From positions 10,011 to 74,010 of the forward strand of contig JACKDM010000023.1 of the NCBI GenBank assembly GCA_020633515.1: DNA of 64,000 nucleotides. Direction: 5' to 3'. Source of the stretch: Myxococcales bacterium (GTDB lineage: Bacteria > Myxococcota > Bradymonadia > UBA7976 > UBA1532). The position numbers were made by a program, and so were the translations under genes. Each line of letters begins with the position of its first letter. Position 1 is the first letter of the stretch. Below, piece after piece: positions 1 through 64,000 of the stretch. Under the pieces are notes generated by a model. The model had not been told where the DNA came from, ran no database searches, and saw only the letters and a program-made list of their open reading frames with translations.

Positions 1-452
1 TCGGCCCCGCCCCCGGCGCGCAGCCCGGCGAGATCTGGGCCGACGAGCTCAGCTTCGCCGCCGCCAAGCTCATCGCCGGGCTCGTCTTCGCCGCCGTCTG
101 CCTGTGGTGCTGGTGGCGCGCCCGCGACCTCGAAGGCCTCGTCGGCCCCGTCTTCGTCGCGCTCTTCCTCGTCTCGCCGGTCGTGCACCCCTGGTACCTG
201 CTCTGGGTGCTGCCTTTCGCCGCGCTCGGCGCCGAGCGCCGCGTCGCCTGGGGCCCCGCGATCATCGCCTGGAGCCTGCTCGCCTGGATCGCCTACCTGC
301 CCCGCCCCGGCTACCTCGCGACCGGCGAGTGGATCAGCGACCCCCTCTGGCGCGCCGTCGAGTACCTCCCCGTCTGGGCGCTCCTCGCGTGGGGCCTCAT
401 CCGGGCGCGCGCGCGGCGAGCAGATACTCGACGTTGCCCTTCGCCCCCGTGA
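1..452 (+). CDS. C-terminal part of a polytopic membrane protein, probably a GT87-like glycosyltransferase
   Basis: The reading frame is open from base 3 and enters from the left edge, so the start is not in the window. About 149 residues are visible, with at least three hydrophobic helices separated by short Arg-rich loops, and a TGA stop at 450-452. The motif HPWYLLWVLPF followed by further helices resembles the C-terminal membrane part of GT87/DUF2029-type lipid-linked mannosyltransferases. That is family knowledge, and the catalytic N-terminus is not available here. The 3' end overlaps the convergent tlyA gene by about 56 bases. It could also be another GT-C fold transferase. Confidence 0.6.
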   Translation, partial: GPAPGAQPGEIWADELSFAAAKLIAGLVFAAVCLWCWWRARDLEGLVGPVFVALFLVSPVVHPWYLLWVLPFAALGAERRVAWGPAIIAWSLLAWIAYLPRPGYLATGEWISDPLWRAVEYLPVWALLAWGLIRARARRADTRRCPSPP

Positions 453-1140
453 TCGGCGACGGCTCGACCCCCACCACCGCGAGCCCCAGCGCAGCCACCG
501 CCGCCGCGACCGCGTCGCACGCCGCCTGCCGCACCGCCGGATCATGCACCACCCCGCCCGGCCCCACCGCCTCGGCCGGCGCCTCGAACTGCGGCTTGAC
601 GAGCAGCACCGCCCACGCCCCCGGCGCGAGCAGCGCCACCGCCGGCGCGAGCAGCCGGGTCAGCGTATTGAACGAGATGTCGGCGACGAGCACCTCGACC
701 GGCTCCGGCACCGTCTCCCGATCGAGCGCGCCCGCGTGCGTGCGCTCCAGATCGACCACCCGCGGATCCTGCCGCAGCGCGTGATCGAGCAGCCCGTAGC
801 CCACGTCGACCGCGTACACCCGCCGCGCCCCGTGCTGCAGCAGGCAGTCGGTGAAGCCGCCCGTGCTCGCGCCCAGATCGAGGCACACCCGCCCCGCCGG
901 ATCGACCGCGAACCGCCCCAGCGCGCCTTCGAGCTTCAGCCCGCCCCGGCTCACGTAGCCATGCCCCCGCCGCGTCCGCCGCCGCAGCGGCGCGTCGAGC
1001 GGCAACAGCTCGCCCGCCTTGTCGATCCGCCGCTCGCCGCTGATCACCTCGCCCGCCATCACCCACGCCGCCGCCGTCCGCCGATCGGGCGCGAGCCCCC
1101 GCGCGACGAGGAGCGCGTCGACGCGGGCCCTCTTCGCCAT
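397..1140 (-). CDS. tlyA: TlyA-family rRNA (cytidine-2'-O)-methyltransferase
   Basis: A 247-residue protein, the usual length for TlyA, which 2'-O-methylates 16S and 23S rRNA using S-adenosylmethionine. Residues 1-60 form an S4-type RNA-binding domain. An FtsJ/RrmJ-like methyltransferase domain follows, with the SAM loop DLGASTGGFTD at about 88-98. The K-D-K-E catalytic tetrad is visible as K69 (GGLKLE), D154 (ADISF), K182 (VKPQFE) and E238 (GNVEY). The frame is open further upstream, but the ATG at 1140 gives the normal N-terminus and sits in a TGATG junction with the ispA stop. The xseA-xseB-ispA-tlyA order is a common bacterial arrangement, and the four genes probably form one transcript. 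Confidence 0.93.
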   Translation of the reverse strand: MAKRARVDALLVARGLAPDRRTAAAWVMAGEVISGERRIDKAGELLPLDAPLRRRTRRGHGYVSRGGLKLEGALGRFAVDPAGRVCLDLGASTGGFTDCLLQHGARRVYAVDVGYGLLDHALRQDPRVVDLERTHAGALDRETVPEPVEVLVADISFNTLTRLLAPAVALLAPGAWAVLLVKPQFEAPAEAVGPGGVVHDPAVRQAACDAVAAAVAALGLAVVGVEPSPITGAKGNVEYLLAARAPG

Positions 1141-1970
1141 CAGCGCGTGCGCCGCGCGACCGCCCCGGCGAGCTCGGCCAGCGCCCCGCCCCGCGCCCCC
1201 AGCGGTGAGAGCGCCGCGACCGCCTCCGCCTCCACCGCCGCGCACCGCGCTCGGGCCGCGTCGAGATCGAGCACGTCGAGCACGTTCTTGCCCGCCTCGT
1301 CCGGATCCTGCTGCCGATCGATCAGATCGTCGGTGAGCTGGAACAACAGCCCCAGCGCCACCCCGAACGCCCGGATCGCCGCGACCGCCTCGGCCGCGCC
1401 CCCGCCCGCGATCGCGCCGCCCTCCGCCGCCGCCCGGATCAACGCCCCCGTCTTCTTCGCCTGCATCGCCTCCATCGCCGCGAGCGTCTCGAGCTGCCCG
1501 CCGACGTCGATCACCTGCCCGCCCACCATGCCCGCCCCGCCCGCGGCCTCGGCGAGCAGCGCCACCAGCCGCACCGCCCGCTCCGCCGGCCAGCCCGCGC
1601 CCGCGAGCACCGCGAACGCCTCGGTCAGCAGCGCATCACCCGCCAGGATCGCGTTCGCCTCGCCGAACGCGACGTGCACCGTCGGCTGCCCGCGGCGCTC
1701 GTCGTCGTCGTCCATCGCCGGCAGATCGTCGTGGATCAGGCTGTAGGTGTGGATCATCTCCACCGCCACCGCCCACGGCAGCGCCGCCCCCGCGTCGGCG
1801 CCGACCGCCTCCGCCGCGAGCAACGCCAGCAGCGGCCGCACCCGCTTGCCCTCACCGAACAACAGGTGCCGCGACGCCGCCACCAGCGGCGCCGGCCAGC
1901 CGGCGAACGCGGCGTGCTTCGCCAGCGCGTCTTCGAACCGCGCGACCAGCGCCTTCGTCTCGATGCTCAA
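1140..1970 (-). CDS. ispA: Short-chain polyprenyl diphosphate synthase (farnesyl/geranylgeranyl type)
   Basis: A 276-residue all-helical prenyl transferase that extends allylic diphosphates with isopentenyl diphosphate in the cytoplasm. The first Asp-rich motif, DDLPAMDDDD, lies at 81-90 with the four-residue spacing typical of bacterial FPP synthases. It is followed by ERRGQPTVH. The second Asp-rich motif, DDLID, is at 214-218, and the GGQVIDVGG segment is at 150-158. The gene overlaps xseB by ATGA and tlyA by TGATG, so translation is probably coupled. Product chain length (C15 or C20) cannot be read from sequence alone. Confidence 0.92.
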   Translation of the reverse strand: MSIETKALVARFEDALAKHAAFAGWPAPLVAASRHLLFGEGKRVRPLLALLAAEAVGADAGAALPWAVAVEMIHTYSLIHDDLPAMDDDDERRGQPTVHVAFGEANAILAGDALLTEAFAVLAGAGWPAERAVRLVALLAEAAGGAGMVGGQVIDVGGQLETLAAMEAMQAKKTGALIRAAAEGGAIAGGGAAEAVAAIRAFGVALGLLFQLTDDLIDRQQDPDEAGKNVLDVLDLDAARARCAAVEAEAVAALSPLGARGGALAELAGAVARRTR

Positions 1971-2188
1971 CCGCCGGGCTCCACGAGGCTGCGCTGGAGC
2001 TCTTCGACGCGCCGCTCGGCGCCCTCCAGCAGGGTGTGTCCGCGGCGAGCCAGATGCACGCCCCGCTCATAGAGTCGCAGCGCCTCGTCGAGCGGCAGCT
2101 CACCGCCTTCGAGCGCCCGCACCAGCTCTTCGAGCGACTCCACGATCTGCTCGAAGCGCAGCGCCTCCCCCTCGGTCTCGGCCTTCAT
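1967..2188 (-). CDS. xseB: Exodeoxyribonuclease VII small subunit
   Basis: A 73-residue, charged, two-helix protein of normal XseB length. The N-terminal half reads FEQIVESLEELVRALEGGEL followed by the LDEALRLYERG motif that defines the family. Several copies of XseB bind each XseA subunit in the exonuclease VII complex, which degrades single-stranded DNA to oligonucleotides. Its ATG overlaps the xseA stop by four bases, and its own stop overlaps the ispA start, so stoichiometric co-translation with XseA is likely. Confidence 0.93.
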   Translation of the reverse strand: MKAETEGEALRFEQIVESLEELVRALEGGELPLDEALRLYERGVHLARRGHTLLEGAERRVEELQRSLVEPGG

Positions 2189-3537
2189 CGCGGATCGTCT
2201 CCTTCGTCAGCGATCGCCTCGGTCACCCGCGCGCGCAACCGCCCGCGGTGCAACAGGATCTCCACCTCGTCCCCCGCCGCGACCTGCGCCGCGTCGCGCA
2301 CCACCGCCTCCCCGAGCCGGGTCACGCTGAAGCCCCGCCCGAGCCCCGCGAGCGGCGAGAGCGCCTCCAGCTTCGCCGCCAGCAACTGCAACCGCAGCCC
2401 CGCCGCGCCGATCGTCGCCTCGCCCGCCCGCGACAGCCGCGCGGTCAGCTCGTCCGACTTGCGCCGCGCCAGCGCGATCCGCCGCGCCGGGTGCCGCTCG
2501 CGCAGCGTCGCCTCCAGCCGCCGGACCCGCGCCGCCTCGCCGTCGAGCTGCCGCCGCACCGCCCGATCGAGCCTTGCTGCGAGCCGATCGATCCGCGTCG
2601 CGCGCGCCTTGAACGCCAGGTCCACCCGCGCCCGCCGCTCCAGCCGCTCCAGCCGGAACCGGCTCTGCTCCACCCGCCGCTCGACCGCCCGCCCGAGCCG
2701 CTCGGTGAGCCCGTCGAGCGTGTACAGCAGGTCGCTCCGGTTCGGCACCGCCTTCTCCGCGGCCTCCGACGGCGTCGCCGCGCGCAGATCGGCGACCAGA
2801 TCGGCGATCGTCACGTCGCTCTCGTGCCCCACCGCCGAGATCACCGGCGTCCGGCACGCCGCGATCGCGCGCGCGACGTCCTCCTCGTTGAAGGTCCACA
2901 GATCCTCGGCGCTGCCGCCGCCCCGCCCGACGATGATCACGTCGACCCGCGGATCCCAATCGAGCTCCGCGATCCCGCGCGCCACGTCGGCCGCCGCGCC
3001 CTCGCCCTGCACCTGCGCCGGATACAGCACGATCGGGATCTGCGGCGCGCGGCGGTGCAGCACCGTCTCGATGTCGTGCCGCGCCGCGCCGGTCGCGCTC
3101 GTCACCACGCCGACCGCGCGCGGCAGGAACGGGATCGGCTTCTTGCGCGCCGGATCGAAGAGCCCCTCGGCCTGCAGCTTGCGCTTGAGCTGCTCGAACG
3201 CCGCCTGCATGTCGCCGGCGCCCGCGGGCAGGAAGAGGTCGACGACGAGGCTGTAGGCGCCGCGCGGCGGGTGAACGGTGAGGCAGCCGCGCGCGAGCAC
3301 GCGGTGGCCCTCGACCGGCTGGTAGCGCATCCGCCACGCGGTCGTGCGCCAGACCACGCCGTCGATGCGCGCCTCGCTGTCCTTGAGGGTGAAGTAGACG
3401 TGCCCGCTCTGATGGGCGGTGACCTTGCCCATCTCGCCCTCGACCCACACCACGCGGAAGCGGTCTTCGAGCGTGCCCTTGATGCGGCGGGTCAGCTCGC
3501 CGACCGAGACGGCGGGGGGGCGGTGGGCGTAGGCCAT
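2185..3537 (-). CDS. xseA: Exodeoxyribonuclease VII large subunit
   Basis: A 450-residue catalytic subunit of the single-strand DNA exonuclease VII. The N-terminal ~100 residues form an OB-fold (VWVEGEMGKVTAHQSGHVYF). The central catalytic domain carries VVTSATGAARHDI, DVIIVGRGGGSAEDLW and AVGHESDVTIADLVADLRA, all family signatures. A long Arg-rich coiled coil and a C-terminal GRGFSVTR segment follow. The ATG at 3537 gives a normal N-terminus (VSVGELTRRIKGTLE). It is the first gene of the minus-strand xseA-xseB-ispA-tlyA run, 54 bases after the small exported protein. Confidence 0.95.
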   Translation of the reverse strand: MAYAHRPPAVSVGELTRRIKGTLEDRFRVVWVEGEMGKVTAHQSGHVYFTLKDSEARIDGVVWRTTAWRMRYQPVEGHRVLARGCLTVHPPRGAYSLVVDLFLPAGAGDMQAAFEQLKRKLQAEGLFDPARKKPIPFLPRAVGVVTSATGAARHDIETVLHRRAPQIPIVLYPAQVQGEGAAADVARGIAELDWDPRVDVIIVGRGGGSAEDLWTFNEEDVARAIAACRTPVISAVGHESDVTIADLVADLRAATPSEAAEKAVPNRSDLLYTLDGLTERLGRAVERRVEQSRFRLERLERRARVDLAFKARATRIDRLAARLDRAVRRQLDGEAARVRRLEATLRERHPARRIALARRKSDELTARLSRAGEATIGAAGLRLQLLAAKLEALSPLAGLGRGFSVTRLGEAVVRDAAQVAAGDEVEILLHRGRLRARVTEAIADEGDDPR

Positions 3538-3591
3538 GGCGGGCGGTCTACCACGGCGCGCGGCGCGAGGCCACGGGGCAGGTGAATGGGC

Positions 3592-4038
3592 TCAGCCCTC
3601 GACGTAGAGCGCGAGGATGAGGATGCCGCCGTCGTGCGGCAGCCCGGCCTGATAGAACATGCGCTTCGCCGGGGCGCGCAGGTCGACGTCGACCTTGCTC
3701 TCCGGGATCCGCAGCTTGAGCTGATGCTGCGGCCCCGCCGGGCCCTTGTACTCGAAGACCGCCGACTTGCCGTTCGGCAGCGAGACCGTGCCGCTCTGCC
3801 CCTTGCCGAGCGCGAGCTCGGAGGCGTCGAGCTGCTTGAAGCCGGTGTAGCCGCCGAACGCCTGCTGCAGCGAGCCGCGGATCGGCGCGAGCGCCGGGTC
3901 GACCGCGCCGCCGCCCTTGGTGGCGTGGATGACGGTGACCTTGAGGGTGATGCCATCGGCCGCGACCGCCGCGCTCGGGCCGCCGAGCAGCCAGAGCGAG
4001 AGGCAGAGCGCGCCGAGGAGGTGTCTGCGGGTGAACAT
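3592..4038 (-). CDS. Small exported protein of unknown function encoded behind the anti-sigma gene
   Basis: A 148-residue product starting at the ATG at 4038, whose A is shared with the upstream anti-sigma stop (TGATG). The N-terminus MFTRRHLLGALCLSLWLLGG looks like a signal peptide, possibly Tat-like (single RR), ending near AVAA. The mature part is predicted beta-rich, with alternating charged and hydrophobic residues, and no family motif is recognised. The coupling to the sigma/anti-sigma pair suggests an envelope protein related to that stress response, but that is inference from position only. Confidence 0.75.
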   Translation of the reverse strand: MFTRRHLLGALCLSLWLLGGPSAAVAADGITLKVTVIHATKGGGAVDPALAPIRGSLQQAFGGYTGFKQLDASELALGKGQSGTVSLPNGKSAVFEYKGPAGPQHQLKLRIPESKVDVDLRAPAKRMFYQAGLPHDGGILILALYVEG

Positions 4039-4631
4039 CAGATCGGATCCTCCCCGTCCTTGGGCGCCGGCGCCGCCTGCTGCTCGTCGTCGAGCAGCCA
4101 GATCACCGTCGCGCCGTCCTCGCCCGCCGGCTGGCTGATCAGCACGGTCTTGTCGCCCTCGTTGCTGACCGCGTCGACCACCACCGGCGCCGCCGAGGCG
4201 CCGTCGGCGATGATCGGCGCCGCCGGATCGGGCGCCGCGCTGCCGCCGAAGCTCACCCACAGCGCGACCGCCGCCGCGACCGCCGCGCCGATCAGCACCG
4301 GCGTCCAGTTCTGGCCCCACCACGCGCGCAGCCGCGCCCACAGCCCGGGCTCGGCCGGCGCGGGCCGGCTCGGGCTCGGCGCCACCGCGGCGCCGGCCGG
4401 CGTCTCTTGGGGGAGGCGGGCCTCGATCGCGGCGTAGAAGCCCTCGAAGTCCGCCGCGTCGGTCGCCGCCTCGACGTCGTCCTGCAAGAGCGCGCGCAGC
4501 GCGAGCAGCTCGACGTGGGCCGCGGACCAGGTCTCGTCCTCGGCGATGCGCGCCTCGACCGCCGCGACCTCGTCGGGCGCGAGCTCGTGGTCGACGTAGC
4601 GCTCCAGCAACTCGATGTCGTGGTCGGTCAT
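4038..4631 (-). CDS. Single-pass anti-sigma factor partner of the adjacent ECF sigma factor
   Basis: A 197-residue protein. The cytoplasmic N-terminus (ELLERYVDHELAPDE) matches the helical start of anti-sigma factors, and one membrane helix (TPVLIGAAVAAAVALWV) lies near residues 110-128. An acidic periplasmic tail follows. The HxxxCxxC zinc motif of ZAS-type anti-sigma factors is absent, and no cysteine is visible, so this would be a zinc-independent form. Its ATG overlaps the sigma-factor stop by four bases, the classic arrangement for a sigma factor co-translated with its inhibitor. Confidence 0.85.
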   Translation of the reverse strand: MTDHDIELLERYVDHELAPDEVAAVEARIAEDETWSAAHVELLALRALLQDDVEAATDAADFEGFYAAIEARLPQETPAGAAVAPSPSRPAPAEPGLWARLRAWWGQNWTPVLIGAAVAAAVALWVSFGGSAAPDPAAPIIADGASAAPVVVDAVSNEGDKTVLISQPAGEDGATVIWLLDDEQQAAPAPKDGEDPI

Positions 4632-5317
4632 GGCGACCTCCGCTGCTTCCGCACGCCCTTGCCTGCCCGCCCGGCGCGCGGGTCGCCGGCGGCTTCGAGG
4701 TAGGGCTTGAGGGCGGTCTGAAGGTTCTTCCGCGCGTGGTGCAACCGGCTCATCACCGTGCCGAGATGACAGTCCATCGTCTCGGCGATCTCCTCGTACG
4801 AGAGGCCCTCGACCTCACGCAAAAGGATGATCGTACGGTGGTTTTCGCTGAGGGTCTCGAGCGCGGCGGTGAGCACCTCGCCGAGCTCCTCCTGCCGGAA
4901 CTTCTCGCCCGGGTGCATCGGCCGCGTGTTGCCTTGCAGGGGATGGACCCCCTCGGCCTCGTCGCGCCGCCGGTACGTGTCGTCGTACTCGACCGACTTC
5001 GACTTCTTCTGCCGGCGGTACTGGTCGATGCACACGTTCACGACAATCCGGTAGAACCAGGTGTAGAAGGAGCTGTTGCCCTTGAAGCCGTCGATGTTGC
5101 GGAACACCTTGACGAAGGCGTCCTGGGCCGCGTCCATCGCGTCATCCGGGTTTCGCAGCACGCCGTACGCGATCCCGTAGGCCCGCCGCTGGTACTTGCG
5201 CACCAACAACTCGAAGGCCTGTCGGTCACCGCGCTGGCAGCGCGCGATCAGCTCCGCTTCATCCGTCGGTATCAGCGAATCCTCGGTCACCGACGACGCC
5301 CCTTCGTCTTCATTCAC
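4628..5317 (-). CDS. ECF-family RNA polymerase sigma factor (RpoE-like)
   Basis: A 229-residue sigma-70 family protein. Region 2 is visible from ARCQRGDRQAFELLVRKYQRR through AQDAFVKVFRNIDGF to SSFYTWFYRIVVNVCIDQYRR. Region 4 carries LSENHRTIILLREVEGLSYE and the helix-turn-helix GTVMSRLHHARKNL. It directs RNA polymerase to a stress regulon and is presumably held by the anti-sigma factor encoded immediately downstream. The start is the ATG at 5317. Upstream lies a comparatively AT-rich stretch (cataagatgc on the minus strand) that may hold its promoter, though no clear GAAC-type -35 box was seen. Confidence 0.93.
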   Translation of the reverse strand: MNEDEGASSVTEDSLIPTDEAELIARCQRGDRQAFELLVRKYQRRAYGIAYGVLRNPDDAMDAAQDAFVKVFRNIDGFKGNSSFYTWFYRIVVNVCIDQYRRQKKSKSVEYDDTYRRRDEAEGVHPLQGNTRPMHPGEKFRQEELGEVLTAALETLSENHRTIILLREVEGLSYEEIAETMDCHLGTVMSRLHHARKNLQTALKPYLEAAGDPRAGRAGKGVRKQRRSP

Positions 5318-5554
5318 GCGGAGCGCATCTTATGGGAAAAAGCATCGGTGCGCGATGCCGTCGGCTGCGAACCGGGCGGCGAACTAAATCGAGACCGGCC
5401 GCGGTTGTGAGCGCAGCGAACCGCCGAGCGCGAGGAGGCCGTCCGGCCAGAGCCGGACGGGTCGCAGCGAGGAGGGCGCAGCCCGACGACGTGGCGGAGA
5501 TCCCGCCCGCAGGGCGGCCGGATGAGCACGGCGAGAGGAGACGGTGAGCGCAGC
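5318..5554. other. Divergent intergenic region with hairpins between the sigma gene and the DUF4175 operon
   Basis: This 237-base region separates two outward-reading operons. It holds a strong inverted repeat at 5439-5460, with a 9-bp perfect stem ccgtccggc, loop caga and gccggacgg. A smaller one lies near 5504-5518 (ccgccc, gca, gggcgg). Both lie in the likely 5' leader of the plus-strand operon. No known riboswitch or small RNA was recognised, and no consensus promoter stands out. Confidence 0.4.
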
Positions 5555-8500
5555 ATGATCCCCCGCCCCCCTGCATTCGACCGGATCGGCGCCGTGCTGC
5601 GCCGGGTGCGCCGCCGCCTGCGCGCCCGGATCGCGCTCGGCGCCGCCGGCTGGCTGCTCGCCGTCACCGGCGGCGTGCTGCTGCTCGCCCTCCTCGTGCT
5701 CGGCCTCGGCCTCGACGGCGCCGCCGCCCCGATCGCGGTCGCGATCGTGCTCGCCGCCGCCGCGCTCGCCACCCTCGTCGCCGCCGCCGGCCGCCCGCTG
5801 CGCGCCACCGGACGCGACGAGGCGGTCGCCGCTCACCTCGAAGCCGGCCTCGGCGGCCTCGACGACGCGGTCTTCGCCTGCGTGCAGTACGCTCGCGAGT
5901 GGCCCCGCCCCGGCCGCGGCGACCCGCTGCTCGCCGCCGCGCTCGCCGAGCGCGTCGCCGGCCGCCTCGACGCCGCCGACCTGCGCGCGGTCACCCCGAT
6001 GAGACCCGCCCGCCCCGGCTGGCTCGCCGCCGCCGGGGTCGCCGCCGCCTGGGGCCTCGTCGGGCTCACCGCCGGCGACCTCCTCGCCCGCGGCGCCGCC
6101 GCGCTCTTCCCCGCCGGCCTCAGCGGCGACGCCCGCGAGGTCGGCCCGCTCGTCGGCGACCTCGACCTCACCCTGCACTACCCGCCCCACACCGGCCGCG
6201 CGCCGCGCCTCATCCCCAACTCGACCGGCGACATCGACGCCCCCAAGGGCACCCGCGTCGAGCTGCGCGCCACCACCCTCGAACCCGCCCGCGAGGCCGC
6301 GCTCCGCTTCGGCGACGCCGTGCTCCCGCTCGCGCTCCGGGACGGCCGCGAGCTCACCGGCGGCTTCGTCGTCGACGGCCCGATCGGCTGGCGCTTCCAG
6401 ATGCAGGACGCCCGCGGCGCCACCCTCGTCGAGCAGGGCGAGCGCAAGATCCGCGTCGAGCCCGACCAGCCGCCGACGGTGACGCTCAAGCTCCCCGCCG
6501 AGGACCTCGAGCTCGACGACCTGCGCGCCGTGCCCGTCGTCTATGAGGCCCGCGACGACTTCGGCCTCAGCCGCGCCGCGATCGTCGTCGCGCTCGCCGC
6601 CGACGCCGACCACCCCGAGGCCATCGACCAGCCCGGCGTCACCGGGCTGCGCATCGACGGCGAGGACGAGGTCGACCTCTCGGTGATCCAGGCGCAAGCG
6701 GGTGACCGGCTGATGCTCTACGTCGAGGCCTACGACAACAACGGCGTCGACGGCCCCCAGCGCGGGGTCTCGGCGACGCGCTTCATCACCGTCAACTCGC
6801 CGCAGGCCGCGCACTTCGAGCTCACCGAGCGGCTGCGCCAGACCATCGAGGTGCTGCTCGACGCGCTCGCCGACCGGCTCGAGATCGACTGGAAGGCCAC
6901 CGAGACCCCGCTCGCGCGCCAGCTCGGCGACGTCATGCTCGGCAGCCGCGAGGCCGCGACCGCGCTCGCCGGCGTCGTCGAGGCGATGACCGAGGACCCG
7001 CTCACCCCCGACGAGGTGCGCCTCGCGCTCAGCGGCCGCCTCGGCTCGCTCGAAGAGGCGCTCGCCGACGAGAAGCAGGCCGTCGACCCCCGCGTCGCCG
7101 AGATCGAGCGCGGCGAGGACGCGGCGGTGCGGGCGGCGAGCCGGGCCAACGAGGCGGTCGTCGAGCAGCTCGAACAGGCGATCGTGCTCGTCGAGGCGAT
7201 GGTCGCGCGGCTGGCGCTCGAAGACATGGCCGCGCTCGCCGAGGAGCTCAAGACCGCGCAGGCCCGGCTGCGCGAGCTCGTCGAGCAGTACCGCCAGAAC
7301 CCGAACGACGAGGCGCTCAAGGCCCGGATCATGCGCGACATCCGCCGCCTGCGCGACCGCATGGCCGAGATGCGCGCCCGCATGGCGCAGCTCCGCCAGA
7401 AGCTCCCCGAGGAGTTCCTCAACCTCGACGGGCTCGAGAAGGACGACGTCGCCAAGGGCCTCGACGAGACCCGCAACCAGCTCGGCGAGCTCCAGAAGAT
7501 GCTCGAAGAGGGCAAGATCGACGAGGCGCTCGCCGCGCTCGACGAGATGGACAAGGCCCTCGACGAGCTCTCCGCCTCGCTCGACCAGGACATGCAGGAC
7601 CTGCACGAAGAGACCAACCCGGCGATGCAGCGCGCGATCAGCGAGCTGATGGACCAGACCCGCGACCTGATGAAGCGCCAGCAGGAGGTCGGCGAGAAGA
7701 CCGAGGCGCTCGCCCGCGCCGAGGAGGAGGCCCGCCGCAAGGCGATCGAAGAGGCGTTCGCCGAGAAGCTCGCCGGGATCAAGCAGGACGCCGAGGGGCT
7801 GCGCCGCACCGTCGACGAGCTCGCCCGCGAGGAGCTCTCGGTCATGGCCGAAGAAGACCTCGAGCACCTGCGCCAGCGCGCCGACGAGATCAACCGCGCG
7901 CTCGACCAGAAGCAGCTCATGGAGGCGCTCGAGATGGCCGAGCGCGCGATGGACCACCTCGACGGGCTCGACCGCTTCAACCGCTTCGAGCCCGAGGACC
8001 GCAAGGTCGGCGCCCTCATCGAGCGCGGCCGCCAGCAGGACGGGCGGGTGATGCGCGAGCTCGCCGAGCTGATCGACGAGGCGCGCCGCCGCGCCGAGCG
8101 CGCGGTGCCGCCCGAGCAGGCCGAGCAGCTCCGCCAGGACCAGCAGGGGCTCTCCGAGGCCGCCGAGCGGCTGCGGCAGCGGATCGGCGAGCGCGGGCAG
8201 GAGGTCCCCGGCCTCGCCGACCAGCCGATGGAGCGCGCCCGACAGGCCGGGCAGTCGATGCGCGAGGCCGCCGAGCAGCTCCGCCAGGGCCGCCCCGGGC
8301 AGGCGCGGCCGGGGCAGCAGCAGGCCGAGAGCCAGTTGCAGTCGCTGATGGAGGGGCTGCGCCAGGCCGCGCAGCCGCAGCGCGCCGAGCGCGGGCAGGA
8401 GCAGCGCGGGCGCCAGCGCCAGGAGCGGGTCCGCATCCCCGGCGCCGAGGAGTACGAGGCGCCGGCGGAGTTCCGCGAGGAGCTGCTCGACGCGATGAAG

Positions 8501-8563
8501 CAGAAGCCGCCCGAGGAGTATCGGGAGCAGGTCAAGCGCTACTACGAGTCACTGATCCGATGA
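5555..8563 (+). CDS. DUF4175-like membrane protein with long coiled coil
   Basis: About 1002 residues from the ATG at 5555, which has gagaggag 14 bases upstream. An in-frame ATG at 5522 would add 11 residues. Two hydrophobic helices lie near residues 25-80 and another near 155-180. A beta-rich domain (DLTLHYPPHTGR to FITVNSP) follows, then about 550 residues of heptad-rich, Glu/Arg/Gln-rich coiled coil, and a Gln-rich tail ending YEELL/YYESLIR-like. This layout matches DUF4175 proteins often found beside MoxR/DUF58 genes. It is the first gene of the operon and is probably a large periplasmic scaffold. Biochemical function is unknown. Confidence 0.8.
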   Translation: MIPRPPAFDRIGAVLRRVRRRLRARIALGAAGWLLAVTGGVLLLALLVLGLGLDGAAAPIAVAIVLAAAALATLVAAAGRPLRATGRDEAVAAHLEAGLGGLDDAVFACVQYAREWPRPGRGDPLLAAALAERVAGRLDAADLRAVTPMRPARPGWLAAAGVAAAWGLVGLTAGDLLARGAAALFPAGLSGDAREVGPLVGDLDLTLHYPPHTGRAPRLIPNSTGDIDAPKGTRVELRATTLEPAREAALRFGDAVLPLALRDGRELTGGFVVDGPIGWRFQMQDARGATLVEQGERKIRVEPDQPPTVTLKLPAEDLELDDLRAVPVVYEARDDFGLSRAAIVVALAADADHPEAIDQPGVTGLRIDGEDEVDLSVIQAQAGDRLMLYVEAYDNNGVDGPQRGVSATRFITVNSPQAAHFELTERLRQTIEVLLDALADRLEIDWKATETPLARQLGDVMLGSREAATALAGVVEAMTEDPLTPDEVRLALSGRLGSLEEALADEKQAVDPRVAEIERGEDAAVRAASRANEAVVEQLEQAIVLVEAMVARLALEDMAALAEELKTAQARLRELVEQYRQNPNDEALKARIMRDIRRLRDRMAEMRARMAQLRQKLPEEFLNLDGLEKDDVAKGLDETRNQLGELQKMLEEGKIDEALAALDEMDKALDELSASLDQDMQDLHEETNPAMQRAISELMDQTRDLMKRQQEVGEKTEALARAEEEARRKAIEEAFAEKLAGIKQDAEGLRRTVDELAREELSVMAEEDLEHLRQRADEINRALDQKQLMEALEMAERAMDHLDGLDRFNRFEPEDRKVGALIERGRQQDGRVMRELAELIDEARRRAERAVPPEQAEQLRQDQQGLSEAAERLRQRIGERGQEVPGLADQPMERARQAGQSMREAAEQLRQGRPGQARPGQQQAESQLQSLMEGLRQAAQPQRAERGQEQRGRQRQERVRIPGAEEYEAPAEFREELLDAMKQKPPEEYREQVKRYYESLIR

Positions 8564-8585
8564 AGACCCTGATCCGATGAAGACC
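8552..8585 (+). repeat. Perfect 17-bp tandem duplication spanning a gene junction
   Basis: The 17-mer ctgatccgatgaagacc occurs twice back to back (8552-8568 and 8569-8585). The first copy contains the stop of the DUF4175-like gene and an overlapping ATG; the second contains the ATG used by the next gene. The duplication has separated what was probably an ATGA overlap and left a six-codon mini-ORF (MKTLIR) ending at 8580, which overlaps the downstream start. Confidence 0.9.
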
Positions 8586-10174
8586 CTCACCCGCTCCGCT
8601 CGCGCCGCGCTGCTCGCGCTCGGCGCGGCGCTCGTGACCGCGTTCGCCGCCCCCGCGCGGGCCGACGGCGACCGCGTCGAGGCGCTGCACGTCCTCGTCT
8701 CGAACTGGCAGACCGTCGAGGCCCGCCGCGCGCTCGAGCCCATGCTCGCCGCCGATCCCGCCGCGGTCGACCTCCGCTTCGTGCAGGGCCGGCTGTTGTT
8801 CTTCGAAGGCCGCTACGCCGAGGCGCTCGCCGTCTTCGACGCGCTCGTCGCCGACATGGGCGACGCGGCGCCCTACTCGATCCGCCAGGTGCGCGACGAG
8901 GTCGCCGCGACCCACGACGCGCTCAAGGGCTTCGACGAGTTCGTCTCCGAAGACGGCCGCTTCCGCATCCGCTACACCGGCCGCGACAAGCTCCTCGTGC
9001 CGTTCGCGCTCGAAGTGCTGCAGAAGACCGACGCCGTGCTCGCCGAGGACTTCGCGTGGCGCCCCGAGGGGCAGGTCGTCGTCGAGATCTACCCCGAGAT
9101 CCGCTACCTCGCCGCCGTCAGCCCGCTCACCGAGGACGAGATCGAGACGAGCGGCACGATCGCGCTCTGCAAGTACAACCGCCTGATGTTCACCTCGCCG
9201 CGCGCGCTCGTGCGCGGTTATGGCTGGCGCGACACGCTCGCCCACGAGTTCGTGCACTACTACCTCACCAAGAAGAGCGCCAACACCGTCCCGATCTGGC
9301 TGCACGAGGGGATCGCGAAGTTCCAGGAGAGCCGCTGGCGCACCGGCCCCAACGCGCCGCTCGACCCGCCCGAAGAGGACCTGCTCGCCCGCTCGATCGC
9401 CGCCGACCAGCTCATCACCTTCGACCAGATGCACCCGTCGATGGCGAAGCTGCCGAGCCAGGAGGCGGCGGGGCTCGCGTTCGCGCAGGTGCACACGGTC
9501 ATCGACTTCCTGCACCGCCGCTCGGGCTACCCCGCGCTCAACCGCCTCATCGACGCCCTGCGCGACGGCGCCCCGATGGACGCCGCGCTGCGATCGGTCT
9601 ACGGCCTCGACCTCGCCGGGCTGTGGGTCGCGTGGAAGGGCGCGATGGGCCAGAGCGGCCTCAAGACCTACCCCGGGCTCGTGCAGCGCAAGCTCAAGTT
9701 CAAGCGCCCCGGCGACCCCGAGGCGGGCGAGGAGGAGCCCGAGGCCGAGTACTCGACGATCGAGGAGAAGGCGGTGCGCGACCACGCCCACCTCGGCGAG
9801 CTGCTGCGCGCGCGCAACCGCTTCAAGGCGGCGCTCTACCAGTATCGCAAGGCCATGACCCTCGGCGGCGACGCCAACCCCGTCGTGCAGAACGGCGCCG
9901 CCGCGTCGCTCCTGGAGCTCGGCGAGCCCGACGAGGTCCCCGCGCTCCTCGAGCGCGTCCGGCTGTATTATCCCGGCTTCGTGACGACCCACATCCACCG
10001 CGGCGAGGCGCTGATGAAGGCCGGGCGCGACGCCGAGGCCGCCGCCGCGTTCGAAGAGGCGGTCGGCATCAACCCGTTCCACCCGCGACCGCACGAGGCG
10101 CTCTTCGATCTCTACACCCGCCTCGGCCGCGCCGAAGACGCCGACCGGGCGAAGCAGACCCTGGAGTTGTTGAA

Positions 10175-10178
<4 letters not shown>
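8577..10178 (+). CDS. Exported MA-type zinc metalloprotease with TPR repeats
   Basis: A 533-residue protein with a signal peptide (about 1-28, cleaving after ARA). Short TPR-like helices occupy 35-95. A peptidase MA-like gluzincin domain shows HEFVH at 223-227 and the downstream WLHEGIAKFQE at 241-251, giving two His and a Glu as likely zinc ligands. C-terminal TPRs (about 395-530) carry ALYQYRKAMTL and AAAAFEEAVGINPFHPRPHEAL. It probably acts in the periplasm. The gene lies between the DUF4175-like and MoxR genes, and its stop overlaps the moxR start by ATGA. The substrate is unknown. The start lies in the second copy of a 17-bp duplication. Confidence 0.85.
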
Positions 10179-11169
<991 letters not shown>

Positions 11170-11170
<1 letters not shown>

Positions 11171-12084
11171 TGGCCGAGCCGCGCAAGGCCGAGCCCCGCG
11201 ACGACGGCAAGATCGTCGACCCCGCGCTCCTCGCGCGCCTCGCGGGGCTCTCGTACCGGGCCGGACAGGTCGTCGAAGGCCTCCTCACCGGCCACCACAA
11301 GAGCCCGCACCACGGCCAGAGCGTCGAGTTCGCCCAGCACCGCGAGTACAGCCCCGGCGACGAGATCCGCCACATCGACTGGAAGGCCTTCGCCAAGAGC
11401 GATCGCTACCACGTCAAGCAGTTCGAGGACGAGACCAACCTCCGGGCCTACCTGCTCCTCGACACCTCCGGCTCGATGGGCTACGCCGGCGGCCGCCGCG
11501 CCACCAAGCGCCTGCACGCCGCCCGCCTCGCCGCCGCGCTCGCCTGGCTGCTCTTGCGCCAGGGCGACGCCGTCGGGCTGTTGACCTTTGGCGAGAAGCT
11601 CGGCCACCACCTCCCGCCCCGCGCCCGCCCCGACCACTTCTGGCGCCTCGTCGAGCACATGGAGCAGGCGCCGGTGCAAGGCCCGACCAACGTCGTCGCC
11701 GCGCTCGAACACATCGCCGAGATCGCCGGCCGCCGCAGCCTCATCGTGCTCTTGTCGGACTGCTTCGACTTCGACCCCCGCCTCGCCGCGCTCGCCCGCC
11801 AGCTCCGCCGCCGCCGTCACCGCGTCGTCGTGCTCCATGTGCTCGACCCCGACGAGCTCGACTTCCCCTTCAAGGAGCTGACCCTCTTCGAAGAGATGGA
11901 GACCGACGCCCGCGAGCTCGCCGACCCCCGCGGCATGCGCGAGCAGTACCTCGAAGAGATCCGAAGCTGGTGCGAGGGTCTGCGCCGCGAGCTCCTCGAC
12001 GGCGACGTCGCCTACCACCTCGTCGACACCGCCGTGCCCGTCGAGCGCGCGCTCTACGACCTCATCGGGGGTTCTGCCCGGTGA
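11170..12084 (+). CDS. DUF58 family protein with VWA-like fold
   Basis: A 304-residue protein. The DUF58 signature EYSPGDEIRHIDWKAFAKSD is at about 59-78. A MIDAS-like DTSGS is at 98-102 (LLLDTSGSMGYAG), indicating a von Willebrand factor A-like metal site. No signal peptide is seen, so it is likely cytoplasmic or peripherally bound, as for DUF58 partners of MoxR. The gene is coupled to moxR by TGATG and to the next gene by a GTGA overlap. Confidence 0.92.
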
Positions 12085-14222
12085 ACTTCTTGTCGCCAGC
12101 GCTGCTGATCGGGCTGCTCGCCGCGCTCATCCCCCCGATCATCCACCTCATCCTGCGCCGGCAGGCGGTCGTCGTGCGCTTCCCCGCGCTCGAGTTCATC
12201 CGCCGCTCCAACAAGAAGACCGCGCGCCGCTTCCGGGTGAAGCAGCTCCTGTTGATGCTCGTGCGCAGCCTCCTGCTCGCGCTGCTCGCGTTCGCGCTCG
12301 CCCGCCCGTTCCTCGCCCGCGACGACGCGCCCGCCGCGCTCGTCGGCGACGGCGGCGGCGCCACGGTCGTCGTCATCGACGCCGGCTACCCGATGCGCTA
12401 CCGCCAGGACGGCGAGACGCTGCTCGACCGCGCCCGCTTCCAGGCCGAGGCCGTGCTCGCCGACGGCGCCGGGCTCGCCGCGCTCGTCGTCGCCGGCGAC
12501 CGCGTCGAGGTCCCCATCGACGAGCTCACCGGCGACCTCGCCTCCGTGCGCCGCGAGCTCGGCCGCGTCGAGCCCGGCCACCGCACCGGCGCGCTCCCCG
12601 AGGCCGTCGCCCGCGCCTACGAGCTCCTCGCCGACCAGCCCGGCCCCCGCCGCGTCGTCGTGCTCACCACCCCCGCCGGCGCCGCCAGCGACCTGCCCGC
12701 GCCCCCGCCCGGCGAGGGCCGCCCGGTGCTGCTCCCCGTCGACGTCAGCGGCGGCGCGCCCGTGCCCAACCGCGCCATCACCGGCGTCACGTTGCGCCCC
12801 GCGCCCGAGGTCGGCGCGACCCACTGGCGCGTCGACGCCCGCGTGCAGAACGCCGCCGACACCCCGGTCGAGCGCCTCCCCGTCGACCTCGAGATCGACG
12901 GCCAGATCAAGGTCCGCGGCTTCCTGAGCCTCGGCCCCGGCGAAGAGGCGACCAAGACCTTCTACGCGCCCGTCGACGCCGACGCCGCCGTGCCCGCCGC
13001 GGTCGTGCTCGAAGGCGACGCGCTCACCGTCGACGACCGCCGCCCGTTCTGGCTCCGCGCCGCGCCCCGGATCCGGGTGCTCGCGGTCAACGGCGACCCG
13101 ATGCCCACCCCGCAGCGCGACGAGCTCTTCTACCTCGAACGCGCGCTGGCCCCCACCAGCACCGCCGGCGCCCGGGTCCGGCTCACCATCGTCGGCGCCG
13201 ACACCCTCGACCGCGTCGACCTCGCCGGCTACGACGTCGTCATCCTCGCCAACCACGCCACGCCCGCGCCCGAGGTCGCCCGCGCGCTCACCGCGTTCGT
13301 GCAGGGCGGCGGCGGGCTCCTCGTCACCCTCGGCGACCGCGTCGACCCCGACGCCGCCAACGTCGCCCTCGCCGGCCTGTTGCCCCGCGCGCTGCGCACC
13401 GTGCGCACCGCCGGCGACGCCGCCGCGAGCGCCGAGGGCCGCGACCGGCAGGCGGCCCGCATCACCGTCTTCGAACGCGCCCACCCCATCCTCGCCGCGC
13501 TCCCCGACCCCGCCGGCAGCAGCCTCGCGAGCGTCCGGATCCGCCGCTACATGCTCCTCGACCCCGCCCCCGACGCCTCGGGCGGCGTCGTGCTCGGCCT
13601 CGACGACGGCGCGCCCTTCCTCCTCACCCGCGAGCTCGGCGCCGGCCGCGTCGCGCTCCTCACCGGCACCATCGACCGCGACTGGGGCGACCTCCCGATC
13701 CGCCCCGACTTCCTCCCGCTCTTGCAGCACACCCTGCGCTACCTCACCCGCGTCGCCGAGGTCGACACCGCGCCCGTGCTCGTCGGCCGCGACGCCCCCA
13801 TCCCGGTCGAAGACCCCCGCGTCGCCCGGGTGCAGGTGCAGACCCCCGGAGGCGACCTGCGCGTCGTCGAGCGCCCCCGCGAAGGCGACGGCCCCTGGGT
13901 CTTCACCGAGACCGCCGCCCCCGGCCACTACCGCCTCACCCCCGACCCGCCGCTGCCCGGCCTCGTCGCGCTCCCCGGCTTCGCCGTCGCGCTCGACCCC
14001 GCTGGCGCCGATCTGCGCGGCCCCCGGACGGCCGGCGATACCGACGCCCCCCGCGCCGAAGCGCAGGCGCGCGCGCTCGGCGCCACCCGCCGCACCGAGC
14101 TGTGGCACGCCGCGCTCCTCCTCCTCTTCGTCATGCTGCTCGCCGAGGCCGCGCTCCTGTTCAAGCGCCGGGAGACCGTCCCCGCCGACGGCGCGCACGC
14201 CCGCGGCCGCGGGCCCGGCTGA
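12081..14222 (+). CDS. BatA-like membrane protein with N-terminal double anchor
   Basis: A 713-residue protein starting at the GTG at 12081, which overlaps the DUF58 stop by four bases. The N-terminus has the two-helix anchor typical of BatA/aerotolerance operon proteins: FLSPALLIGLLAALIPPIIH and the segment around 55-76, separated by the conserved VRFPALEFIRRSNKK. The middle is a VWA-like plus CARDB/glutamine-amidotransferase-like periplasmic region (DVVILANH, GGGLLVTLGD). A last helix near 685-705 is followed by KRRE. It completes the DUF4175-protease-MoxR-DUF58-BatA operon, which likely serves envelope maintenance. Confidence 0.88.
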   Translation: MNFLSPALLIGLLAALIPPIIHLILRRQAVVVRFPALEFIRRSNKKTARRFRVKQLLLMLVRSLLLALLAFALARPFLARDDAPAALVGDGGGATVVVIDAGYPMRYRQDGETLLDRARFQAEAVLADGAGLAALVVAGDRVEVPIDELTGDLASVRRELGRVEPGHRTGALPEAVARAYELLADQPGPRRVVVLTTPAGAASDLPAPPPGEGRPVLLPVDVSGGAPVPNRAITGVTLRPAPEVGATHWRVDARVQNAADTPVERLPVDLEIDGQIKVRGFLSLGPGEEATKTFYAPVDADAAVPAAVVLEGDALTVDDRRPFWLRAAPRIRVLAVNGDPMPTPQRDELFYLERALAPTSTAGARVRLTIVGADTLDRVDLAGYDVVILANHATPAPEVARALTAFVQGGGGLLVTLGDRVDPDAANVALAGLLPRALRTVRTAGDAAASAEGRDRQAARITVFERAHPILAALPDPAGSSLASVRIRRYMLLDPAPDASGGVVLGLDDGAPFLLTRELGAGRVALLTGTIDRDWGDLPIRPDFLPLLQHTLRYLTRVAEVDTAPVLVGRDAPIPVEDPRVARVQVQTPGGDLRVVERPREGDGPWVFTETAAPGHYRLTPDPPLPGLVALPGFAVALDPAGADLRGPRTAGDTDAPRAEAQARALGATRRTELWHAALLLLFVMLLAEAALLFKRRETVPADGAHARGRGPG

Positions 14223-14256
14223 CCCGCGCGCCCGCCGCCGATCGGGGGCGTTGCAG

Positions 14257-14285
14257 TTGACGGCGCCCGCGGAGCGTCGTACCAG
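14257..14285 (+). promoter_or_regulatory. Candidate promoter of the lipoprotein gene
   Basis: A TTGACG hexamer at 14257-14262 is followed after exactly 17 bases by TACCAG at 14280-14285, a 3/6 match to a -10 box. It lies 36 bases upstream of the lipoprotein ATG and just after the preceding operon ends. Assignment rests on spacing and the good -35 box only. Confidence 0.35.
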
Positions 14286-14321
14286 GACCCCCGAAGCAAC
14301 GACCCGACCCTTGGAGACCTC

Positions 14322-15221
14322 ATGCGCGGCAGGACCTCGACACGCACCCGCTGGCTGGCCATCGCCGCGGCGCTCACCCTCGCGATCGGCTGCACCCCCG
14401 ACGGCAGCGACGACGACGACGACGGCGCGGGCGGCGGCAGCGGCGACGGCGGTCTCGCCGACATGGCGCTCCCCAACGTGCCCTACGAAGGCCAGATCGA
14501 CCCCCTCCCCGCCGAGTCCACCGTCGACGAGCAGAGCTACTTCCCCACCCCCGCCGGCGGCGTCTGGCGCTACCGCCGCCAGGCGCCCGACCCCGCCATG
14601 CCACCCCCCGTCACCGAGGGCGGCGAGCGGCGCGTCGAGCCCGGCGAGGGCGAGAACGAGTGGATCATGACCACGGTGGTGGTCCTCGACGTGCCGGTCG
14701 ACGGCGAGGTGACCAAGGTCCGCCAGGTCATCCGCGAGACCCTCGTCGTCGTGCCCGAGGTCGAGCTCGTCGGCCCCCAGGTGCTCTTCAAGCGCCTCGA
14801 CATCGAAGAGCGCGAGATCGGCACCGAGCGCTTCGTGCGCACGCTCACCCGCACCTACAACCCGCCCTACCAGCTCGTCTTCGACACCTGGAAGACCGGC
14901 CTCATCGGCAACCGCCTCCAGCCCGAGGGCGTGCAGATGGTGCAGACGAGCCAGGCGCGCGGCGACGAGGAGCCCGCCGAGCTGATGGGCATCGTCACCC
15001 TCTCGGTGGAGACGACGAGCACCCCGCTCATCCTGGTGATGGAGGGCGCCTTCCGCGAGGGCGTACACCGCATCGACGTCGTCGACGACTTCAGCGGCAT
15101 GGTGAGCCGCACCTACTGGGTGCAGCAGGGCGTCGGCATCGTGCAGTGGCAGTATCGCGACACCAACAACATCATCTACACGCTCACCGAGAGCAACGTC
15201 GAGGCGGCGAGCGCCGAGTAG
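14322..15221 (+). CDS. Secreted lipoprotein of unknown function
   Basis: A 299-residue protein with a type II signal peptide: an Arg-rich n-region, a hydrophobic core and the lipobox LAIGC with Cys24. Next comes an Asp/Gly-rich linker (SDDDDDGAGGG) of the kind that leads myxobacterial lipoproteins away from the membrane. The remaining ~250 residues are predicted beta-rich (WRYRRQAPDP, YWVQQGVGIVQWQYRD) and match no family I recognise. A TTGGAGAC Shine-Dalgarno-like segment precedes the ATG. It stands alone between the BatA operon and the GST gene. Confidence 0.8.
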   Translation: MRGRTSTRTRWLAIAAALTLAIGCTPDGSDDDDDGAGGGSGDGGLADMALPNVPYEGQIDPLPAESTVDEQSYFPTPAGGVWRYRRQAPDPAMPPPVTEGGERRVEPGEGENEWIMTTVVVLDVPVDGEVTKVRQVIRETLVVVPEVELVGPQVLFKRLDIEEREIGTERFVRTLTRTYNPPYQLVFDTWKTGLIGNRLQPEGVQMVQTSQARGDEEPAELMGIVTLSVETTSTPLILVMEGAFREGVHRIDVVDDFSGMVSRTYWVQQGVGIVQWQYRDTNNIIYTLTESNVEAASAE

Positions 15222-15237
15222 CGCCGCCGCGCGGCGC
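15221..15237 (+). terminator. Short GC hairpin at the lipoprotein gene end
   Basis: A perfect 7-bp stem gcgccgc, loop cgc, gcggcgc begins at the last base of the stop codon and is followed by ctt rather than a T-run. It may be a weak intrinsic terminator or an RNA 3'-end stabiliser. Confidence 0.35.
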
Positions 15238-15307
15238 CTTGCAACGGCCGCCCGACCCGGGCACGCTCCCGCCGCCTGCCATCCGCCGGCTTGTCAGGAG
15301 CCCATCG

Positions 15308-15967
15308 ATGTCGCTCGTCGTCTACGGACACCCCTTCTCCTCCTACACCCAGAAGGTCCTCATCGCGCTCTACGAGAACGCGACCCCCTTCGAATTCCGC
15401 ATCATCGCCCCCGACGCCCCCCACAACGTCGCCGAATGGCAGCGCCGCTGGCCGCTCGGCAAGTTCCCGCTGCTGCTCGACGGCGACCGCGCGCTCGTCG
15501 AGACGAGCATCATCATCGAGCACCTCCACCTCACCCATCCCGGCCCGGTGAGGCTCCTCCCCGACGACCCCCACGCGGCGCTCGACGTGCGCTTCTTCGA
15601 CCGCTTCTTCGACCTCCATGTCATGAGCCCACAGCAGCACGCCGTCGTCGGCGCGCTCACCGGCGACCCCGACAAGCGCAAGGACGCGCTCGCCTTCGCC
15701 GCCGACAAGCTCACCCTCGCCTATGACTGGCTCGAAGGCGCGCTCGCCGGCCGCGAGTGGGCCACCGGCGACGACTTCACCCTCGCCGACTGCGCCGCCG
15801 CCCCGTCGCTCTTCTATGCCGACTGGACCCACCCGATCCCCGACCGCTGCCCCACCCTGCGCGCCTACCGCGCCCGCCTCCTCGCCCGCCCCGCCGTCGC
15901 CCGCGCCGTCGACGAGGCCCGCCCCTACCGCCCGCTCTTCCCCCTCGGCGCCCCCGACCGCGACTGA
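15308..15967 (+). CDS. Glutathione S-transferase family protein
   Basis: A 219-residue protein with a thioredoxin-like N-terminal domain (VYGHPFSSYTQKVLIALYE, then KFPLLLDGDRALVETSIIIEHL, where the ETS motif contacts glutathione). The helical C-terminal domain carries the N-capping/hydrophobic staple region REWATGDDFTLADCAAA. It is probably a cytoplasmic detoxification or dehalogenation-type GST, and the substrate cannot be read. Start chosen at the ATG at 15308, where the GST fold begins. The last 43 bases overlap the convergent M28 peptidase gene. Confidence 0.93.
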   Translation: MSLVVYGHPFSSYTQKVLIALYENATPFEFRIIAPDAPHNVAEWQRRWPLGKFPLLLDGDRALVETSIIIEHLHLTHPGPVRLLPDDPHAALDVRFFDRFFDLHVMSPQQHAVVGALTGDPDKRKDALAFAADKLTLAYDWLEGALAGREWATGDDFTLADCAAAPSLFYADWTHPIPDRCPTLRAYRARLLARPAVARAVDEARPYRPLFPLGAPDRD

Positions 15968-17067
15968 TCCGCCTCCGGCGCGTCGAGCAGGATCGTCACC
16001 GCGTCGACCACGATCGCCGCCACCCCCGCGAGGAACACCGGATCGAGCGTCTCCGGCGTGTCGCTCGCGCGGTGGTAGTGCGGGTTTCGCAGCTCGGCGG
16101 TGTCGGTCACCATCACCGCGCCCACGCCCCGATCCCAGAACGGCGCGTGATCGCTGCGCCGGGTGTCGGGCAGCACGTCGCCCTTCTCCGGCACCGGCAG
16201 CGCGAAGACCGGCGGCCGCCCGCCCGCGCCATCCGGCGGCCCGCTCGCGCGCCGGAACGCCGCGAGCAACTCCAGGTGCTCCGCGTCCCCGATCACCGCG
16301 ATGAAGTCCCCCGTCTCCGGCGCGATCCCGCCCGGCAGCCCCGGCGGCACCCGCTGACAGCCCTTCTCCCGGCACGCATGGCCCGCCATCTCCACCACCA
16401 CCACCCCCGCCAGCGCCTCCACCCGCAGCGGGCTCGCCGCGTACTGCCGGCTCCCCACGAGCCCCTGCTCCTCCTCGTCGAAGAACGCCAGCGCCAGCGG
16501 CCGCCGCGTCGGCCGATCGCGCAGCCGCCGCGCCACCTCGAGCACCACCGCCACCCCCGAGGCGTTGTCGTCGGCGCCCGGCGAGCCCGCCACCGTGTCG
16601 AAGTGCGCCGCGACCAGGATCGCGCGCGCCCCCGGATCGGTCCCCGGCCGCTCGGCGAGCACGTTGACGCCCGTCGAATAACCATGCAGATCGGGGGTAT
16701 AGCCCATCGCCGTCAGCCGATGCGCGATGTGGGCCCGCGCCTGCCGCCGCTGCTCGAGGGTGTAGCGCTCGAACGCGAGCGCCTCGACGTCGGCCATCAA
16801 CCGCGCCGGCTCCACCGTCTCCGTCTGCGCCCGCCGCTGCACCGCCGCCACCTCCGCGACCGTCTTCATCCACGCGTCCCGCGCCGCCGCCGCCCGCTCG
16901 TCCTCGGCGCGCGCCGCGAAGAACCACAGCCAGCCCGCGGCGACCCCCGCGAACCACAGCAGCGCCAGCATCCACCACAACGCCGCGCCCGATCGAGCCC
17001 GCGGCGCCACCGGCTCGGCGCCCTCGACCCGCGCCGGCTCACGCTCCTCTGCCACCCGCGACTCCAC
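15925..17067 (-). CDS. Membrane-anchored M28-family zinc aminopeptidase
   Basis: A 380-residue protein with one N-terminal membrane helix (about 30-50, ALLWFAGVAAGWLWFF) and a periplasmic M28 peptidase domain. The metal and catalytic residues of the family are visible: AAHFDT (His, Asp), GADDNASG (bridging Asp), FFDEEEQGLVGS (Glu base and ligand), SDHAPFWDRG (Asp ligand) and NPHYH (last His). It should cleave N-terminal residues from peptides using two zinc ions. The 3' end overlaps the convergent GST gene. It is divergent from the FeS oxidoreductase gene. Confidence 0.9.
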   Translation of the reverse strand: MESRVAEEREPARVEGAEPVAPRARSGAALWWMLALLWFAGVAAGWLWFFAARAEDERAAAARDAWMKTVAEVAAVQRRAQTETVEPARLMADVEALAFERYTLEQRRQARAHIAHRLTAMGYTPDLHGYSTGVNVLAERPGTDPGARAILVAAHFDTVAGSPGADDNASGVAVVLEVARRLRDRPTRRPLALAFFDEEEQGLVGSRQYAASPLRVEALAGVVVVEMAGHACREKGCQRVPPGLPGGIAPETGDFIAVIGDAEHLELLAAFRRASGPPDGAGGRPPVFALPVPEKGDVLPDTRRSDHAPFWDRGVGAVMVTDTAELRNPHYHRASDTPETLDPVFLAGVAAIVVDAVTILLDAPEADQSRSGAPRGKSGR

Positions 17068-17179
17068 GTCAGCATCACAGGGCGTCCATCATGCCCGCCG
17101 GCCGCCCGTCGCGCACTCGACACCGCGTCCGACCGCGTGATAGATGACCGCTTCGCCGCCCGAATCCAGGAGACCCACC

Positions 17180-19261
17180 GTGGATTTTCACCCCATCTCG
17201 TCATGGGCCGGCCTCGCCGGCTTCGCGGTGCTCATGATCGGCGCCGCGATCGCGTTCGCCCACGCGCTCCGGCTCCGCCACCGCCAGCTCACGCTCGCCA
17301 GGCGCCCCGACGACCGCTTCAGCCAGCCCGGGCCCCGCATCAAGAACTTCCTCGTCTACGTCATGGGCCAGAAGCGGCTGCCCTCGCACGGCTACCGCTA
17401 CAGCGGCATCCTCCACATCTTCATCTTCGGCGCCTTCGTCGTGCTCAGCGTCGACACCATCAACTTCGTCGTCGACGGCGTCCTGCGCTCCTGGGACGTC
17501 ATCATGGGCCGCCCCGGCACCGGCGAGAACTTCCACCTGCCCGGCAGCAACGGCCCCTATCAGGCCGTCGCCGACACCTTCCGCTTCCTGTGCATCGTCG
17601 GCCTCGGCATGGCGCTCGTCAACCGCACCATCATCAAGCCCAAGCGCCTCCCGCTCACCCGCGATGCGCTCTACACGCTGGCCTTCATCTTCGGGCTCAT
17701 GTTCTTCGAAGCGCTCCAGATCGGCTTCTACATGGCGCAGAAGGGGATCCGCCCCGAGGTGTGGTTCTCCGGCCTCTTCGCCCGCGCCGTCTCCGGCCTC
17801 GACGCCGAGACCCTCGCGCTCGGCTACAAGGCCGCGTGGTGGCTGCACCTCGTCAACCTGCTCGCGTTCACCAACTACGTGCCCTACAGCAAGCACAGCC
17901 ACGTCTTCGCCGCGCCGCCCAACTGGTACTTCAACAGCCTCGAGCCCAAGGGCGCGCTCCGCTACATGCCCGCGCTCGACCTCATCGAGCGCGAAGACCT
18001 CCCCGAAGACCAGTTCCCCACCTACTTCGGCGCCCGCACCGTCGAAGACCTGAGCTGGAAGCAGCTCTTCGACGGCCTCGCCTGCACCGAATGCGGCCGC
18101 TGCACCGACAACTGCCCCGCCTCGATCTCGGGCAAGCCGCTGCGCCCGATGCACATCATCGTCGACCTCAAGCACCACGCCGAGGACCGCGAGGCCCGGC
18201 TGCGCCGCGGCGAGACCATCGACCTCGAAGCCGAGGCCAATCAGCTCGCCAAGGGCGTCATCGACCCCGACGTGCTCTGGTCGTGCACCACCTGCCGCGC
18301 CTGCATGGAGGTCTGCCCGGTCGGCAACGAGCACATCCCCGACATCATCGACATGCGCCGCTACCTCACCATGAGCCTCGGCGAGATCGGCCACGGCGCC
18401 GGCAAGGCGCTCAAGAACATGGCCAAGGACAAGAAGGCCAACCCCTGGGGCCTGCCCCGCCGCGACCGCGGCAAGTGGGCCGAGGGCATGGACGAGATCG
18501 TGCGCGCGTGGGACGACGAGAAGCCGTCCGAGTACCTCTACTGGGTCGGCTGCGCCGGCTCGCACGACGACCGCGCGCAGCGCGTCACCCGCTCGGTCAG
18601 CCGCCTCATGCACAAGGCCGGCGTCGACTTCGCGATCCTCGGCGAGCGCGAGGCGTGCACCGGCGACAGCGCCCGGCGGCTCGGCGACGAGAACCTCTTC
18701 CGCGAGCTCGCCAAGGCCAACGTCGCGACGCTCGACGAGGCCGGCGTCAAGAAGATCGTCACCCACTGCCCGCACTGCTTCAACACGCTCAAGAACGAGT
18801 ACGGCCAGTTCGGCGGCAACTACGAGGTCATCCATCACAGCGAGCTCCTCAGCAAGCTCGTCGCCGACGGCAAGCTCAAGCCCGGCGCCGGTGATGGCAG
18901 CGACGACGGACGCATCGTCTACCACGACTCGTGTTACCTCGGCCGCTACAACGACCTCTATGACACCCCCCGCAATGTCATCGACGCCCTGCCCGGCGTC
19001 GAGCGCGTCGAACCCGCCCGCACCCGCCGCACCGGCCTCTGCTGCGGCGCCGGCGGCGGGCAGATGTGGATGGAGATGGACATCGGCGAGCGCATGAACT
19101 ACGTGCGCACCGACGAGCTCCTCGCGACGAAGCCCAAGGTGATCGCGGTCGCGTGCAACTTCTGCAGCACCATGATCGGCGACGGGGTCAAGGCGCGCGA
19201 CAAGGACGAAGAGGTGCAGGTCCTCGACCTCGCCGAGCTGCTCGACCGCCGCGTGCAGTGA
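17180..19261 (+). CDS. Membrane FeS/haem oxidoreductase, EMO-type ETF:quinone reductase candidate
   Basis: A 693-residue fusion. An N-terminal NarI-like part has about six membrane helices and His residues suited to haem b. Two 4Fe-4S motifs follow (CTECGRCTDNCP and CTTCRACMEVCP). The C-terminal HdrD-like CCG region carries RTGLCCGAGGGQMW and CNFCST. This architecture is that of ETF:menaquinone oxidoreductases (EMO) and related Fe-S oxidoreductases that pass electrons from acyl-CoA oxidation to the quinone pool. The GTG start at 17180 has ccaggag eight bases upstream. Beta-oxidation genes lie 3-5 kb away, which fits. HdrD-type partners are an alternative. Confidence 0.85.
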   Translation: MDFHPISSWAGLAGFAVLMIGAAIAFAHALRLRHRQLTLARRPDDRFSQPGPRIKNFLVYVMGQKRLPSHGYRYSGILHIFIFGAFVVLSVDTINFVVDGVLRSWDVIMGRPGTGENFHLPGSNGPYQAVADTFRFLCIVGLGMALVNRTIIKPKRLPLTRDALYTLAFIFGLMFFEALQIGFYMAQKGIRPEVWFSGLFARAVSGLDAETLALGYKAAWWLHLVNLLAFTNYVPYSKHSHVFAAPPNWYFNSLEPKGALRYMPALDLIEREDLPEDQFPTYFGARTVEDLSWKQLFDGLACTECGRCTDNCPASISGKPLRPMHIIVDLKHHAEDREARLRRGETIDLEAEANQLAKGVIDPDVLWSCTTCRACMEVCPVGNEHIPDIIDMRRYLTMSLGEIGHGAGKALKNMAKDKKANPWGLPRRDRGKWAEGMDEIVRAWDDEKPSEYLYWVGCAGSHDDRAQRVTRSVSRLMHKAGVDFAILGEREACTGDSARRLGDENLFRELAKANVATLDEAGVKKIVTHCPHCFNTLKNEYGQFGGNYEVIHHSELLSKLVADGKLKPGAGDGSDDGRIVYHDSCYLGRYNDLYDTPRNVIDALPGVERVEPARTRRTGLCCGAGGGQMWMEMDIGERMNYVRTDELLATKPKVIAVACNFCSTMIGDGVKARDKDEEVQVLDLAELLDRRVQ

Positions 19262-19302
19262 CCGCGGTGATGCCATCACGCCGATGCCATGCCATCGATG
19301 GT

Positions 19303-19330
19303 ATGCCATCGGCTCCGCATTCGATGGCAT
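19303..19330. repeat. Hairpin built from ATGCCATC/GATGGCAT motifs
   Basis: A 9-bp perfect stem, atgccatcg at 19303-19311 and cgatggcat at 19322-19330, has a 10-base loop. A 10-bp palindrome ccatcgatgg lies just before it (19292-19301). It sits 40 bases after the oxidoreductase stop and uses the same octamer as the adjacent minisatellite. No T-run follows, so terminator function is uncertain. Confidence 0.6.
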
Positions 19331-19357
19331 GACCCACCCCCGCGAGTGCCATCCAGC

Positions 19358-19490
19358 GCGAATGTCACCCTCGGCGACGAATGCCATCCCCGGTGACGAA
19401 TGCCATCCCCGGTGACGAATGCCATCCCCGGTGACGAATGCCATCCCCGGCGACGAATGCCATCCCCGGCGGCGAATGCCATGCACCCGA
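19358..19490. repeat. 19-bp tandem repeat (minisatellite), about seven copies
   Basis: Seven consecutive 19-base units of type acgaatgccatccccggtg. Copies 2-4 are identical, copies 5 and 6 differ only by ending in gcg, and the outer two are degenerate (gtcaccctcgg and gccatgcaccc). There are no unique spacers, so it is not a CRISPR. It fills the gap between the oxidoreductase gene and truD. Each unit contains ATGCCATC, the octamer repeated in other contexts on both sides of truD. Copy number may vary between strains. Confidence 0.9.
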
Positions 19491-19535
19491 AGCCACCCCG
19501 CCAGCGTCAACAGGCCATGACCGGGAGCAGACCCC

Positions 19536-20597
19536 GTGACTGACAGCGACCCCCGCCCGCTCGCCGCGCCCCCCCTCCCCGGCAGCGAACACTGCCCCTA
19601 CCGCACCGCCGCGCTCCCCCCGATCGGCGGCCGCATCGGCGACGACCCCGCCGACTTCCAGGTCGACGAGCGCCCCGCCTACCCCCCCGCGGGCGACGGC
19701 GAGCACCACTTCGTGCGGATCCGCAAGACCGGCCTCTCCACCCCCGAGGCCGTCGACCTGCTCGCCGCGGCCGCCGGCGTCGACCGCCGCGAGATCGGCT
19801 ACGCCGGCCGCAAGGACAAACACGCCGTCACCACCCAGTGGCTCAGCCTGCCCGCCCCGCCCGTCGCGCCCGCCGACCCCCGCATCGAGCTCCTCGAGAC
19901 CGCGCGCCACGGCCGCAAGCTGCGCCTCGGCCACCTCGCCGCCAACCGCTTCACCGTGCGCCTCGTCGCCCTGCACGACGACGCCCCCGCGCGCCTCCCC
20001 GCGCTCGTCGCCGCCATCGCCCACGGGGTCCCCAACTACTTCGGCCCCCAGCGCTTCGGCCGCTTCGGCCTCCGCGACGCGCTCGCTTTCGCCCGCGACC
20101 CCCGCCGCCGCGTCAAGGACCCGCGCTTCTTCGCGAGCGTGTTGCAGTCGGCCGTCTTCAACCGCTGGCTCGGCGACCGCACCCACGACGGCCTCCTCGA
20201 CGTCGCGCTCGCCGGCGACGTGCTCCGCAAGCGCGACACCGGCGGCCTCTTCACCTGCGCCGACGCCGCCGAAGACACCGCCCGCGTCGCCGCCGGCGCC
20301 CTCGACCCGATGGGCCCGCTCCCCGGCCCCAAGCTCATGCCCGCCCACGGCCTCGCCGCCGAGCGCGAACAGACCGCCGCCGCCGCCTACGGCACCGACC
20401 TCGCGCTCGGCGCCATCGGCCGCTTCGCCCCGGGCACGCGCCGCGTCTCGCGCCTCGTCCCCGAAGACCTCGACCTCCGCTGGGAGGGCGCGTCGCTCGT
20501 CGCCCGGTTCACGCTCCCGGCGGGCTGCTACGCGACCACGCTGCTCGCCGAGCTGTGCCACCCGGCGAGCGGCGATCTGCGCCGCGAGGAGGGGTGA
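19536..20597 (+). CDS. truD: tRNA pseudouridine(13) synthase
   Basis: A 353-residue protein of the TruD family, which makes pseudouridine at position 13 of tRNA-Glu. The motifs are in order: DFQVDE at 40-45, the catalytic segment GYAGRKDKHAVTTQW at 88-102 with nucleophile Asp94, and the NYFGPQRFGRFG motif near 165-176. The C-terminal LRWEGASLVARFTLPAGCYATTLL segment is also family-typical. The GTG start at 19536 has gggag nine bases upstream. The gene is isolated, with octamer repeats on both sides. Confidence 0.95.
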   Translation: MTDSDPRPLAAPPLPGSEHCPYRTAALPPIGGRIGDDPADFQVDERPAYPPAGDGEHHFVRIRKTGLSTPEAVDLLAAAAGVDRREIGYAGRKDKHAVTTQWLSLPAPPVAPADPRIELLETARHGRKLRLGHLAANRFTVRLVALHDDAPARLPALVAAIAHGVPNYFGPQRFGRFGLRDALAFARDPRRRVKDPRFFASVLQSAVFNRWLGDRTHDGLLDVALAGDVLRKRDTGGLFTCADAAEDTARVAAGALDPMGPLPGPKLMPAHGLAAEREQTAAAAYGTDLALGAIGRFAPGTRRVSRLVPEDLDLRWEGASLVARFTLPAGCYATTLLAELCHPASGDLRREEG

Positions 20598-20604
20598 GGG
20601 GCGG

Positions 20605-20721
20605 GTGGCATCGGCGCGATGGCATCGGGCGATGGCATGAGGCGATGATGGCAGCGCAGTGATGTCAGGTGATGACATCAGGTGAGGGCGTCGGGCGGAC
20701 GGTGTGATGCGATGGCATCGG
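20605..20721. repeat. Degenerate GATGGCATC repeats downstream of truD
   Basis: The motif gatggcat(c) recurs near 20618, 20630 and 20711, with variants ggtggcatcgg, gatgatggcag and gatgtcaggtgatgacatcagg between. It is the reverse complement of the ATGCCATC octamer in front of truD, so truD is bracketed by oppositely oriented repeats. Spacing is irregular, unlike the 19-bp array upstream. The rest of 20598-20843 shows no gene. Confidence 0.7.
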
Positions 20722-20843
20722 AGCGTGACACCCGGGCAGGCGGGGTCAGCGCCCGGTCGGTTCGCGCGGGGCGGCGAGCCACGCGGCGGGCTGGGCCTCG
20801 GCGTCCTGCGCGGTCCATCGTCAGGTGCCGTCAATGAGCGCCG

Positions 20844-21601
<758 letters not shown>

Positions 21602-22013
21602 TCACCGACCCGAGCCCAGAGACCTGCGCGACCAGATGGGTCAAGAGCGCATACGACGCGATGTTGAACGGCACCCGATGAAGAGATCGGCGCTGCGCTG
21701 GTAGAGCTGGCACGAGAGCCGGCCTTCGGCGACGTGGAACTGGAACAGCGCGTGACACGGCGGCAGCGCCATCCGGTCGAGCTCGCCGACGTTCCACGCG
21801 CTCACCACCAGCCGCCGCGAGTGGGGTTCTGGCCGATCTCCTCGATCACGCCCGCAACTGGTCGACCGTGCGCCCGTCCCCCGCGCCCCACGAGCGCCAC
21901 TGCGCGCCGTAGATCGGCCCGAGCTCACCCGCAGCGTCCGCCCACGGATCCCAGATCCGCACCCGCGCGCCTGCAGCCAGCGCACGTTGGTCTCGCCGCG
22001 GATGAACCACAAC

Positions 22014-22138
22014 AGCTCGGCGACCACGCTCCGCCAGTGCACCTTCTTCGTCGTCACCAGCGGAAACCCCGCCCGCAGGTCGAAGCGGAGCTGCGCCCCG
22101 AAGAGCGAGAGCGTGCCCGTCCCGGTGCGGTCGTCGCG
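22014..22138 (-). repeat. 125-bp internal direct repeat of thyA, native copy
   Basis: This is the native 5' coding segment of thyA and the source of the copy at 21435-21559. Here the sequence is in its normal context, between VLDEGTRR and LLWFIRGE. Confidence 0.85.
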
Positions 22139-22185
22139 CCGCGTGCCCTCGTCGAGCACCCGCCGCAGCAGGTCGAGGTAGGCCC

Positions 22186-23073
22186 TCATCGACCCTCGAA
22201 CTTCGCCGCCCGCTTCTCGACGAACGCCGCGAGCCCCTCGCGCGCGTCGTCGCTCGCGAACAGCTTCGCCTGCAGCTCCCGCTCGAGCGCGAGCCCGTAC
22301 TCCAGCGGCAGCTCGCCCCCGCTCTGCACCGCGCGCTTGATGTGGCCCACCGCCAGCGCCGCCCGCTCCGGCGCGCAGTACCGCTGCGCGACCGAGATCA
22401 CCGCCTCGACGAAGGCGTCGCGCCCCATCGCCGGCACCTCGCGCGCCTTGCCGCGCACCTCCTCGGTCCGCGTCTCGCCGATCACGCCCGTCACCAGCCC
22501 CGCGGCGAGCGCCGCGTCGCTCTCCAGCGTCTCGCCCGACAGCATCAGCGCCATCGCCTTCGCCGGCCCGAGCAGCCGCGTCAGCCGCTGCGTGCCGCCG
22601 GTGCCGGGCAGCACGCCCAGGTTCACCTCGGGCAGCCCGATCCGCCCGCCCGCGCGCCGCGCGATCCGCAGGTCGCAGGCGAGCGCGATCTCGAAGCCAC
22701 CGCCCACGCAGTGCCCGTTGATCGCCGCGATGACCAGCTTGGGGGTCTGCTCCAGCCGGGAGAGGGTCTCGTTGGCGTGCAGGCAGAAGTAGTACTTGCT
22801 CGTCGCGTCGGCCGCTTCGAGCATCTTGATGTTGGCGCCCGCGCAGAAGTGCTCGCCGTCGCCGGTGATCACGATCGCCTGCACCTCGGGGTCGAAGCGC
22901 GCGTGCAGGATGTACTCGTCGAGCTGGCGGAACATCCGGTAGGTGTAGCCGTTGAGCCCCTCGTCGGTGAGCGTCAGCAGCGCCACCGGGCCCCGTCGGT
23001 CATAACGCACCCGCTCGTGCTCGGGGTCGCCGAACAGATCGGCGCGGATCGTCTCTTTGGCTCCCAGACTCAT
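22186..23073 (-). CDS. Enoyl-CoA hydratase/isomerase family protein
   Basis: A 295-residue crotonase-fold protein. The CoA/oxyanion segments [15 protein letters not shown] and [21 protein letters not shown] are clear. The two usual glutamates are present, in GGGFE and in [15 protein letters not shown]. It would hydrate 2-enoyl-CoA in fatty-acid or aromatic-acid breakdown. A strong Shine-Dalgarno (aaggagggtggccg) precedes the ATG. It is divergent from the 3-hydroxyacyl-CoA dehydrogenase, the next enzyme of beta-oxidation, across 74 bases. The start of thyA overlaps its stop. Confidence 0.92.
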
Positions 23074-23147
23074 CGGCCACCCTCCTTGCCGTCATCCGTC
23101 GCGCGTCATATCATCCGCGCGCTCGAAGGGACCAGAGGGAGGCACCC

Positions 23148-24002
23148 GTGAAGGTCGAGAGGATCGCGGTCATCGGCACCGGCACCATGGGCAACGGCAT
23201 CGCCGGACAGGCGGCGCTCTGCGGGTTTTCGGTGGCGATGTACGACGTCGACCCCGCCCGCACCGTGGCCGCCGCGGCCCAGATCCGCCAGACGTGGAAG
23301 ACCGGCGTCGACCGCGGCAAGGTCACCCCCGCCGCCGCCGAGGCCGCCGCCGAGCGCCTCGCGACGACCGGCGACCTCGACCGCGCGCTCGCCGACGCCG
23401 AGCTCGTCATCGAGGCGGTCCCCGAGAAGATGGCGCTCAAGACCGAGCTCTTCCGCCAGTTCGAAGCCCACGCGCCCCCCGCGGCGGTGCTCGCGTCGAA
23501 CACGTCGAGCCTCTCGCTCACCGAGATCGCCGCCGCCACCGCCTCCCCCGGCCGCGTCGTCGGCATGCACTTCTTCAACCCCGTCGCGATCATGCCCCTC
23601 GTCGAGCTCGTCCGCGGCGAGCACACCACCGACGACACCCTCGCGACCGCCCGCGCCGTCGCCGAGCAGATGGGCAAGCAGTGCATCGAGGTCCGCGACT
23701 CGCCCGGCTTCGCCACCAGCCGCCTCGGGATCGCGCTCGGCAACGAGGCGATGCGCATGTTCGAAGAGGGCGTCGCGAGCGCCGAGGACATCGACCGCGC
23801 GATGGTGCTCGGCTACCGCCACCCGATCGGCCCGCTCGCGCTCACCGACCTCGTCGGCCTCGACGTGCGCCTCGCCATCACCGAGCACCTGCACCGCGAG
23901 ATCGGCAGCGACACGTTCCGCCCGCCGCGCATCCTCCGACAGATGGTGCGCGCCGGACGCCTCGGCCGGAAGGTCGGGCGGGGTTTCTACACCTACGACT
24001 GA
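23148..24002 (+). CDS. 3-hydroxyacyl-CoA dehydrogenase (3-hydroxybutyryl-CoA type)
   Basis: A 284-residue single-domain HADH, the length of PaaH/Hbd-type enzymes rather than the fused FadB. A Rossmann motif GTGTMGNGIAG starts near residue 9, and the catalytic His lies in VVGMHFFNPVAIMPLVELV. DSPGFATSRLG and a C-terminal HPIGPLALTDLVGLD follow. It oxidises L-3-hydroxyacyl-CoA with NAD. The GTG start at 23148 has gggagg five bases upstream. With the divergent enoyl-CoA hydratase it forms a two-step beta-oxidation module. Confidence 0.94.
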   Translation: MKVERIAVIGTGTMGNGIAGQAALCGFSVAMYDVDPARTVAAAAQIRQTWKTGVDRGKVTPAAAEAAAERLATTGDLDRALADAELVIEAVPEKMALKTELFRQFEAHAPPAAVLASNTSSLSLTEIAAATASPGRVVGMHFFNPVAIMPLVELVRGEHTTDDTLATARAVAEQMGKQCIEVRDSPGFATSRLGIALGNEAMRMFEEGVASAEDIDRAMVLGYRHPIGPLALTDLVGLDVRLAITEHLHREIGSDTFRPPRILRQMVRAGRLGRKVGRGFYTYD

Positions 24003-24040
24003 GCCGCCCGACCACCCCCGACCGCGCGTGCCGCTGCCCG

Positions 24041-25039
24041 ATGACCGCCATGCCCGACCCGAAGACCCCGCCTCCGCCGGAGCCCGCGCTGCTCGACCGG
24101 CGCTTCGTGCTCGTCACCGGCAAGGGCGGCGTCGGCAAGTCGACCGTCACCGCGCTCCTCGCGCTGCTCTCGGCTCGCGCCGGCAAGCGCACGCTCGTCT
24201 GCGAGCTCGACACCCACGAGCAGGTCGCGCCCATGCTCGGCCACGCGCCGGTCGGCGGCCGGGTCACCCGCCTCGAAGACAACCTCTCGGTCGTCAACAT
24301 CGACCCGTCGAGCGCCATGGAGGAGTACGGCCTGATGAAGCTGCGCTTCCGCGCGCTCTACCGGGTCGTCTTCGACAACCCGCTCGTGCAGAGCCTCGTG
24401 CGCTTCGTGCCCGGCATGAACGACCTCTTGATGCTCGGCAAGGCCTTCAACCACGAGCGTGAGGTCGACGAGCAGGGCGCGCCGGTCTACGACCGCGTCA
24501 TCATCGACGCGCCCGCCACCGGCCACGGGATCACCTTCTTCAAGCTCCCGCGCATCATCCGCGATGCCGTGCCCGCCGGGAACATGCACCGCGAGGCCGC
24601 CGACATGTGGGCGCTGCTCACCGACCCGCGCCGCACCGCGGTGCACCTCGTCGCGTTGCCCGAGGAGCTGCCGGTGCAGGAGACCCGCGAGCTGCGCCGC
24701 CGCCTCGCAAACGAGCTCGGCGTCCCGCTCGGCTACCTCGTCGTCAACATGCTGCCCGAGCCTCCGCTCGACCCCACGCAGGCCGAGGACTTCGCGCGCC
24801 TCGCCGCCGCCCCCCGCGACGACCGCCTCGCCCGCCTCGCCGACGCCACCCGCATCGCCGCCGGCCGCGCCGCCATCGCCGCGACCCACGCCGCCGCGCT
24901 GCACGGCATGGGGCTCCCCGTCGTCGACCTGCCGCAGCACCCCGATCGCCGCCTCGACCGGGCCGACCTCGAAGCGCTCGCCGACCGCTTCGCCCGCGCG
25001 ATCGGCGCCGAGGCCCTCGTCGCGGGGCCGCCCGCATGA
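24041..25039 (+). CDS. ArsA/GET3-family ATPase, first of a tandem pair
   Basis: A 332-residue P-loop ATPase with the deviant Walker A GKGGVGKST of the ArsA/MinD/GET3 class near 30. Walker B-like VIIDAPATGHGITFF follows, with VHLVALPEELPVQETRELRR, which matches bacterial anion-transporting-ATPase-like proteins. The ATG at 24041 is used, and one at 24050 is possible. No arsenic-resistance gene is nearby, so arsenite efflux is unlikely. In myxobacteria such pairs are of unknown role. The stop overlaps the next ATPase start by ATGA. Confidence 0.85.
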   Translation: MTAMPDPKTPPPPEPALLDRRFVLVTGKGGVGKSTVTALLALLSARAGKRTLVCELDTHEQVAPMLGHAPVGGRVTRLEDNLSVVNIDPSSAMEEYGLMKLRFRALYRVVFDNPLVQSLVRFVPGMNDLLMLGKAFNHEREVDEQGAPVYDRVIIDAPATGHGITFFKLPRIIRDAVPAGNMHREAADMWALLTDPRRTAVHLVALPEELPVQETRELRRRLANELGVPLGYLVVNMLPEPPLDPTQAEDFARLAAAPRDDRLARLADATRIAAGRAAIAATHAAALHGMGLPVVDLPQHPDRRLDRADLEALADRFARAIGAEALVAGPPA

Positions 25040-26184
25040 CCGCCGCCTTCGACGACGAGCTCCGCGCGCGCCGCCTGCTCATCACCGCTGGCGCCGGCGG
25101 GGTCGGCAAGACCACCACCGCCGCCGCGCTCGCCGTGCGCGCCGCCGTGCTCGGGCAGAAGACCGCCGTCCTCACCATCGACCCCGCCCGCCGCCTCGCC
25201 GACGCGCTCGGGCTCGCCGAGCTCACCGGCGAGCTGCGCCGCGTCGAGCCCGCCCGCTTCACCGACGCCGGCCTCGCCGACGCCCGCGGCGAGCTGTGGG
25301 CGATGATGCTCGACGTGAAGACCACCGGCGACCAGATGGTGCGCCGCTTCGCGCCCGACGAGCGCACCGCGCGCGAGATCCTCGACAACAGCTACTACCA
25401 GTACTTCTCGACCTCGCTCGCCGGCGCGCAGGAGTACGTCGCCGTCGAGCAGGTCCGCGCGCTCCTCGAAGAGGGCGACTTCGACCTCGTCGTGCTCGAC
25501 ACCCCGCCCGCCGCGCACGCGCTCGACTTCCTCGACGCGCCCGACCGCCTCCTCGCCGGGCTGCAGAGCAAGCCGGTGCAGATGCTCCGCTCGGGCGGCG
25601 AGGGCGACGGGCTCGCCGCGCGCCTCGCCCGCGGCGGACGCGGGCTCGTGCTCAAGGGCATCAACAAGCTCACCGGCGGCCCGTTCATCGAGGAGCTGAC
25701 CCGCTTCCTCGCCGTCTTCGGCACCATCCTCGACGCGCTGCACGCCTCGGGCGAGGCCGTCGCCCGCCGGCTGCGCAGCGACGACAGCCGCTTCTACCTC
25801 GTCACGAGCCCCACCCGGAGCAACGTCGACGAGGCGGTGAGCTTCCGCGCGCAGCTCGGGGACCGCGGCTTCCCGCTCGGCGGCGTCATCGTCAACCGCG
25901 CCCACCCCTGGATCGAGCCGGTCACCGACGACCCCGCGACCCTCGCCGTCGCACTCGCCGCAGACGGCCTCGCCGACGTGCCCGACGACCGCCGCCGCGC
26001 GCTCGCCGCCCGCATGCTCGCGCTCCTCGACCGCCACGACCGCTTCGCCGCCGCCGACCGCGACGCCGTCGCAAGGCTCCGCGAGGCGACCGACCGCCCG
26101 GTGTGGACCATCCCCCTCTTCGGCACCGAGCTGCGCGACCTCGCGGGCCTGCACGCGATCGCCTGCGCGCTCGCGCCCGGATGA
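25036..26184 (+). CDS. ArsA/GET3-family ATPase, second of a tandem pair
   Basis: A 382-residue ArsA-like ATPase with Walker A GAGGVGKTT near 18, then TIDPARRLADALG (the switch-like segment of ArsA/GET3) and VVLDTPPAAHALDFLDAP. The C-terminal half has FYLVTSPTRSNVDEAVSFR. The ATG overlaps the upstream ATPase stop, so the two are probably made together and could form a heterodimer, mimicking the two halves of fused ArsA. That is an inference. Confidence 0.87.
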   Translation: MTAAFDDELRARRLLITAGAGGVGKTTTAAALAVRAAVLGQKTAVLTIDPARRLADALGLAELTGELRRVEPARFTDAGLADARGELWAMMLDVKTTGDQMVRRFAPDERTAREILDNSYYQYFSTSLAGAQEYVAVEQVRALLEEGDFDLVVLDTPPAAHALDFLDAPDRLLAGLQSKPVQMLRSGGEGDGLAARLARGGRGLVLKGINKLTGGPFIEELTRFLAVFGTILDALHASGEAVARRLRSDDSRFYLVTSPTRSNVDEAVSFRAQLGDRGFPLGGVIVNRAHPWIEPVTDDPATLAVALAADGLADVPDDRRRALAARMLALLDRHDRFAAADRDAVARLREATDRPVWTIPLFGTELRDLAGLHAIACALAPG

Positions 26185-26237
26185 CCCGCGGGAATGCGAC
26201 CGCCGAACCCATCGTTGCCGGGGTTGTCGGTCGCCCC

Positions 26238-27467
26238 ATGAAGACACAACGCCCCGCCATCCCCCGCCTCGCCGCGCTCGCCGCGGCGCTCCTCCTCACC
26301 GCCTGCGGCAGCCGCCCCACCCGCCCCGAGCCCCCGCCCGCCCTCGTCGAGATGGACCCGATCGTCGTCGAGTACGACGCCGACGCCGACGAAGGCGAGC
26401 GCGTCTCCGCCTACGACGCGCAGTCCCTCTTCGAAGACGGCCGCGACGCCTTCGAACGCCACGACTTCGCCGCCTGCGAGCTCGCCTACGGCCGCCTCAT
26501 CGAGCGCTTCCCCGAGAGCCCCTACACCCACGTCGCGCTCTACAACCGCGGGCTGTGCCTCGAACAGCTCGGCGAGCACGGCCGCGCCGCGACGCACTTC
26601 CGCCGCCACGCCCAGCTCGCCACCGCGCTGCGCGACCAGCGCGACGGCGAGTTCCGCTGGGGCTACAACCTCATCAAGACCGGCGACTACCCGACCGCCG
26701 TCGCGCTCTACGACCGCCTCCTCGCCGCCGAAGACCTGCAACCGCTCGACCGCGCCGAGTGCCACCTCCGCCGCGGCGTCGCCCGCGCCCGCCTCGGCCG
26801 CCCCGGCGAGGCCGAGCGCGACCTCAAGGCCTCGCTCTCCTACACCGAAGAAGGCACCGAAGGCTTCGTGCAAGGCAGCGAGCTCTACGCCGAGGCCCAC
26901 TTCCGCCGCGGCGAGATCTACCAGCGCCTCGCCCACGGCGTCGGGCTCAAGCTCCCCGTCCAGAAGATGAAGGCCGACCTCGACGACAAGGTGCGCTTCT
27001 TCCGCCAGGCGCAGGAGAGCTACATCACCGCGCTCAACGTGCAGCACAGCTACTGGGCGACGGCGGCCGGGCTCAAGCTCGGCGAGCTCTACGAGCAGTT
27101 CTACCTCGACGTGCTCCGCGCCGAGGTCCCGCAGGACTTCGACCCCGAGACCCGCCGCTTCTACTTCGTCGAGCTCCGCAAGCAGCTCCAGCCGCTGCTC
27201 GAACAGTCGCTCGCGATCTACGAGAAGAACATCACCATGAGCGAGCGGATCGGCGCCCGCAACGAGTGGGTCGCCGAGACCGAGAACCGGCTCACCCGGC
27301 TGCGCGGCCTCCTCGAAGCGACCGAGCGCGGCGACGCGGTCGAGCTGCCGCCGAACCCCGGCGAGGTCGAGGCGGTGCCCCCGCTGCCCAAGCCCGCGCC
27401 CCCCGACGCGGCGCCCCCGTCGCTGCCGCCCGAACTGCCCCCCGAGCTGCCGCCGGGGCATGGATGA
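26238..27467 (+). CDS. TPR-containing outer-membrane lipoprotein
   Basis: A 409-residue protein with a lipoprotein signal peptide ending at LLTACGS (Cys near 22) and tetratricopeptide repeats over about 55-260. The repeats carry the usual pattern, for example YDAQSLFEDGRDAFERHDF and YTHVALYNRGLCLEQLGEHG. A further helical region is followed by a Pro-rich tail (PPELPPELPPGHG). It resembles BamD/YbgF-like envelope scaffolds, but no specific role can be assigned. The ATG at 26238 starts a canonical signal peptide. The last eight bases overlap ruvX. Confidence 0.83.
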   Translation: MKTQRPAIPRLAALAAALLLTACGSRPTRPEPPPALVEMDPIVVEYDADADEGERVSAYDAQSLFEDGRDAFERHDFAACELAYGRLIERFPESPYTHVALYNRGLCLEQLGEHGRAATHFRRHAQLATALRDQRDGEFRWGYNLIKTGDYPTAVALYDRLLAAEDLQPLDRAECHLRRGVARARLGRPGEAERDLKASLSYTEEGTEGFVQGSELYAEAHFRRGEIYQRLAHGVGLKLPVQKMKADLDDKVRFFRQAQESYITALNVQHSYWATAAGLKLGELYEQFYLDVLRAEVPQDFDPETRRFYFVELRKQLQPLLEQSLAIYEKNITMSERIGARNEWVAETENRLTRLRGLLEATERGDAVELPPNPGEVEAVPPLPKPAPPDAAPPSLPPELPPELPPGHG

Positions 27468-27909
27468 CCGCATGACCCGCACCTTCGGCCTCGACGTCGG
27501 CACCCGCACCATCGGCGTCGCCGTCAGCGACCCCACCGCCACCCTCGCGAGCCCGCTCACCACCATCCGCCGCACCGGGCTGCGCCAAGACCTCGACGCG
27601 CTCGCCGCGCTCATCGCCGCCCACGACGTCGACCGCCTCGTCGTCGGCTGGCCGCTGCAACCCGACGGCCGCGAGGGCCCCATCACCCGCAAGGTCCAGG
27701 CCTTCGCCGACGCCGCCGCCGCGCGCACCGGGCTCCCCGTCGAGAAGTGGGACGAGCGCATGACCAGCAAGCTCGCCGAGCGCTACCTCATCGAAGGCGG
27801 CGCCCGCCGCGAGACCCGCCGGCAGGTGGTGGACAAGGTCGCCGCCGCGCTGATACTGCAAGGCTGGCTCGACGCTCGCTCCCGCACGGAGAACGGATGC
27901 GCTGGCTGA
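27460..27909 (+). CDS. ruvX: Putative Holliday junction resolvase RuvX/YqgF
   Basis: A 149-residue RNase H-like protein with the family motifs FGLDVGTRTIGVAVSDP, LVVGWPLQPDGREG, VEKWDERMTS and the C-terminal VDKVAAALILQGWLD. The acidic residues expected for metal-dependent nuclease activity are in place (DVG, DER, VDK). YqgF proteins also act in 16S rRNA maturation. An in-frame ATG at 27472 is an equally good start, while 27460 overlaps the preceding stop. It precedes mltG, a frequent neighbour in bacteria. Confidence 0.93.
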   Translation: MDDRMTRTFGLDVGTRTIGVAVSDPTATLASPLTTIRRTGLRQDLDALAALIAAHDVDRLVVGWPLQPDGREGPITRKVQAFADAAAARTGLPVEKWDERMTSKLAERYLIEGGARRETRRQVVDKVAAALILQGWLDARSRTENGCAG

Positions 27910-28928
27910 TCCGGGTCGCGCTCATCTGCCTCGTCCTCGCCGCCGCCGCCGCGCTCTATGCCCGGCAGCGCATGCAGGCGCTCGACCGCCCGCTCTCGCC
28001 CGCCGGCGGCGTCGCGACCTTCGAGATCCCGCCCGGCGCCGGCTTCAAACAGATCGTCGCCCGCCTGCACGACGCCGGGATCGTGCAAGACCCGCTCGTC
28101 TTCGAACTCTACGGCCGCTACCGCGGCGCCGGGACCCGCATCAAGGCCGGCCGCTACGAGGTCGACCTCGGCCAGACGCCCCGCGAGCTGCTCGCCGCGC
28201 TCGAAAAAGGCACCCTCGCCCCCAGCGTGCGCCTCACGATCCCCGAGGGCTGGAACCGCTGGCAGATCGCCGACCAGCTCGCGGCGCTCGGGCTCGCCGA
28301 TCGCGACGCCTTCCTCGCCCGCGTCGCGCGCGACGACCTCGAAGGCCGCCTCTTCCCCGACACCTACGACCTCCACCCCGAGACCCCGCTCGACGTGATC
28401 ATCGGCAAGCTCACCGCCCGCTTCGACGCCGTCTGGGCCGACGTGCTCGCCGCGACCCCGCCCGAACGCCGCCCGAAGACCCCGGAGGCGCTCCGCGAGC
28501 GCCTGATCCTCGCCTCGCTCATCGAGAAGGAGGCCCGCACCGAGCGCGACCGCCGCCTCGTCTCGCGGGTGTTCCACAACCGGCTCGCGCAGGGCATGCG
28601 GCTGCAGACCGACCCGACCTGCGTCTACGACGCGCGCCACTACCGCCAGCTCCCGCACCCCCGCTACTGCCGCGACCCCGAGAACCGCTACAGCACCTAC
28701 GTCATCGACGGCCTGCCCCCCGGCCCGATCGCCAACCCCGGCCGCGCCGCGCTCGCCGCCGCGCTCTCGCCCGCCGAAGAACCCGAGGCCGCGAAGCTGC
28801 TATACTTCGTCGCCCGCCGGGATGGCACCGGAGAGCATCACTTCAGCGAGACCTACGCCGAGCACCAGCGCGCCGTGCGCCGCCACCTCGGCGTCGGGGG
28901 CGCGCCGCCCACAAGGAGCAACCGGTGA
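27897..28928 (+). CDS. mltG: Endolytic murein transglycosylase MltG
   Basis: A 343-residue protein with an N-terminal membrane helix (LIRVALICLVLAAAAALYA) and a periplasmic YceG/MltG domain. Motifs seen are IPPGAGFKQIVARLHDAGI, LEGRLFPDTYDL, ILASLIEKEAR with the catalytic Glu, RVFHNRLAQGMRLQTDPT and STYVIDGLPPGPIANPG. It cleaves nascent glycan strands during peptidoglycan synthesis. A cggagaacgg Shine-Dalgarno overlaps the ruvX end. The last codons overlap the next gene by GTGA. Confidence 0.95.
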   Translation: MRWLIRVALICLVLAAAAALYARQRMQALDRPLSPAGGVATFEIPPGAGFKQIVARLHDAGIVQDPLVFELYGRYRGAGTRIKAGRYEVDLGQTPRELLAALEKGTLAPSVRLTIPEGWNRWQIADQLAALGLADRDAFLARVARDDLEGRLFPDTYDLHPETPLDVIIGKLTARFDAVWADVLAATPPERRPKTPEALRERLILASLIEKEARTERDRRLVSRVFHNRLAQGMRLQTDPTCVYDARHYRQLPHPRYCRDPENRYSTYVIDGLPPGPIANPGRAALAAALSPAEEPEAAKLLYFVARRDGTGEHHFSETYAEHQRAVRRHLGVGGAPPTRSNR

Positions 28929-29464
28929 GCAACCAGAGCCCCGGCACGGTCACCATCGAGCTGCAAGGCATCGACAAGCGCGTCCTCAAGGCCGTCTGGG
29001 ACAAGATGCGCCGCGGCGAGGAGCTGACCGGCCAGGAGATCTACATCGGCCGCTCCATGGCCGATCACCCCGACTGGTTCCCCGTCTTCGAGACCATCGG
29101 CCTCCTCGAAGGCGACGACACGCTGCCCGACGGCGAAAACCCGTTCGTACACCTGACCTTCCATGTGATGGTCGGCTCGCAGGTCTTCAACCGCAACCCC
29201 AAGGAGGCCGAGGTCTTCTACCGGCTGCGGCTGCGCGCGGGCGACGAGCCGCACGACATCATCCACATGATGATCAACGTGTTTCAGCGCCACCTCGCCT
29301 GGACCGCGCAGCAGGCGCGCCAGGGCGGCACCGGCGACTTCGACATGAAGGCCTACGCCAAGACCCTGCGCAGCCTCCAGACGCTGCGCACCGACAAGCT
29401 CTGGCAGCGCCTCGGCTACCCGACCCCGCCCAAGGCCCACGTCCCCTACGAGCCGCCGTACTGA
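28925..29464 (+). CDS. DUF1841 family protein
   Basis: A 179-residue, probably cytoplasmic helical protein. The segments DKMRRGEELTGQEIYIGRSM, ADHPDWFPVFETIGLLEG, FVHLTFHVMVGSQVFNRNP and DDIIHMMINVFQRHLAW-like IIHMMINVFQRHLAW match the DUF1841 pattern of a conserved His and acidic residues. Function is unknown. The GTG start overlaps the mltG stop by four bases, so it belongs to the ruvX-mltG transcript. Confidence 0.85.
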   Translation: MSNQSPGTVTIELQGIDKRVLKAVWDKMRRGEELTGQEIYIGRSMADHPDWFPVFETIGLLEGDDTLPDGENPFVHLTFHVMVGSQVFNRNPKEAEVFYRLRLRAGDEPHDIIHMMINVFQRHLAWTAQQARQGGTGDFDMKAYAKTLRSLQTLRTDKLWQRLGYPTPPKAHVPYEPPY

Positions 29465-29472
29465 CCCCGGTC

Positions 29473-29516
29473 AGACCCGCCGCGGCAGCGTCGGCAGCGC
29501 GCCGAGCTCGCGGTAC
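29473..29516 (-). repeat. Degenerate copy of the cyclase gene 3' end
   Basis: Read on the minus strand this short segment encodes ELGALPTLPRRV and a stop, mirroring the cyclase C-terminus ELGTLPTLPTLPRRE that ends 22 bases upstream. It looks like a partial duplication of the gene end. The cyclase tail itself contains a tandem ctgccgacg repeat, suggesting slippage at this spot. Confidence 0.6.
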
Positions 29517-29537
29517 GAGCCGCCCTGCTGACGCCGC

Positions 29538-31430
29538 TCACTCCCGCCGCGGCAGCGTCGGCAGCGTCGGCAACGTACCCAGCTCGCTGTTGCGCCGCGG
29601 CCGCAGATCACCCGGCAGCTCCACCGTGAACAGCTTCACCGTCTGCCGCCGCCCCTTCACCCGGTTCTCGCCGAGCGCCTCGAAGTCGAAGCCCGCGGCG
29701 CCCGCCATCCGCCGCGTCTCCGCCGACGCCAGGATCTGCATCGGCACCGCCCGCCCTTGCAGCCGCGCCGCCACGTTCACCACATCGCCGATCGCGGTGT
29801 AGGCCATCCGGCTCTCCGAGCCCACGTTCCCCACCACCGCCTCGCCGCTGTTCACCCCGATCGACAGCGCCAGCTCCATGCCCACCAGCGACCGCCACCG
29901 CGCCTGCCGCTCGTTGACCGCCGCCCGCATCTCGACGGCCGCCCGCAGCGCCCGCGCCGCATGATCGGCCTGCGGCGTCGGCGCGCCCCAGAACGCCATC
30001 ACGCAGTCGCCGATGAACTTGTCGACCGTGCCCCGGTGCCGGAAGACGATGTCGGTCATGATCGTGAACAGCTCGTTGAGCACCGTCACCACCTCCTCGG
30101 GCGGCAGGTGCTCGCTCAGCGGCGTGAAGCCGCACACATCGGCGAAGAGCACCGAGATCTCCGCCCGCTCGCCGCCGAGGCGGATGTCGTGCTCCCGCGC
30201 CACGATCTGCTCGACGAGCTCGCCGGGCAGGTAGCGCCCCAGATCACCCCGGATCGCCACCTCCTCGCGCAGCCGCTGCTCCCGCTCGCGCAGATCGGCC
30301 ACCGCGGTGTTCATCGCGTCGGCGAGCTCGCCGAACTCGTCGTTCGCCCGCACCTCGACCCGCCCGTCGAAGCGATGCCCGGCGAGCCGCCGCGCGAACG
30401 CCGCGAGCGTCGCGATCGGCCCCGTCACCCGCCGCGCGAGCGCGAGCGCGACGAGCAGCGCGAGCACCGCCGCCGCGACCGTCGCGAGCACCACGAGCTC
30501 CCGCATCGCCACCAGGCTCGAGAAGACCACCGCCTCCGGCTCGGCGACCCCGACCACCCACGGCGTGCCCTCGACCGCCGCCCACGCGCCCACCATCGGC
30601 GTGCCTGCCTCGACGAAGACCCGCGACGGCGACACCCCCGCGCGCTGATTGGCCGCGTCGAGCCCCTCGAACAGCGGTGACGCGACCACCGCGCCGTGCT
30701 CGCCCGCGCCCGCGAGCAGCCGCCGATCGGCGTCGACCACCCGCAGCGGCGCCGCCTGCCCCGGGAAGTGAACCCGCGCCAGCGTCGTCAGCCGCGCCTC
30801 GACCGCCGCCAGCGACAGCGCGCTCGACAGGTAGCCCGTCACCCGCCCCGCCGCGAACAGCGGCAGGCTCACCACCACCCGCCCATCGGGCCGCGGCGGC
30901 CCCATCAGCAGCGCGTCGCGCTCCCCCCGCAGCGCGGCCGGCAGCGCCTCGACCACCGGCGTCTGCTCGTCCTCGCGCCGCAGCACGTCGATCACCTCGC
31001 CCGACGGCTCGTGCACCGCGACGTGATCGAGCGTCCCGTCGGCCACCAGCAGCGCCCGCATCAGCGCGAGGCGCGCCGCGTCGTCGGCCTCGCCCTCGAT
31101 CAGACCCCGCCGCATCGCCCCGAGCGCCCGCCGCGCGTCGTCGCGCACCGCGGTCAGCTCCCCCGCGATGTCGGCCACCACCGCGAGCTGGAACTCACGC
31201 GAGCTCTCCTCGATCGCGCCCGCGTTGACGTCGATCAACGCCAGCCCGAGCACCGACGGCGGCGCCACCGCGATCAAGGTCGCGGCGAGCCCGAGCTTGA
31301 GCGCGAACGGGAACCGCGGCCCGCGCCGACGATCGCCGCCGCGCGCCGCCGAGGCGCCCGCCCCCTCGCCCCGAGGCGACCCCTCGGCCGGCCGCGTCAC
31401 GCCCGCCGACGCACCGACCGCCTCACCCAT
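29538..31430 (-). CDS. Membrane class III adenylate/guanylate cyclase receptor with HAMP domain
   Basis: A 630-residue sensor. A low-complexity cytoplasmic start (~40 residues) is followed by a first membrane helix near 43-65, a periplasmic Cache-like sensing region of about 230 residues and a second helix (VVLATVAAAVLALLVALALA). A HAMP domain (RRVTGPIATLAAFARRLAG) and a C-terminal nucleotide cyclase domain follow. The metal-binding segments VLFADVCGFTPLSEH and FIGDCVMAFWGAP are intact, and GVNSGEAVVGNVGSESRMAY is present. It probably makes cAMP in response to an extracellular cue. The start ATG lies 187 bases after the broken exported-protein gene. Confidence 0.9.
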   Translation of the reverse strand: MGEAVGASAGVTRPAEGSPRGEGAGASAARGGDRRRGPRFPFALKLGLAATLIAVAPPSVLGLALIDVNAGAIEESSREFQLAVVADIAGELTAVRDDARRALGAMRRGLIEGEADDAARLALMRALLVADGTLDHVAVHEPSGEVIDVLRREDEQTPVVEALPAALRGERDALLMGPPRPDGRVVVSLPLFAAGRVTGYLSSALSLAAVEARLTTLARVHFPGQAAPLRVVDADRRLLAGAGEHGAVVASPLFEGLDAANQRAGVSPSRVFVEAGTPMVGAWAAVEGTPWVVGVAEPEAVVFSSLVAMRELVVLATVAAAVLALLVALALARRVTGPIATLAAFARRLAGHRFDGRVEVRANDEFGELADAMNTAVADLREREQRLREEVAIRGDLGRYLPGELVEQIVAREHDIRLGGERAEISVLFADVCGFTPLSEHLPPEEVVTVLNELFTIMTDIVFRHRGTVDKFIGDCVMAFWGAPTPQADHAARALRAAVEMRAAVNERQARWRSLVGMELALSIGVNSGEAVVGNVGSESRMAYTAIGDVVNVAARLQGRAVPMQILASAETRRMAGAAGFDFEALGENRVKGRRQTVKLFTVELPGDLRPRRNSELGTLPTLPTLPRRE

Positions 31431-31616
31431 CGCGGCCGCGCCGCCTTCGCCCTGCCCCGGCGTCCCCGCCGACGCGCCGCCCGCCTCACCGCGCGCGGTC
31501 GCGCCGCCGCCGATCGATCGATCGAGCGCGCCCGACTCCCCGGCCGCGAACGGGGCGCCGCGATCACGCGCGAACCCGACGAGCCGCGCCCACCGGCTCG
31601 CGTGGAAAGCGGCACC

Positions 31617-34600
31617 TCACCCCGCCGCGCGCGCCGCCGCGAACGCCGCCTCGCGCAGCCCGACGAGCGCCGCGTCGGCGTCGACCAGCGCGCCCGCCCG
31701 AGCACCACGCGCCGCGCCGCCAGCGCGCGCCTGACCGGCGGCCGGCGGCGTGAACCGCAGCGCCGCGACCGGCGGCCGCCCAGGCGAGCCGCGCGCCAGC
31801 AGCCGCGCCGCGCACCTCGGGCGGCACCTGCCCCGCGCCCCGAATCACGCGCCCCGCGCCGATCCGCGCCCGCCCGCCTCGACCGACGGCCCCGCCGCCG
31901 CGCCCACCACCACCGCCGCCGCGCCCGCGCGCCGGCGCGCCCGCGTCGTCGAGCCACCACACCGGCCGCGACCCGCCCGTCTCCGGCCCGCCCGCCGCCT
32001 GCCGCGCCCGCGGATCGAGCGCGCGTCGAGCGCCGCGCCTCGACCGGGATCGCCAGCGCCACCACCGCCACCGCCCCCCCCCGCCGCCGACAGCGGATCG
32101 ACCTCCCCGATGCACCACCGCCCCGCCCGCTCGCGACGAAGCGCGCGAGCCCGCCCGCGCCAGCGCCGCTCGAGCCCCACGCGCGTCGACCGCCGCGCCC
32201 CGCGAGCGGACCATCGGCGCGCACCGGCCAGCCGCTCCGCCGCGCCCCCACGCAGCGGCGGCGCCAGCGTCGCCGCGCGCGCCGCGCGCGAGCGCCCGCC
32301 ACCGCGCCGCGCGTCGGATCACGCTCGTCATCCGCGTCTTCCGGCCACGCCGCCCCGCGCCGCCAGCGCCTCGGCCAGCGGCGCCGCCAGCGCCGGCAAC
32401 GCCGCGCGCCCGGCGCAGCTCCCACCGCGAAGGCGCGCCGCTGCTCGCCGGCCACACAGCCAGCCCGGCTCCGCGCCGGCCCCGTCTCGCGCAGGTACAA
32501 CCGCAGCCCGGCCGTCGCGCGCCAGCGCGGCCACCGTCGGCGGCGCGTCGCCGCGCCGCGCGCGCCACACCGCTCCGCCGCGTCCAGCGCCGCCAGCGCC
32601 GCCGTCCACCGCGCCCGCGCCTCGACCAGCCGCTCCACCGCCGCCCCTCCGCGCCGTCGCCTGCGCCGCCGCCGCCGCCCGCCCCCACCTCGCCCGCCAG
32701 CGCCCGCAGCGCGACCCGCACGACCGCCGCGCGGCGCGTCCGCCGCGCCCCGCGCGCCTCGGCCCACCACACGCCGCCGCCAGCCCCGCCGCCTCGCCCG
32801 CGAGCCCCGCCGTCGTGATCCAGCCCTCGGGATCCACCGGCGCCAGCGCGCGCCGCCGATCCAGCCGCGTCGCCCCGCCCCCGCGCCGCCCGCCAGTGCT
32901 CCGCGGCGCCATCCAGATCCCCCGCAGCGCCGCCGCCGGCCGAAGCGCAGCCGCGGCGTCCGCCGCCGCGAGCATCGCGCCAGCGCCCGCGCGGTCGTCA
33001 CGTCACCCGCGCCGCCACCGCGCGCCGCCGCCCGGCACAGCGCCGCCGCCTGCCCCGCCTCGCCCCCGCGACCCCGGCCGTCACCGCCTTCGCCCCGCCT
33101 CGTCTCCCGCCGCCGCCCGCAGGCAGCCCCGCGCCGCCCGCGTCCGCGGATCGTCCACCCCGCCAGCGCCGCCTCCGCCCCCGCCGCGTCCCCCGCCTCG
33201 ACGTGCAGCGCCGCCCGATCGAGCGCCACCGCCGCGTCGGCTGCGCCGCGCAAAGTCCAGCCGCGCGCCGCCGCCGCCGCCCCTGCCCGCCGCCGTCCAG
33301 CGCCAGCGCCGCGACGTGATGCAGCGCCACCCGCAGCCGCCGATCGTCGCACCCCGCCCGCCGCAGCGCCGCGAGCCCCGGTTCGCGTGCGCGCGCGAAC
33401 GCCGCCGCCCACCGCCCCTCCGCGAGCCGCAACCGCGCGCGGATCAAGCGGTTCTCCACCGCCGCCACCCCCGAGTCAGCCCCGCCTCCGCCGCCCGCCG
33501 TCGCCGCGTCCGCCTCCGCCTCCACCCCCGCCCAGCGCCAGCGCCAGCCGCCCCACCAACGCCTGCGCCGCGCCTGCTCCCCGCCGGCGTCACCGCCACC
33601 GCCTGCCGCGCCGCCGCGCAGCGCCTCGTCGAGCCGCCCCGCCCGCCCGCCAGCCGCGCCCGCGACAGCGCCACCGCTCGGCCTGCGCCCGCGCCCGCTC
33701 CAGCGCGATCTCGGCCCGCGCGCGCTCGCGCGTCGCCCGCTGCAGCACCGTCGACGTCGACAAGAACCCGCGCGAACATCGCCGCCGCGTCGAGCCGCGG
33801 GATCGCCGCCGCCGGCTCGTCCTCCACCACCCGATCGCGCCCCGCCGCCCGCGCACCTGCGCCGCCGCCGCCGCGCGCGCCCACCACCTCGTGATCCGCC
33901 CGCCCGCCGGCGCGTCGGCGACCCGCACCGCCTCGCGGCCAGCGCCGCCGCGCGCCGACGAGCAGCGCCAGCCGCCGCGCCTCGACCCGCGCCGCCGCCC
34001 ACGCCGCCCCCGCCGCCCGCAGCGACGCCGCCAGCGAAGCGTCAGCTCCATGCCCGCCCGCGCCACCTGCCCGCTCCGCGCCGACGCCTCCGCCATCACC
34101 CCCAGCGCCGCCAGCGCCAGCGGCGCGTCCCCCGGCCCGCTCGCGAGCCGCCGCGCCCCATCGGCCTCGAACCACGCCCGCGGCGCGTCCCCCGCCACCA
34201 GCGCATCACCCGCCAGCCGCAGCTTCAACCGCGCCAGCGGCGGATCCCGACCCGGCAGACCGCCGCACGCCGCCGCCGCCTCGACCCCCAGCGCCGACCC
34301 TCCGAGCCCCAGCCACGCCACCGCCGCCGCCCGCGCCCCATCCGCCACCAGCGACGCCTCCGCCTCACCCCCCAGCGCCCGCCGCGCGATATGCGCCCGC
34401 TCCAGCAGCGCGTGCACCACCGCCGCCGCCACCAGCGAGTCCCCCGCCTCGAAGACCGCCACCTCCGGCGCCTGCCCGCCCCGCATCGCCGCGATCACCC
34501 GATCGGCCCCCGCCCGCACCGCCTCCGCGATCGGCGAGAGCTCCCCCGCGTCCGCCCGATCCAGCAGCAGCCGCGGCGCGTCCTCACCCCGCGCCGCCAA

Positions 34601-34855
34601 CACCGCCGCGACGTCCTCCGCCGCCGCCCGCACCCGCGCCTTCTCCGCGTCGGGGATGCCCGGCGTCGCGAGGTCGTACACATACCCGTGCAGCCAGATC
34701 CGCCCGAACGCCGGCGCCGCCTCGACCTCGGCCCGCCGCGCCTCCGCGCTCGCCGCGCGGGTGAAGCGCGCCTTCCACGCCAGATAGTCCCCCGGCTCCG
34801 CGCGCGCCGACGCCGCCCACAGCACCAGCGCCACCAGCCACAACGCCCGCATCAT
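31617..34855 (-). pseudogene. Large exported TPR-like protein of unknown function, multiply frameshifted
   Basis: The N-terminal ~270 residues read cleanly from the ATG at 34855, which overlaps the LysM gene stop. They show a signal peptide (ALWLVALVLWAASARA) and helical Ala/Arg-rich sequence (FGRIWLHGYVYDLATPGIPD). From about 34045 downward the frame changes every 60-150 bases, yet sensible pieces persist, e.g. DASLAASLRAAGAAWAAARV, ERARAEIALERARAQAERW, ENRLIRARLRLAEGRWAAAF, ALDRAALHVEAGDAAGAEAA and a likely end ALVGLREAAFAAARAAG with TGA at 31617. The intact protein would be about 1,080 residues and TPR-like. It is either a pseudogene or a patch of base-calling deletions. Confidence 0.6.
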
Positions 34856-36072
34856 GGCGCCGCCTCGGCCACGACCGCCCGCGTCTCGCCCCCGCACCGC
34901 AGCGTCCGCGGCCCCGGCGCCTCGATCGCCACCTCCGGCGCCGTCGGATCACCATCCGGCGCGCAGCCCCGGATCACCGCCCCCACCGCCACCCTCGCCG
35001 CGCCCTCCGCCGGCAGCGCCGCCACCGTCAGCGCGATCGGCGCCGACGGCCGGCTCGACAGCGCGTCCGCGTCGGTCACCGACACCCGCACCGTCCACGC
35101 CCCCGCCGGCAGCCCCGTCAGCGCCAGGCTCGTCTGCGTCGGCGGCAGATCGGCCCCCGCCACCAGCGACTCGCCGCCGTCCAGATCGATCCGATAGCTC
35201 CGCGCTCCCGGCACCGGCGCCCACGCCACCTGCGCCACCGCCTGCTCCGCCGCGAGCCCCCACGCCGTGCGCGGCCGATCATCCACCCACCGCGGCGGCT
35301 CCGGCAGCGGCCGCGGCTTCGCCGGCGCCCGCCCCGGCTCGACCCGCGTCCCCATGCCCGCCGCCACCGCCACCTTCGCGCTCCGATCGGCCGACGCCAC
35401 CTCCACCGCGCCGCCCGCGTGATTCGAAACCGCCGACGCCCCCTCATCCAGCGACATCAGCGCCTCCCCCGCGCCGAAGCTCGCCACCGCCGACCCGCTC
35501 TGCACCTCGAGCCCATCGCCCTCGCCCCGCAGCGCCGCCAGCCGGCTCATCAGCGTGCCCCGCTCCAGCCGCGCCCGATTCGGCCGCCGATCGATCTGCC
35601 CCGCGCTCCGACCGAAGATCACCACCAGCGTCTCCTGCCGCAGCTCCAGCTCGCTCGCGTCGCGAAACGTCAGCCGCGCCGCCGACTGCTCGCGCGTCGC
35701 CACCCGAAAGCCCACATCGAGCGGCTCCCCCGGCTTCGACGGCGACCACCCGCTCGCCGCCGCCGAGCGATGCTCCACCTCGCGCACGACCCGGGTGACC
35801 CACGCCGACGGCGGCAGCGTCGGCGGCAGCCGCAGCACCTCACCCGGCACCAGCCGATGCGGCAGCTCGGGGCCGAGGCGCGGGTTGAACTCGTGCACGA
35901 CGTCCCAGCGGTCGCCGTCGCCATAGAAGCGGCGAGCGATGCCGGCGCAGGTGTCACCGGGCGCGATGACATGGTCGACGAGGGGAATGGCCGGGCGCTC
36001 GGCGCGCGCCGAAGGGGAGAAGAGACCGGAGACGAGGCCCGCGAGGACCCCGAGCAGGTGGATACGAGACAT
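34852..36072 (-). CDS. LysM- and FecR-domain secreted protein
   Basis: A 406-residue protein with signal peptide (HLLGVLAGLVSGLFSPSARA). A LysM domain follows at about 33-83 (DHVIAPGDTCAGIARRFYG, then VHEFNPRLG and LVPGEVLRLP), likely binding peptidoglycan. A FecR-like beta domain (SELELRQETLVVIFGRSAG, RLERGTLMSRLAAL, DEGASAVSNHAGGAVEVASA) is next, then an Ig-like region. LysM-FecR proteins occur in myxobacteria as envelope proteins of unknown role. The ATG at 36072 begins the signal peptide. The frame is open upstream but implausible. Its stop overlaps the next gene by ATGA. Confidence 0.82.
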   Translation of the reverse strand: MSRIHLLGVLAGLVSGLFSPSARAERPAIPLVDHVIAPGDTCAGIARRFYGDGDRWDVVHEFNPRLGPELPHRLVPGEVLRLPPTLPPSAWVTRVVREVEHRSAAASGWSPSKPGEPLDVGFRVATREQSAARLTFRDASELELRQETLVVIFGRSAGQIDRRPNRARLERGTLMSRLAALRGEGDGLEVQSGSAVASFGAGEALMSLDEGASAVSNHAGGAVEVASADRSAKVAVAAGMGTRVEPGRAPAKPRPLPEPPRWVDDRPRTAWGLAAEQAVAQVAWAPVPGARSYRIDLDGGESLVAGADLPPTQTSLALTGLPAGAWTVRVSVTDADALSSRPSAPIALTVAALPAEGAARVAVGAVIRGCAPDGDPTAPEVAIEAPGPRTLRCGGETRAVVAEAAP

Positions 36073-36323
36073 CGATAAAGATACAGAAAAGATACGTTTC
36101 GCCCGAATCATCACGGGCCTCACTGATCCGGTACGATACGATGCCACACGAAATCGCCCGCCGGTAGCCGATCCGGCTGTGGCTTTTCCCGTCCGGTCAA
36201 CCCCCGCTGACACGCTCCCCCGGCCGCTCCGCGTCGATCGTGTCAGCAGGGCCGCCCGCGGTCCGGCGAGCATGGCGAGGCAGCAGCACCGCGGGGGAGA
36301 CGGCCTGACGCGCCCGTCGCGAC
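36073..36323. promoter_or_regulatory. AT-richer upstream region of the LysM/FecR gene
   Basis: These 251 bases hold no gene. The part next to the LysM/FecR start is the AT-richest stretch around. On the minus strand it reads gtatcttttctgtatcttta just before the ATG, with a tandem gtatctt, and further up tcgtatcgtacc. There is no Shine-Dalgarno before that ATG, so a leaderless or short-leader transcript from a promoter here is possible. The distal part, up to the tandem-roadblock gene end, is ordinary GC-rich sequence. Confidence 0.4.
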
Positions 36324-37124
36324 CTAGAACGCCAACGGGTTCTTGCGCAGCTTGAGGGTCAGCACCCGCTTGAGATCCATCACCCGCGCCGGATGCAGCG
36401 GCCGCCGGCTCCGGGCGCCGAAGACGAGGTGCTTGTTCTTGCCCGCCGTCACCCGCGTCGCCATCAGCCACCACTGGTCGTGATGCACCGCGACCCACGA
36501 GCTCTTCCCCATCGACGACACCCGATCCACCTGCGCGATCAGCAGCGTCAACCGCCCGCCGATCCCCTGCACCGCGAGGTCGTCGAGCGCGCCGAGCGAG
36601 GCGACGACGAGCCCCGAGTCATCGACGAGGAAGCCGCTGTCGCTCGCCTCCGGCGCCACCGCCCAGCCGAGCAGCGCGCCCCAGTCGGCCGCGACGAGGT
36701 TGTCGGGCTGCATCAGCGCCGGGTGCACCGGCTCGGCGCCGACGAGCCCGATCTTGAAGACCGGATCACCCCCGAGCCGCAGCACCGTCAGCCAGCGGCC
36801 GCGATAGCGCACCACGAGCCCGAGCTCCTCCTCGGGATCGGCCGCGATCGCGTGCGCGTGCGTCACCGCGACCCCCATCCGCGCCGCGAGCTCGTCGAGC
36901 GTCTGCTGGTCGAGCTCCCCCCGGGCCGCGATCACCAGCCCGCTCGGATCGATCGCAAACGCGCTCTCCGCGCCCAGCGCGGCGCGGGCCCAGTCGAGGA
37001 AGCGGCTCCAGCCCTCCACGCCGTAGGCCGGCGCGTCGGGGCGGTTCTGCAAGCCGAGGAAGGACGACAGCGCGCCGCGCAGCACGCGGCCCGGCATATC
37101 GCCCATCAACAGCGGCGCGGTCAT
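36324..37124 (-). CDS. Tandem roadblock/LC7-like domain protein
   Basis: A 266-residue protein with two segments of similar pattern: FAIDPSGLVIAARGELDQQT near 55-75 and GFLVDDSGLVVASLGALDDL near 165-185. Each is a strand, a D-x-x/S-G-L-V turn and a second strand followed by a long helix, as in roadblock/MglB folds. That suggests two domains in one chain acting on a small GTPase or on polarity. This is inferred from pattern only. The ATG at 37124 overlaps the stop of the Pro-rich/TPR gene. The C-terminus is basic (DLKRVLTLKLRKNPLAF). Confidence 0.65.
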   Translation of the reverse strand: MTAPLLMGDMPGRVLRGALSSFLGLQNRPDAPAYGVEGWSRFLDWARAALGAESAFAIDPSGLVIAARGELDQQTLDELAARMGVAVTHAHAIAADPEEELGLVVRYRGRWLTVLRLGGDPVFKIGLVGAEPVHPALMQPDNLVAADWGALLGWAVAPEASDSGFLVDDSGLVVASLGALDDLAVQGIGGRLTLLIAQVDRVSSMGKSSWVAVHHDQWWLMATRVTAGKNKHLVFGARSRRPLHPARVMDLKRVLTLKLRKNPLAF

Positions 37125-38108
37125 GTCTCGTCTCCGAAGCCCAGGTGGCGCAGCCGGGCGATGTTGGCGAGCACCGTCGGCACCCCCGGCCGCAACATGT
37201 CGGCCTGCCGCAGCGCCCGCCACGCGGTCGGGTAGTCACGTTCGAGCATCGCGTCGAGGCCCCGATCCATCAGGCCCTCGAAGGTCTCCCCGGGCAGCGG
37301 CGGCGGCACGGTCGGCGCCGCCGGCTCGGCCGCAGGCGCCACCGGCGCGGACGCGACCGGCGGCGGTTCGGTCGCGATCGGCGCGGACGCGCGCCGCCTC
37401 GGTCGCGGTCGGCGTGGACGCAGCCGCGCCGCGGCGCGCAGCCGTCCACGCGGCTCGGTCGCCGCCGACTCGGTCGCCGCCGGCTCGGTCGCGCCCCGGC
37501 TCGCGCCGCGCTGCCGCCTCGGCACCGCCGCCTCGGTCGCCGCCGCCGGTCGGTCGCCGTCGGCGCCCGCCGCGCCGCGCGCGCGAGCGCAGGCCGGCGC
37601 GACCGGCGCCACCGGCGGCGTCGGCAGCACCACCGGCGTCGCTCGACCCGCGCCGCCTCGACCGCCGCCGACGCCACCGGCGCGCGTCGACGTCGACTCG
37701 ACCGCGGCCGCTCCTCGTCGAGCTCCACCTCGGCCGCCGCCGGGATCAACACCGGCTCCGGCTCCATCGGCGCCGGCCCCGCGCGTCCCCCAGGCTCGGC
37801 CGCGCGCCGATCGGCGCAGCGCCAGCGGACCGCTCCGCCCGTCGAGCGCCGACCCCGGACGGACGCGGCGCGGCCAGCAGCAGCGGCGGCGGCGGCAGCA
37901 GGCGCCCGATCGCGCGCCCGCCCTTGCCCGCCACCTCGCTCGCCGACGCGAGGTGCGCCGGCAGCGGCGGCAGCGCGCCCGGCGGCGAGGTCTGCAGCGG
38001 CGGCGCCGTCGCCGGCGTCGGCGCGACCGGCGGCGGCGCCGGCGAACCCGCCGGCGTCGGCACGATCCGCAGCGCCGGCGGCCGCGCCGCCCCCGGCCGC
38101 GTCGACGG
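37121..38108 (-). pseudogene. Pro-rich protein with C-terminal TPR-like motif, frame broken
   Basis: Two ends are readable in different frames. The upstream part is Pro-rich (VPTPAGSPAPPPVAPTPATA, then SEVAGKGGRAIGRLLPPPP). The downstream end is a helical TPR-like motif (ETFEGLMDRGLDAML, DYPTAWRALRQADMLRPGV), stopping at 37121. The middle, about 37300-37850, has biased composition in all frames and needs one or more frameshifts to join. The start is uncertain, perhaps a GTG near 38060. It sits between the response regulator and the roadblock-like gene. It may be intact in the real genome. Confidence 0.5.
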
Positions 38109-38113
38109 CGGGC

Positions 38114-38863
38114 TCAGGCTCGGATCCCCAGCGCGTCGTCGAGGCCGCTCAAGAGCTCGCCCGAGTCGTCGGGCCGCGATCCGCGGTCGCGCACCGCCTC
38201 GTCGTGCAGCCGCGCCGCGTTGAGCAGGACGTGCTGCCAGGGCCGGTGCACGTCGCGCGCGCCAGGGTCTTCGTTGGTGCGCCGCACCATCGTCGAGGCG
38301 CCCGGCGTCGAGAACGCGAGCTGCGCGATCGCCGCCTCGCCCCGCGCCTCGCCCGCGCGCGCCGCCCACACCTGCCCGCGGTAGATCTCGATCGAGCCCG
38401 CCGTCTCACCCCGGCGGACGACCTCGAGCCGCACCGAGTGACGGCCCATGCAGGCGAGCTGCAGGTAGTCGGCGAGCGTGAACGGCGACTCGACCTCGGC
38501 CCCGGCCGCCTTGAAGTGGCGCAGCACCACCTCGCGCAGCCGCGCGAGCGGCAGCGGCTTCTCGTAGACCTCGACGTCCTTGCGGTTGGGGAGCTGACCC
38601 CGGAACGAGCCGAGGTAGGCCGTCACGAACACCACCGGGATCCGCCGCCCCAGCCGATCGAGCACCCCCAGGATCTCCACCCCCGACCCATCCGGCAGGT
38701 CGAGATCGCTCACGATCAGATCCGGCCGCTCCACATCGAGCAGGCGCACCGCGTCGCGGAAGAGGCCCGCGTCGATCACCTCGATGTCCGGCAGCCGGGC
38801 CAGCCCGCGCGACATCGACGAGCGCAGCACCGGCTCGTCCTCGATGATCATCACCAGCGGCAT
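38114..38863 (-). CDS. Response regulator with DUF4388 (PATAN-type) output domain
   Basis: A 249-residue protein with a receiver domain at 1-~115: acidic pocket in MIIEDEP, phosphoacceptor Asp53 in VSDLDLPDGSG, Thr81 in FVTAY and Lys102 in YEKPLPL. The C-terminal half (FTLADYLQLACMGRHSVRLE, GSIEIYRGQVWAARAGEARG, AAIAQLAF) matches DUF4388/PATAN domains, which mediate protein-protein contacts in gliding and polarity signalling. The upstream histidine kinase gene (73 bases away, same strand) is the likely partner. Confidence 0.9.
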   Translation of the reverse strand: MPLVMIIEDEPVLRSSMSRGLARLPDIEVIDAGLFRDAVRLLDVERPDLIVSDLDLPDGSGVEILGVLDRLGRRIPVVFVTAYLGSFRGQLPNRKDVEVYEKPLPLARLREVVLRHFKAAGAEVESPFTLADYLQLACMGRHSVRLEVVRRGETAGSIEIYRGQVWAARAGEARGEAAIAQLAFSTPGASTMVRRTNEDPGARDVHRPWQHVLLNAARLHDEAVRDRGSRPDDSGELLSGLDDALGIRA

Positions 38864-38936
38864 CCGCTCCTCCGCCGCCGCGCCGAACGCAGCGGAACCC
38901 CTCGATCACACCATAACTGGTCGCACCCGGCGAGCG

Positions 38937-39664
38937 TCACGCGCTGTTTCCGGGATCTTCCAGCGGCACCGTCAGCACCACCCGCGTCCCCCGCCCCGAC
39001 GTGCTCGCCACCGCCATCCGCCCGCCGCCGCCCGCTCCACCGCCTCGTGACACATCGCCAGCCCCAGCCCCGTCGCGTGCGTCCGCGTCGAGAAGAACGG
39101 CTCGGTGCAGCGCGCCAGCACCTCGGGCGACATGCCCGCCCCGGTGTCGCTCACCGTCAGCTCGAAGCCCCGATCGCCCTCGACCAGCCGCCCCCGCACC
39201 CGCACCTCATCGCCCTCGCGACACGCCGCGATCGCGTTGTTGAGCAGGTTGAACAGCATCGCCCGCACCACCGCGCCATTGAACGGCAACAGCGGCATCG
39301 GCTCGACATCCAGCCGCAGGATCACCCCCGCCCGCCCCGCCGGGATCCGCATCACCCGCACCACGTCCTGAAGCGACGGCTCGAGCGACTGCGTGCGCAG
39401 CGAGCGCAGCCGCCGCCCGATCATGCCGAGGCCCTGAAACCCCAGATCCATGCGCCGCAGCTCGGCGAGGATCGCGTTGAGCTCGCCGTGCAGCTCGCCG
39501 GTCGTCTCTTCGATGAGCAGCTCGACCGACGAGGTGATCGCGGCGAGGGGGTTTCGCAGCTCGTGCAGCAGCGACGGCAACAGCTCGCTGATGGTGGTGA
39601 GGCTCAACGCGCGCACGCCATCGCGCACGCCCGCGTCGAGCGGCGGGGAGACCGGCGCGGTCAA
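38937..39664 (-). CDS. Soluble sensor histidine kinase, frameshifted near its 3' end
   Basis: About 240 residues with no membrane helix. The H-box LLHELRNPLAAITSS carries His34. The N-box FNLLNNAIAACREGDEV, G1 DTGAGMSPEVL, F-box EPFFSTR and G2 TGLGLAMCHEAVER are intact. Near 39020 one base appears missing; the other frame continues sensibly (RMAVASTSGRGTRVVLTVPL) to a TGA at 38937, whereas the uninterrupted frame ends at 38972. The start is a TTG at 39664, as no ATG or GTG in this frame was seen close by. It lacks an input domain, so it probably pairs with other proteins and phosphorylates the PATAN response regulator. Confidence 0.8.
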
Positions 39665-39821
39665 CGGACGCCGGGCGCGGTCACGAACCTCGACCGCAAG
39701 CCTGATTCGACGGCAAAGTGTCTCGACATCCTCACGATCCCCCCCGCGCGCGGGCCCCGAACGACGCCGTGACCCGCTTCGTTGTCGCTCGTTTTTGTAG
39801 TTGTTTCAAGGGTGCCCCGAC

Positions 39822-39846
39822 TATGCTGATCCGGACCGGGGGAGGG
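39822..39846 (+). promoter_or_regulatory. -10 box and Shine-Dalgarno of the coiled-coil gene
   Basis: A TATGCT hexamer at 39822-39827 lies in an AT-richer stretch (tttttgtagttgtttcaagg) and 26 bases before the ATG. A strong ggagggggg-type ribosome site follows at 39841-39846, seven bases from the start. No -35 box at exact spacing is convincing. Confidence 0.4.
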
Positions 39847-39853
39847 GGAAACG

Positions 39854-40949
39854 ATGAGCCGTCAGACCGAACAGCTCGCCGATCGGCTCGCCGCCGTCAT
39901 CGCCGGGCTCGCCCGCTACCGTGACGGCCTCGACGAGATCGGGGCCGAGCTCGGGACCCTCGACGGCCTCACCGTCGACGAAGCCCGCCTCGCCGAAGCC
40001 ACCGCCCACAGCCGCGCCATCCTCGACGCGCTTGCAACCGCTCGAGATGCAGCTCGGCGCCGTCGCCCGCCAGCAAGGCACCCTCGACGACTTCACCGGG
40101 CTCGACGTCGACTTCGACGCCTTCCGCGCCGTCGAGACCAGCGCCGACGCCATGCGCACCGCCGCCGAGCCGCTCCGCCAGGCGCTCGCCGCGTTCGCCG
40201 CCCGCCGCGGCTTCGACAGCCGCCGCGCGCTCGAAGCCCGCGGCCGCGCCGCCCTCGAGCTCGCCGAGAAGGTCGAGGGCTACGCCGCGGCCGACGCCGA
40301 GCTGCAAGGCCGCCTCGACGCGCTCGCCGAGCCCCTCGCCGCCGCCCGCGACGCGCTCCGCGCGCTCGAAGCCCAGGTCGACGCCGTCGTCGGCGCCCGC
40401 GCCCGCCACCAGGCCGCCCACGCCGCGCTGCGCGAGCGGCTCGACACCTTCCTCGCCGCCGCCCCCGGCGCGGTCGACGACGACTTCGACTTCGACGCGC
40501 TCGCCGCCCGCATCGAGGCCTTCGAAGCCGCCAACCGCACCCAGCTCGCGGCGCTCGACGCGCTCGGCTTCGCCGGGCTCGAAGACCGCCTCACCGCCTT
40601 CGAGCAGGCCCGCGCCGCGCAGATCCTCGACTTTCGCGGGCGCACCCTCGACGGGCTGCGCACCCGGGTCGCGGCGTTCGAGGCGATCCACGAGCGGCAC
40701 CGCGACGCGCTCGAAGCGGTCGACCTCGCCGAGCTGCGCGACAACCTCGGGCTCCTCCGCACCACCCGCGCCCGGCAGCGGGAGGAGCTCGACGCGCTCG
40801 GGCTCGAACAGGTGCAGAAGCGGCTCGCGACGACCGAGAAGACCCGCGCCGAGCAGCACGAGGCGGTCGTCGCGCTCGGGCCGGGTGAGCTCGCGCGGCG
40901 CTTCGAAGAGGCGCTCGGCCGGCTCGTGGGCAAGGCCAAGAAGCGTTAG
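39854..40949 (+). CDS. Long coiled-coil protein of unknown function, one frameshift
   Basis: The first ~60 residues read from the ATG at 39854 (TEQLADRLAAVIAGLARYRD). At about 40031 an extra T (gcgcttgcaacc) shifts the frame, and the protein continues in the +1 frame to 40949. The rest is almost wholly heptad-patterned coiled coil (LQPLEMQLGAVARQQGTLDD, RALEAQVDAVVGARARHQAA) ending GKAKKR. The corrected length is about 364 residues. No domain or membrane segment is recognised. It resembles cytoskeletal or scaffold coiled coils common in myxobacteria. The frameshift may be a sequencing error. Confidence 0.6.
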
Positions 40950-40970
40950 CGCGCCGACCGGCCGCTGCGA

Positions 40971-41558
40971 TCAGGGCTCGCGGCAGAGCAGGAAGTGGTT
41001 GATGGTCTCGCGGCCGCCCTTGTAGGCGCGGCCGATGCTCAGGTGGGTGCTCACCTTGCGCATGAAGTCCTGCATGCCGGCATAGACCAGCCGCGAGAGC
41101 CCGCGCTCGTTGACCGCGAGCCCCGGCCACTCGGCGGGTTTGCCGGGCGGGATGCGGGTGTAGTCGATGACCACCTCGCCCCGCGAGTCGCCGCCGGTCT
41201 CGCGCACCACGAAGTAGCCCGGCCCGACGAACGGCGCCGACGAGCCGTGGTTGTAGCCCCACAGCACCGACTGGTCCTCGGCCTTGGGCGGCCGGCAGAA
41301 GCGCTTCTCGAAGAGCTTGAAGGCGGGCAGCGTGTTGCGCCCGAAGTGCCGCACCGTCTGCAGCGGCGCGCGATCGGGCGGCACGAAGTGGTCGAGGTCG
41401 ATGAGGCGCCCGCGGGCGAGGCGCCACAGCCGGCGCTGGCTCGACGGGTCGAGCGCGCGGGTCTCGGTGACGCGCGCCTCGGGGTCGAGCGCGTCGAGCC
41501 AGGCGGCGATCCGCTCGATCTCGGCGGCGGGATCGGCGATGCGGTCTCGGAGCTCCAT
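40971..41558 (-). CDS. Conserved hypothetical protein
   Basis: A 195-residue, probably cytoplasmic protein without signal peptide. Distinctive segments are LDHFVPPDRAPLQTVRHFG, LWGYNHGSSAPFVGPGYFVV, GEVVIDYTRIPPGKPAEWPG and MQDFMRKVSTHLSIGRAYKG. The beta-strand-rich centre with conserved aromatic and Gly residues suggests a compact beta fold, but no family was recognised. It is on the minus strand, ten bases after the WD40-like gene and probably co-transcribed with it. Confidence 0.7.
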   Translation of the reverse strand: MELRDRIADPAAEIERIAAWLDALDPEARVTETRALDPSSQRRLWRLARGRLIDLDHFVPPDRAPLQTVRHFGRNTLPAFKLFEKRFCRPPKAEDQSVLWGYNHGSSAPFVGPGYFVVRETGGDSRGEVVIDYTRIPPGKPAEWPGLAVNERGLSRLVYAGMQDFMRKVSTHLSIGRAYKGGRETINHFLLCREP

Positions 41559-41567
41559 TCGGCCCTC

Positions 41568-42560
41568 TCAGAACTCTCGGGGTGACGGGTCGGCGATGAC
41601 GGCGGGCAGCGTAGCGAGGCGCTCGCCATCCGTCACGCGCCACGCGCGGATCCGGTCGTCGCGGCCGCCGGTCCAGGCGCGCTCACCGGCCAGCGCGACC
41701 GCCGTGGTCGGTCCCACCGGCGCCTCCGCCGGATCGAGCGTCGGCCCGATCACGCCCGTCGCCAGCGCCACCACCCGCGCCCGGCCGTCCTCCGAGCCCA
41801 CCACCGCCCGATCGCCCTCGACCGCGAGCGCCACGATCGCGCCGCCCTCGACCGCGACCACCCGCGCCGGCGCCTCGCCCGGCCCCTGCCACACCGACAG
41901 CCGCCCGTCGCTCGCGCCCACCAGCCGCCACCGCGCGTCCCAGTGCACCGCCGTCACCCAGCCCGTCGTGACCGCCGCCGCCGCCAGCGGCGCCCCGTCC
42001 GCGACCGCCCACCGCACGATCCGCCCGTCGGCGCCCCCGGTCAGCGCCTCGGCGCCATCGGGCGAGAGCGCCACCGCGAACGTCGCCCGCCCGTGGCTCC
42101 CCCGCGCGATCCAGCCCGCCGCGTCGATCCGGGCCACGACGCCCCGGTCACCGCCGACCACGATCGCGCCATCGGGCCCCCGCGCCGCGTCGTTGAGCGC
42201 GTGATCGGCCAGCCGCCAGCGGTCGAGCCGCCGCCCGTCCAACGTCCAGCGCGCGACGCTCCCGTCGGCCCCGGCGCTGTAGAGCGCGCCCGCGTCGTCG
42301 ACCCACAGCCGCCGCACCGGCCCCGCGTGCGCCGTCCAGGCGTGCCGCACCGCGCCCGCCGCGTCCCGGATCGAGATCCCGCCCCCGTCGCCGCCCACCG
42401 CGAGCCCGTCCGCGAGCGGCAACAGCGCCGTCGCCGCCCCGTGCGGCACCGGCGGCAGCGGCCCGGCCAGCGTCGTCGGCTGCGGCGCCCGCGACGCCGT
42501 GCCCCACCACACCGCCGCCGCGACCACCACCGCGCCGAGCAGGGCGACCCCGCGGCTCAT
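41568..42560 (-). CDS. Membrane-anchored WD40-like beta-propeller protein
   Basis: A 330-residue protein with an N-terminal hydrophobic anchor or signal (VALLGAVVVAAAVWWGTASR). About six to seven repeats follow of the type seen in GGISIRDAAGAVRHAWTAHA, YSAGADGSVARWTLDGRRLD and LTGGADGRIVRWAVADGAPL, i.e. GxxDGxVxxW with GH-like starts. It is a probable periplasmic propeller that binds partners rather than catalyses. It is located directly behind the MMPL exporter gene (10 bases) on the same strand, so the two may work together. Confidence 0.85.
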   Translation of the reverse strand: MSRGVALLGAVVVAAAVWWGTASRAPQPTTLAGPLPPVPHGAATALLPLADGLAVGGDGGGISIRDAAGAVRHAWTAHAGPVRRLWVDDAGALYSAGADGSVARWTLDGRRLDRWRLADHALNDAARGPDGAIVVGGDRGVVARIDAAGWIARGSHGRATFAVALSPDGAEALTGGADGRIVRWAVADGAPLAAAAVTTGWVTAVHWDARWRLVGASDGRLSVWQGPGEAPARVVAVEGGAIVALAVEGDRAVVGSEDGRARVVALATGVIGPTLDPAEAPVGPTTAVALAGERAWTGGRDDRIRAWRVTDGERLATLPAVIADPSPREF

Positions 42561-42570
42561 CGCGCGCCCG

Positions 42571-45072
42571 TCACTTCGCCGCCTTCTCGTCGCGCCGCCG
42601 CAGGATGTCGTCCGACCACTGCATCGCCGCCGGCAGCACCACCAGCGTCGCGAACAGCGCCGCCGCCATCCCGATCATCGCGAGCAGCCCGAGCGAGTTG
42701 AGCCCCTGATGATTGGCGAGCAGCAGGCTCCCGAAGCCAATCGCCGTCGTCACCGTCGTCAGCACCGCCGACGAGCCCGTCGTGCGCACCACGTAGCGCG
42801 CGCTGTCGCGCCCGAGCTCCTTGTGGCGGTGATAGAGGTGCACCCCGTCGTCGACCCCCATCCCGATCACCGTCGGCAGCGCGAGCATGTTGAAGAAGTT
42901 GAGCTTGATGCCGAGCAGCGCCATCACCCCCGCGGTGAACCCGATCGCGAGCGTCAGCGGCACCAGGATCAACAACGTGCCCCGCACGCTCCGCTCGAAG
43001 AGCAGCAGCAAGAAGACCACCGTCAGCAGCGACGCCACCGTCGTCTTGATCCCGTCCTCCTCCATCGCGATCAGCACGTCGGCCCAGATCATCGGCTTGC
43101 CCGAGACCACCGGCGGCTGCCCGTCGAGGCCCTCGAGCGACAGCATCTCCTCGCGGAAGGCGAGCGCGACCTCGCCGTCGTTGGTCGAGCCCCGCGGCGA
43201 GACGAAGATGAACTCCCCGAGCCGCCCCTCGCGGTCGGAGAACTTCTGCTTCACCCACGCCGGCAGCGCCTCGACGCCGAACGGCTCCGGCTCGCAGTGC
43301 CGCAACAGCTCGTCGGCCCCGTCGCGGCGGTCGCCCTCGAAGAGCTTCACCTTGCGCCCGAGCTTGCGGCAGATCCGGGTCACTTCCTTGACCTTCTCCG
43401 CCTGCGCGGTCGGCACGAGCGCAAACAACGCCTGGAAGCTCTTGATCCGCGGGTGCGGGTCCTGCTCGGCGGTGCGCCGCTCGAGCTCGTCGAAGATCGC
43501 GCGCGCCTCCTCGGCCGAGTCGGCGAAGATCACCGCCGGCGAGGTCGCCTGCGTCGTGCCGTAGGTGATCTCCTCGTACTCCGGCCGCGCCTGCTCCTTC
43601 TGGCCGAGGCGGTTGAAGTTCATCTCGAACTCGACGAACGGCAGGAACGAGTACCCGACCGCGCCCACCAGCCCCGCCACGATCACCGTGCCCGCCCCGA
43701 GCGGGAAGCGGCGGCGCACGATCCCCTCCTCGACGCTGCGCTCGACGGTGTAGCCCATCAGCTTGAGCGGCACCCACCGCTCGAAGATGAAGACGAGCGC
43801 GGTGAACGCCCAGAAGACCGCGATCAACGAGAACAGCACCCCGCCCGCCGCGACCCCGCCGAACTGGCTGAAGCCGCGGAAGTCGGCGATGGTCAGCGCC
43901 GCGAACGACGCCGCGGTCGTCAACGCCGCGAGCAGGCTCGCCTCCCCGCACGACATATGCGTCTGCACCATCGCCTCGAGCGGGTCGTGCCCGGCGGCCC
44001 GCTCCTCGCGGTAGCGCCCGTAGAAGTGGATCCCGAAGTCGATGCCGAGCCCGAGCAGCACCGCGAAGATGAACGCGGTGATGAGGTTGAGGTAGCCGAC
44101 GGTCAGCGCCACGAGCCCCACCGTCCACGCGATCCCGCACACCAGCGGCACGATCACGCAGAAGAACGCGCGCACGCTGCGGAACCACAGCATCACCACC
44201 AGCGCGAGCAGCGCGAACGCCCAGCCGACCGACGAGACGATGTCGTGCTGGATCTGGTCGCTCTCTTCGAGCGCGCCCCGATAGCCGCCGCCGAGCACCA
44301 CCCGGCTGACGACGCCGTCGGGGCCGACCGGGCCGAGCTCCTTCTCGATCGCCTCCGTCACCAGCCGCTCGGTCTCGGCGAGGATGTGCCGCGCGAACGC
44401 GAGATCACCCGAGGAGCGGGTCGGGAAGACCTGCAACCCGATCGTGGTGTAGGCGCGGTTGTAGAAGTACTCCCGATACTCGCCGCGCTCGCCGCGGAAG
44501 GTGCGCCCGAGGTTGGAGAGGCCGTCGTCCTTCTCGTGCTCGGCCCAGGTGAAGGTGTAGCGATCGTAGACCTTCGGCCCCGCCGCCTCGGCCGGCGCCG
44601 CGGCCGGCTCGTCGTCGTCGAGGAGCTGCATGCGCTTGCCGACCTCGGCCTTGATGGTCTCGGTCAGCTCCTCGTAGTAGCTCTGCAGCTCGGCGAGGGT
44701 CGGGAAGATGATCAGCGCGTTCTGATCGATCATCTCGACGTCCTGCCGATACTCGACGCGCGCGATCTCGGGGTGGGCTTCGAGAGCGGCCGCGATCGCG
44801 GGCAGCGCGGGCTTGAGCCGGTCGAAGCGGTCGCTCATCAGCGCGACGACGAGGATGTCGGCGCTGCCGAGGCGCGCTTGCAGCACCTCCATCGCCTGCA
44901 CGCTCGCCGCCGACTCGGGCAGCAGGTCGCCGATCTTGCTCTTGAGGGTGATGCTGCGCCCGGCGACGAGCATGGCGGCGGCGAGCGCGAGCGCGACGGT
45001 GAAGGCGATGTATGGGTGACGATGGATCGCCCCGACGAAGCGACGGACGGGACGCTCGGGAAGCTGGATCAT
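42571..45072 (-). CDS. MMPL/RND-family exporter
   Basis: An 833-residue transporter with the RND plan: TM1 near residues 20-40, a periplasmic loop of ~220 residues, TM2-6 and TM after FERWVPLKLMGY, a second loop and TM8-12. The two membrane halves carry matching signatures, FAVLLGLGIDFGIHFYGR and TVIGMGVDDGVHLYHRHK, with acidic residues expected for proton relay. It resembles lipid exporters of the MMPL/HpnN type. The ATG at 45072 has a near-perfect ggaggtcag Shine-Dalgarno. It is divergent from the CrtC/AttH-like gene. The substrate is probably a lipid or hydrophobic molecule. Confidence 0.92.
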   Translation of the reverse strand: MIQLPERPVRRFVGAIHRHPYIAFTVALALAAAMLVAGRSITLKSKIGDLLPESAASVQAMEVLQARLGSADILVVALMSDRFDRLKPALPAIAAALEAHPEIARVEYRQDVEMIDQNALIIFPTLAELQSYYEELTETIKAEVGKRMQLLDDDEPAAAPAEAAGPKVYDRYTFTWAEHEKDDGLSNLGRTFRGERGEYREYFYNRAYTTIGLQVFPTRSSGDLAFARHILAETERLVTEAIEKELGPVGPDGVVSRVVLGGGYRGALEESDQIQHDIVSSVGWAFALLALVVMLWFRSVRAFFCVIVPLVCGIAWTVGLVALTVGYLNLITAFIFAVLLGLGIDFGIHFYGRYREERAAGHDPLEAMVQTHMSCGEASLLAALTTAASFAALTIADFRGFSQFGGVAAGGVLFSLIAVFWAFTALVFIFERWVPLKLMGYTVERSVEEGIVRRRFPLGAGTVIVAGLVGAVGYSFLPFVEFEMNFNRLGQKEQARPEYEEITYGTTQATSPAVIFADSAEEARAIFDELERRTAEQDPHPRIKSFQALFALVPTAQAEKVKEVTRICRKLGRKVKLFEGDRRDGADELLRHCEPEPFGVEALPAWVKQKFSDREGRLGEFIFVSPRGSTNDGEVALAFREEMLSLEGLDGQPPVVSGKPMIWADVLIAMEEDGIKTTVASLLTVVFLLLLFERSVRGTLLILVPLTLAIGFTAGVMALLGIKLNFFNMLALPTVIGMGVDDGVHLYHRHKELGRDSARYVVRTTGSSAVLTTVTTAIGFGSLLLANHQGLNSLGLLAMIGMAAALFATLVVLPAAMQWSDDILRRRDEKAAK

Positions 45073-45218
45073 CTGACCTCCAGGGCAGCGAGAGTACACG
45101 CCCCGACCGGGGCTGTCATGCTGCCCGCCGGCCACCGCATTGACCGCCGCCGCCGACCGGGGTTGAATGGCACCCCGCCGGCTTCGTCGGCCGCGCCGCA
45201 CCCGCACCGGGGAGAGAC

Positions 45219-46328
45219 ATGAAGCACCGCACCCGCCCGCAGCCCGCGCTCCTCGCGATCGCCCTCACCCTCCCGCTCGCCTCCCCCGCCCTCGCCGCCG
45301 AGCCCGTCGCCGCCTGGCAGGGCGCCCGCGCCGCCGTCACCACGAAGCACCTCCAGCCCGCCATGAAAGACGGCGAAGGCTACGCCGAGAAGTACACCTT
45401 CAACGCCGACTTCGAAGGCGGCGGCGACTTCTACTTCTCGATGACCATCGGCAACCTCGGCTTCGGCGACCACAAGATGGAGGCCAAGGGCCGCTTCACC
45501 ATCGACGGCAAGAGCTACCGCTGGAACAAGGAGCTCGACGACGACGAGTGGCGCCGCGCCAAGGGCGGCGCCTTCGAGATCAAAGCCGGCCCCGCCCGCA
45601 TCTGGGGCACCCCCGACAAGATCGAGATGAGCGCCAAGGCCCGCGGCGGCGAGATCGAGCTCGCGTTCACCCCCATCGCGCCCGCCTGGCGCCCCCGCGA
45701 CGGTCAGATCCGCTGGGGCAAGGACAAAAAGGCCAGCGACTACACGGTCTTCCCGCTCATGGCCGTCACCGGCCGCTACAAGGCCGGCGCCGACTGGCAG
45801 CCGCTCACCGGCCGCGGCTACGGCAGCCATAGCTGGAGCGAGCTCGCGCCCTACGAGACCACCCGCTGGACCATGGAGCTGCGCGGCATCGACGGCGACA
45901 CCACCGTCTACCTCCGCGAGCTCGGCGCCACCGGTGACTACGGCCGCCAGCGCGTGCCCTACCTGCTCGTCACCAAGGGCGGCGAGATCCTCTTCGAGTC
46001 GTTCGACTACGAGATGACGCCCACCCAGACGATGACCGACAAGAAGCACGACAACCAGTACGTGGTCCCCGAGAGCTTCACCCTGCTCGGCAAGGACGCC
46101 AGCGACCCCAACCGGATGCTGCGCGGCAAGGTCACCAAGAAGAAGCTGCGCAAGCGCACCGAGCCGCTCGCGCAGATGAACGCCGCGATGCGCGCGGTCG
46201 CGAGCCAGTACAGCGAGCCGGTCAACTACGACTACGACGTCGAGTACGCCATCGAGGTCAAGCTCGGCGACCGCACCGAGCGCCTGCAGGGCGTCGGCCG
46301 CTACGAGGTCTACCACCTCAACAAGTAG
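45219..46328 (+). CDS. Exported CrtC/AttH-like lipocalin-type protein
   Basis: A 369-residue protein with signal peptide (about 1-26, ending PALAAEP). The body is beta-rich with the pattern of AttH/CrtC (carotenoid 1,2-hydratase-like) and Svf1-like double-lipocalin proteins, e.g. GDFYFSMTIGNLGFGDHKME, GRGYGSHSWSELAPYETTRW and TMELRGIDGDTTVYLRELG. Whether it is a hydratase or a lipid carrier cannot be told. ggggagagac precedes the ATG. Divergence from an MMPL lipid exporter favours a role in envelope lipid handling. Confidence 0.7.
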   Translation: MKHRTRPQPALLAIALTLPLASPALAAEPVAAWQGARAAVTTKHLQPAMKDGEGYAEKYTFNADFEGGGDFYFSMTIGNLGFGDHKMEAKGRFTIDGKSYRWNKELDDDEWRRAKGGAFEIKAGPARIWGTPDKIEMSAKARGGEIELAFTPIAPAWRPRDGQIRWGKDKKASDYTVFPLMAVTGRYKAGADWQPLTGRGYGSHSWSELAPYETTRWTMELRGIDGDTTVYLRELGATGDYGRQRVPYLLVTKGGEILFESFDYEMTPTQTMTDKKHDNQYVVPESFTLLGKDASDPNRMLRGKVTKKKLRKRTEPLAQMNAAMRAVASQYSEPVNYDYDVEYAIEVKLGDRTERLQGVGRYEVYHLNK

Positions 46329-46341
46329 CGCCCCGCGGCCC

Positions 46342-46358
46342 CGTCCAGAACCTGGACG
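46342..46358. promoter_or_regulatory. Perfect inverted repeat CGTCCAG-aac-CTGGACG
   Basis: Seven-bp arms with a three-base spacer lie 13 bases after the CrtC/AttH-like gene stop. Two further ctggac copies follow at 46361 and 46384. The repeat could be a dimeric regulator site for the next gene or part of a 3' hairpin. No T-run follows. Downstream, ctatacc at about 46434 is a possible -10 for the barrel protein gene. Confidence 0.35.
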
Positions 46359-46448
46359 CGCTGGACGCCCACCCGTCCCGAATCTGGACACCGCCCCCCT
46401 CGGCGCCGCTTGGAACCGTGGCACCGATTCTTGCTATACCCACCCGCC

Positions 46449-47255
46449 ATGAAGACACCCCGCCCCGCGCCCGCCGCGCCGTCCACCCTCGCTGCCCTGC
46501 TGACACCCTTCGCCGCGCTCGCGCTGCTCGCGCTCCCCGCCGCCGCGCTCGCCGATCCCGCCGCGCCCGAGCCCGCGCCCGGCCTGCCCGAAGAGACCCC
46601 GCCCGGCGAATTGCCCGACGAGCCCCCGCCCAGCGAGGCGCCCCCCGAGGCCACAGCACCGCCCCCGCCCGCCGACGCGCCGCCCGCCGACCTGCCGCCC
46701 GCCGACAGCCCGCCCGACGGCGCGCTCTACTACCCCGAAGAGGCCGCCGGCGAGTCGAGCCTCACCCTCGGCTACGGCGTCGGCGGCTGGTTCACCGACC
46801 GCGGCCCGCTCGCCGGCCTCGCCACCGTCGCCCCCGTCATCGGCTACGACCACCGCATCGGCCCCGCCCGCCTCGGCTGGCGGCTGCACCTCTACCTCGA
46901 CCCCGTCGGCGACGACCCGCTCACCTTCCTCTACGCCGACCTGCTCAGCGTCGAGTACGTCTTCGCCCAAGAGCGCATCCGCCCCTACGCCCGCCTCGCG
47001 CTCGGCTTCGGCCTCGACCTCGCCGACGGCGACGTCGAGATCGACGGCGAGGACCCCGGCCTCGGGGACGACGGCTACTTCAACGAGGCCAATGGCGCCA
47101 CCGGCGGCCCCGGGCTCACCCTCGGCGCCGGGATCGACGCCTTCGTCGCCGAGCGCCTCTTCCTCCGCCTCGAAGCGCTCGCCCGCGGCTACGGCGGCGC
47201 CGGCCCCGCCGCGGCGATGTGGGGCGCGAGCCTCGCCCTCGGGCTGGTGCTCTGA
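46449..47255 (+). CDS. Outer-membrane beta-barrel-like protein with Pro-rich N-terminus
   Basis: A 268-residue protein. A signal peptide (ALALLALPAAALA) is followed by a Pro/Ala/Glu-rich linker (residues ~38-95). The C-terminal ~170 residues have alternating aromatic and small residues typical of small beta-barrels (LTLGYGVGGWFTDRGPLAGL, LGWRLHLYLDPVGDDPL, RPYARLALGFGLDLADG) and end in SLALGLVL. The ATG at 46449 starts the signal. It is just upstream of radA, with seven bases between. Function is unknown. Confidence 0.75.
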   Translation: MKTPRPAPAAPSTLAALLTPFAALALLALPAAALADPAAPEPAPGLPEETPPGELPDEPPPSEAPPEATAPPPPADAPPADLPPADSPPDGALYYPEEAAGESSLTLGYGVGGWFTDRGPLAGLATVAPVIGYDHRIGPARLGWRLHLYLDPVGDDPLTFLYADLLSVEYVFAQERIRPYARLALGFGLDLADGDVEIDGEDPGLGDDGYFNEANGATGGPGLTLGAGIDAFVAERLFLRLEALARGYGGAGPAAAMWGASLALGLVL

Positions 47256-47261
47256 GCGGCC

Positions 47262-48623
47262 ATGGGCAAGCAGAAGACCACCTACGCCTGCGGCGCCTGC
47301 GGCCAGACCTTCGCCAAGTGGCTCGGCCGCTGCACCGCCTGCGGCGAGTGGGGCAGCGTCGACGAGGCGCTCGCCGCGCCCCCGCCCGCCCCGAGCCTCG
47401 GCCTCGCCCCCCGCGCCCCGAGCGAGCCGCAGCGGCTCCGCGAGGTCGAAGGCGCCCCGCCCGCGCGCGCCTCGACCGGCATCGGCGAGCTCGACCGCGT
47501 CCTCGGCGGCGGCCTCGTGCCCGGCGCGCTCGTGCTCGTCGGCGGCGACCCCGGCATCGGCAAGAGCACGCTCCTGCTCCAGGCCAGCGACCGCATCGCC
47601 CGCTTCGGCGTCGACGTGCTCTATGTCACCGGCGAAGAGAGCGCCCGCCAGACCAGGATGCGCTTCGACCGCATCGGCGCCGGCGCCGAGTCGCTCTGGC
47701 TCGTCGCCGAGACCGCGCTCGCCCGCATCGAGCACCACGTCGCCCGCCTCGACCCCCGCGTCCTCGTCATCGACTCCGTCCAGACCCTGCACGCCGACGA
47801 CACCCCCGGCGCGCCCGGCAGCGTCGGGCAGCTCCGCGCCATCACCGCCCGCCTCATGGCGCTCGCCAAGGGCCGCGAGATCGTCACCTTCCTCGTCGGC
47901 CACGTCACCAAGGAGGGCAACCTCGCCGGCCCGCGCCTGCTCGAGCACATGGTCGACACCGTGCTCTACCTGCAAGGCCAGCGCGGCCACCCGTTCCGCC
48001 TGCTCCGCGCCGTCAAGAACCGCTTCGGCAGCACCGACGAGATCGGCGCCTTCGAGATGCGCGGCGACGGGCTGTGCGAGGTCGACAACCCGAGCGCCCT
48101 CTTCCTCGCCGAGCGCGCCGCCGGCGCGAGCGGATCGGTCGTCGCGGCGAGCTTCGAAGGCACCCGCCCGCTCCTCGTCGAGGTGCAGGCGCTCGTCACG
48201 CCCACCGCCTACGGCACCCCGCGCCGCACCGCGATCGGCTTCGACCACAACCGCACCGCGCTCCTGCTCGCCGTGCTCGAGAAGAAGGCCGGCCTCGACA
48301 TCGGCGGCGACGTCTTCGTCAACGTCGCCAGCGGCATCACCCTCGACGAGCCCGCCGCCGACCTCGCCGTCATCGCCGCGCTCGCGTCGAGCCACAACAA
48401 CCGCCCGCTGCACCCCAAGGTCGCCGTCTTCGGCGAGGTCGGCCTCGGCGGCGAGATCCGCGGCGTCATCGGCGCCGACGCCCGCGTCATCGAGGCGCGC
48501 CGGCTCGGCTTCGACCGCATCCTGCTCCCGACCGGCAACCAGGACGCCGCCCGCCTCGTCGGCGAGCAGGGCCTCATCCCCGTCTCGACGGTCGATCAGG
48601 CGCTCGCGGTGATGTTCGACTGA
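47262..48623 (+). CDS. radA: DNA repair protein RadA (Sms)
   Basis: A 453-residue protein of normal RadA length. A C4 zinc finger uses Cys10, 13, 24 and 27 (YACGACGQTFAKWLGRCTAC). A RecA-like ATPase domain has Walker A GGDPGIGKS at 94-102 and the RadA-specific KNRFG motif at 252-256. A Lon-protease-like C-terminal domain carries DVFVNVASGITLDEPAADLA and VFGEVGLGGEIRGV. It drives branch migration in recombination and repair. The ATG at 47262 lies just after the barrel gene. Confidence 0.96.
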   Translation: MGKQKTTYACGACGQTFAKWLGRCTACGEWGSVDEALAAPPPAPSLGLAPRAPSEPQRLREVEGAPPARASTGIGELDRVLGGGLVPGALVLVGGDPGIGKSTLLLQASDRIARFGVDVLYVTGEESARQTRMRFDRIGAGAESLWLVAETALARIEHHVARLDPRVLVIDSVQTLHADDTPGAPGSVGQLRAITARLMALAKGREIVTFLVGHVTKEGNLAGPRLLEHMVDTVLYLQGQRGHPFRLLRAVKNRFGSTDEIGAFEMRGDGLCEVDNPSALFLAERAAGASGSVVAASFEGTRPLLVEVQALVTPTAYGTPRRTAIGFDHNRTALLLAVLEKKAGLDIGGDVFVNVASGITLDEPAADLAVIAALASSHNNRPLHPKVAVFGEVGLGGEIRGVIGADARVIEARRLGFDRILLPTGNQDAARLVGEQGLIPVSTVDQALAVMFD

Positions 48624-48641
48624 GCCCGCTTCCCCACCCGC

Positions 48642-49583
48642 TCACCCATCGACCGGCAGCCGGTACAGCGCCGCCGCCCACGGCGGGATGCTCTCCCGCC
48701 CCGGCTGCGCCCCCGCCGCCCGCATCACCACCCCCGCCGCGTCGAGCGCTTGCGCGAACAACGCCACCGCGCCCGCCGCCCCCGGCCGCGGGTCGACGCG
48801 CCGCAGCGGCGCCACCGCGGTCGGCAGCGCCCCGAGGTACGCCCCGAGCCACGCCTGCTCGCCGAGCCCGAAGACCGCGATCCGCGTCTGCGGCCCCACC
48901 GCGACGAACTCCCCGTGCGCGAAGTCCCGCGGATCACCCGCCCGCGCCGGCGCCAGCCCGCTCTCGCGCACCAGATGCGCGAAGACCTCCGCCGCCGGCC
49001 GCGCGAGCCCCGCGCCGAGCGCCACCACGTCACCCGGCCGCCCCCCGAACGGATCGAGCGGCAAGAGCGCCGGCGCCTCGAAGAGCCCCGCGTCGACCCG
49101 CTCCTCGCCCCGCGCGTACAGCCGCCCCGCGAGCAGCGCCATCGGCACCGCCGCGTGCCGCGCCGCGAGCCCCTCCTCGAAGCTCGGCCCCACGAGCGCG
49201 ACCGTCTGGTGCCGCGCGCCGCCCTCCCGCACCAGGTCGATCAGCGGCGCGTCGGGGCGGTTCGTCACCGCGTGTACCGGATGCCCCGCCGCCAGCGCGT
49301 GCCGCGCCGCGCCGAGCACGTCGTGATGCCGCCCCGACGCGCTCAGCACCAGCACCGCCGCGTCCCGCGGCCAGCGCCCCTCCCGCAGCTCCAGCGGCGT
49401 CGCCGCCCACGCCGGCTGCCCGCTCCGCGCGTGCAGGGCCGCCCACAGCGCGGCCACCGGCAGGCTCCCCCCCGCGCCCACGACCACCAGCGGCCGCTCC
49501 AGCGCGCCGCGCAGTCGATCGAGCCGCCAGCCCACCAGCGCGGTCTCGGCGCGGGCGGCGGTGTCCTGCAAGGTCGGGCTCAT
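48642..49583 (-). CDS. SIS-domain sugar isomerase-like protein
   Basis: About 313 residues from the ATG at 49583; an in-frame GTG at 49601 would add six. Two SIS-like halves are visible, with the phosphosugar-binding loop VVVGAGGSLPVAALWAALH and LVLSASGRHHDVLGAARHAL. A second half contains DVVALGAGLARPAAEVFAHL and DFAHGEFVAVGPQTRIAVFG. The FAHGEF segment is typical of GlmS/AgaS-type SIS proteins. The substrate is unknown. It is convergent with radA (18 bases) and divergent from the giant kinase gene. Confidence 0.83.
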   Translation of the reverse strand: MSPTLQDTAARAETALVGWRLDRLRGALERPLVVVGAGGSLPVAALWAALHARSGQPAWAATPLELREGRWPRDAAVLVLSASGRHHDVLGAARHALAAGHPVHAVTNRPDAPLIDLVREGGARHQTVALVGPSFEEGLAARHAAVPMALLAGRLYARGEERVDAGLFEAPALLPLDPFGGRPGDVVALGAGLARPAAEVFAHLVRESGLAPARAGDPRDFAHGEFVAVGPQTRIAVFGLGEQAWLGAYLGALPTAVAPLRRVDPRPGAAGAVALFAQALDAAGVVMRAAGAQPGRESIPPWAAALYRLPVDG

Positions 49584-49681
49584 GGTCTCGCTTTGCGTCA
49601 CGACAGCGATGCTTCGAGGCGGTTATGTGGTAAATCCTTCTCTATCGTCCACCGGCCCGCGTTGCGAGTCTCACGTCTCGA

Positions 49682-52600
49682 ATGGATGTCCTCCCGCCCG
49701 GAAGCATGATCGGCAAGTACCCCATCACCCGCCTGATGAGCGCGGGTGGCATGGGGCTCATCTACGAGGCCGTCCACCCCGTCCTCGGCACCCGCGTCGT
49801 CATCAAGACGATCCAGTCCCACCTCGCCCACGACCCGCAGATCATCGACCGCTTCTTCAAGGAGGCCCTCGCCACCAGCCGCATCCGTGACGAGCGACTC
49901 CCGCAGATCTACGACCAGGATCGGCTCGACGACAAGTCGCCCTACATCGTGATGGAGTACCTCGACGGCGAAGACCTCGCGAGCCGCCTCGCCCGCGGGC
50001 CGCTGCCGTTCGAGTACGCGACCCGGGTGATCGTCGAGATCCTCGAGGTGCTGCACCGGGTCCACCAGCTCGACATCGTGCACCGCGACATCAAGCCGCA
50101 GAACATCTTCCTCGCCCGCTCCAACCTGCTCGGCGAGGTCCCCAAGCTCCTCGACTTCGGCGTCGCGCACTTCATCGGCGAGCAGGCGACCGCGCCCGGC
50201 GAGATGATGGGCACGCCGCTCTACATGGCGCTCGAACAGGCCGAGCAGGGCGGCCGCATCGGCCCGTGGACCGACGTCTTCTCCACCGGGGTGATGCTCT
50301 ACGAGTGCCTCGCCGGCCTCGGCCAGCGCCCGTGGGGATCACCCAACGTGATGGGCTACCTCGCCCGCCTCAAGACCGGCACCGCGCCCCGCCGCCTCTC
50401 CGAGCTCGCGCCCCAGACCCCGCCCGGGCTCGTCGACGCGGTCCACACCGCGCTCGCCATCCGCCACGAAGACCGCTTCCCCGACGCCGACCGCTTCGCC
50501 CGCGCGCTCGAACCCTTCGCCCAGCCCCGCGCCGCGCTCTTCGTCGGCGGGGCCGACGTCACCATCGACGCCCGCGCCGCCGCGCCCCGCCTCTACGACG
50601 TCCCCAGCGGCCGCGACGACACCGTCGTCGAGCGCCCCGACCGCATCACCGCCCCGCCCGCCACCTCGGCCAGCGCGCGCACCATGACCGCGCAGGCGAT
50701 CAACAAGCTCTCCAGCCGCCTCCGCCTCCTCGGCCCCGGCCGCAGCACCACCGGCACCATCGAGCGCCTCAAGCCCGGCGAGCGCCGCTACGTCACGCTC
50801 CTCGCCATCTCGATGCAGATCCAGTCGAGCCTGCCCGAGACCGAGCCCGAAGACTTCGACACCGTCGCCGACCAGGTCTTCGAAGTGCTCCAGCGGGTGC
50901 TTCAGAAGGCCGACGCGCAGGTCGAGGCCCCCGTCGGCTGGTCGCTCATCGCCACCTTCGGCGCCGAGCGCACCCGCGAAGACGACGCCGAGCGCGCCAT
51001 CGGCGCCGCCCACCGCCTCATCGCGCAGCAGCGCGCCGTCGACCAGACGCTCACCGAGTACGGCTACGGCCTCAGCCTCCGCGTCGGCGTGCACTCCGGC
51101 TTCGTCACCCGCGCCACCCGCGCCGGCCGCGAGGTCGTCACCGGCGACACCGCCGAGGTCGCCCGCCACCTCGCGCTCGCCGCCCCCATCAACGGCATCT
51201 GCGCCAGCCGCGAGACCCTCGCCATCGTCGGCACCCCCTACCGCTGGCGCCCCATGGGCACCGTCGAGGCCAAGGGCCGCCCCCGCCCCGTCGAGGCCTA
51301 CGAGGTCATCCGCGAGGGCCTCTCCACCGACTTCCGCACCCGCCCCGGCGCCGCCCGCACCTTCGTCGGCCGCGGCCCGGCGTTCGACGTCCTCGAGCAC
51401 GAGTACCTCCTCGCCTCCGTGCCCTCCGGCGAGGTCCGCCTCATCCACGTCGTCGGCCCCGCCGGCGAAGGCAAGAGCCGCCTCCTCGACGAGTTCGTGC
51501 GCTGGCTCCACGACGACCCGAGCCGCCACACCAAGGTCGTGCGCGCCCAGCCCGTCGGCCTCCACCCCTACGGCGTCTGGGCCAGCCTCCTCCGCCAGAT
51601 CCTCTTCGACACCGACGACGTCCGCGCCGCGACCGGCGACGTCGTCGCGCGCCTCACCCAGCTCGCCGGCGCGCTCGACCCCGACGGCGCCGCCGAGCTC
51701 CGCCGCCAGGCATCCGTCGCCCGCCTCATCCTCGGCCGCGGCGAGACCGACGCCCCCGAGCAGACCGACCCCGAGGTCTTCGGCGTCCGCCTCCGCTCGC
51801 TCCTCGCGCTCACCCTCACCGCCGCCGCCCGCCGCACCGCCCGGATCCACGACCGCCCGCTCGTCGTCGTGCTCGACGACATGCACCGCGCCGACCCCAC
51901 CAGCGTCGAGGTCCTCGGCCACATCCCCGGCCTCATCCGCACCGACGTCCCGCCCCTCTTCCTCATCGGCGCCCGCGCCACCTCCGGCCGCCTCGACAGT
52001 TGGGTCAAGGCCCGCGAGCTCTCGCTCGGCCCGCTCCCCGCCGAGGCCGTCGACCGCCTCATCGACGAGGTCGCCGGCGTCCGCACCGTCTCCGACGCCG
52101 TCCGCGCGCTCGTCCGCGGCCGCGCCGGCGGCAACCCGCTCTTCGTCGAAGAGATGGTCCAGATGCTGCGCGCCCGCCGCCAGCTCGACGCCGACGAGGC
52201 CGCGCTCGCCGACCTCGGCCCCCCCGGCTCGCTCTACGGGCTCCTGCTCTCGCGCCTCGACCGCCTCCCCGGCGACCTCCGCACCACCGTGCAGTGGCTC
52301 TCCGTCTCCGGCGCCGACATCGACCCCCGCGTCTGGACCCGCGTCGCCCGCCGCCTCGGCGAAGACGTGCCCCGCCGCCTCTCCCCCGAGACCGAGCTCG
52401 AAGCCCTCGCCGAGCAAGGCGTGCTCGAACCCGCCGAGATCGGCGGCCGCTTCGCCTACCGCTTCCGCCAGCCCCTGCTCCGCGACGCCGTCTACAGCAC
52501 CGTGCTCCCCCACAACCGCCGCCTCCTCCACCTCGCCCACGCCGAGGTCATCGAGGGGCTCTACCCCGAGCCCGACCCCGAGCAGGCGACCCGGCTGCTG

Positions 52601-53803
52601 CACCACTACAGCCACACCGACCGCGAAGACAAAACCGTACACTTCGCCCGCCTCGTCGGCCGCCGCCGCCTCGCGCTCGCCGCCCACGCCGAGGCGCTCT
52701 CCGCGCTCCAGCTCGCCGCGATGCTGCAAGACCGCCTCGCCACCCCCGACCACGAGGCCGCCGTCACCACCCTCCTCGACCTCAGCCGCGCCCTCTTCTA
52801 CCTCGGCCGCCTCGACGACAGCGCCCACCGCGCCAACGAAGCCCTCGGCGCCGCCCCCGCCGACGCCTCCGGCCTCGCCGCCCGCGCCCACGCCGCCGTC
52901 GCCCGCGCCGCGCAGTACCAGGGCAAGTGGGAGCCCGCCCAGACCCACCTCGAACAGGCCGAGCACCTCTACGAAAGAGCCGCCCGCCCCCTCGACGCCG
53001 CCCGCGCCCGCTGCATGCTCGCCTTCGTCATCCGCAGCCGCGGCGGCTCCGTCGAAGAAGCGCTCGAGCTCGCCCGCTCCGGCTGGGCCGTCCTCCGCGA
53101 CGGCGACGCCGCCGCCGCCGTCGTCCGCGCCGGCCACGACCTCGGCAACATCCTCCGCGACCTCGGCCGCTACGACGAGGCCGTCGCCGTCTTCGACCAC
53201 GCCATCGCCCGCGGCCGCCGCGCCAGCGGCGACGCCATCTACGCCCGCCTCCCGTGGTTTCAGGCCTGCCGATCGGGCCGCGCGATCTGCCTCGCCGCGC
53301 TCGGCCGCCTCGACGAAGCCATCGCCGAGCAGCGCCACGTCTACGAAGACGCCCTCCAGACCCGCCACCGCGTCGCGCAGGCCGTCAGCGCCTTCCACCT
53401 CGCCCGCCACCTCGCCGACGCGGGCGACCACGACGCCGCCCGCGAGATGGCCGAGAGCTCGCTCGCCGTCTGCGGCGAGGTCGGCATGCCCGGCCGCGCG
53501 ATGAAGGCCCGCCTCCTCCTCGCCCGCCTCGCCGACGCCGCCGGCGACCCCGCCCGCCAGCGCGAGCACCTCGAAGCCGCCGAGTTCCTCGCCCGTGACG
53601 GCGACCTCACCGTCTGGTTCCAGCGCACCGTCAAGCCGCTCGTCGCCGTGCTCCGCCGCCTCGGCGAGCTCGACCGCGCCGCCGCGCTCCTCGACGAAGC
53701 CCGCCGCCGCGCCACCGAAGAGGTCGAGCCCGCGCTCGTCGCCGAAGCCGACGCGCTCCGCCGCGCCGCCCGCCAGACCGCGCCCCCGCCCCCGCCCCGC
53801 TGA
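49682..53803 (+). CDS. Giant Ser/Thr protein kinase with cyclase-like, AAA and TPR regions
   Basis: A 1,373-residue protein. The kinase domain (about 12-275) has the glycine loop MSAGGMGLIY, VIK with Lys42, HRDIKPQN at 134-141 and LDFG at 157-160, but GTPLYMALEQ at 177-186 has Leu where the conserved APE Pro should be. A class III cyclase-like domain (~375-545, GERRYVTLLAISMQI) lacks the metal-binding Asp, so it is probably non-catalytic. A STAND-like ATPase follows, with GPAGEGKSRLL near 592 and VVVLDDMHRAD, then TPRs from about 1000 to 1330. It resembles AcyC/MalT-type regulators common in myxobacteria. The target is unknown. It is transcribed away from the SIS gene. Confidence 0.9.
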   Translation: MDVLPPGSMIGKYPITRLMSAGGMGLIYEAVHPVLGTRVVIKTIQSHLAHDPQIIDRFFKEALATSRIRDERLPQIYDQDRLDDKSPYIVMEYLDGEDLASRLARGPLPFEYATRVIVEILEVLHRVHQLDIVHRDIKPQNIFLARSNLLGEVPKLLDFGVAHFIGEQATAPGEMMGTPLYMALEQAEQGGRIGPWTDVFSTGVMLYECLAGLGQRPWGSPNVMGYLARLKTGTAPRRLSELAPQTPPGLVDAVHTALAIRHEDRFPDADRFARALEPFAQPRAALFVGGADVTIDARAAAPRLYDVPSGRDDTVVERPDRITAPPATSASARTMTAQAINKLSSRLRLLGPGRSTTGTIERLKPGERRYVTLLAISMQIQSSLPETEPEDFDTVADQVFEVLQRVLQKADAQVEAPVGWSLIATFGAERTREDDAERAIGAAHRLIAQQRAVDQTLTEYGYGLSLRVGVHSGFVTRATRAGREVVTGDTAEVARHLALAAPINGICASRETLAIVGTPYRWRPMGTVEAKGRPRPVEAYEVIREGLSTDFRTRPGAARTFVGRGPAFDVLEHEYLLASVPSGEVRLIHVVGPAGEGKSRLLDEFVRWLHDDPSRHTKVVRAQPVGLHPYGVWASLLRQILFDTDDVRAATGDVVARLTQLAGALDPDGAAELRRQASVARLILGRGETDAPEQTDPEVFGVRLRSLLALTLTAAARRTARIHDRPLVVVLDDMHRADPTSVEVLGHIPGLIRTDVPPLFLIGARATSGRLDSWVKARELSLGPLPAEAVDRLIDEVAGVRTVSDAVRALVRGRAGGNPLFVEEMVQMLRARRQLDADEAALADLGPPGSLYGLLLSRLDRLPGDLRTTVQWLSVSGADIDPRVWTRVARRLGEDVPRRLSPETELEALAEQGVLEPAEIGGRFAYRFRQPLLRDAVYSTVLPHNRRLLHLAHAEVIEGLYPEPDPEQATRLLHHYSHTDREDKTVHFARLVGRRRLALAAHAEALSALQLAAMLQDRLATPDHEAAVTTLLDLSRALFYLGRLDDSAHRANEALGAAPADASGLAARAHAAVARAAQYQGKWEPAQTHLEQAEHLYERAARPLDAARARCMLAFVIRSRGGSVEEALELARSGWAVLRDGDAAAAVVRAGHDLGNILRDLGRYDEAVAVFDHAIARGRRASGDAIYARLPWFQACRSGRAICLAALGRLDEAIAEQRHVYEDALQTRHRVAQAVSAFHLARHLADAGDHDAAREMAESSLAVCGEVGMPGRAMKARLLLARLADAAGDPARQREHLEAAEFLARDGDLTVWFQRTVKPLVAVLRRLGELDRAAALLDEARRRATEEVEPALVAEADALRRAARQTAPPPPPR

Positions 53804-53838
53804 CGCGCCCGACCGCGACGAATCCGGCCCCACCCCGC

Positions 53839-53867
53839 TTCTCACCGCCCTCTTCCTGCCCTATCCT
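53839..53867 (+). promoter_or_regulatory. Candidate promoter of the TrpD-like/HDO/NHLP operon
   Basis: TTCTCA at 53839-53844 and TATCCT at 53862-53867 are separated by 17 bases, each a 4/6 match to the sigma-70 consensus. A GAGAGGGG ribosome site at 53888-53895 precedes the ATG by five bases. The location, in the 97-base gap after the kinase gene, would give the operon its own promoter. Confidence 0.35.
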
Positions 53868-53900
53868 GACGCGCACCACGACGAAGCGAGAGGGGTTGCG

Positions 53901-55028
53901 ATGGCACCGGCCTTCGATCAAGACGCGATGCGCGCCTTCGGGAAGCTGATCGGGCGCATGATCGGCAAAGAGCCGCTCACCCGAGACGAGACCCGCGACG
54001 CCTACCGCCAGATCTATGGCAACCAGCAACCCGAGCTCCAGCAAGGCGCCTTCATCGCCGCGCACAAGGCCAAGGGCGAGACCGTCGACGAGCTCGTCGG
54101 GCTCGTCGAGGCCCACACCGAAGAGTGGATCCGCTGCTTCACCCACGAGGTCCGCGCGCCCCGTCCCCACGTCGGCATCGTCGGCGTCGGCATGGACAGC
54201 ATGAAGACCTTCAACATCTCCAGCACCTCGGCCGTCGTCGCCGCCGCCTGCGGGATCTACGTGCACAAGGTCGGCGCCCCCGGCATGACCAGCATCACCG
54301 GCTGCGCCGACGCCTTCCAGCTCTGGGGCGTCGACGGCCAGGGCCCGCTCGACAAGCAGGTGCAGTCCGTCGCCGCCTGCCGCCTCGGCTTCACCACCCC
54401 CGTCACCCCCCACCTCAAGCACATGGGCATCGCCCGCGTCCTCAGCCAGCTCCGCATCCCCACCTCCATGCACCTCGCCGGCCCCCTCGACCGCCACAGC
54501 GGCGAGCGCCACAAGATCGTCGGCGTGCCCGAGCCCCGCTACGTCGACATGATCGGCCAGACCCTCGCCCGCCTCGGCTTCTACAAGCGCGCGCTCGTGC
54601 CCTGCGGCGGCGTCGACGCGCTCCCCGGCCGCTACCTCGACGAGTTCAGCAACCTCGGCGCCACCGAGGTCGCCGAGCTGCACGAAGACGGCACCGTCGA
54701 GCGATACACGCTGCGCCCCGCCGACGTCGGGCTCGAGGTCGCCGACTACCGTGACGTCCAGAGCGCCGACACCCGCGAAGCCAACGCCCGCCTCGGCGCC
54801 CGCATCATCGCCGGCAAGGGCAACCGCGCGCAGACCGACCTCGTCGCGTTCAACGCCGCCGCCGCGCTCCGCGTCCTCGGCGAAGCCGACTGGAAGGACG
54901 GCATCGCCCGCGCCCGCGAAGCCATGGCCACCGGCGCCGCGCTCGCGCAGCTCCGCGCGCTCATCGAGCACCAGAACCGCGACCCCGCCGACGGCCTCGC
55001 GCGCCTCGACGCGCTCCTCGCCGGCTGA
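53901..55028 (+). CDS. Divergent anthranilate phosphoribosyltransferase (TrpD)-like protein
   Basis: A 375-residue protein with the TrpD fold pattern. An N-terminal helical domain (LTRDETRDAYRQIYGNQQP) is followed by GVGMDSMKTFNISSTSAVVA at 95-114, where TrpD has GTGGD-x-x-KTFNIST. HKVGAPGMTSITGCADAF at 122-139 replaces the usual HGNRAVSSKSGSAD. GRYLDEFSNLGATEVAEL at 243-260 keeps the catalytic-site Asp-Glu. The C-terminal DLVAFNAAAAL is typical. The PRPP/anthranilate loops are altered, and no trp gene is nearby, so a different substrate is likely. It opens the operon with the oxidase-like and NHLP genes, the next start being three bases after its stop. Confidence 0.8.
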   Translation: MAPAFDQDAMRAFGKLIGRMIGKEPLTRDETRDAYRQIYGNQQPELQQGAFIAAHKAKGETVDELVGLVEAHTEEWIRCFTHEVRAPRPHVGIVGVGMDSMKTFNISSTSAVVAAACGIYVHKVGAPGMTSITGCADAFQLWGVDGQGPLDKQVQSVAACRLGFTTPVTPHLKHMGIARVLSQLRIPTSMHLAGPLDRHSGERHKIVGVPEPRYVDMIGQTLARLGFYKRALVPCGGVDALPGRYLDEFSNLGATEVAELHEDGTVERYTLRPADVGLEVADYRDVQSADTREANARLGARIIAGKGNRAQTDLVAFNAAAALRVLGEADWKDGIARAREAMATGAALAQLRALIEHQNRDPADGLARLDALLAG

Positions 55029-55030
55029 CG

Positions 55031-55906
55031 GTGACCGCCGCCCCCACCTGTGAATGGGCCCGCGTCGCGCCCGACGAGATCATCGTCGCCGACGCCAAGA
55101 GCGCCCGCCTCCACCGCCCCGATCCCATCGCCCCCGACCCGTTCCGCGCCCCGATGACCGGCCCCGGCAGCGTCGAGACCACCCGCTGGCTCCTCGAAGG
55201 CGCCATCGCCGCCGGCCTCCGCGCCGCCCGCCACGACGCCGCCGGCCTCACCCCGCCCCCGCTCGACCTCCACCGCTGGGCGTGGCGCCTCTGCGGCCTC
55301 TACCACATGACCACCGAGACCCCCGCGCTCCTCGCCGAGGCCGAGGCCCGCTTCACCCACCTCGCCCGCCCCGCGCTCGCCGCCTGGGCCGCCGACCGCC
55401 GCCGCGAAGAGACCGGCCACGACCGCCTCGCGCTCCGCGACCTCCGCGCGCTCGGCCTCGACCCCGCCATCGTGCACCGCGTCCACCCCCCCGCCGCCCG
55501 CCGCCTCGTCGACTGGTTCCGCGCCGCCGTCCGCGACGAACCCCTCCCCCTCGGCGCGCTCGCCTACGCCCACACCGTCGAACGCCTCGCGCTCCGCTTC
55601 GGCCGCGCCTACCTCGACCGCGTCCTCGCCATCCTCCCCCGCGGCGTCGACGCCACCCGCTGCCTCCGCGTGCACAGCGCCGTCGGCACCGACGCCGGCC
55701 ACGTCGACGACAACATCACCGTCGTCGCCGCGCTCCCCGCCGACGAACGCGCCCGGATCGCGCTTGCCTGTCGGGAAGTTGCGTGGCTATCATCGACTCC
55801 GCCCACCGGCGGGTACTGCGATCGAGCATCCCTGCTGACGATGTTCGGGTCGCTGGGGGCGAGCGAACCGGGCGCTGACCCGAAGAAGGAGTGGAGAGAT
55901 GGGTGA
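55031..55906 (+). CDS. Haem-oxygenase-like (HDO-type) di-iron oxidase candidate
   Basis: A 291-residue all-helical protein with no signal peptide. The residue pattern fits the haem-oxygenase-like di-iron oxidase/oxygenase superfamily: Glu96 (TTETPALL), EETGHDRLALRDL at 126-138 with Glu127 and His130, Glu184 (HTVERLA), and a last metal helix VHSAVGTDAGHVDDN with His215, Asp221 and His224. The His-Asp spacing is longer than the usual HxxxDxxH, so ligand assignment is tentative. Known members perform N-oxygenation or C-C cleavage. The GTG start at 55031 follows the TrpD-like stop by two bases. The end overlaps the NHLP gene by eight bases, implying co-translation with that peptide. Confidence 0.65.
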   Translation: MTAAPTCEWARVAPDEIIVADAKSARLHRPDPIAPDPFRAPMTGPGSVETTRWLLEGAIAAGLRAARHDAAGLTPPPLDLHRWAWRLCGLYHMTTETPALLAEAEARFTHLARPALAAWAADRRREETGHDRLALRDLRALGLDPAIVHRVHPPAARRLVDWFRAAVRDEPLPLGALAYAHTVERLALRFGRAYLDRVLAILPRGVDATRCLRVHSAVGTDAGHVDDNITVVAALPADERARIALACREVAWLSSTPPTGGYCDRASLLTMFGSLGASEPGADPKKEWRDG

Positions 55907-56153
55907 CAAGGCGAACGCGTGGCGCGACATCACCAAGCGCGCCTGGGAAGAGCCGGCCTTCAAGGACCGCCTGCTCACGGATCCCGACGGCGTGCTGAAG
56001 GACTACGGCATCGACCGCACCAACGGCGTCAACTACCGGGTCGTCGAAGACGAGCCCGGCGTGCGCCACCTCGTCCTCATGCAGCCCCCCGGCAACGTCG
56101 CGGTCGAAGAGATCGACCACGAGCCGCTCTCCGACGAGAACCCCGGCTTCTGA
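55899..56153 (+). CDS. NHLP-family leader/precursor peptide
   Basis: An 84-residue protein matching the nitrile-hydratase-alpha-like leader family used by many RiPP precursors. It has AWRDITKRAWEEPAFKDRLL, then DPDGVLKDYGI and the beta-strand pair VNYRVVEDEPGVRHLVLMQP leading to PPGN. The usual ending (LSDEEL...GG plus core) is not present; it ends EPLSDENPGF, so any core is only about eight to fifteen residues, or the peptide acts as a scaffold. A gaaggagtggagag Shine-Dalgarno lies within the upstream oxidase gene. Its neighbours are a halogenase, a hydroxylase and an S53 protein. Being a precursor is inferred from family and context. Confidence 0.8.
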   Translation: MGDKANAWRDITKRAWEEPAFKDRLLTDPDGVLKDYGIDRTNGVNYRVVEDEPGVRHLVLMQPPGNVAVEEIDHEPLSDENPGF

Positions 56154-56193
56154 GCCCGCCCCCCGACCGCGCCCCCGAGTCAACGGGCCGCGG

Positions 56194-58035
56194 TCACGCC
56201 TCCTCCTCGACCCTCCGCGCCTCGGCGGCCGCCTTCTCGGCCATCTCCTTGCCGTGCGCCACCACCGCGTCGAGCAACGCCGTGCCCCGCGGCACCCCCA
56301 GCCCCGTCGCCGGATCCCAGAACGCCCCCGCCTCGAAGCCCGGCAGCTCCACGTCCCGCGGCTGCCCCCCGTGATCGATCGTCCGGATCGTCACATCGGT
56401 CCGCCCCGCGATGATGTCCCGAAACGGCCGCGGCGCCCCCGAGTCGACGTAGCGATGCTTCTGCGCGATCTCGTACAGCAGCGGGTTGACGAACCCCACC
56501 CGCCGCAGCCCCGCCGCCCGCCGCGCCTGATTGATCCGCGCCAGCAGCGCCCCCCAGATCGGCGCCCCCACGCTCGTCCCGCCCGCGAAGTCCACCCACC
56601 GCCCGCTCACCAGCGCCCGATAACCCCGCGCCGACGGCGCCTCCGACGGCCGCCGCTGCACCGAGTCACCCACCGCCATGATCGACACATCGGGCACCCC
56701 CCGCCCGTACGCCAGCACCGCCGGCGCGTGCGGCCCCCGCGAATACGGCTTGTGGACCCGCTTCTCGTGGTTGATCACCTGAAAGCCCTGCCAGTCCGGG
56801 ATCGGCACCTCCGCGCTGAACCCGCCCCCGCCCGCCATCCGCGACAACGGGCTCCGCCCCCCCCACCCCGGCGGCAACGGCCCGCTCCACGCCAGCTCCG
56901 TCAGCGGATCCACCTCCGTGATCATCGTCCCGCCCACGCCCAGCACCCGCTCCTCACACGCCGGAAACACCGCCCGCGGCCACGGCGCGTCGCTCACCGG
57001 ATAACCATTCGACTGCGTCCGCGGCACCCCATCGTACGCCCCCCAATCCCCCGCCGCCGCCACCACGCTGATCCCCAGCACCGCGCACTGATCGAGCAAC
57101 CCCGTGATCACCCGCGACCCATAGGCCGCGTAGTAGTCCCGCTCCGGGATCAACCAGCTCGTCACCGCGATCGTCGGCCGCCACGACGAATCGGCCACCG
57201 AAGCCATCAAAAACGCCGCCCACTTGTCCGCGATGATCTGCCGATCCATCACATAGGTCACGATGCGCGCGCCCGGAGCCATCGCCCCGGCCCACTGCAC
57301 GCCCATCGCCGCCTCCATCGCCTCCGCCTTGTCCGGCGCCTGCGACGGCGCCGGCCCGATATGCACCACCTGCGGCGGCTCCCGCACGATGCCATGCGCC
57401 CGCCAGAACGCATCGCACTCCACCGGATCGGGCGCCGCGTCCAGCAACAGCAGCGCGATCGTCTCCCCGCTCCCATCCCACTCCGCCGGGAAGTCATAGA
57501 TCCGCGCGATATCCGCCGGACCCATGCCACCAAACCCCGAAGGCATCGCCGGCGGCCCCGCCTGATCGTGCAGCACCCCGTGGTTCTCGGTCGCCGCCAC
57601 CGCCAGGAAGCAGTTCCCATCCAGCCAATGCCGGCTCTTCTCCGCGTCCCGCAGCACCTGCACGCCCTGAACGTAGCCCGCCAGCCGCGCCGGGATCTGC
57701 CAATCGATCCGCCGCGGCCGATCGGCGTGCGGGTTCTCCAGCCACCGCCGCGCCCGCTCCCCGAACGCCTCGGCGAACGCCTGGCGCGAGCACCGCAGGA
57801 ACGCCGCGAGCGGATAGGGCGGCTGCACCGGCGTCGGCTCGATCCCCCGGTTCCCCAGCCACTCCAGCACCTCCGCCCGCCCGTGCTCCGACGGCGAGAT
57901 CGCGTCGAAGAGCACCTCGCGCGTCTCATAGGGATCGACACAATCGAGCGCCGTCAGCGCGTCCGCCTGCGCGCTCAGCTCCGCCGCGTGATCCGGCGTC
58001 CACAGCAAGGTCATGAAGACATCAGCGCTGCTCAT
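56194..58035 (-). CDS. Sedolisin (S53)-like peptidase domain protein lacking the catalytic Asp
   Basis: A 613-residue protein with no signal peptide. Residues 1-~140 are a helical region of unknown family. The S53 domain has the Ser motif AGGTSVGAPIWGALL with Ser488, oxyanion Asp330 in AAAGDWGA, and the calcium-site segments FRDIIAG and FWDPATGLG. In the Glu-x-x-x-Asp motif the Glu is present (Glu241) but the Asp is replaced by Gly245 (EAAMGVQWAGAMAPGA). It may be an inactive or altered protease. The ATG at 58035 overlaps the halogenase stop by four bases. It faces the NHLP gene, 40 bases apart. A candidate leader-processing or peptide-binding partner. Confidence 0.85.
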   Translation of the reverse strand: MSSADVFMTLLWTPDHAAELSAQADALTALDCVDPYETREVLFDAISPSEHGRAEVLEWLGNRGIEPTPVQPPYPLAAFLRCSRQAFAEAFGERARRWLENPHADRPRRIDWQIPARLAGYVQGVQVLRDAEKSRHWLDGNCFLAVAATENHGVLHDQAGPPAMPSGFGGMGPADIARIYDFPAEWDGSGETIALLLLDAAPDPVECDAFWRAHGIVREPPQVVHIGPAPSQAPDKAEAMEAAMGVQWAGAMAPGARIVTYVMDRQIIADKWAAFLMASVADSSWRPTIAVTSWLIPERDYYAAYGSRVITGLLDQCAVLGISVVAAAGDWGAYDGVPRTQSNGYPVSDAPWPRAVFPACEERVLGVGGTMITEVDPLTELAWSGPLPPGWGGRSPLSRMAGGGGFSAEVPIPDWQGFQVINHEKRVHKPYSRGPHAPAVLAYGRGVPDVSIMAVGDSVQRRPSEAPSARGYRALVSGRWVDFAGGTSVGAPIWGALLARINQARRAAGLRRVGFVNPLLYEIAQKHRYVDSGAPRPFRDIIAGRTDVTIRTIDHGGQPRDVELPGFEAGAFWDPATGLGVPRGTALLDAVVAHGKEMAEKAAAEARRVEEEA

Positions 58036-59798
58036 GCCACCAGCTCCACGAATCCCTTCTTCGCCGCGTTGCGCAGGATCACCAGCGTGCTCCGCCGGAT
58101 GTCCGCCGCCGGCGCGAACCCCGGCGGCAACAGCCCCGGCGCCGCCTCCACCAGATCGGCCACCCGCGAAAACCGCGGGATCGCCTCGACCACCGGCCCG
58201 AGCGACGGCGCGATCTTGCACGGCGCCGCCGCGTAGCGATGGGCGAACGCGAAGTCATCGGCGACCAGATCGTGGAACGTCGACAGCCGCCCCGGACACA
58301 CCTTCGGATCCGCCTCCGCCCGCAGCGCCAGCCGAAACGGCGTCCGCACCCGGATCTCCGCGTCGAGCAGCCCGTCGAGCTCACCCACCCCGTCGTCGTG
58401 ATAGATGTTGAACAGATCCGCCTCGGCCCCGGTGAGCCCCCGGATCAACGGCGCCATGATCTCCACCGAGATCGCGCGCGGATGCGGGAAGAACCCCGCC
58501 GTCGCCATCGTGAACGCCGAGCGATCCGACAGATCGAGCCGGCCCGACTGATTGACGAGCCGCTGCGCCTGCCACCACCACGACTCCGCCGCCCGGTTGT
58601 TGCCATAGTAGAAGCGCGCGAGCTGCAGGTAGCTCCCCGCCTCGCCCCGGATGTAGTCCGCGTACGCCCGCCACAGCGCGTCCCGCTCCGCCGGCCGCTC
58701 CCGCGCCGTCATGAACGTGTAGGCCGCCCGGTGCCCGCTCTGCACCGCCAGCGTCACCCCGCTCGACAGCACCGGATCGATGAAGATCGCCGCGTCCCCC
58801 GCCGCCGCGAACCCCGGCCCGATCGGGCTCTCCGCCCACCCCGACCAGTCCCGATGCGCCGTCACCCGCTTCCCGCCCGGGATCACGTCGTCGCGCAGCG
58901 CCGCGTTCGCGATCAACGGCGCGATCTCCGGCGCCTGCCGCACCATCTCCCAGAAGAAGGTCTCGAGATCGACCTCCCGCAGCCGGTCCTTGAAGTGCGC
59001 CGTATTGGTCACCGCGCCCACGCTCATGATGTCCGGCGCCACCGGGATGTACCAGATCCAGCCCTGCGGCACGGTCACGATGAAGACCGTGCTCGCGTCC
59101 TGCCGCCCGCGGAACAGCACCTTCCAATCCGCGCCGCGCAGGTAGCCGTTCACCGCGAAGTTGGCGAGCCCCGCGTCGTACACCCGCTTGCCCCGCGTCA
59201 GCATCGCCCGCAGCCCCGACGCGTCGAGCACGAACGGCGCCTCGATCCGCCCCTCCGCGCCCGCCTCATCGCGCCACGACACCCCCGCCACCGCCCCGTC
59301 CGCGTCGTAGTGGATCGCCGTCGCCTCCACCCCCTCGCGCACCTCGGCCCCGAACTTCGCCGCCTGCTGGATCAGCAGGTGGTCGAACTCCGCGCGCCGC
59401 ACGTTGATCGAGGTCAGCGGGATGTCACGCCGCATCTCCCGCCGCATCAGCTCCGAGAAGTCCTGCCCGACGACGTTGATCACCTGCGCGCCGTCGCTCT
59501 CGTACTTCTCGATCTCCAGATAGTCCGCGTCCCACGGCTGCCGATCGGCCCCCCAGACGAAGGTCACCCCCATCTTGCGCACGAAGCGGCCGTCGTAGAG
59601 CGTGTCGAAGAGCTCGAGCTCGTGGAAGACCCCGTTGATCACCGGGATCGTGCTCTCGCCGATGTGATAGCGCGGGTGATGGGCCCGCTCGAGAAGGGTC
59701 ACCGAGACATCGGGCGCGTACTTGGCGACGATCGCGGCGAAGGTGCTGCCCGCCGGCCCGCCGCCAATGACCACGCAGTCGCGCTTCTCGATCTTCAT
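58032..59798 (-). CDS. Flavin-dependent halogenase
   Basis: A 588-residue protein with all halogenase hallmarks: FAD motif GGGPAGS at 12-18, GESTIP at 47-52, the Lys75 segment RKMGVTFVWG matching the catalytic Lys of CmlS/phenolic-type halogenases, WIWYIP (WxWxIP) at 247-252 and GDAAIFIDPVLSSGV at 334-348 (FxxPxxSxG). It would use reduced flavin, oxygen and halide to chlorinate or brominate a substrate. A reductase is not encoded nearby. aggagacgggtggg precedes the ATG. It is co-translated with the S53 protein (ATGA) and divergent from the hydroxylase. A related FAD monooxygenase without halogenation is the alternative. Confidence 0.88.
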   Translation of the reverse strand: MKIEKRDCVVIGGGPAGSTFAAIVAKYAPDVSVTLLERAHHPRYHIGESTIPVINGVFHELELFDTLYDGRFVRKMGVTFVWGADRQPWDADYLEIEKYESDGAQVINVVGQDFSELMRREMRRDIPLTSINVRRAEFDHLLIQQAAKFGAEVREGVEATAIHYDADGAVAGVSWRDEAGAEGRIEAPFVLDASGLRAMLTRGKRVYDAGLANFAVNGYLRGADWKVLFRGRQDASTVFIVTVPQGWIWYIPVAPDIMSVGAVTNTAHFKDRLREVDLETFFWEMVRQAPEIAPLIANAALRDDVIPGGKRVTAHRDWSGWAESPIGPGFAAAGDAAIFIDPVLSSGVTLAVQSGHRAAYTFMTARERPAERDALWRAYADYIRGEAGSYLQLARFYYGNNRAAESWWWQAQRLVNQSGRLDLSDRSAFTMATAGFFPHPRAISVEIMAPLIRGLTGAEADLFNIYHDDGVGELDGLLDAEIRVRTPFRLALRAEADPKVCPGRLSTFHDLVADDFAFAHRYAAAPCKIAPSLGPVVEAIPRFSRVADLVEAAPGLLPPGFAPAADIRRSTLVILRNAAKKGFVELVA

Positions 59799-59852
59799 CC
59801 CACCCGTCTCCTGTCCTCTTCTGACCGCGATAGCCTATACTCTCGCCTCACC
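59799..59852. promoter_or_regulatory. Divergent promoter region between halogenase and hydroxylase genes
   Basis: This 54-base gap holds TATACT at 59836-59841 on the plus strand, only 11 bases before the GTG of the hydroxylase, so that message is probably leaderless. On the minus strand tatagg/tatcgc in the same spot could be the -10 of the halogenase operon, whose Shine-Dalgarno lies at about 59805-59815. Overlapping divergent -10 boxes suggest joint regulation of the two sides. Confidence 0.5.
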
Positions 59853-60635
59853 GTGTACCAGCGCCCCCACCCGCGAAGTGAGCACCCCGTCCGCAAGCCG
59901 CGCCGCTTCGCGCGGCTCCCCGGCGGCTTCGACCCCGCGCCGCTCGTCGCCGAGCTCCGCGCCGTCGCCCCCTGGTTCGCGCCGGCCGCCGAGCTTCACG
60001 CTGCGACCCGATCGGACGAGCCGGCCAGCGAGCCACCGCCGCCCTGGATCGCGAGCCAGTGGAAGTGGCACCTCGGCACGTACTTCCTCGTCCTCCGCGG
60101 CGGCCCCCCGACCACCATCCCCGGCGGCATGCTGACCAGCGGCGCCGGCGTCGACGCGCCCCTGCTCGACCAGCTCCCCGCGCACCGCGCGCTCCTCGAC
60201 GCCGCCACCGGCCCCCTCCCCGCGCCCGCCGCGCTCGCCTGGATCGGCCTCAGCCCGCCCGGCGCCCGGATCCACCTCCACGTCGACAACACCCGCCACT
60301 GGGACGAGCACCACCGCGTGCACCTCCCGCTCGTCACCACCCCCGCCGCGCGCCTCTGCGTCGACCGCCGCTTCTTGCACTTCCCCGCCGGCACCTGCTG
60401 GGCGATCGACAACAGCGCCCCCCACGGCGCGCACAACGCCGGCCCCGCGCGGCTGCACCTGATGGTCGACCTGCCGCCGACCCCCGCCGTCGAAGCCTGG
60501 ATGGCCGCCGGCGAAGTGATCGACGGCGACGAAGACCCCGCCACCCTCGCCGCGCTCGCCGCCGACCCGCTCGCCCACCTCGGCCCCCGCGAACGCGCCG
60601 ACCCGGCCCTGCTCGGGCGCCTCCTCCGCCAGTGA
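59853..60635 (+). CDS. Aspartyl/asparaginyl beta-hydroxylase-like 2-oxoglutarate oxygenase
   Basis: A 260-residue cytoplasmic protein. Residues 130-207 match the AspH double-stranded beta-helix: PGARIHLHVDN with His143 (or 141), RVHLPLV with Arg155/His157, WAIDNSAPHGAHN with His191 as second iron ligand, and ARLHLMVDL with Arg200 for 2-oxoglutarate. Such enzymes hydroxylate Asp/Asn side chains using Fe(II), oxygen and 2-oxoglutarate, including in RiPP maturation. The GTG start at 59853 follows a -10 box by 11 bases with no Shine-Dalgarno. Placement beside halogenase, S53 and NHLP genes makes a peptide substrate plausible; the NHLP tail has Asp and Asn. Confidence 0.8.
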   Translation: MYQRPHPRSEHPVRKPRRFARLPGGFDPAPLVAELRAVAPWFAPAAELHAATRSDEPASEPPPPWIASQWKWHLGTYFLVLRGGPPTTIPGGMLTSGAGVDAPLLDQLPAHRALLDAATGPLPAPAALAWIGLSPPGARIHLHVDNTRHWDEHHRVHLPLVTTPAARLCVDRRFLHFPAGTCWAIDNSAPHGAHNAGPARLHLMVDLPPTPAVEAWMAAGEVIDGDEDPATLAALAADPLAHLGPRERADPALLGRLLRQ

Positions 60636-60665
60636 CCCCCCGCTGACGCCCCGCACGCCCGCGCA

Positions 60666-61361
60666 TCAGCCCTCGCCCGCGCCCTCCGGCCGCCGCCACT
60701 GCCCGATCGGCGGCAGCGGCGCGCGGTCGCGCAGGTCGACGTCCTCACCCACCTGCGCCGGCCACACCCGATCGAGCCGCCAGCGGTGCCCATCGTGCCG
60801 CATCGCCCAGAAGTGCATCACCTGCCGCGGCGCCTTGTCGCCCTCGATCACCGTCCCGTCCGGCTGCACGACGCAGTCGATCGCCTTCTGCTCCAGCCGC
60901 AGCAACAGCTCCACCCCCCGCGGCGGCGGCCCCTCGTCGACCGCGTACATGCCCAGCGGATGCACCTTCAGCACCCGATCCAGCCTCGCTGCGTGCTCGT
61001 GCCCCTGCCGCCGCTGCGCCTCGAACGCCGCCGCCTGCTCGGCCAGGAACCGCGCCGTCACGAAGCCCTCGATGCTCGACAGATCCCGCCGCCGCCAGCC
61101 ATCCCAGATATGCGGCGCGCACGCCTCGACCCACCGCTTGAGCCGATCGATGTCGAACTCGGGGAAGAACGGCCCGATCTCGTCCATCAGCCGCTTGAGC
61201 GTGCGCCGCTCCGCGAGCTGCTCGCGGAACACCACCCGCCCCACCAGCGCCATCACGATCACCGCGCCGGTCCAGAAGATCAGCCGCGTGCTGAACTCCA
61301 GCTCCGCCGGCGCCTCCGCCGCCTGCGCGAGCGCCCCGGCCGGCAACTGCATGAGAAGCAT
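60666..61361 (-). CDS. Membrane-associated Tim44-like domain protein
   Basis: A 231-residue protein. A signal-like N-terminus (MLLMQLPAGALAQAAEA) is followed by one membrane helix (LIFWTGAVIVMALVGRVVF). The C-terminal domain (FFPEFDIDRLKRWVEACAPH, RRRDLSSIEGFVTARFLAEQ, VELLLRLEQKAIDCV, VMHFWAMRHDGHRWRLDRVW) is of the Tim44-like/NTF2-like type. The role is unknown, perhaps membrane protein handling. The ATG at 61361 shares its A with the helicase stop (TGATG). An in-frame ATG at 61382 would add seven residues. It sits on the minus strand behind the helicase. Confidence 0.75.
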   Translation of the reverse strand: MLLMQLPAGALAQAAEAPAELEFSTRLIFWTGAVIVMALVGRVVFREQLAERRTLKRLMDEIGPFFPEFDIDRLKRWVEACAPHIWDGWRRRDLSSIEGFVTARFLAEQAAAFEAQRRQGHEHAARLDRVLKVHPLGMYAVDEGPPPRGVELLLRLEQKAIDCVVQPDGTVIEGDKAPRQVMHFWAMRHDGHRWRLDRVWPAQVGEDVDLRDRAPLPPIGQWRRPEGAGEG

Positions 61362-63283
61362 CACGATTCGGCGACGTGCCATGTCTCCACCAGCGCGGGA
61401 TCGGTGTGAGGCAGCTCCTCGACGAAGCGGCTGATGCCCCGCGGCACGCCGCCGTCGCCCACCGGGCTGCACAGGTGCAGGTGCCGCCGGGCGCGGGTCA
61501 CCGCCACGTAGAACAGCCGCCGCTCCTCGTCGAGCGCGCCCGGCCGCCGATCGGCGAACGCGGGGAACAGGCCCTCGGCGAGCCCGATCACCGTCACCGC
61601 CGTCCACTCGAGCCCCTTCGCCTGATGGATCGACGACAACACCAGGCAATCACCCGCCTCATCGGCGTCGAAGCCATCGACGAGCGCCAGCCCCTCCAGG
61701 AAGCCCGCCACGTCCCCGCTCTGCGCCGCGTGCCGCGCGATCGCCGCCAGATCGGCCGCCCGCTCGCCGTGATCCTCCGGATACAGCCGCGGCAGCGCCG
61801 CCCGCAGCCCGCCGTCGAGCACGGCCGCCACCATCGCCCCCGGCCGCTCCGCCTGCGCCATCGCCAGGAGCGTCGCCCGCGCCGCCCGCCACCCCGGCCC
61901 CAGCCGCCCATCCAGCCCCGACCCCGGCACGTCGTCCACGATCGCCCGCCACGGATCCCCCGTCTCGAACAGCGCCCCGATCAACCGATCGGCCCCCGCC
62001 GCCCCGATCCCCGGCTGCAACCGCAGCGCCCGCCGCCACGCCGGCACATCGAACGGGTTCACCCACGCCCGCAGCCACGCCAGCAGGTCGCGCACATGCG
62101 CCCGCTCCAGCATCCGCGGCCCGCTCCGCAGCACGAACGGCAGCCCCTGCCGCCCCAGCTCGAGCTGCAGCGCCCGCGCGTGGGCGTGCGCCCGATACAG
62201 CACCGCCTGCTCCCCGAGCGGCACCCCCGCCCCCACCAGCTCGCGCGCCCGCGCCGCCACGAAGCGCGCCTCCTGCCCCTCGTCCGCCAGCCGCACGAAC
62301 ACCGGCCGCGGCCCCGCCGCCACCCCCGGCGCCGCCGTCGACACCTTCTCCAGCCGCTGCCCGATCCCCGAGAGCGCCGCGTTCGCGACCGCCACCACCG
62401 CCGGCGTCGACCGATAGTTCGTCAGCAGCGACACCCGCCGCGACCCCATCCACCGATGCTCGAACGCCAGGATGTGCCCCACGCTCGCGCCCCGGAAGCC
62501 ATAGATCGCCTGCGCGTCGTCGCCCACCGCCGTCACGTTGCCGTGCCCGCTCCCGATCATCGACACCAGCGCCGCCTGCAACGGGTTGGTGTCCTGGTAC
62601 TCATCGACGAGCACCTGCCGGAACCGCTCGGCCAGCGCCGCCCGCACCCCGTCGTCCTCGCTCAACAAGAGGTGCCCGTGCGCGAGCAGATCGTCGTAAT
62701 CGAGCGCGTTCAGCTCGAGCTTGCGCGCGCAATAGCGCCCGAGCACCCCCTCGATCGCGCCCGTCACCTCGCGATGCCGCGGCGCGAGCCGCTCCACCGC
62801 CGCCGCGATCGCCTGATCGGCGTTGAGCGACAGCGACAGGATCCGCAACAGCACCCGCGGCGCCGGCAGCATCCGCCCGAGCCCCGCCGGCCCCTCGCCG
62901 AGCACCTCGTCGAGCACCTCGCCCGCGCTCGCCGGATCGAGCAGGCCGAAGTCCCGCCGCAGCCCGATCCGATCCCCGAACTGCCGCAGGATCCGCGCCG
63001 CCACCGCGTGAAAGGTCCCCGCCTCGATCGCCCGCGCCGCCGCCGGATCGAGCAGCGCCGCGATCCGCGCCACCATCTCCCGCGCCGCCTTCTGGGTGAA
63101 CGTCAACAACAGGATCCGCGCCGGATCCTCCCCCTCCGCCACCAGCCGCGCCACCCGCCGGGTCAGCACCCGCGTCTTGCCGCTCCCCGCGCCCGCCACC
63201 ACCAACAGCGGCCCCGGCCCCGCCAACACCGCCGCCCGCTGCGCGTCGTCGAGATCGGCCAGCAGCGCCGACGCCCCTACCAC
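61361..63283 (-). CDS. UvrD/Rep-family superfamily 1 DNA helicase
   Basis: About 640 residues from the GTG at 63283, which overlaps the branching-enzyme-like gene stop. Motifs in order are LDDAQRAAVLAGPGPLLV (Q motif), AGAGSGKTRVL (Walker A), LVDEYQDTNPLQ (Walker B), GDDAQAIYGFRGA (motif III), LLTNYRST (IV), IHQAKGLEWTAV (V) and VAVTRARRHLHL (VI). It is an ATP-driven 3'-5' DNA unwinder for repair or replication restart. No nuclease domain is seen. At 640 residues it is slightly shorter than UvrD of enterobacteria. Whether it is UvrD, PcrA or Rep cannot be told. Confidence 0.93.
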   Translation of the reverse strand: MVGASALLADLDDAQRAAVLAGPGPLLVVAGAGSGKTRVLTRRVARLVAEGEDPARILLLTFTQKAAREMVARIAALLDPAAARAIEAGTFHAVAARILRQFGDRIGLRRDFGLLDPASAGEVLDEVLGEGPAGLGRMLPAPRVLLRILSLSLNADQAIAAAVERLAPRHREVTGAIEGVLGRYCARKLELNALDYDDLLAHGHLLLSEDDGVRAALAERFRQVLVDEYQDTNPLQAALVSMIGSGHGNVTAVGDDAQAIYGFRGASVGHILAFEHRWMGSRRVSLLTNYRSTPAVVAVANAALSGIGQRLEKVSTAAPGVAAGPRPVFVRLADEGQEARFVAARARELVGAGVPLGEQAVLYRAHAHARALQLELGRQGLPFVLRSGPRMLERAHVRDLLAWLRAWVNPFDVPAWRRALRLQPGIGAAGADRLIGALFETGDPWRAIVDDVPGSGLDGRLGPGWRAARATLLAMAQAERPGAMVAAVLDGGLRAALPRLYPEDHGERAADLAAIARHAAQSGDVAGFLEGLALVDGFDADEAGDCLVLSSIHQAKGLEWTAVTVIGLAEGLFPAFADRRPGALDEERRLFYVAVTRARRHLHLCSPVGDGGVPRGISRFVEELPHTDPALVETWHVAES

Positions 63284-64000
63284 GACGCGAAGACCTCGAG
63301 GTCCAGCTCGGCGAACGGCCCCCCCGCCTCCGCCGCGCTCCGCGGCCCCTCCGCGTCGAGCAGATCGGCCCGCAGCGCCGCGAACGCGTCGAGGTGCCCC
63401 CGCAGCGCCGTCACCGCCGCGTCCGCCGCGACCCCATCCTCGATCATCACCGGCCAGTCCCCGCACTGCGCCAGCAACAGCGCCTGCGCCGCTTGTACCG
63501 CCACCCCCCGCATCCGCGGCACCGTCCCGGTGTAGCGATCGGCCAGCGTCGTCATCTGCCGCGCCGCCCGCGGCAGCGCCCCGAGCAACCACGCCCGATC
63601 CGGCCGCGCCGCCGCCGCGAAGCCCCCATCCCCGCCCAGCCGCGCCAGCCCCGGCCACGCCGACTGATTCACCGGATGCCGTTCGAGCACCGCCGACGGC
63701 GTCGCGAGCACATCACCCCCCAGCCGCGCCGCCGCCTCCACGAACGCCGGCCCCTCCGCCCACCACCGCCCGAACAGCGCCGCGTCGAAGAACGCCACCC
63801 GATGCGGCGCCCGATCGATCCCCGCCCCCGCGAGCGCCGCCCGCTGCGCCGCGAGCCACTCCCCCGCCAGCGCCCCCGCCGCCGCCTCCGCCGCGTCGAG
63901 ATCCCGCGGCGCCCCGAACGGCCGCGCCGCCATCGCCCGCTCCCCCCGCCCCGCGAAGCCCAGCGCCTCCGGATGCAGCGCCAGATGCAGCGACGCTGGC
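63277..64000 (-). CDS. GH57-family glucan branching enzyme-like protein, C-terminal part
   Basis: The frame is open to the right edge, so the N-terminus is outside the window. About 240 residues are seen, ending at TAG 63277. RVAFFDAALFGRWWAEGPAF corresponds to the conserved YDAELFGHWW-like region with the catalytic-domain Asp. LPRAARQMTTLADRYTG and AQALLLAQCGDWPVMIEDGV match the helical C-terminal part of GH57 1,4-alpha-glucan branching enzymes (DUF1957). It acts on glycogen-like polymers in that family. An internal ATG at 63933 is not the true start. The stop overlaps the helicase start. Confidence 0.75.
   Translation of the reverse strand, partial: PASLHLALHPEALGFAGRGERAMAARPFGAPRDLDAAEAAAGALAGEWLAAQRAALAGAGIDRAPHRVAFFDAALFGRWWAEGPAFVEAAARLGGDVLATPSAVLERHPVNQSAWPGLARLGGDGGFAAAARPDRAWLLGALPRAARQMTTLADRYTGTVPRMRGVAVQAAQALLLAQCGDWPVMIEDGVAADAAVTALRGHLDAFAALRADLLDAEGPRSAAEAGGPFAELDLEVFASW

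Follow-up and report, generated by a model that had tools for sequence, protein, structure and literature searches.

Polypeptides are the substrates of the flavoenzymes QhpG, LodB and GoxB in quinone-cofactor maturation, where QhpG acts as a hydroxylase and where the Qhp system includes a serine protease. Flavin-dependent halogenation of a precursor peptide is described for SrpI, which brominates the C-terminal Trp of the nitrile-hydratase-like leader peptide (NHLP) SrpE (PMC10858898); in the accessible text of two reports, the folded first half of the SrpE leader is largely dispensable, with a modest loss, and the later part is mainly needed (PMC10858898, PMC12615548). Heme-oxygenase-like proteins have entered peptide chemistry through thiovarsolin biosynthesis, in which desaturation of an Arg side chain is proposed for VarO, a suggested dehydrogenase whose deletion removes a desaturation from thiovarsolin (PMC6511847), and through MboA, an acetylenase of the heme-oxygenase-like dimetal oxidase (HDO) superfamily that generates a side-chain alkyne on a peptide in mangotoxin (PMC13185094). 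In the accessible sections of a 2026 review of HDOs, thiovarsolin is the sole ribosomal-peptide case cited (PMC13108848).

The locus described here combines an HDO, a halogenase, an S53 protein, an AspH-family hydroxylase, a TrpD-like protein and a small peptide, a gene set for which searches of the open-access PMC literature listed no description, and the analysis points to a peptide-modifying, RiPP-like pathway outside the proteusin/NHLM class. The window (the whole analysed stretch of 64,000 nucleotides, from a Myxococcales bacterium) carries the six adjacent genes in three units, at 53901-56153 (plus strand), 56194-59798 (minus) and 59853-60635 (plus), an arrangement given in the preliminary description and borne out here: all six reading frames between 53901 and 60635 are found at their coordinates in the window sequence, third-position GC is 0.91-0.96 in each (0.80 for an antisense ORF over AspH), and codon bias is that of the genome. 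The coupled starts that had been reported for these units are likewise present, with 2 bases between the TrpD-like stop and the HDO start, an 8-base overlap of the peptide ATG with the HDO end, and a 4-base overlap of the S53 ATG with the halogenase TGA; a gap of 54 bases separates the divergent halogenase and AspH genes. No NHLM-type ABC transporter with peptidase was found in a scan of the 15 genes called between 41568 and 63658, nor did the window genes scanned include a YcaO or an amino-acid-adding enzyme. Apparently unrelated neighbours encode an MMPL-family transporter (42571-45207), a RadA-like ATPase (47262-48623), a Tim44-like protein (60666-61649) and a UvrD-type helicase (61361-63658).

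HDO and peptide together are the basic and most widespread unit of the system, in which an NHLP leader is optional. The HDO (55031..55906, plus strand; PF14518 38.7 bits, cut-off 28.9) has the heme-oxygenase-like fold by which its superfamily is recognised, and sequence mapping onto the known 3H/3C metal ligands (as defined in the accessible text of PMC13108848) yields a candidate ligand set of E127, H130, E184, H215, D221 and H224; across 47 aligned HDO sequences D221 is conserved in at least 90% and the other five residues are invariant. Its profile retrieves 3dde as the best match in the PDB and MboA as the second, weakly (17 bits, E 0.016). The putative precursor peptide (55899..56153, plus) scores above the cut-off of PF02979 (34.4 against 27.2 bits) and below that of the NHLP model TIGR03793 (41.7 against 50.9 bits), and divides into an NHLP-like leader (residues ∼1-61) and a C-terminal tail whose last ten residues, EPLSDENPGF (56121..56150, plus), are conserved as a tail both among homologues and among peptides that lack NHLP and adjoin HDO in other genomes. 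The predicted structure of the peptide, of low confidence (pLDDT 63.6), has helices and strands as far as residue 61, beyond which the tail looks disordered (pLDDT <50), the modelled division into ordered part and tail being as expected for a leader and core.

The tail motif L-[STGH]-D-x-[NDE]-x-G-F is shared by 11 peptide types of myxobacteria whose genomes all carry the halogenase, with L(-8), D(-6), G(-2) and F(-1) invariant in 11/11; this count takes L046 to represent four Polyangium, L051 three Nannocystis and L095 the genomes G186 and G362, and excludes L022 (which keeps G-F, has no D at -6 and has a halogenase cut by the contig end) as well as L012, L070 and L031, where no halogenase was found. 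C-terminal Phe is the sole aromatic residue common to all 11 types, Trp and Tyr being absent from the last nine residues in 10 of them and Polyangium having Tyr. A broader pattern, (hydrophobic)-(x)-[STGNH]-D-x5-6, drawn up after the peptides were seen and therefore giving post hoc counts, ends 58 of the 118 ORFs that follow HDO on its own strand, compared with 1 of 90 opposite-strand ORFs and 355 of 23,600 shuffled peptides. Such an ORF follows HDO in 56 of the 88 loci scanned (of 89, one being too short downstream), where the match in L044 looks like chance; L022, L070 and some cyanobacterial types deviate from the pattern, and in Polyangium the NHLP peptide sits elsewhere in the cluster and not directly after HDO. 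A profile built from 14 short peptides retrieved 190 homologous proteins, and in 110 of the 120 listed an Asp is followed by 5 or 6 residues; those of the 120 with a named organism are all cyanobacterial except Minicystis, and nearly all are annotated 'hypothetical protein'. A conserved C-terminal motif is what a modified core would have, and the last ten residues are the likely modified core.

The preliminary description had named the NHLP peptide as the substrate of the neighbouring enzymes. On comparison the NHLP leader is not the unifying part: the short peptide of Minicystis, Nannocystis, L062, G186 and G362 lacks NHLP and ends in the same tail. Nine of the 13 HDO genomes have an NHLP match of ≥59 bits, with weak matches (28-29 bits) in 2 of 24 controls; of the others, G007, G186 and G362 carry a short peptide of non-NHLP type, and G229 has no recognisable peptide. 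The HDO tree, which has several long branches, contains at least two changes between NHLP and short-peptide loci, and leaders may thus have been exchanged. A second cyanobacterial HDO-linked peptide type of ∼98 residues (L015, L016, L019, L020, L024 and L034) has a hydrophobic N-terminal stretch, no SD motif and variable ends, for example GIDGF. Two tandem NHLP peptides ending AAVGF and AAVVF follow HDO in an armatimonadete (L070:899-1413).

Across 84,980 species genomes, 111 HDO relatives were identified, and in the best 80 of 111 loci, with flanks of ≤10 kb, TrpD-like proteins were counted in 11, NHLP in 12, S53 in 11, halogenase in 10 (one a contig-end fragment) and AspH in 5; all six genes lie within ∼7 kb in four Polyangium genomes (species). 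Within a sample of 377 Myxococcota genomes the HDO family (threshold 1e-30) is present in 13, and at family-level scores the halogenase (1e-60 and ≥764 bits; 12 genomes), S53 (1e-50; 11) and TrpD-like (1e-70; 10) families occur exclusively among these 13, with hypergeometric values of 9e-22, 2e-19 and 2e-17, respectively, that ignore kinship and overstate independence because the 13 genomes represent perhaps 6-8 lineages on a rough estimate. At E 1e-60 the halogenase is matched in 25 genomes, 12 at ≥764.8 bits and the other 13 at ≤278.3. In a search of 39 genomes for AspH (1e-10), 12 of these 13 had a match of ≥318 bits, against 0 of 24 Myxococcota controls, one of which has a weak match of 52 bits; halogenase and AspH are present together in 12 HDO genomes, and in G229 the HDO stands without any partner family. 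The set is split over different contigs in G004, G067, G005, G173 and G253, and the G004 halogenase lies near the middle of a 78.6-kb contig, which puts >35 kb between it and the HDO genes; several of these five genomes are metagenome bins, whose short contigs may adjoin in truth. Chance falls far short of explaining how often the enzyme families occur together, in linked genes or on separate contigs.

Beyond this phylum sample, at thresholds of 1e-40 for halogenase and S53, 1e-20 for AspH and 1e-60 for TrpD-like, the four families were detected in 0 of 37 cyanobacterial HDO genomes (best halogenase 240 bits), and a single Minicystis genome and a single Nannocystis genome carry halogenase and S53 and lack AspH and TrpD-like; the armatimonadete has HDO, the two NHLP peptides and S53. 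These searches score the best candidates per genome (3-6 in the phylum searches), such that absences hold at the thresholds used and are not absolute, and genes in the loci were called with a simple GC-frame script that misplaces some. The conserved co-occurrence that the preliminary description had proposed as a check holds in the Myxococcota sample, in most of the 13 HDO genomes for each family, and stops short of the cyanobacteria; HDO homologues without the partners, which that description had set against its proposal, are found in the 37 cyanobacteria and, for AspH and TrpD-like, in the one genome each of Minicystis and Nannocystis, and are not general in the Myxococcota sample. Partial sets outside the sample suggest that the other enzymes were added, or lost, stepwise. 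That cyanobacterial HDO and peptide exist without the rest would fit an arrangement of six genes that are neighbours by chance, with a peptide that is not a substrate, an explanation hardly credible in view of the exclusive co-occurrence in Myxococcota, even across contigs, and of the occurrence of S53 and AspH in one frame.

This single frame was identified in G186 and G362 (L155:6023-9046, minus; L156:7191-10670, plus), where S53 and AspH are fused without interruption and the order is HDO, peptide, halogenase, S53-AspH, all on the same strand; as the two genomes are close relatives, the fusion counts as a single event. The window S53 (sedolisin/kumamolisin-like) protein (56194..58035, minus; phmmer against kumamolisin 1e-25) has in Pfam a prodomain match alone, below threshold, and retains Ser488, Glu241 and Asp330, with Gly245 at the position of the catalytic Asp. 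Taking Ser, Glu and Asp to be the catalytic triad of S53, an alignment of 16 sequences, fewer than all relatives found, has Ser and Glu in 16/16, the oxyanion Asp in 14/16 and the catalytic Asp in 0/16 (G, T, A or S at that position), and assignment as an ordinary S53 sedolisin peptidase was rejected on this basis. A docking role is favoured by the loss of the catalytic Asp together with the S53-AspH frame. The AspH-family 2-oxoglutarate hydroxylase (59853..60635, plus; PF05118 38.2 bits, cut-off 22.6) has H143-x-D145, H191 and R200 invariant in 6/6 aligned sequences, presumably the functional H-x-D ... H ... R residues of the family (PF05118), and the family profile matches L-proline cis-4-hydroxylase 4p7w at 1.5e-8. 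Polyangium also has a second S53 of this family away from the HDO genes (L149:5482-7287 and L150:5456-7249), in which the catalytic Asp is absent and around which no other family was matched in 13 kb.

The CmlS/CndH-like flavin-dependent halogenase (58032..59798, minus; PF04820 102 bits) has halogenases as all nine of its best PDB matches, down to 2e-46. K75, GES, WIWYIP and FIDPVLSSG are present in the window protein, and K75, GES, WIWY[IF]P and F[IV]DP[VI]LS[ST]G in 8/8 aligned halogenases, corresponding to what we take to be the motifs of flavin-dependent halogenases (GES, the catalytic Lys, W-x-W-x-(I/F)-P and F-x-x-P-x-x-S-x-G); the Lys aligns with that of 8zop, 3e1t and 5buk. Among NCBIfam models CmlS scores 185 bits versus 112 for QhpG, both below their own cut-offs, and LodB and GoxB also match below cut-off; judged by sequence, the flavoenzyme could instead be a QhpG-like hydroxylase.

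The TrpD-like protein (53901..55028, plus; PF00591 146 bits, PF02885 48 bits) scores 192.5 against the NCBIfam trpD model (cut-off 199.05), and in 9/9 aligned sequences GVGMD replaces GTGGD, presumably the functional loop of TrpD; it was accordingly not accepted as a true TrpD anthranilate phosphoribosyltransferase, and should bind a phosphoribosyl donor. Directly upstream lies a Ser/Thr kinase/cyclase-like/AAA_16/TPR protein (49682..53803, plus; PF00069 105 bits, PF13191 60 bits), probably regulatory and possibly a sensor, which is related to the TOMM kinase/cyclase family TIGR03903 and scores too far below its cut-off for membership (244 against 706 bits). Relatives of the kinase are found upstream of TrpD-like in L002, L003, L006, L022 and L062, with no kinase match in the flanks examined at L001 or the four Polyangium loci. 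Near the cyanobacterial HDOs, a WD40-type family recurs, occurring with 43 of the 81 sequences that were clustered (the window and 80 loci; one member scanned), exemplified by L005:4357-7911, of ∼1,180 residues with a stretch tentatively read as P-loop-like, and small proteins also recur, one of the two scanned matching ribbon-helix-helix families. Two Bradyrhizobium HDOs lie near a protein of the window-kinase type (L078:5287-8694 and L080:5308-8715; SAM/cyclase/AAA_16/TPR in L078, the one scanned), with no tail-motif peptide directly after HDO in either locus. An intracellular signal or regulatory peptide, sensed by the large multidomain protein encoded nearby (in myxobacteria kinase/AAA_16/TPR, in cyanobacteria WD40) and not secreted as a product, would accord with the recurrence of such proteins beside HDO in all three groups and with the lack of an NHLM-type exporter among the genes scanned; it is judged very unlikely, as the kinase is unmatched in the examined flanks of L001 and the four Polyangium loci, and large multidomain proteins are abundant in these genomes, making neighbourhood weak evidence.

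Small molecules may also be built on a peptide, as in the pearlin-type scaffold idea, and the C-terminus (G-F) could analogously carry a small molecule built from the last residue or residues and then cut off, with the rest of the peptide recycled. Confinement of conservation to the extreme C-terminus (G-F in 11/11 myxobacterial types), the missing NHLM-type exporter among the window genes scanned, and the presence of TrpD-like and CmlS-like proteins, enzyme kinds common in small-molecule pathways, are consistent with such a carrier, which is nevertheless considered unlikely: the scanned window genes encode no amino-acid-adding enzyme, conservation over ∼9 residues is more than a one-residue carrier requires, and the S53 protein, on which release of the product would fall, has no catalytic Asp.

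The probable reading is a RiPP-like pathway, of inferred chemistry, that targets the last ∼9 residues of a small precursor peptide. The precursor would be made with a nitrile-hydratase-like leader here and a different N-terminus in relatives, its last ∼9 residues (P-L-S-D-E-N-P-G-F in the window) forming the substrate. With most confidence, the HDO would oxidise the tail first, probably by desaturation, hydroxylation or oxidative decarboxylation, a founding reaction given that HDO and peptide are the widest unit; with second-ranking confidence, AspH would hydroxylate a tail residue, most simply Asp -6. Third in confidence, S53 may bind the peptide and present it to AspH and the halogenase, or alternatively cleave it by a changed mechanism; fourth, the halogenase would act late, at a position activated by the earlier steps; the C-terminal Phe is not activated by itself, which would require either prior oxidation to activate it or a flavoenzyme that hydroxylates. 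Least confidently, the TrpD-like protein might attach a ribose-phosphate or similar group. The RiPP-like reading draws support from exclusive co-occurrence in the Myxococcota sample, the split contigs, the compact Polyangium clusters, the S53-AspH frame, the tail motif and the precedents of VarO and MboA for the HDO and of SrpI for the halogenase, and is weakened by halogenase-linked tails mostly lacking Trp/Tyr, with the flavoenzyme possibly a hydroxylase; by the lack of an NHLM transporter in the scanned genes and the existence of HDO and peptide alone in cyanobacteria; and by G229, without partners or recognisable peptide, and a tail pattern in no more than 56 of 88 loci.

More speculatively, and with some doubt, these loci may represent a new RiPP class, spread over myxobacteria, cyanobacteria and one or more acidobacteria (an armatimonadete having a variant), that is defined by a tail Asp 6-7 residues from the end, not by its leader, and read by a dedicated HDO, to which myxobacteria would add a sedolisin docking the peptide for Asp hydroxylation, halogenation at the HDO-activated site, and TrpD-derived transfer of ribose-phosphate to the peptide. 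An HDO family is here tied to small peptides with a shared tail in cyanobacteria and myxobacteria (190 found), rendering its reaction testable with two genes; the myxobacterial halogenase, AspH, altered S53 and TrpD relative offer new peptide chemistry, and in the S53 protein a protease may have been repurposed for peptide docking.

Among described systems, NHLP/NHLM proteusins share the nitrile hydratase alpha family leader of the window peptide and differ in that no NHLM transporter occurs in the scanned genes, the leader falls below the TIGR03793 cut-off and it is replaced in related loci; the locus was not assigned to the proteusin/NHLM class. SrpI/SrpE similarly pairs a flavin-dependent halogenase with an NHLP-leader peptide, but SrpE ends in Trp and is also YcaO-modified, whereas the window tail ends G-F with no YcaO in the scanned genes, and the window halogenase is nearest CmlS/CndH-type enzymes, unlike the SrpI system. 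QhpG, LodB and GoxB are flavoenzymes of the same superfamily, from which the window enzyme is set apart by the higher CmlS score, the retained halogenase Lys and the lack of a quinoprotein subunit among what was seen. MboA has an E-x-x-H-D stretch similar to that of the window HDO and is very remote in sequence, and we know of no link between MboA and NHLP peptides or a halogenase. The thiovarsolin pathway (VarO, with precursor VarA) employs YcaO/TfuA thioamidation and a repeating precursor, neither seen in the window locus, and differs in partners and peptide, but likewise has a heme-oxygenase-like protein in a ribosomal-peptide pathway.
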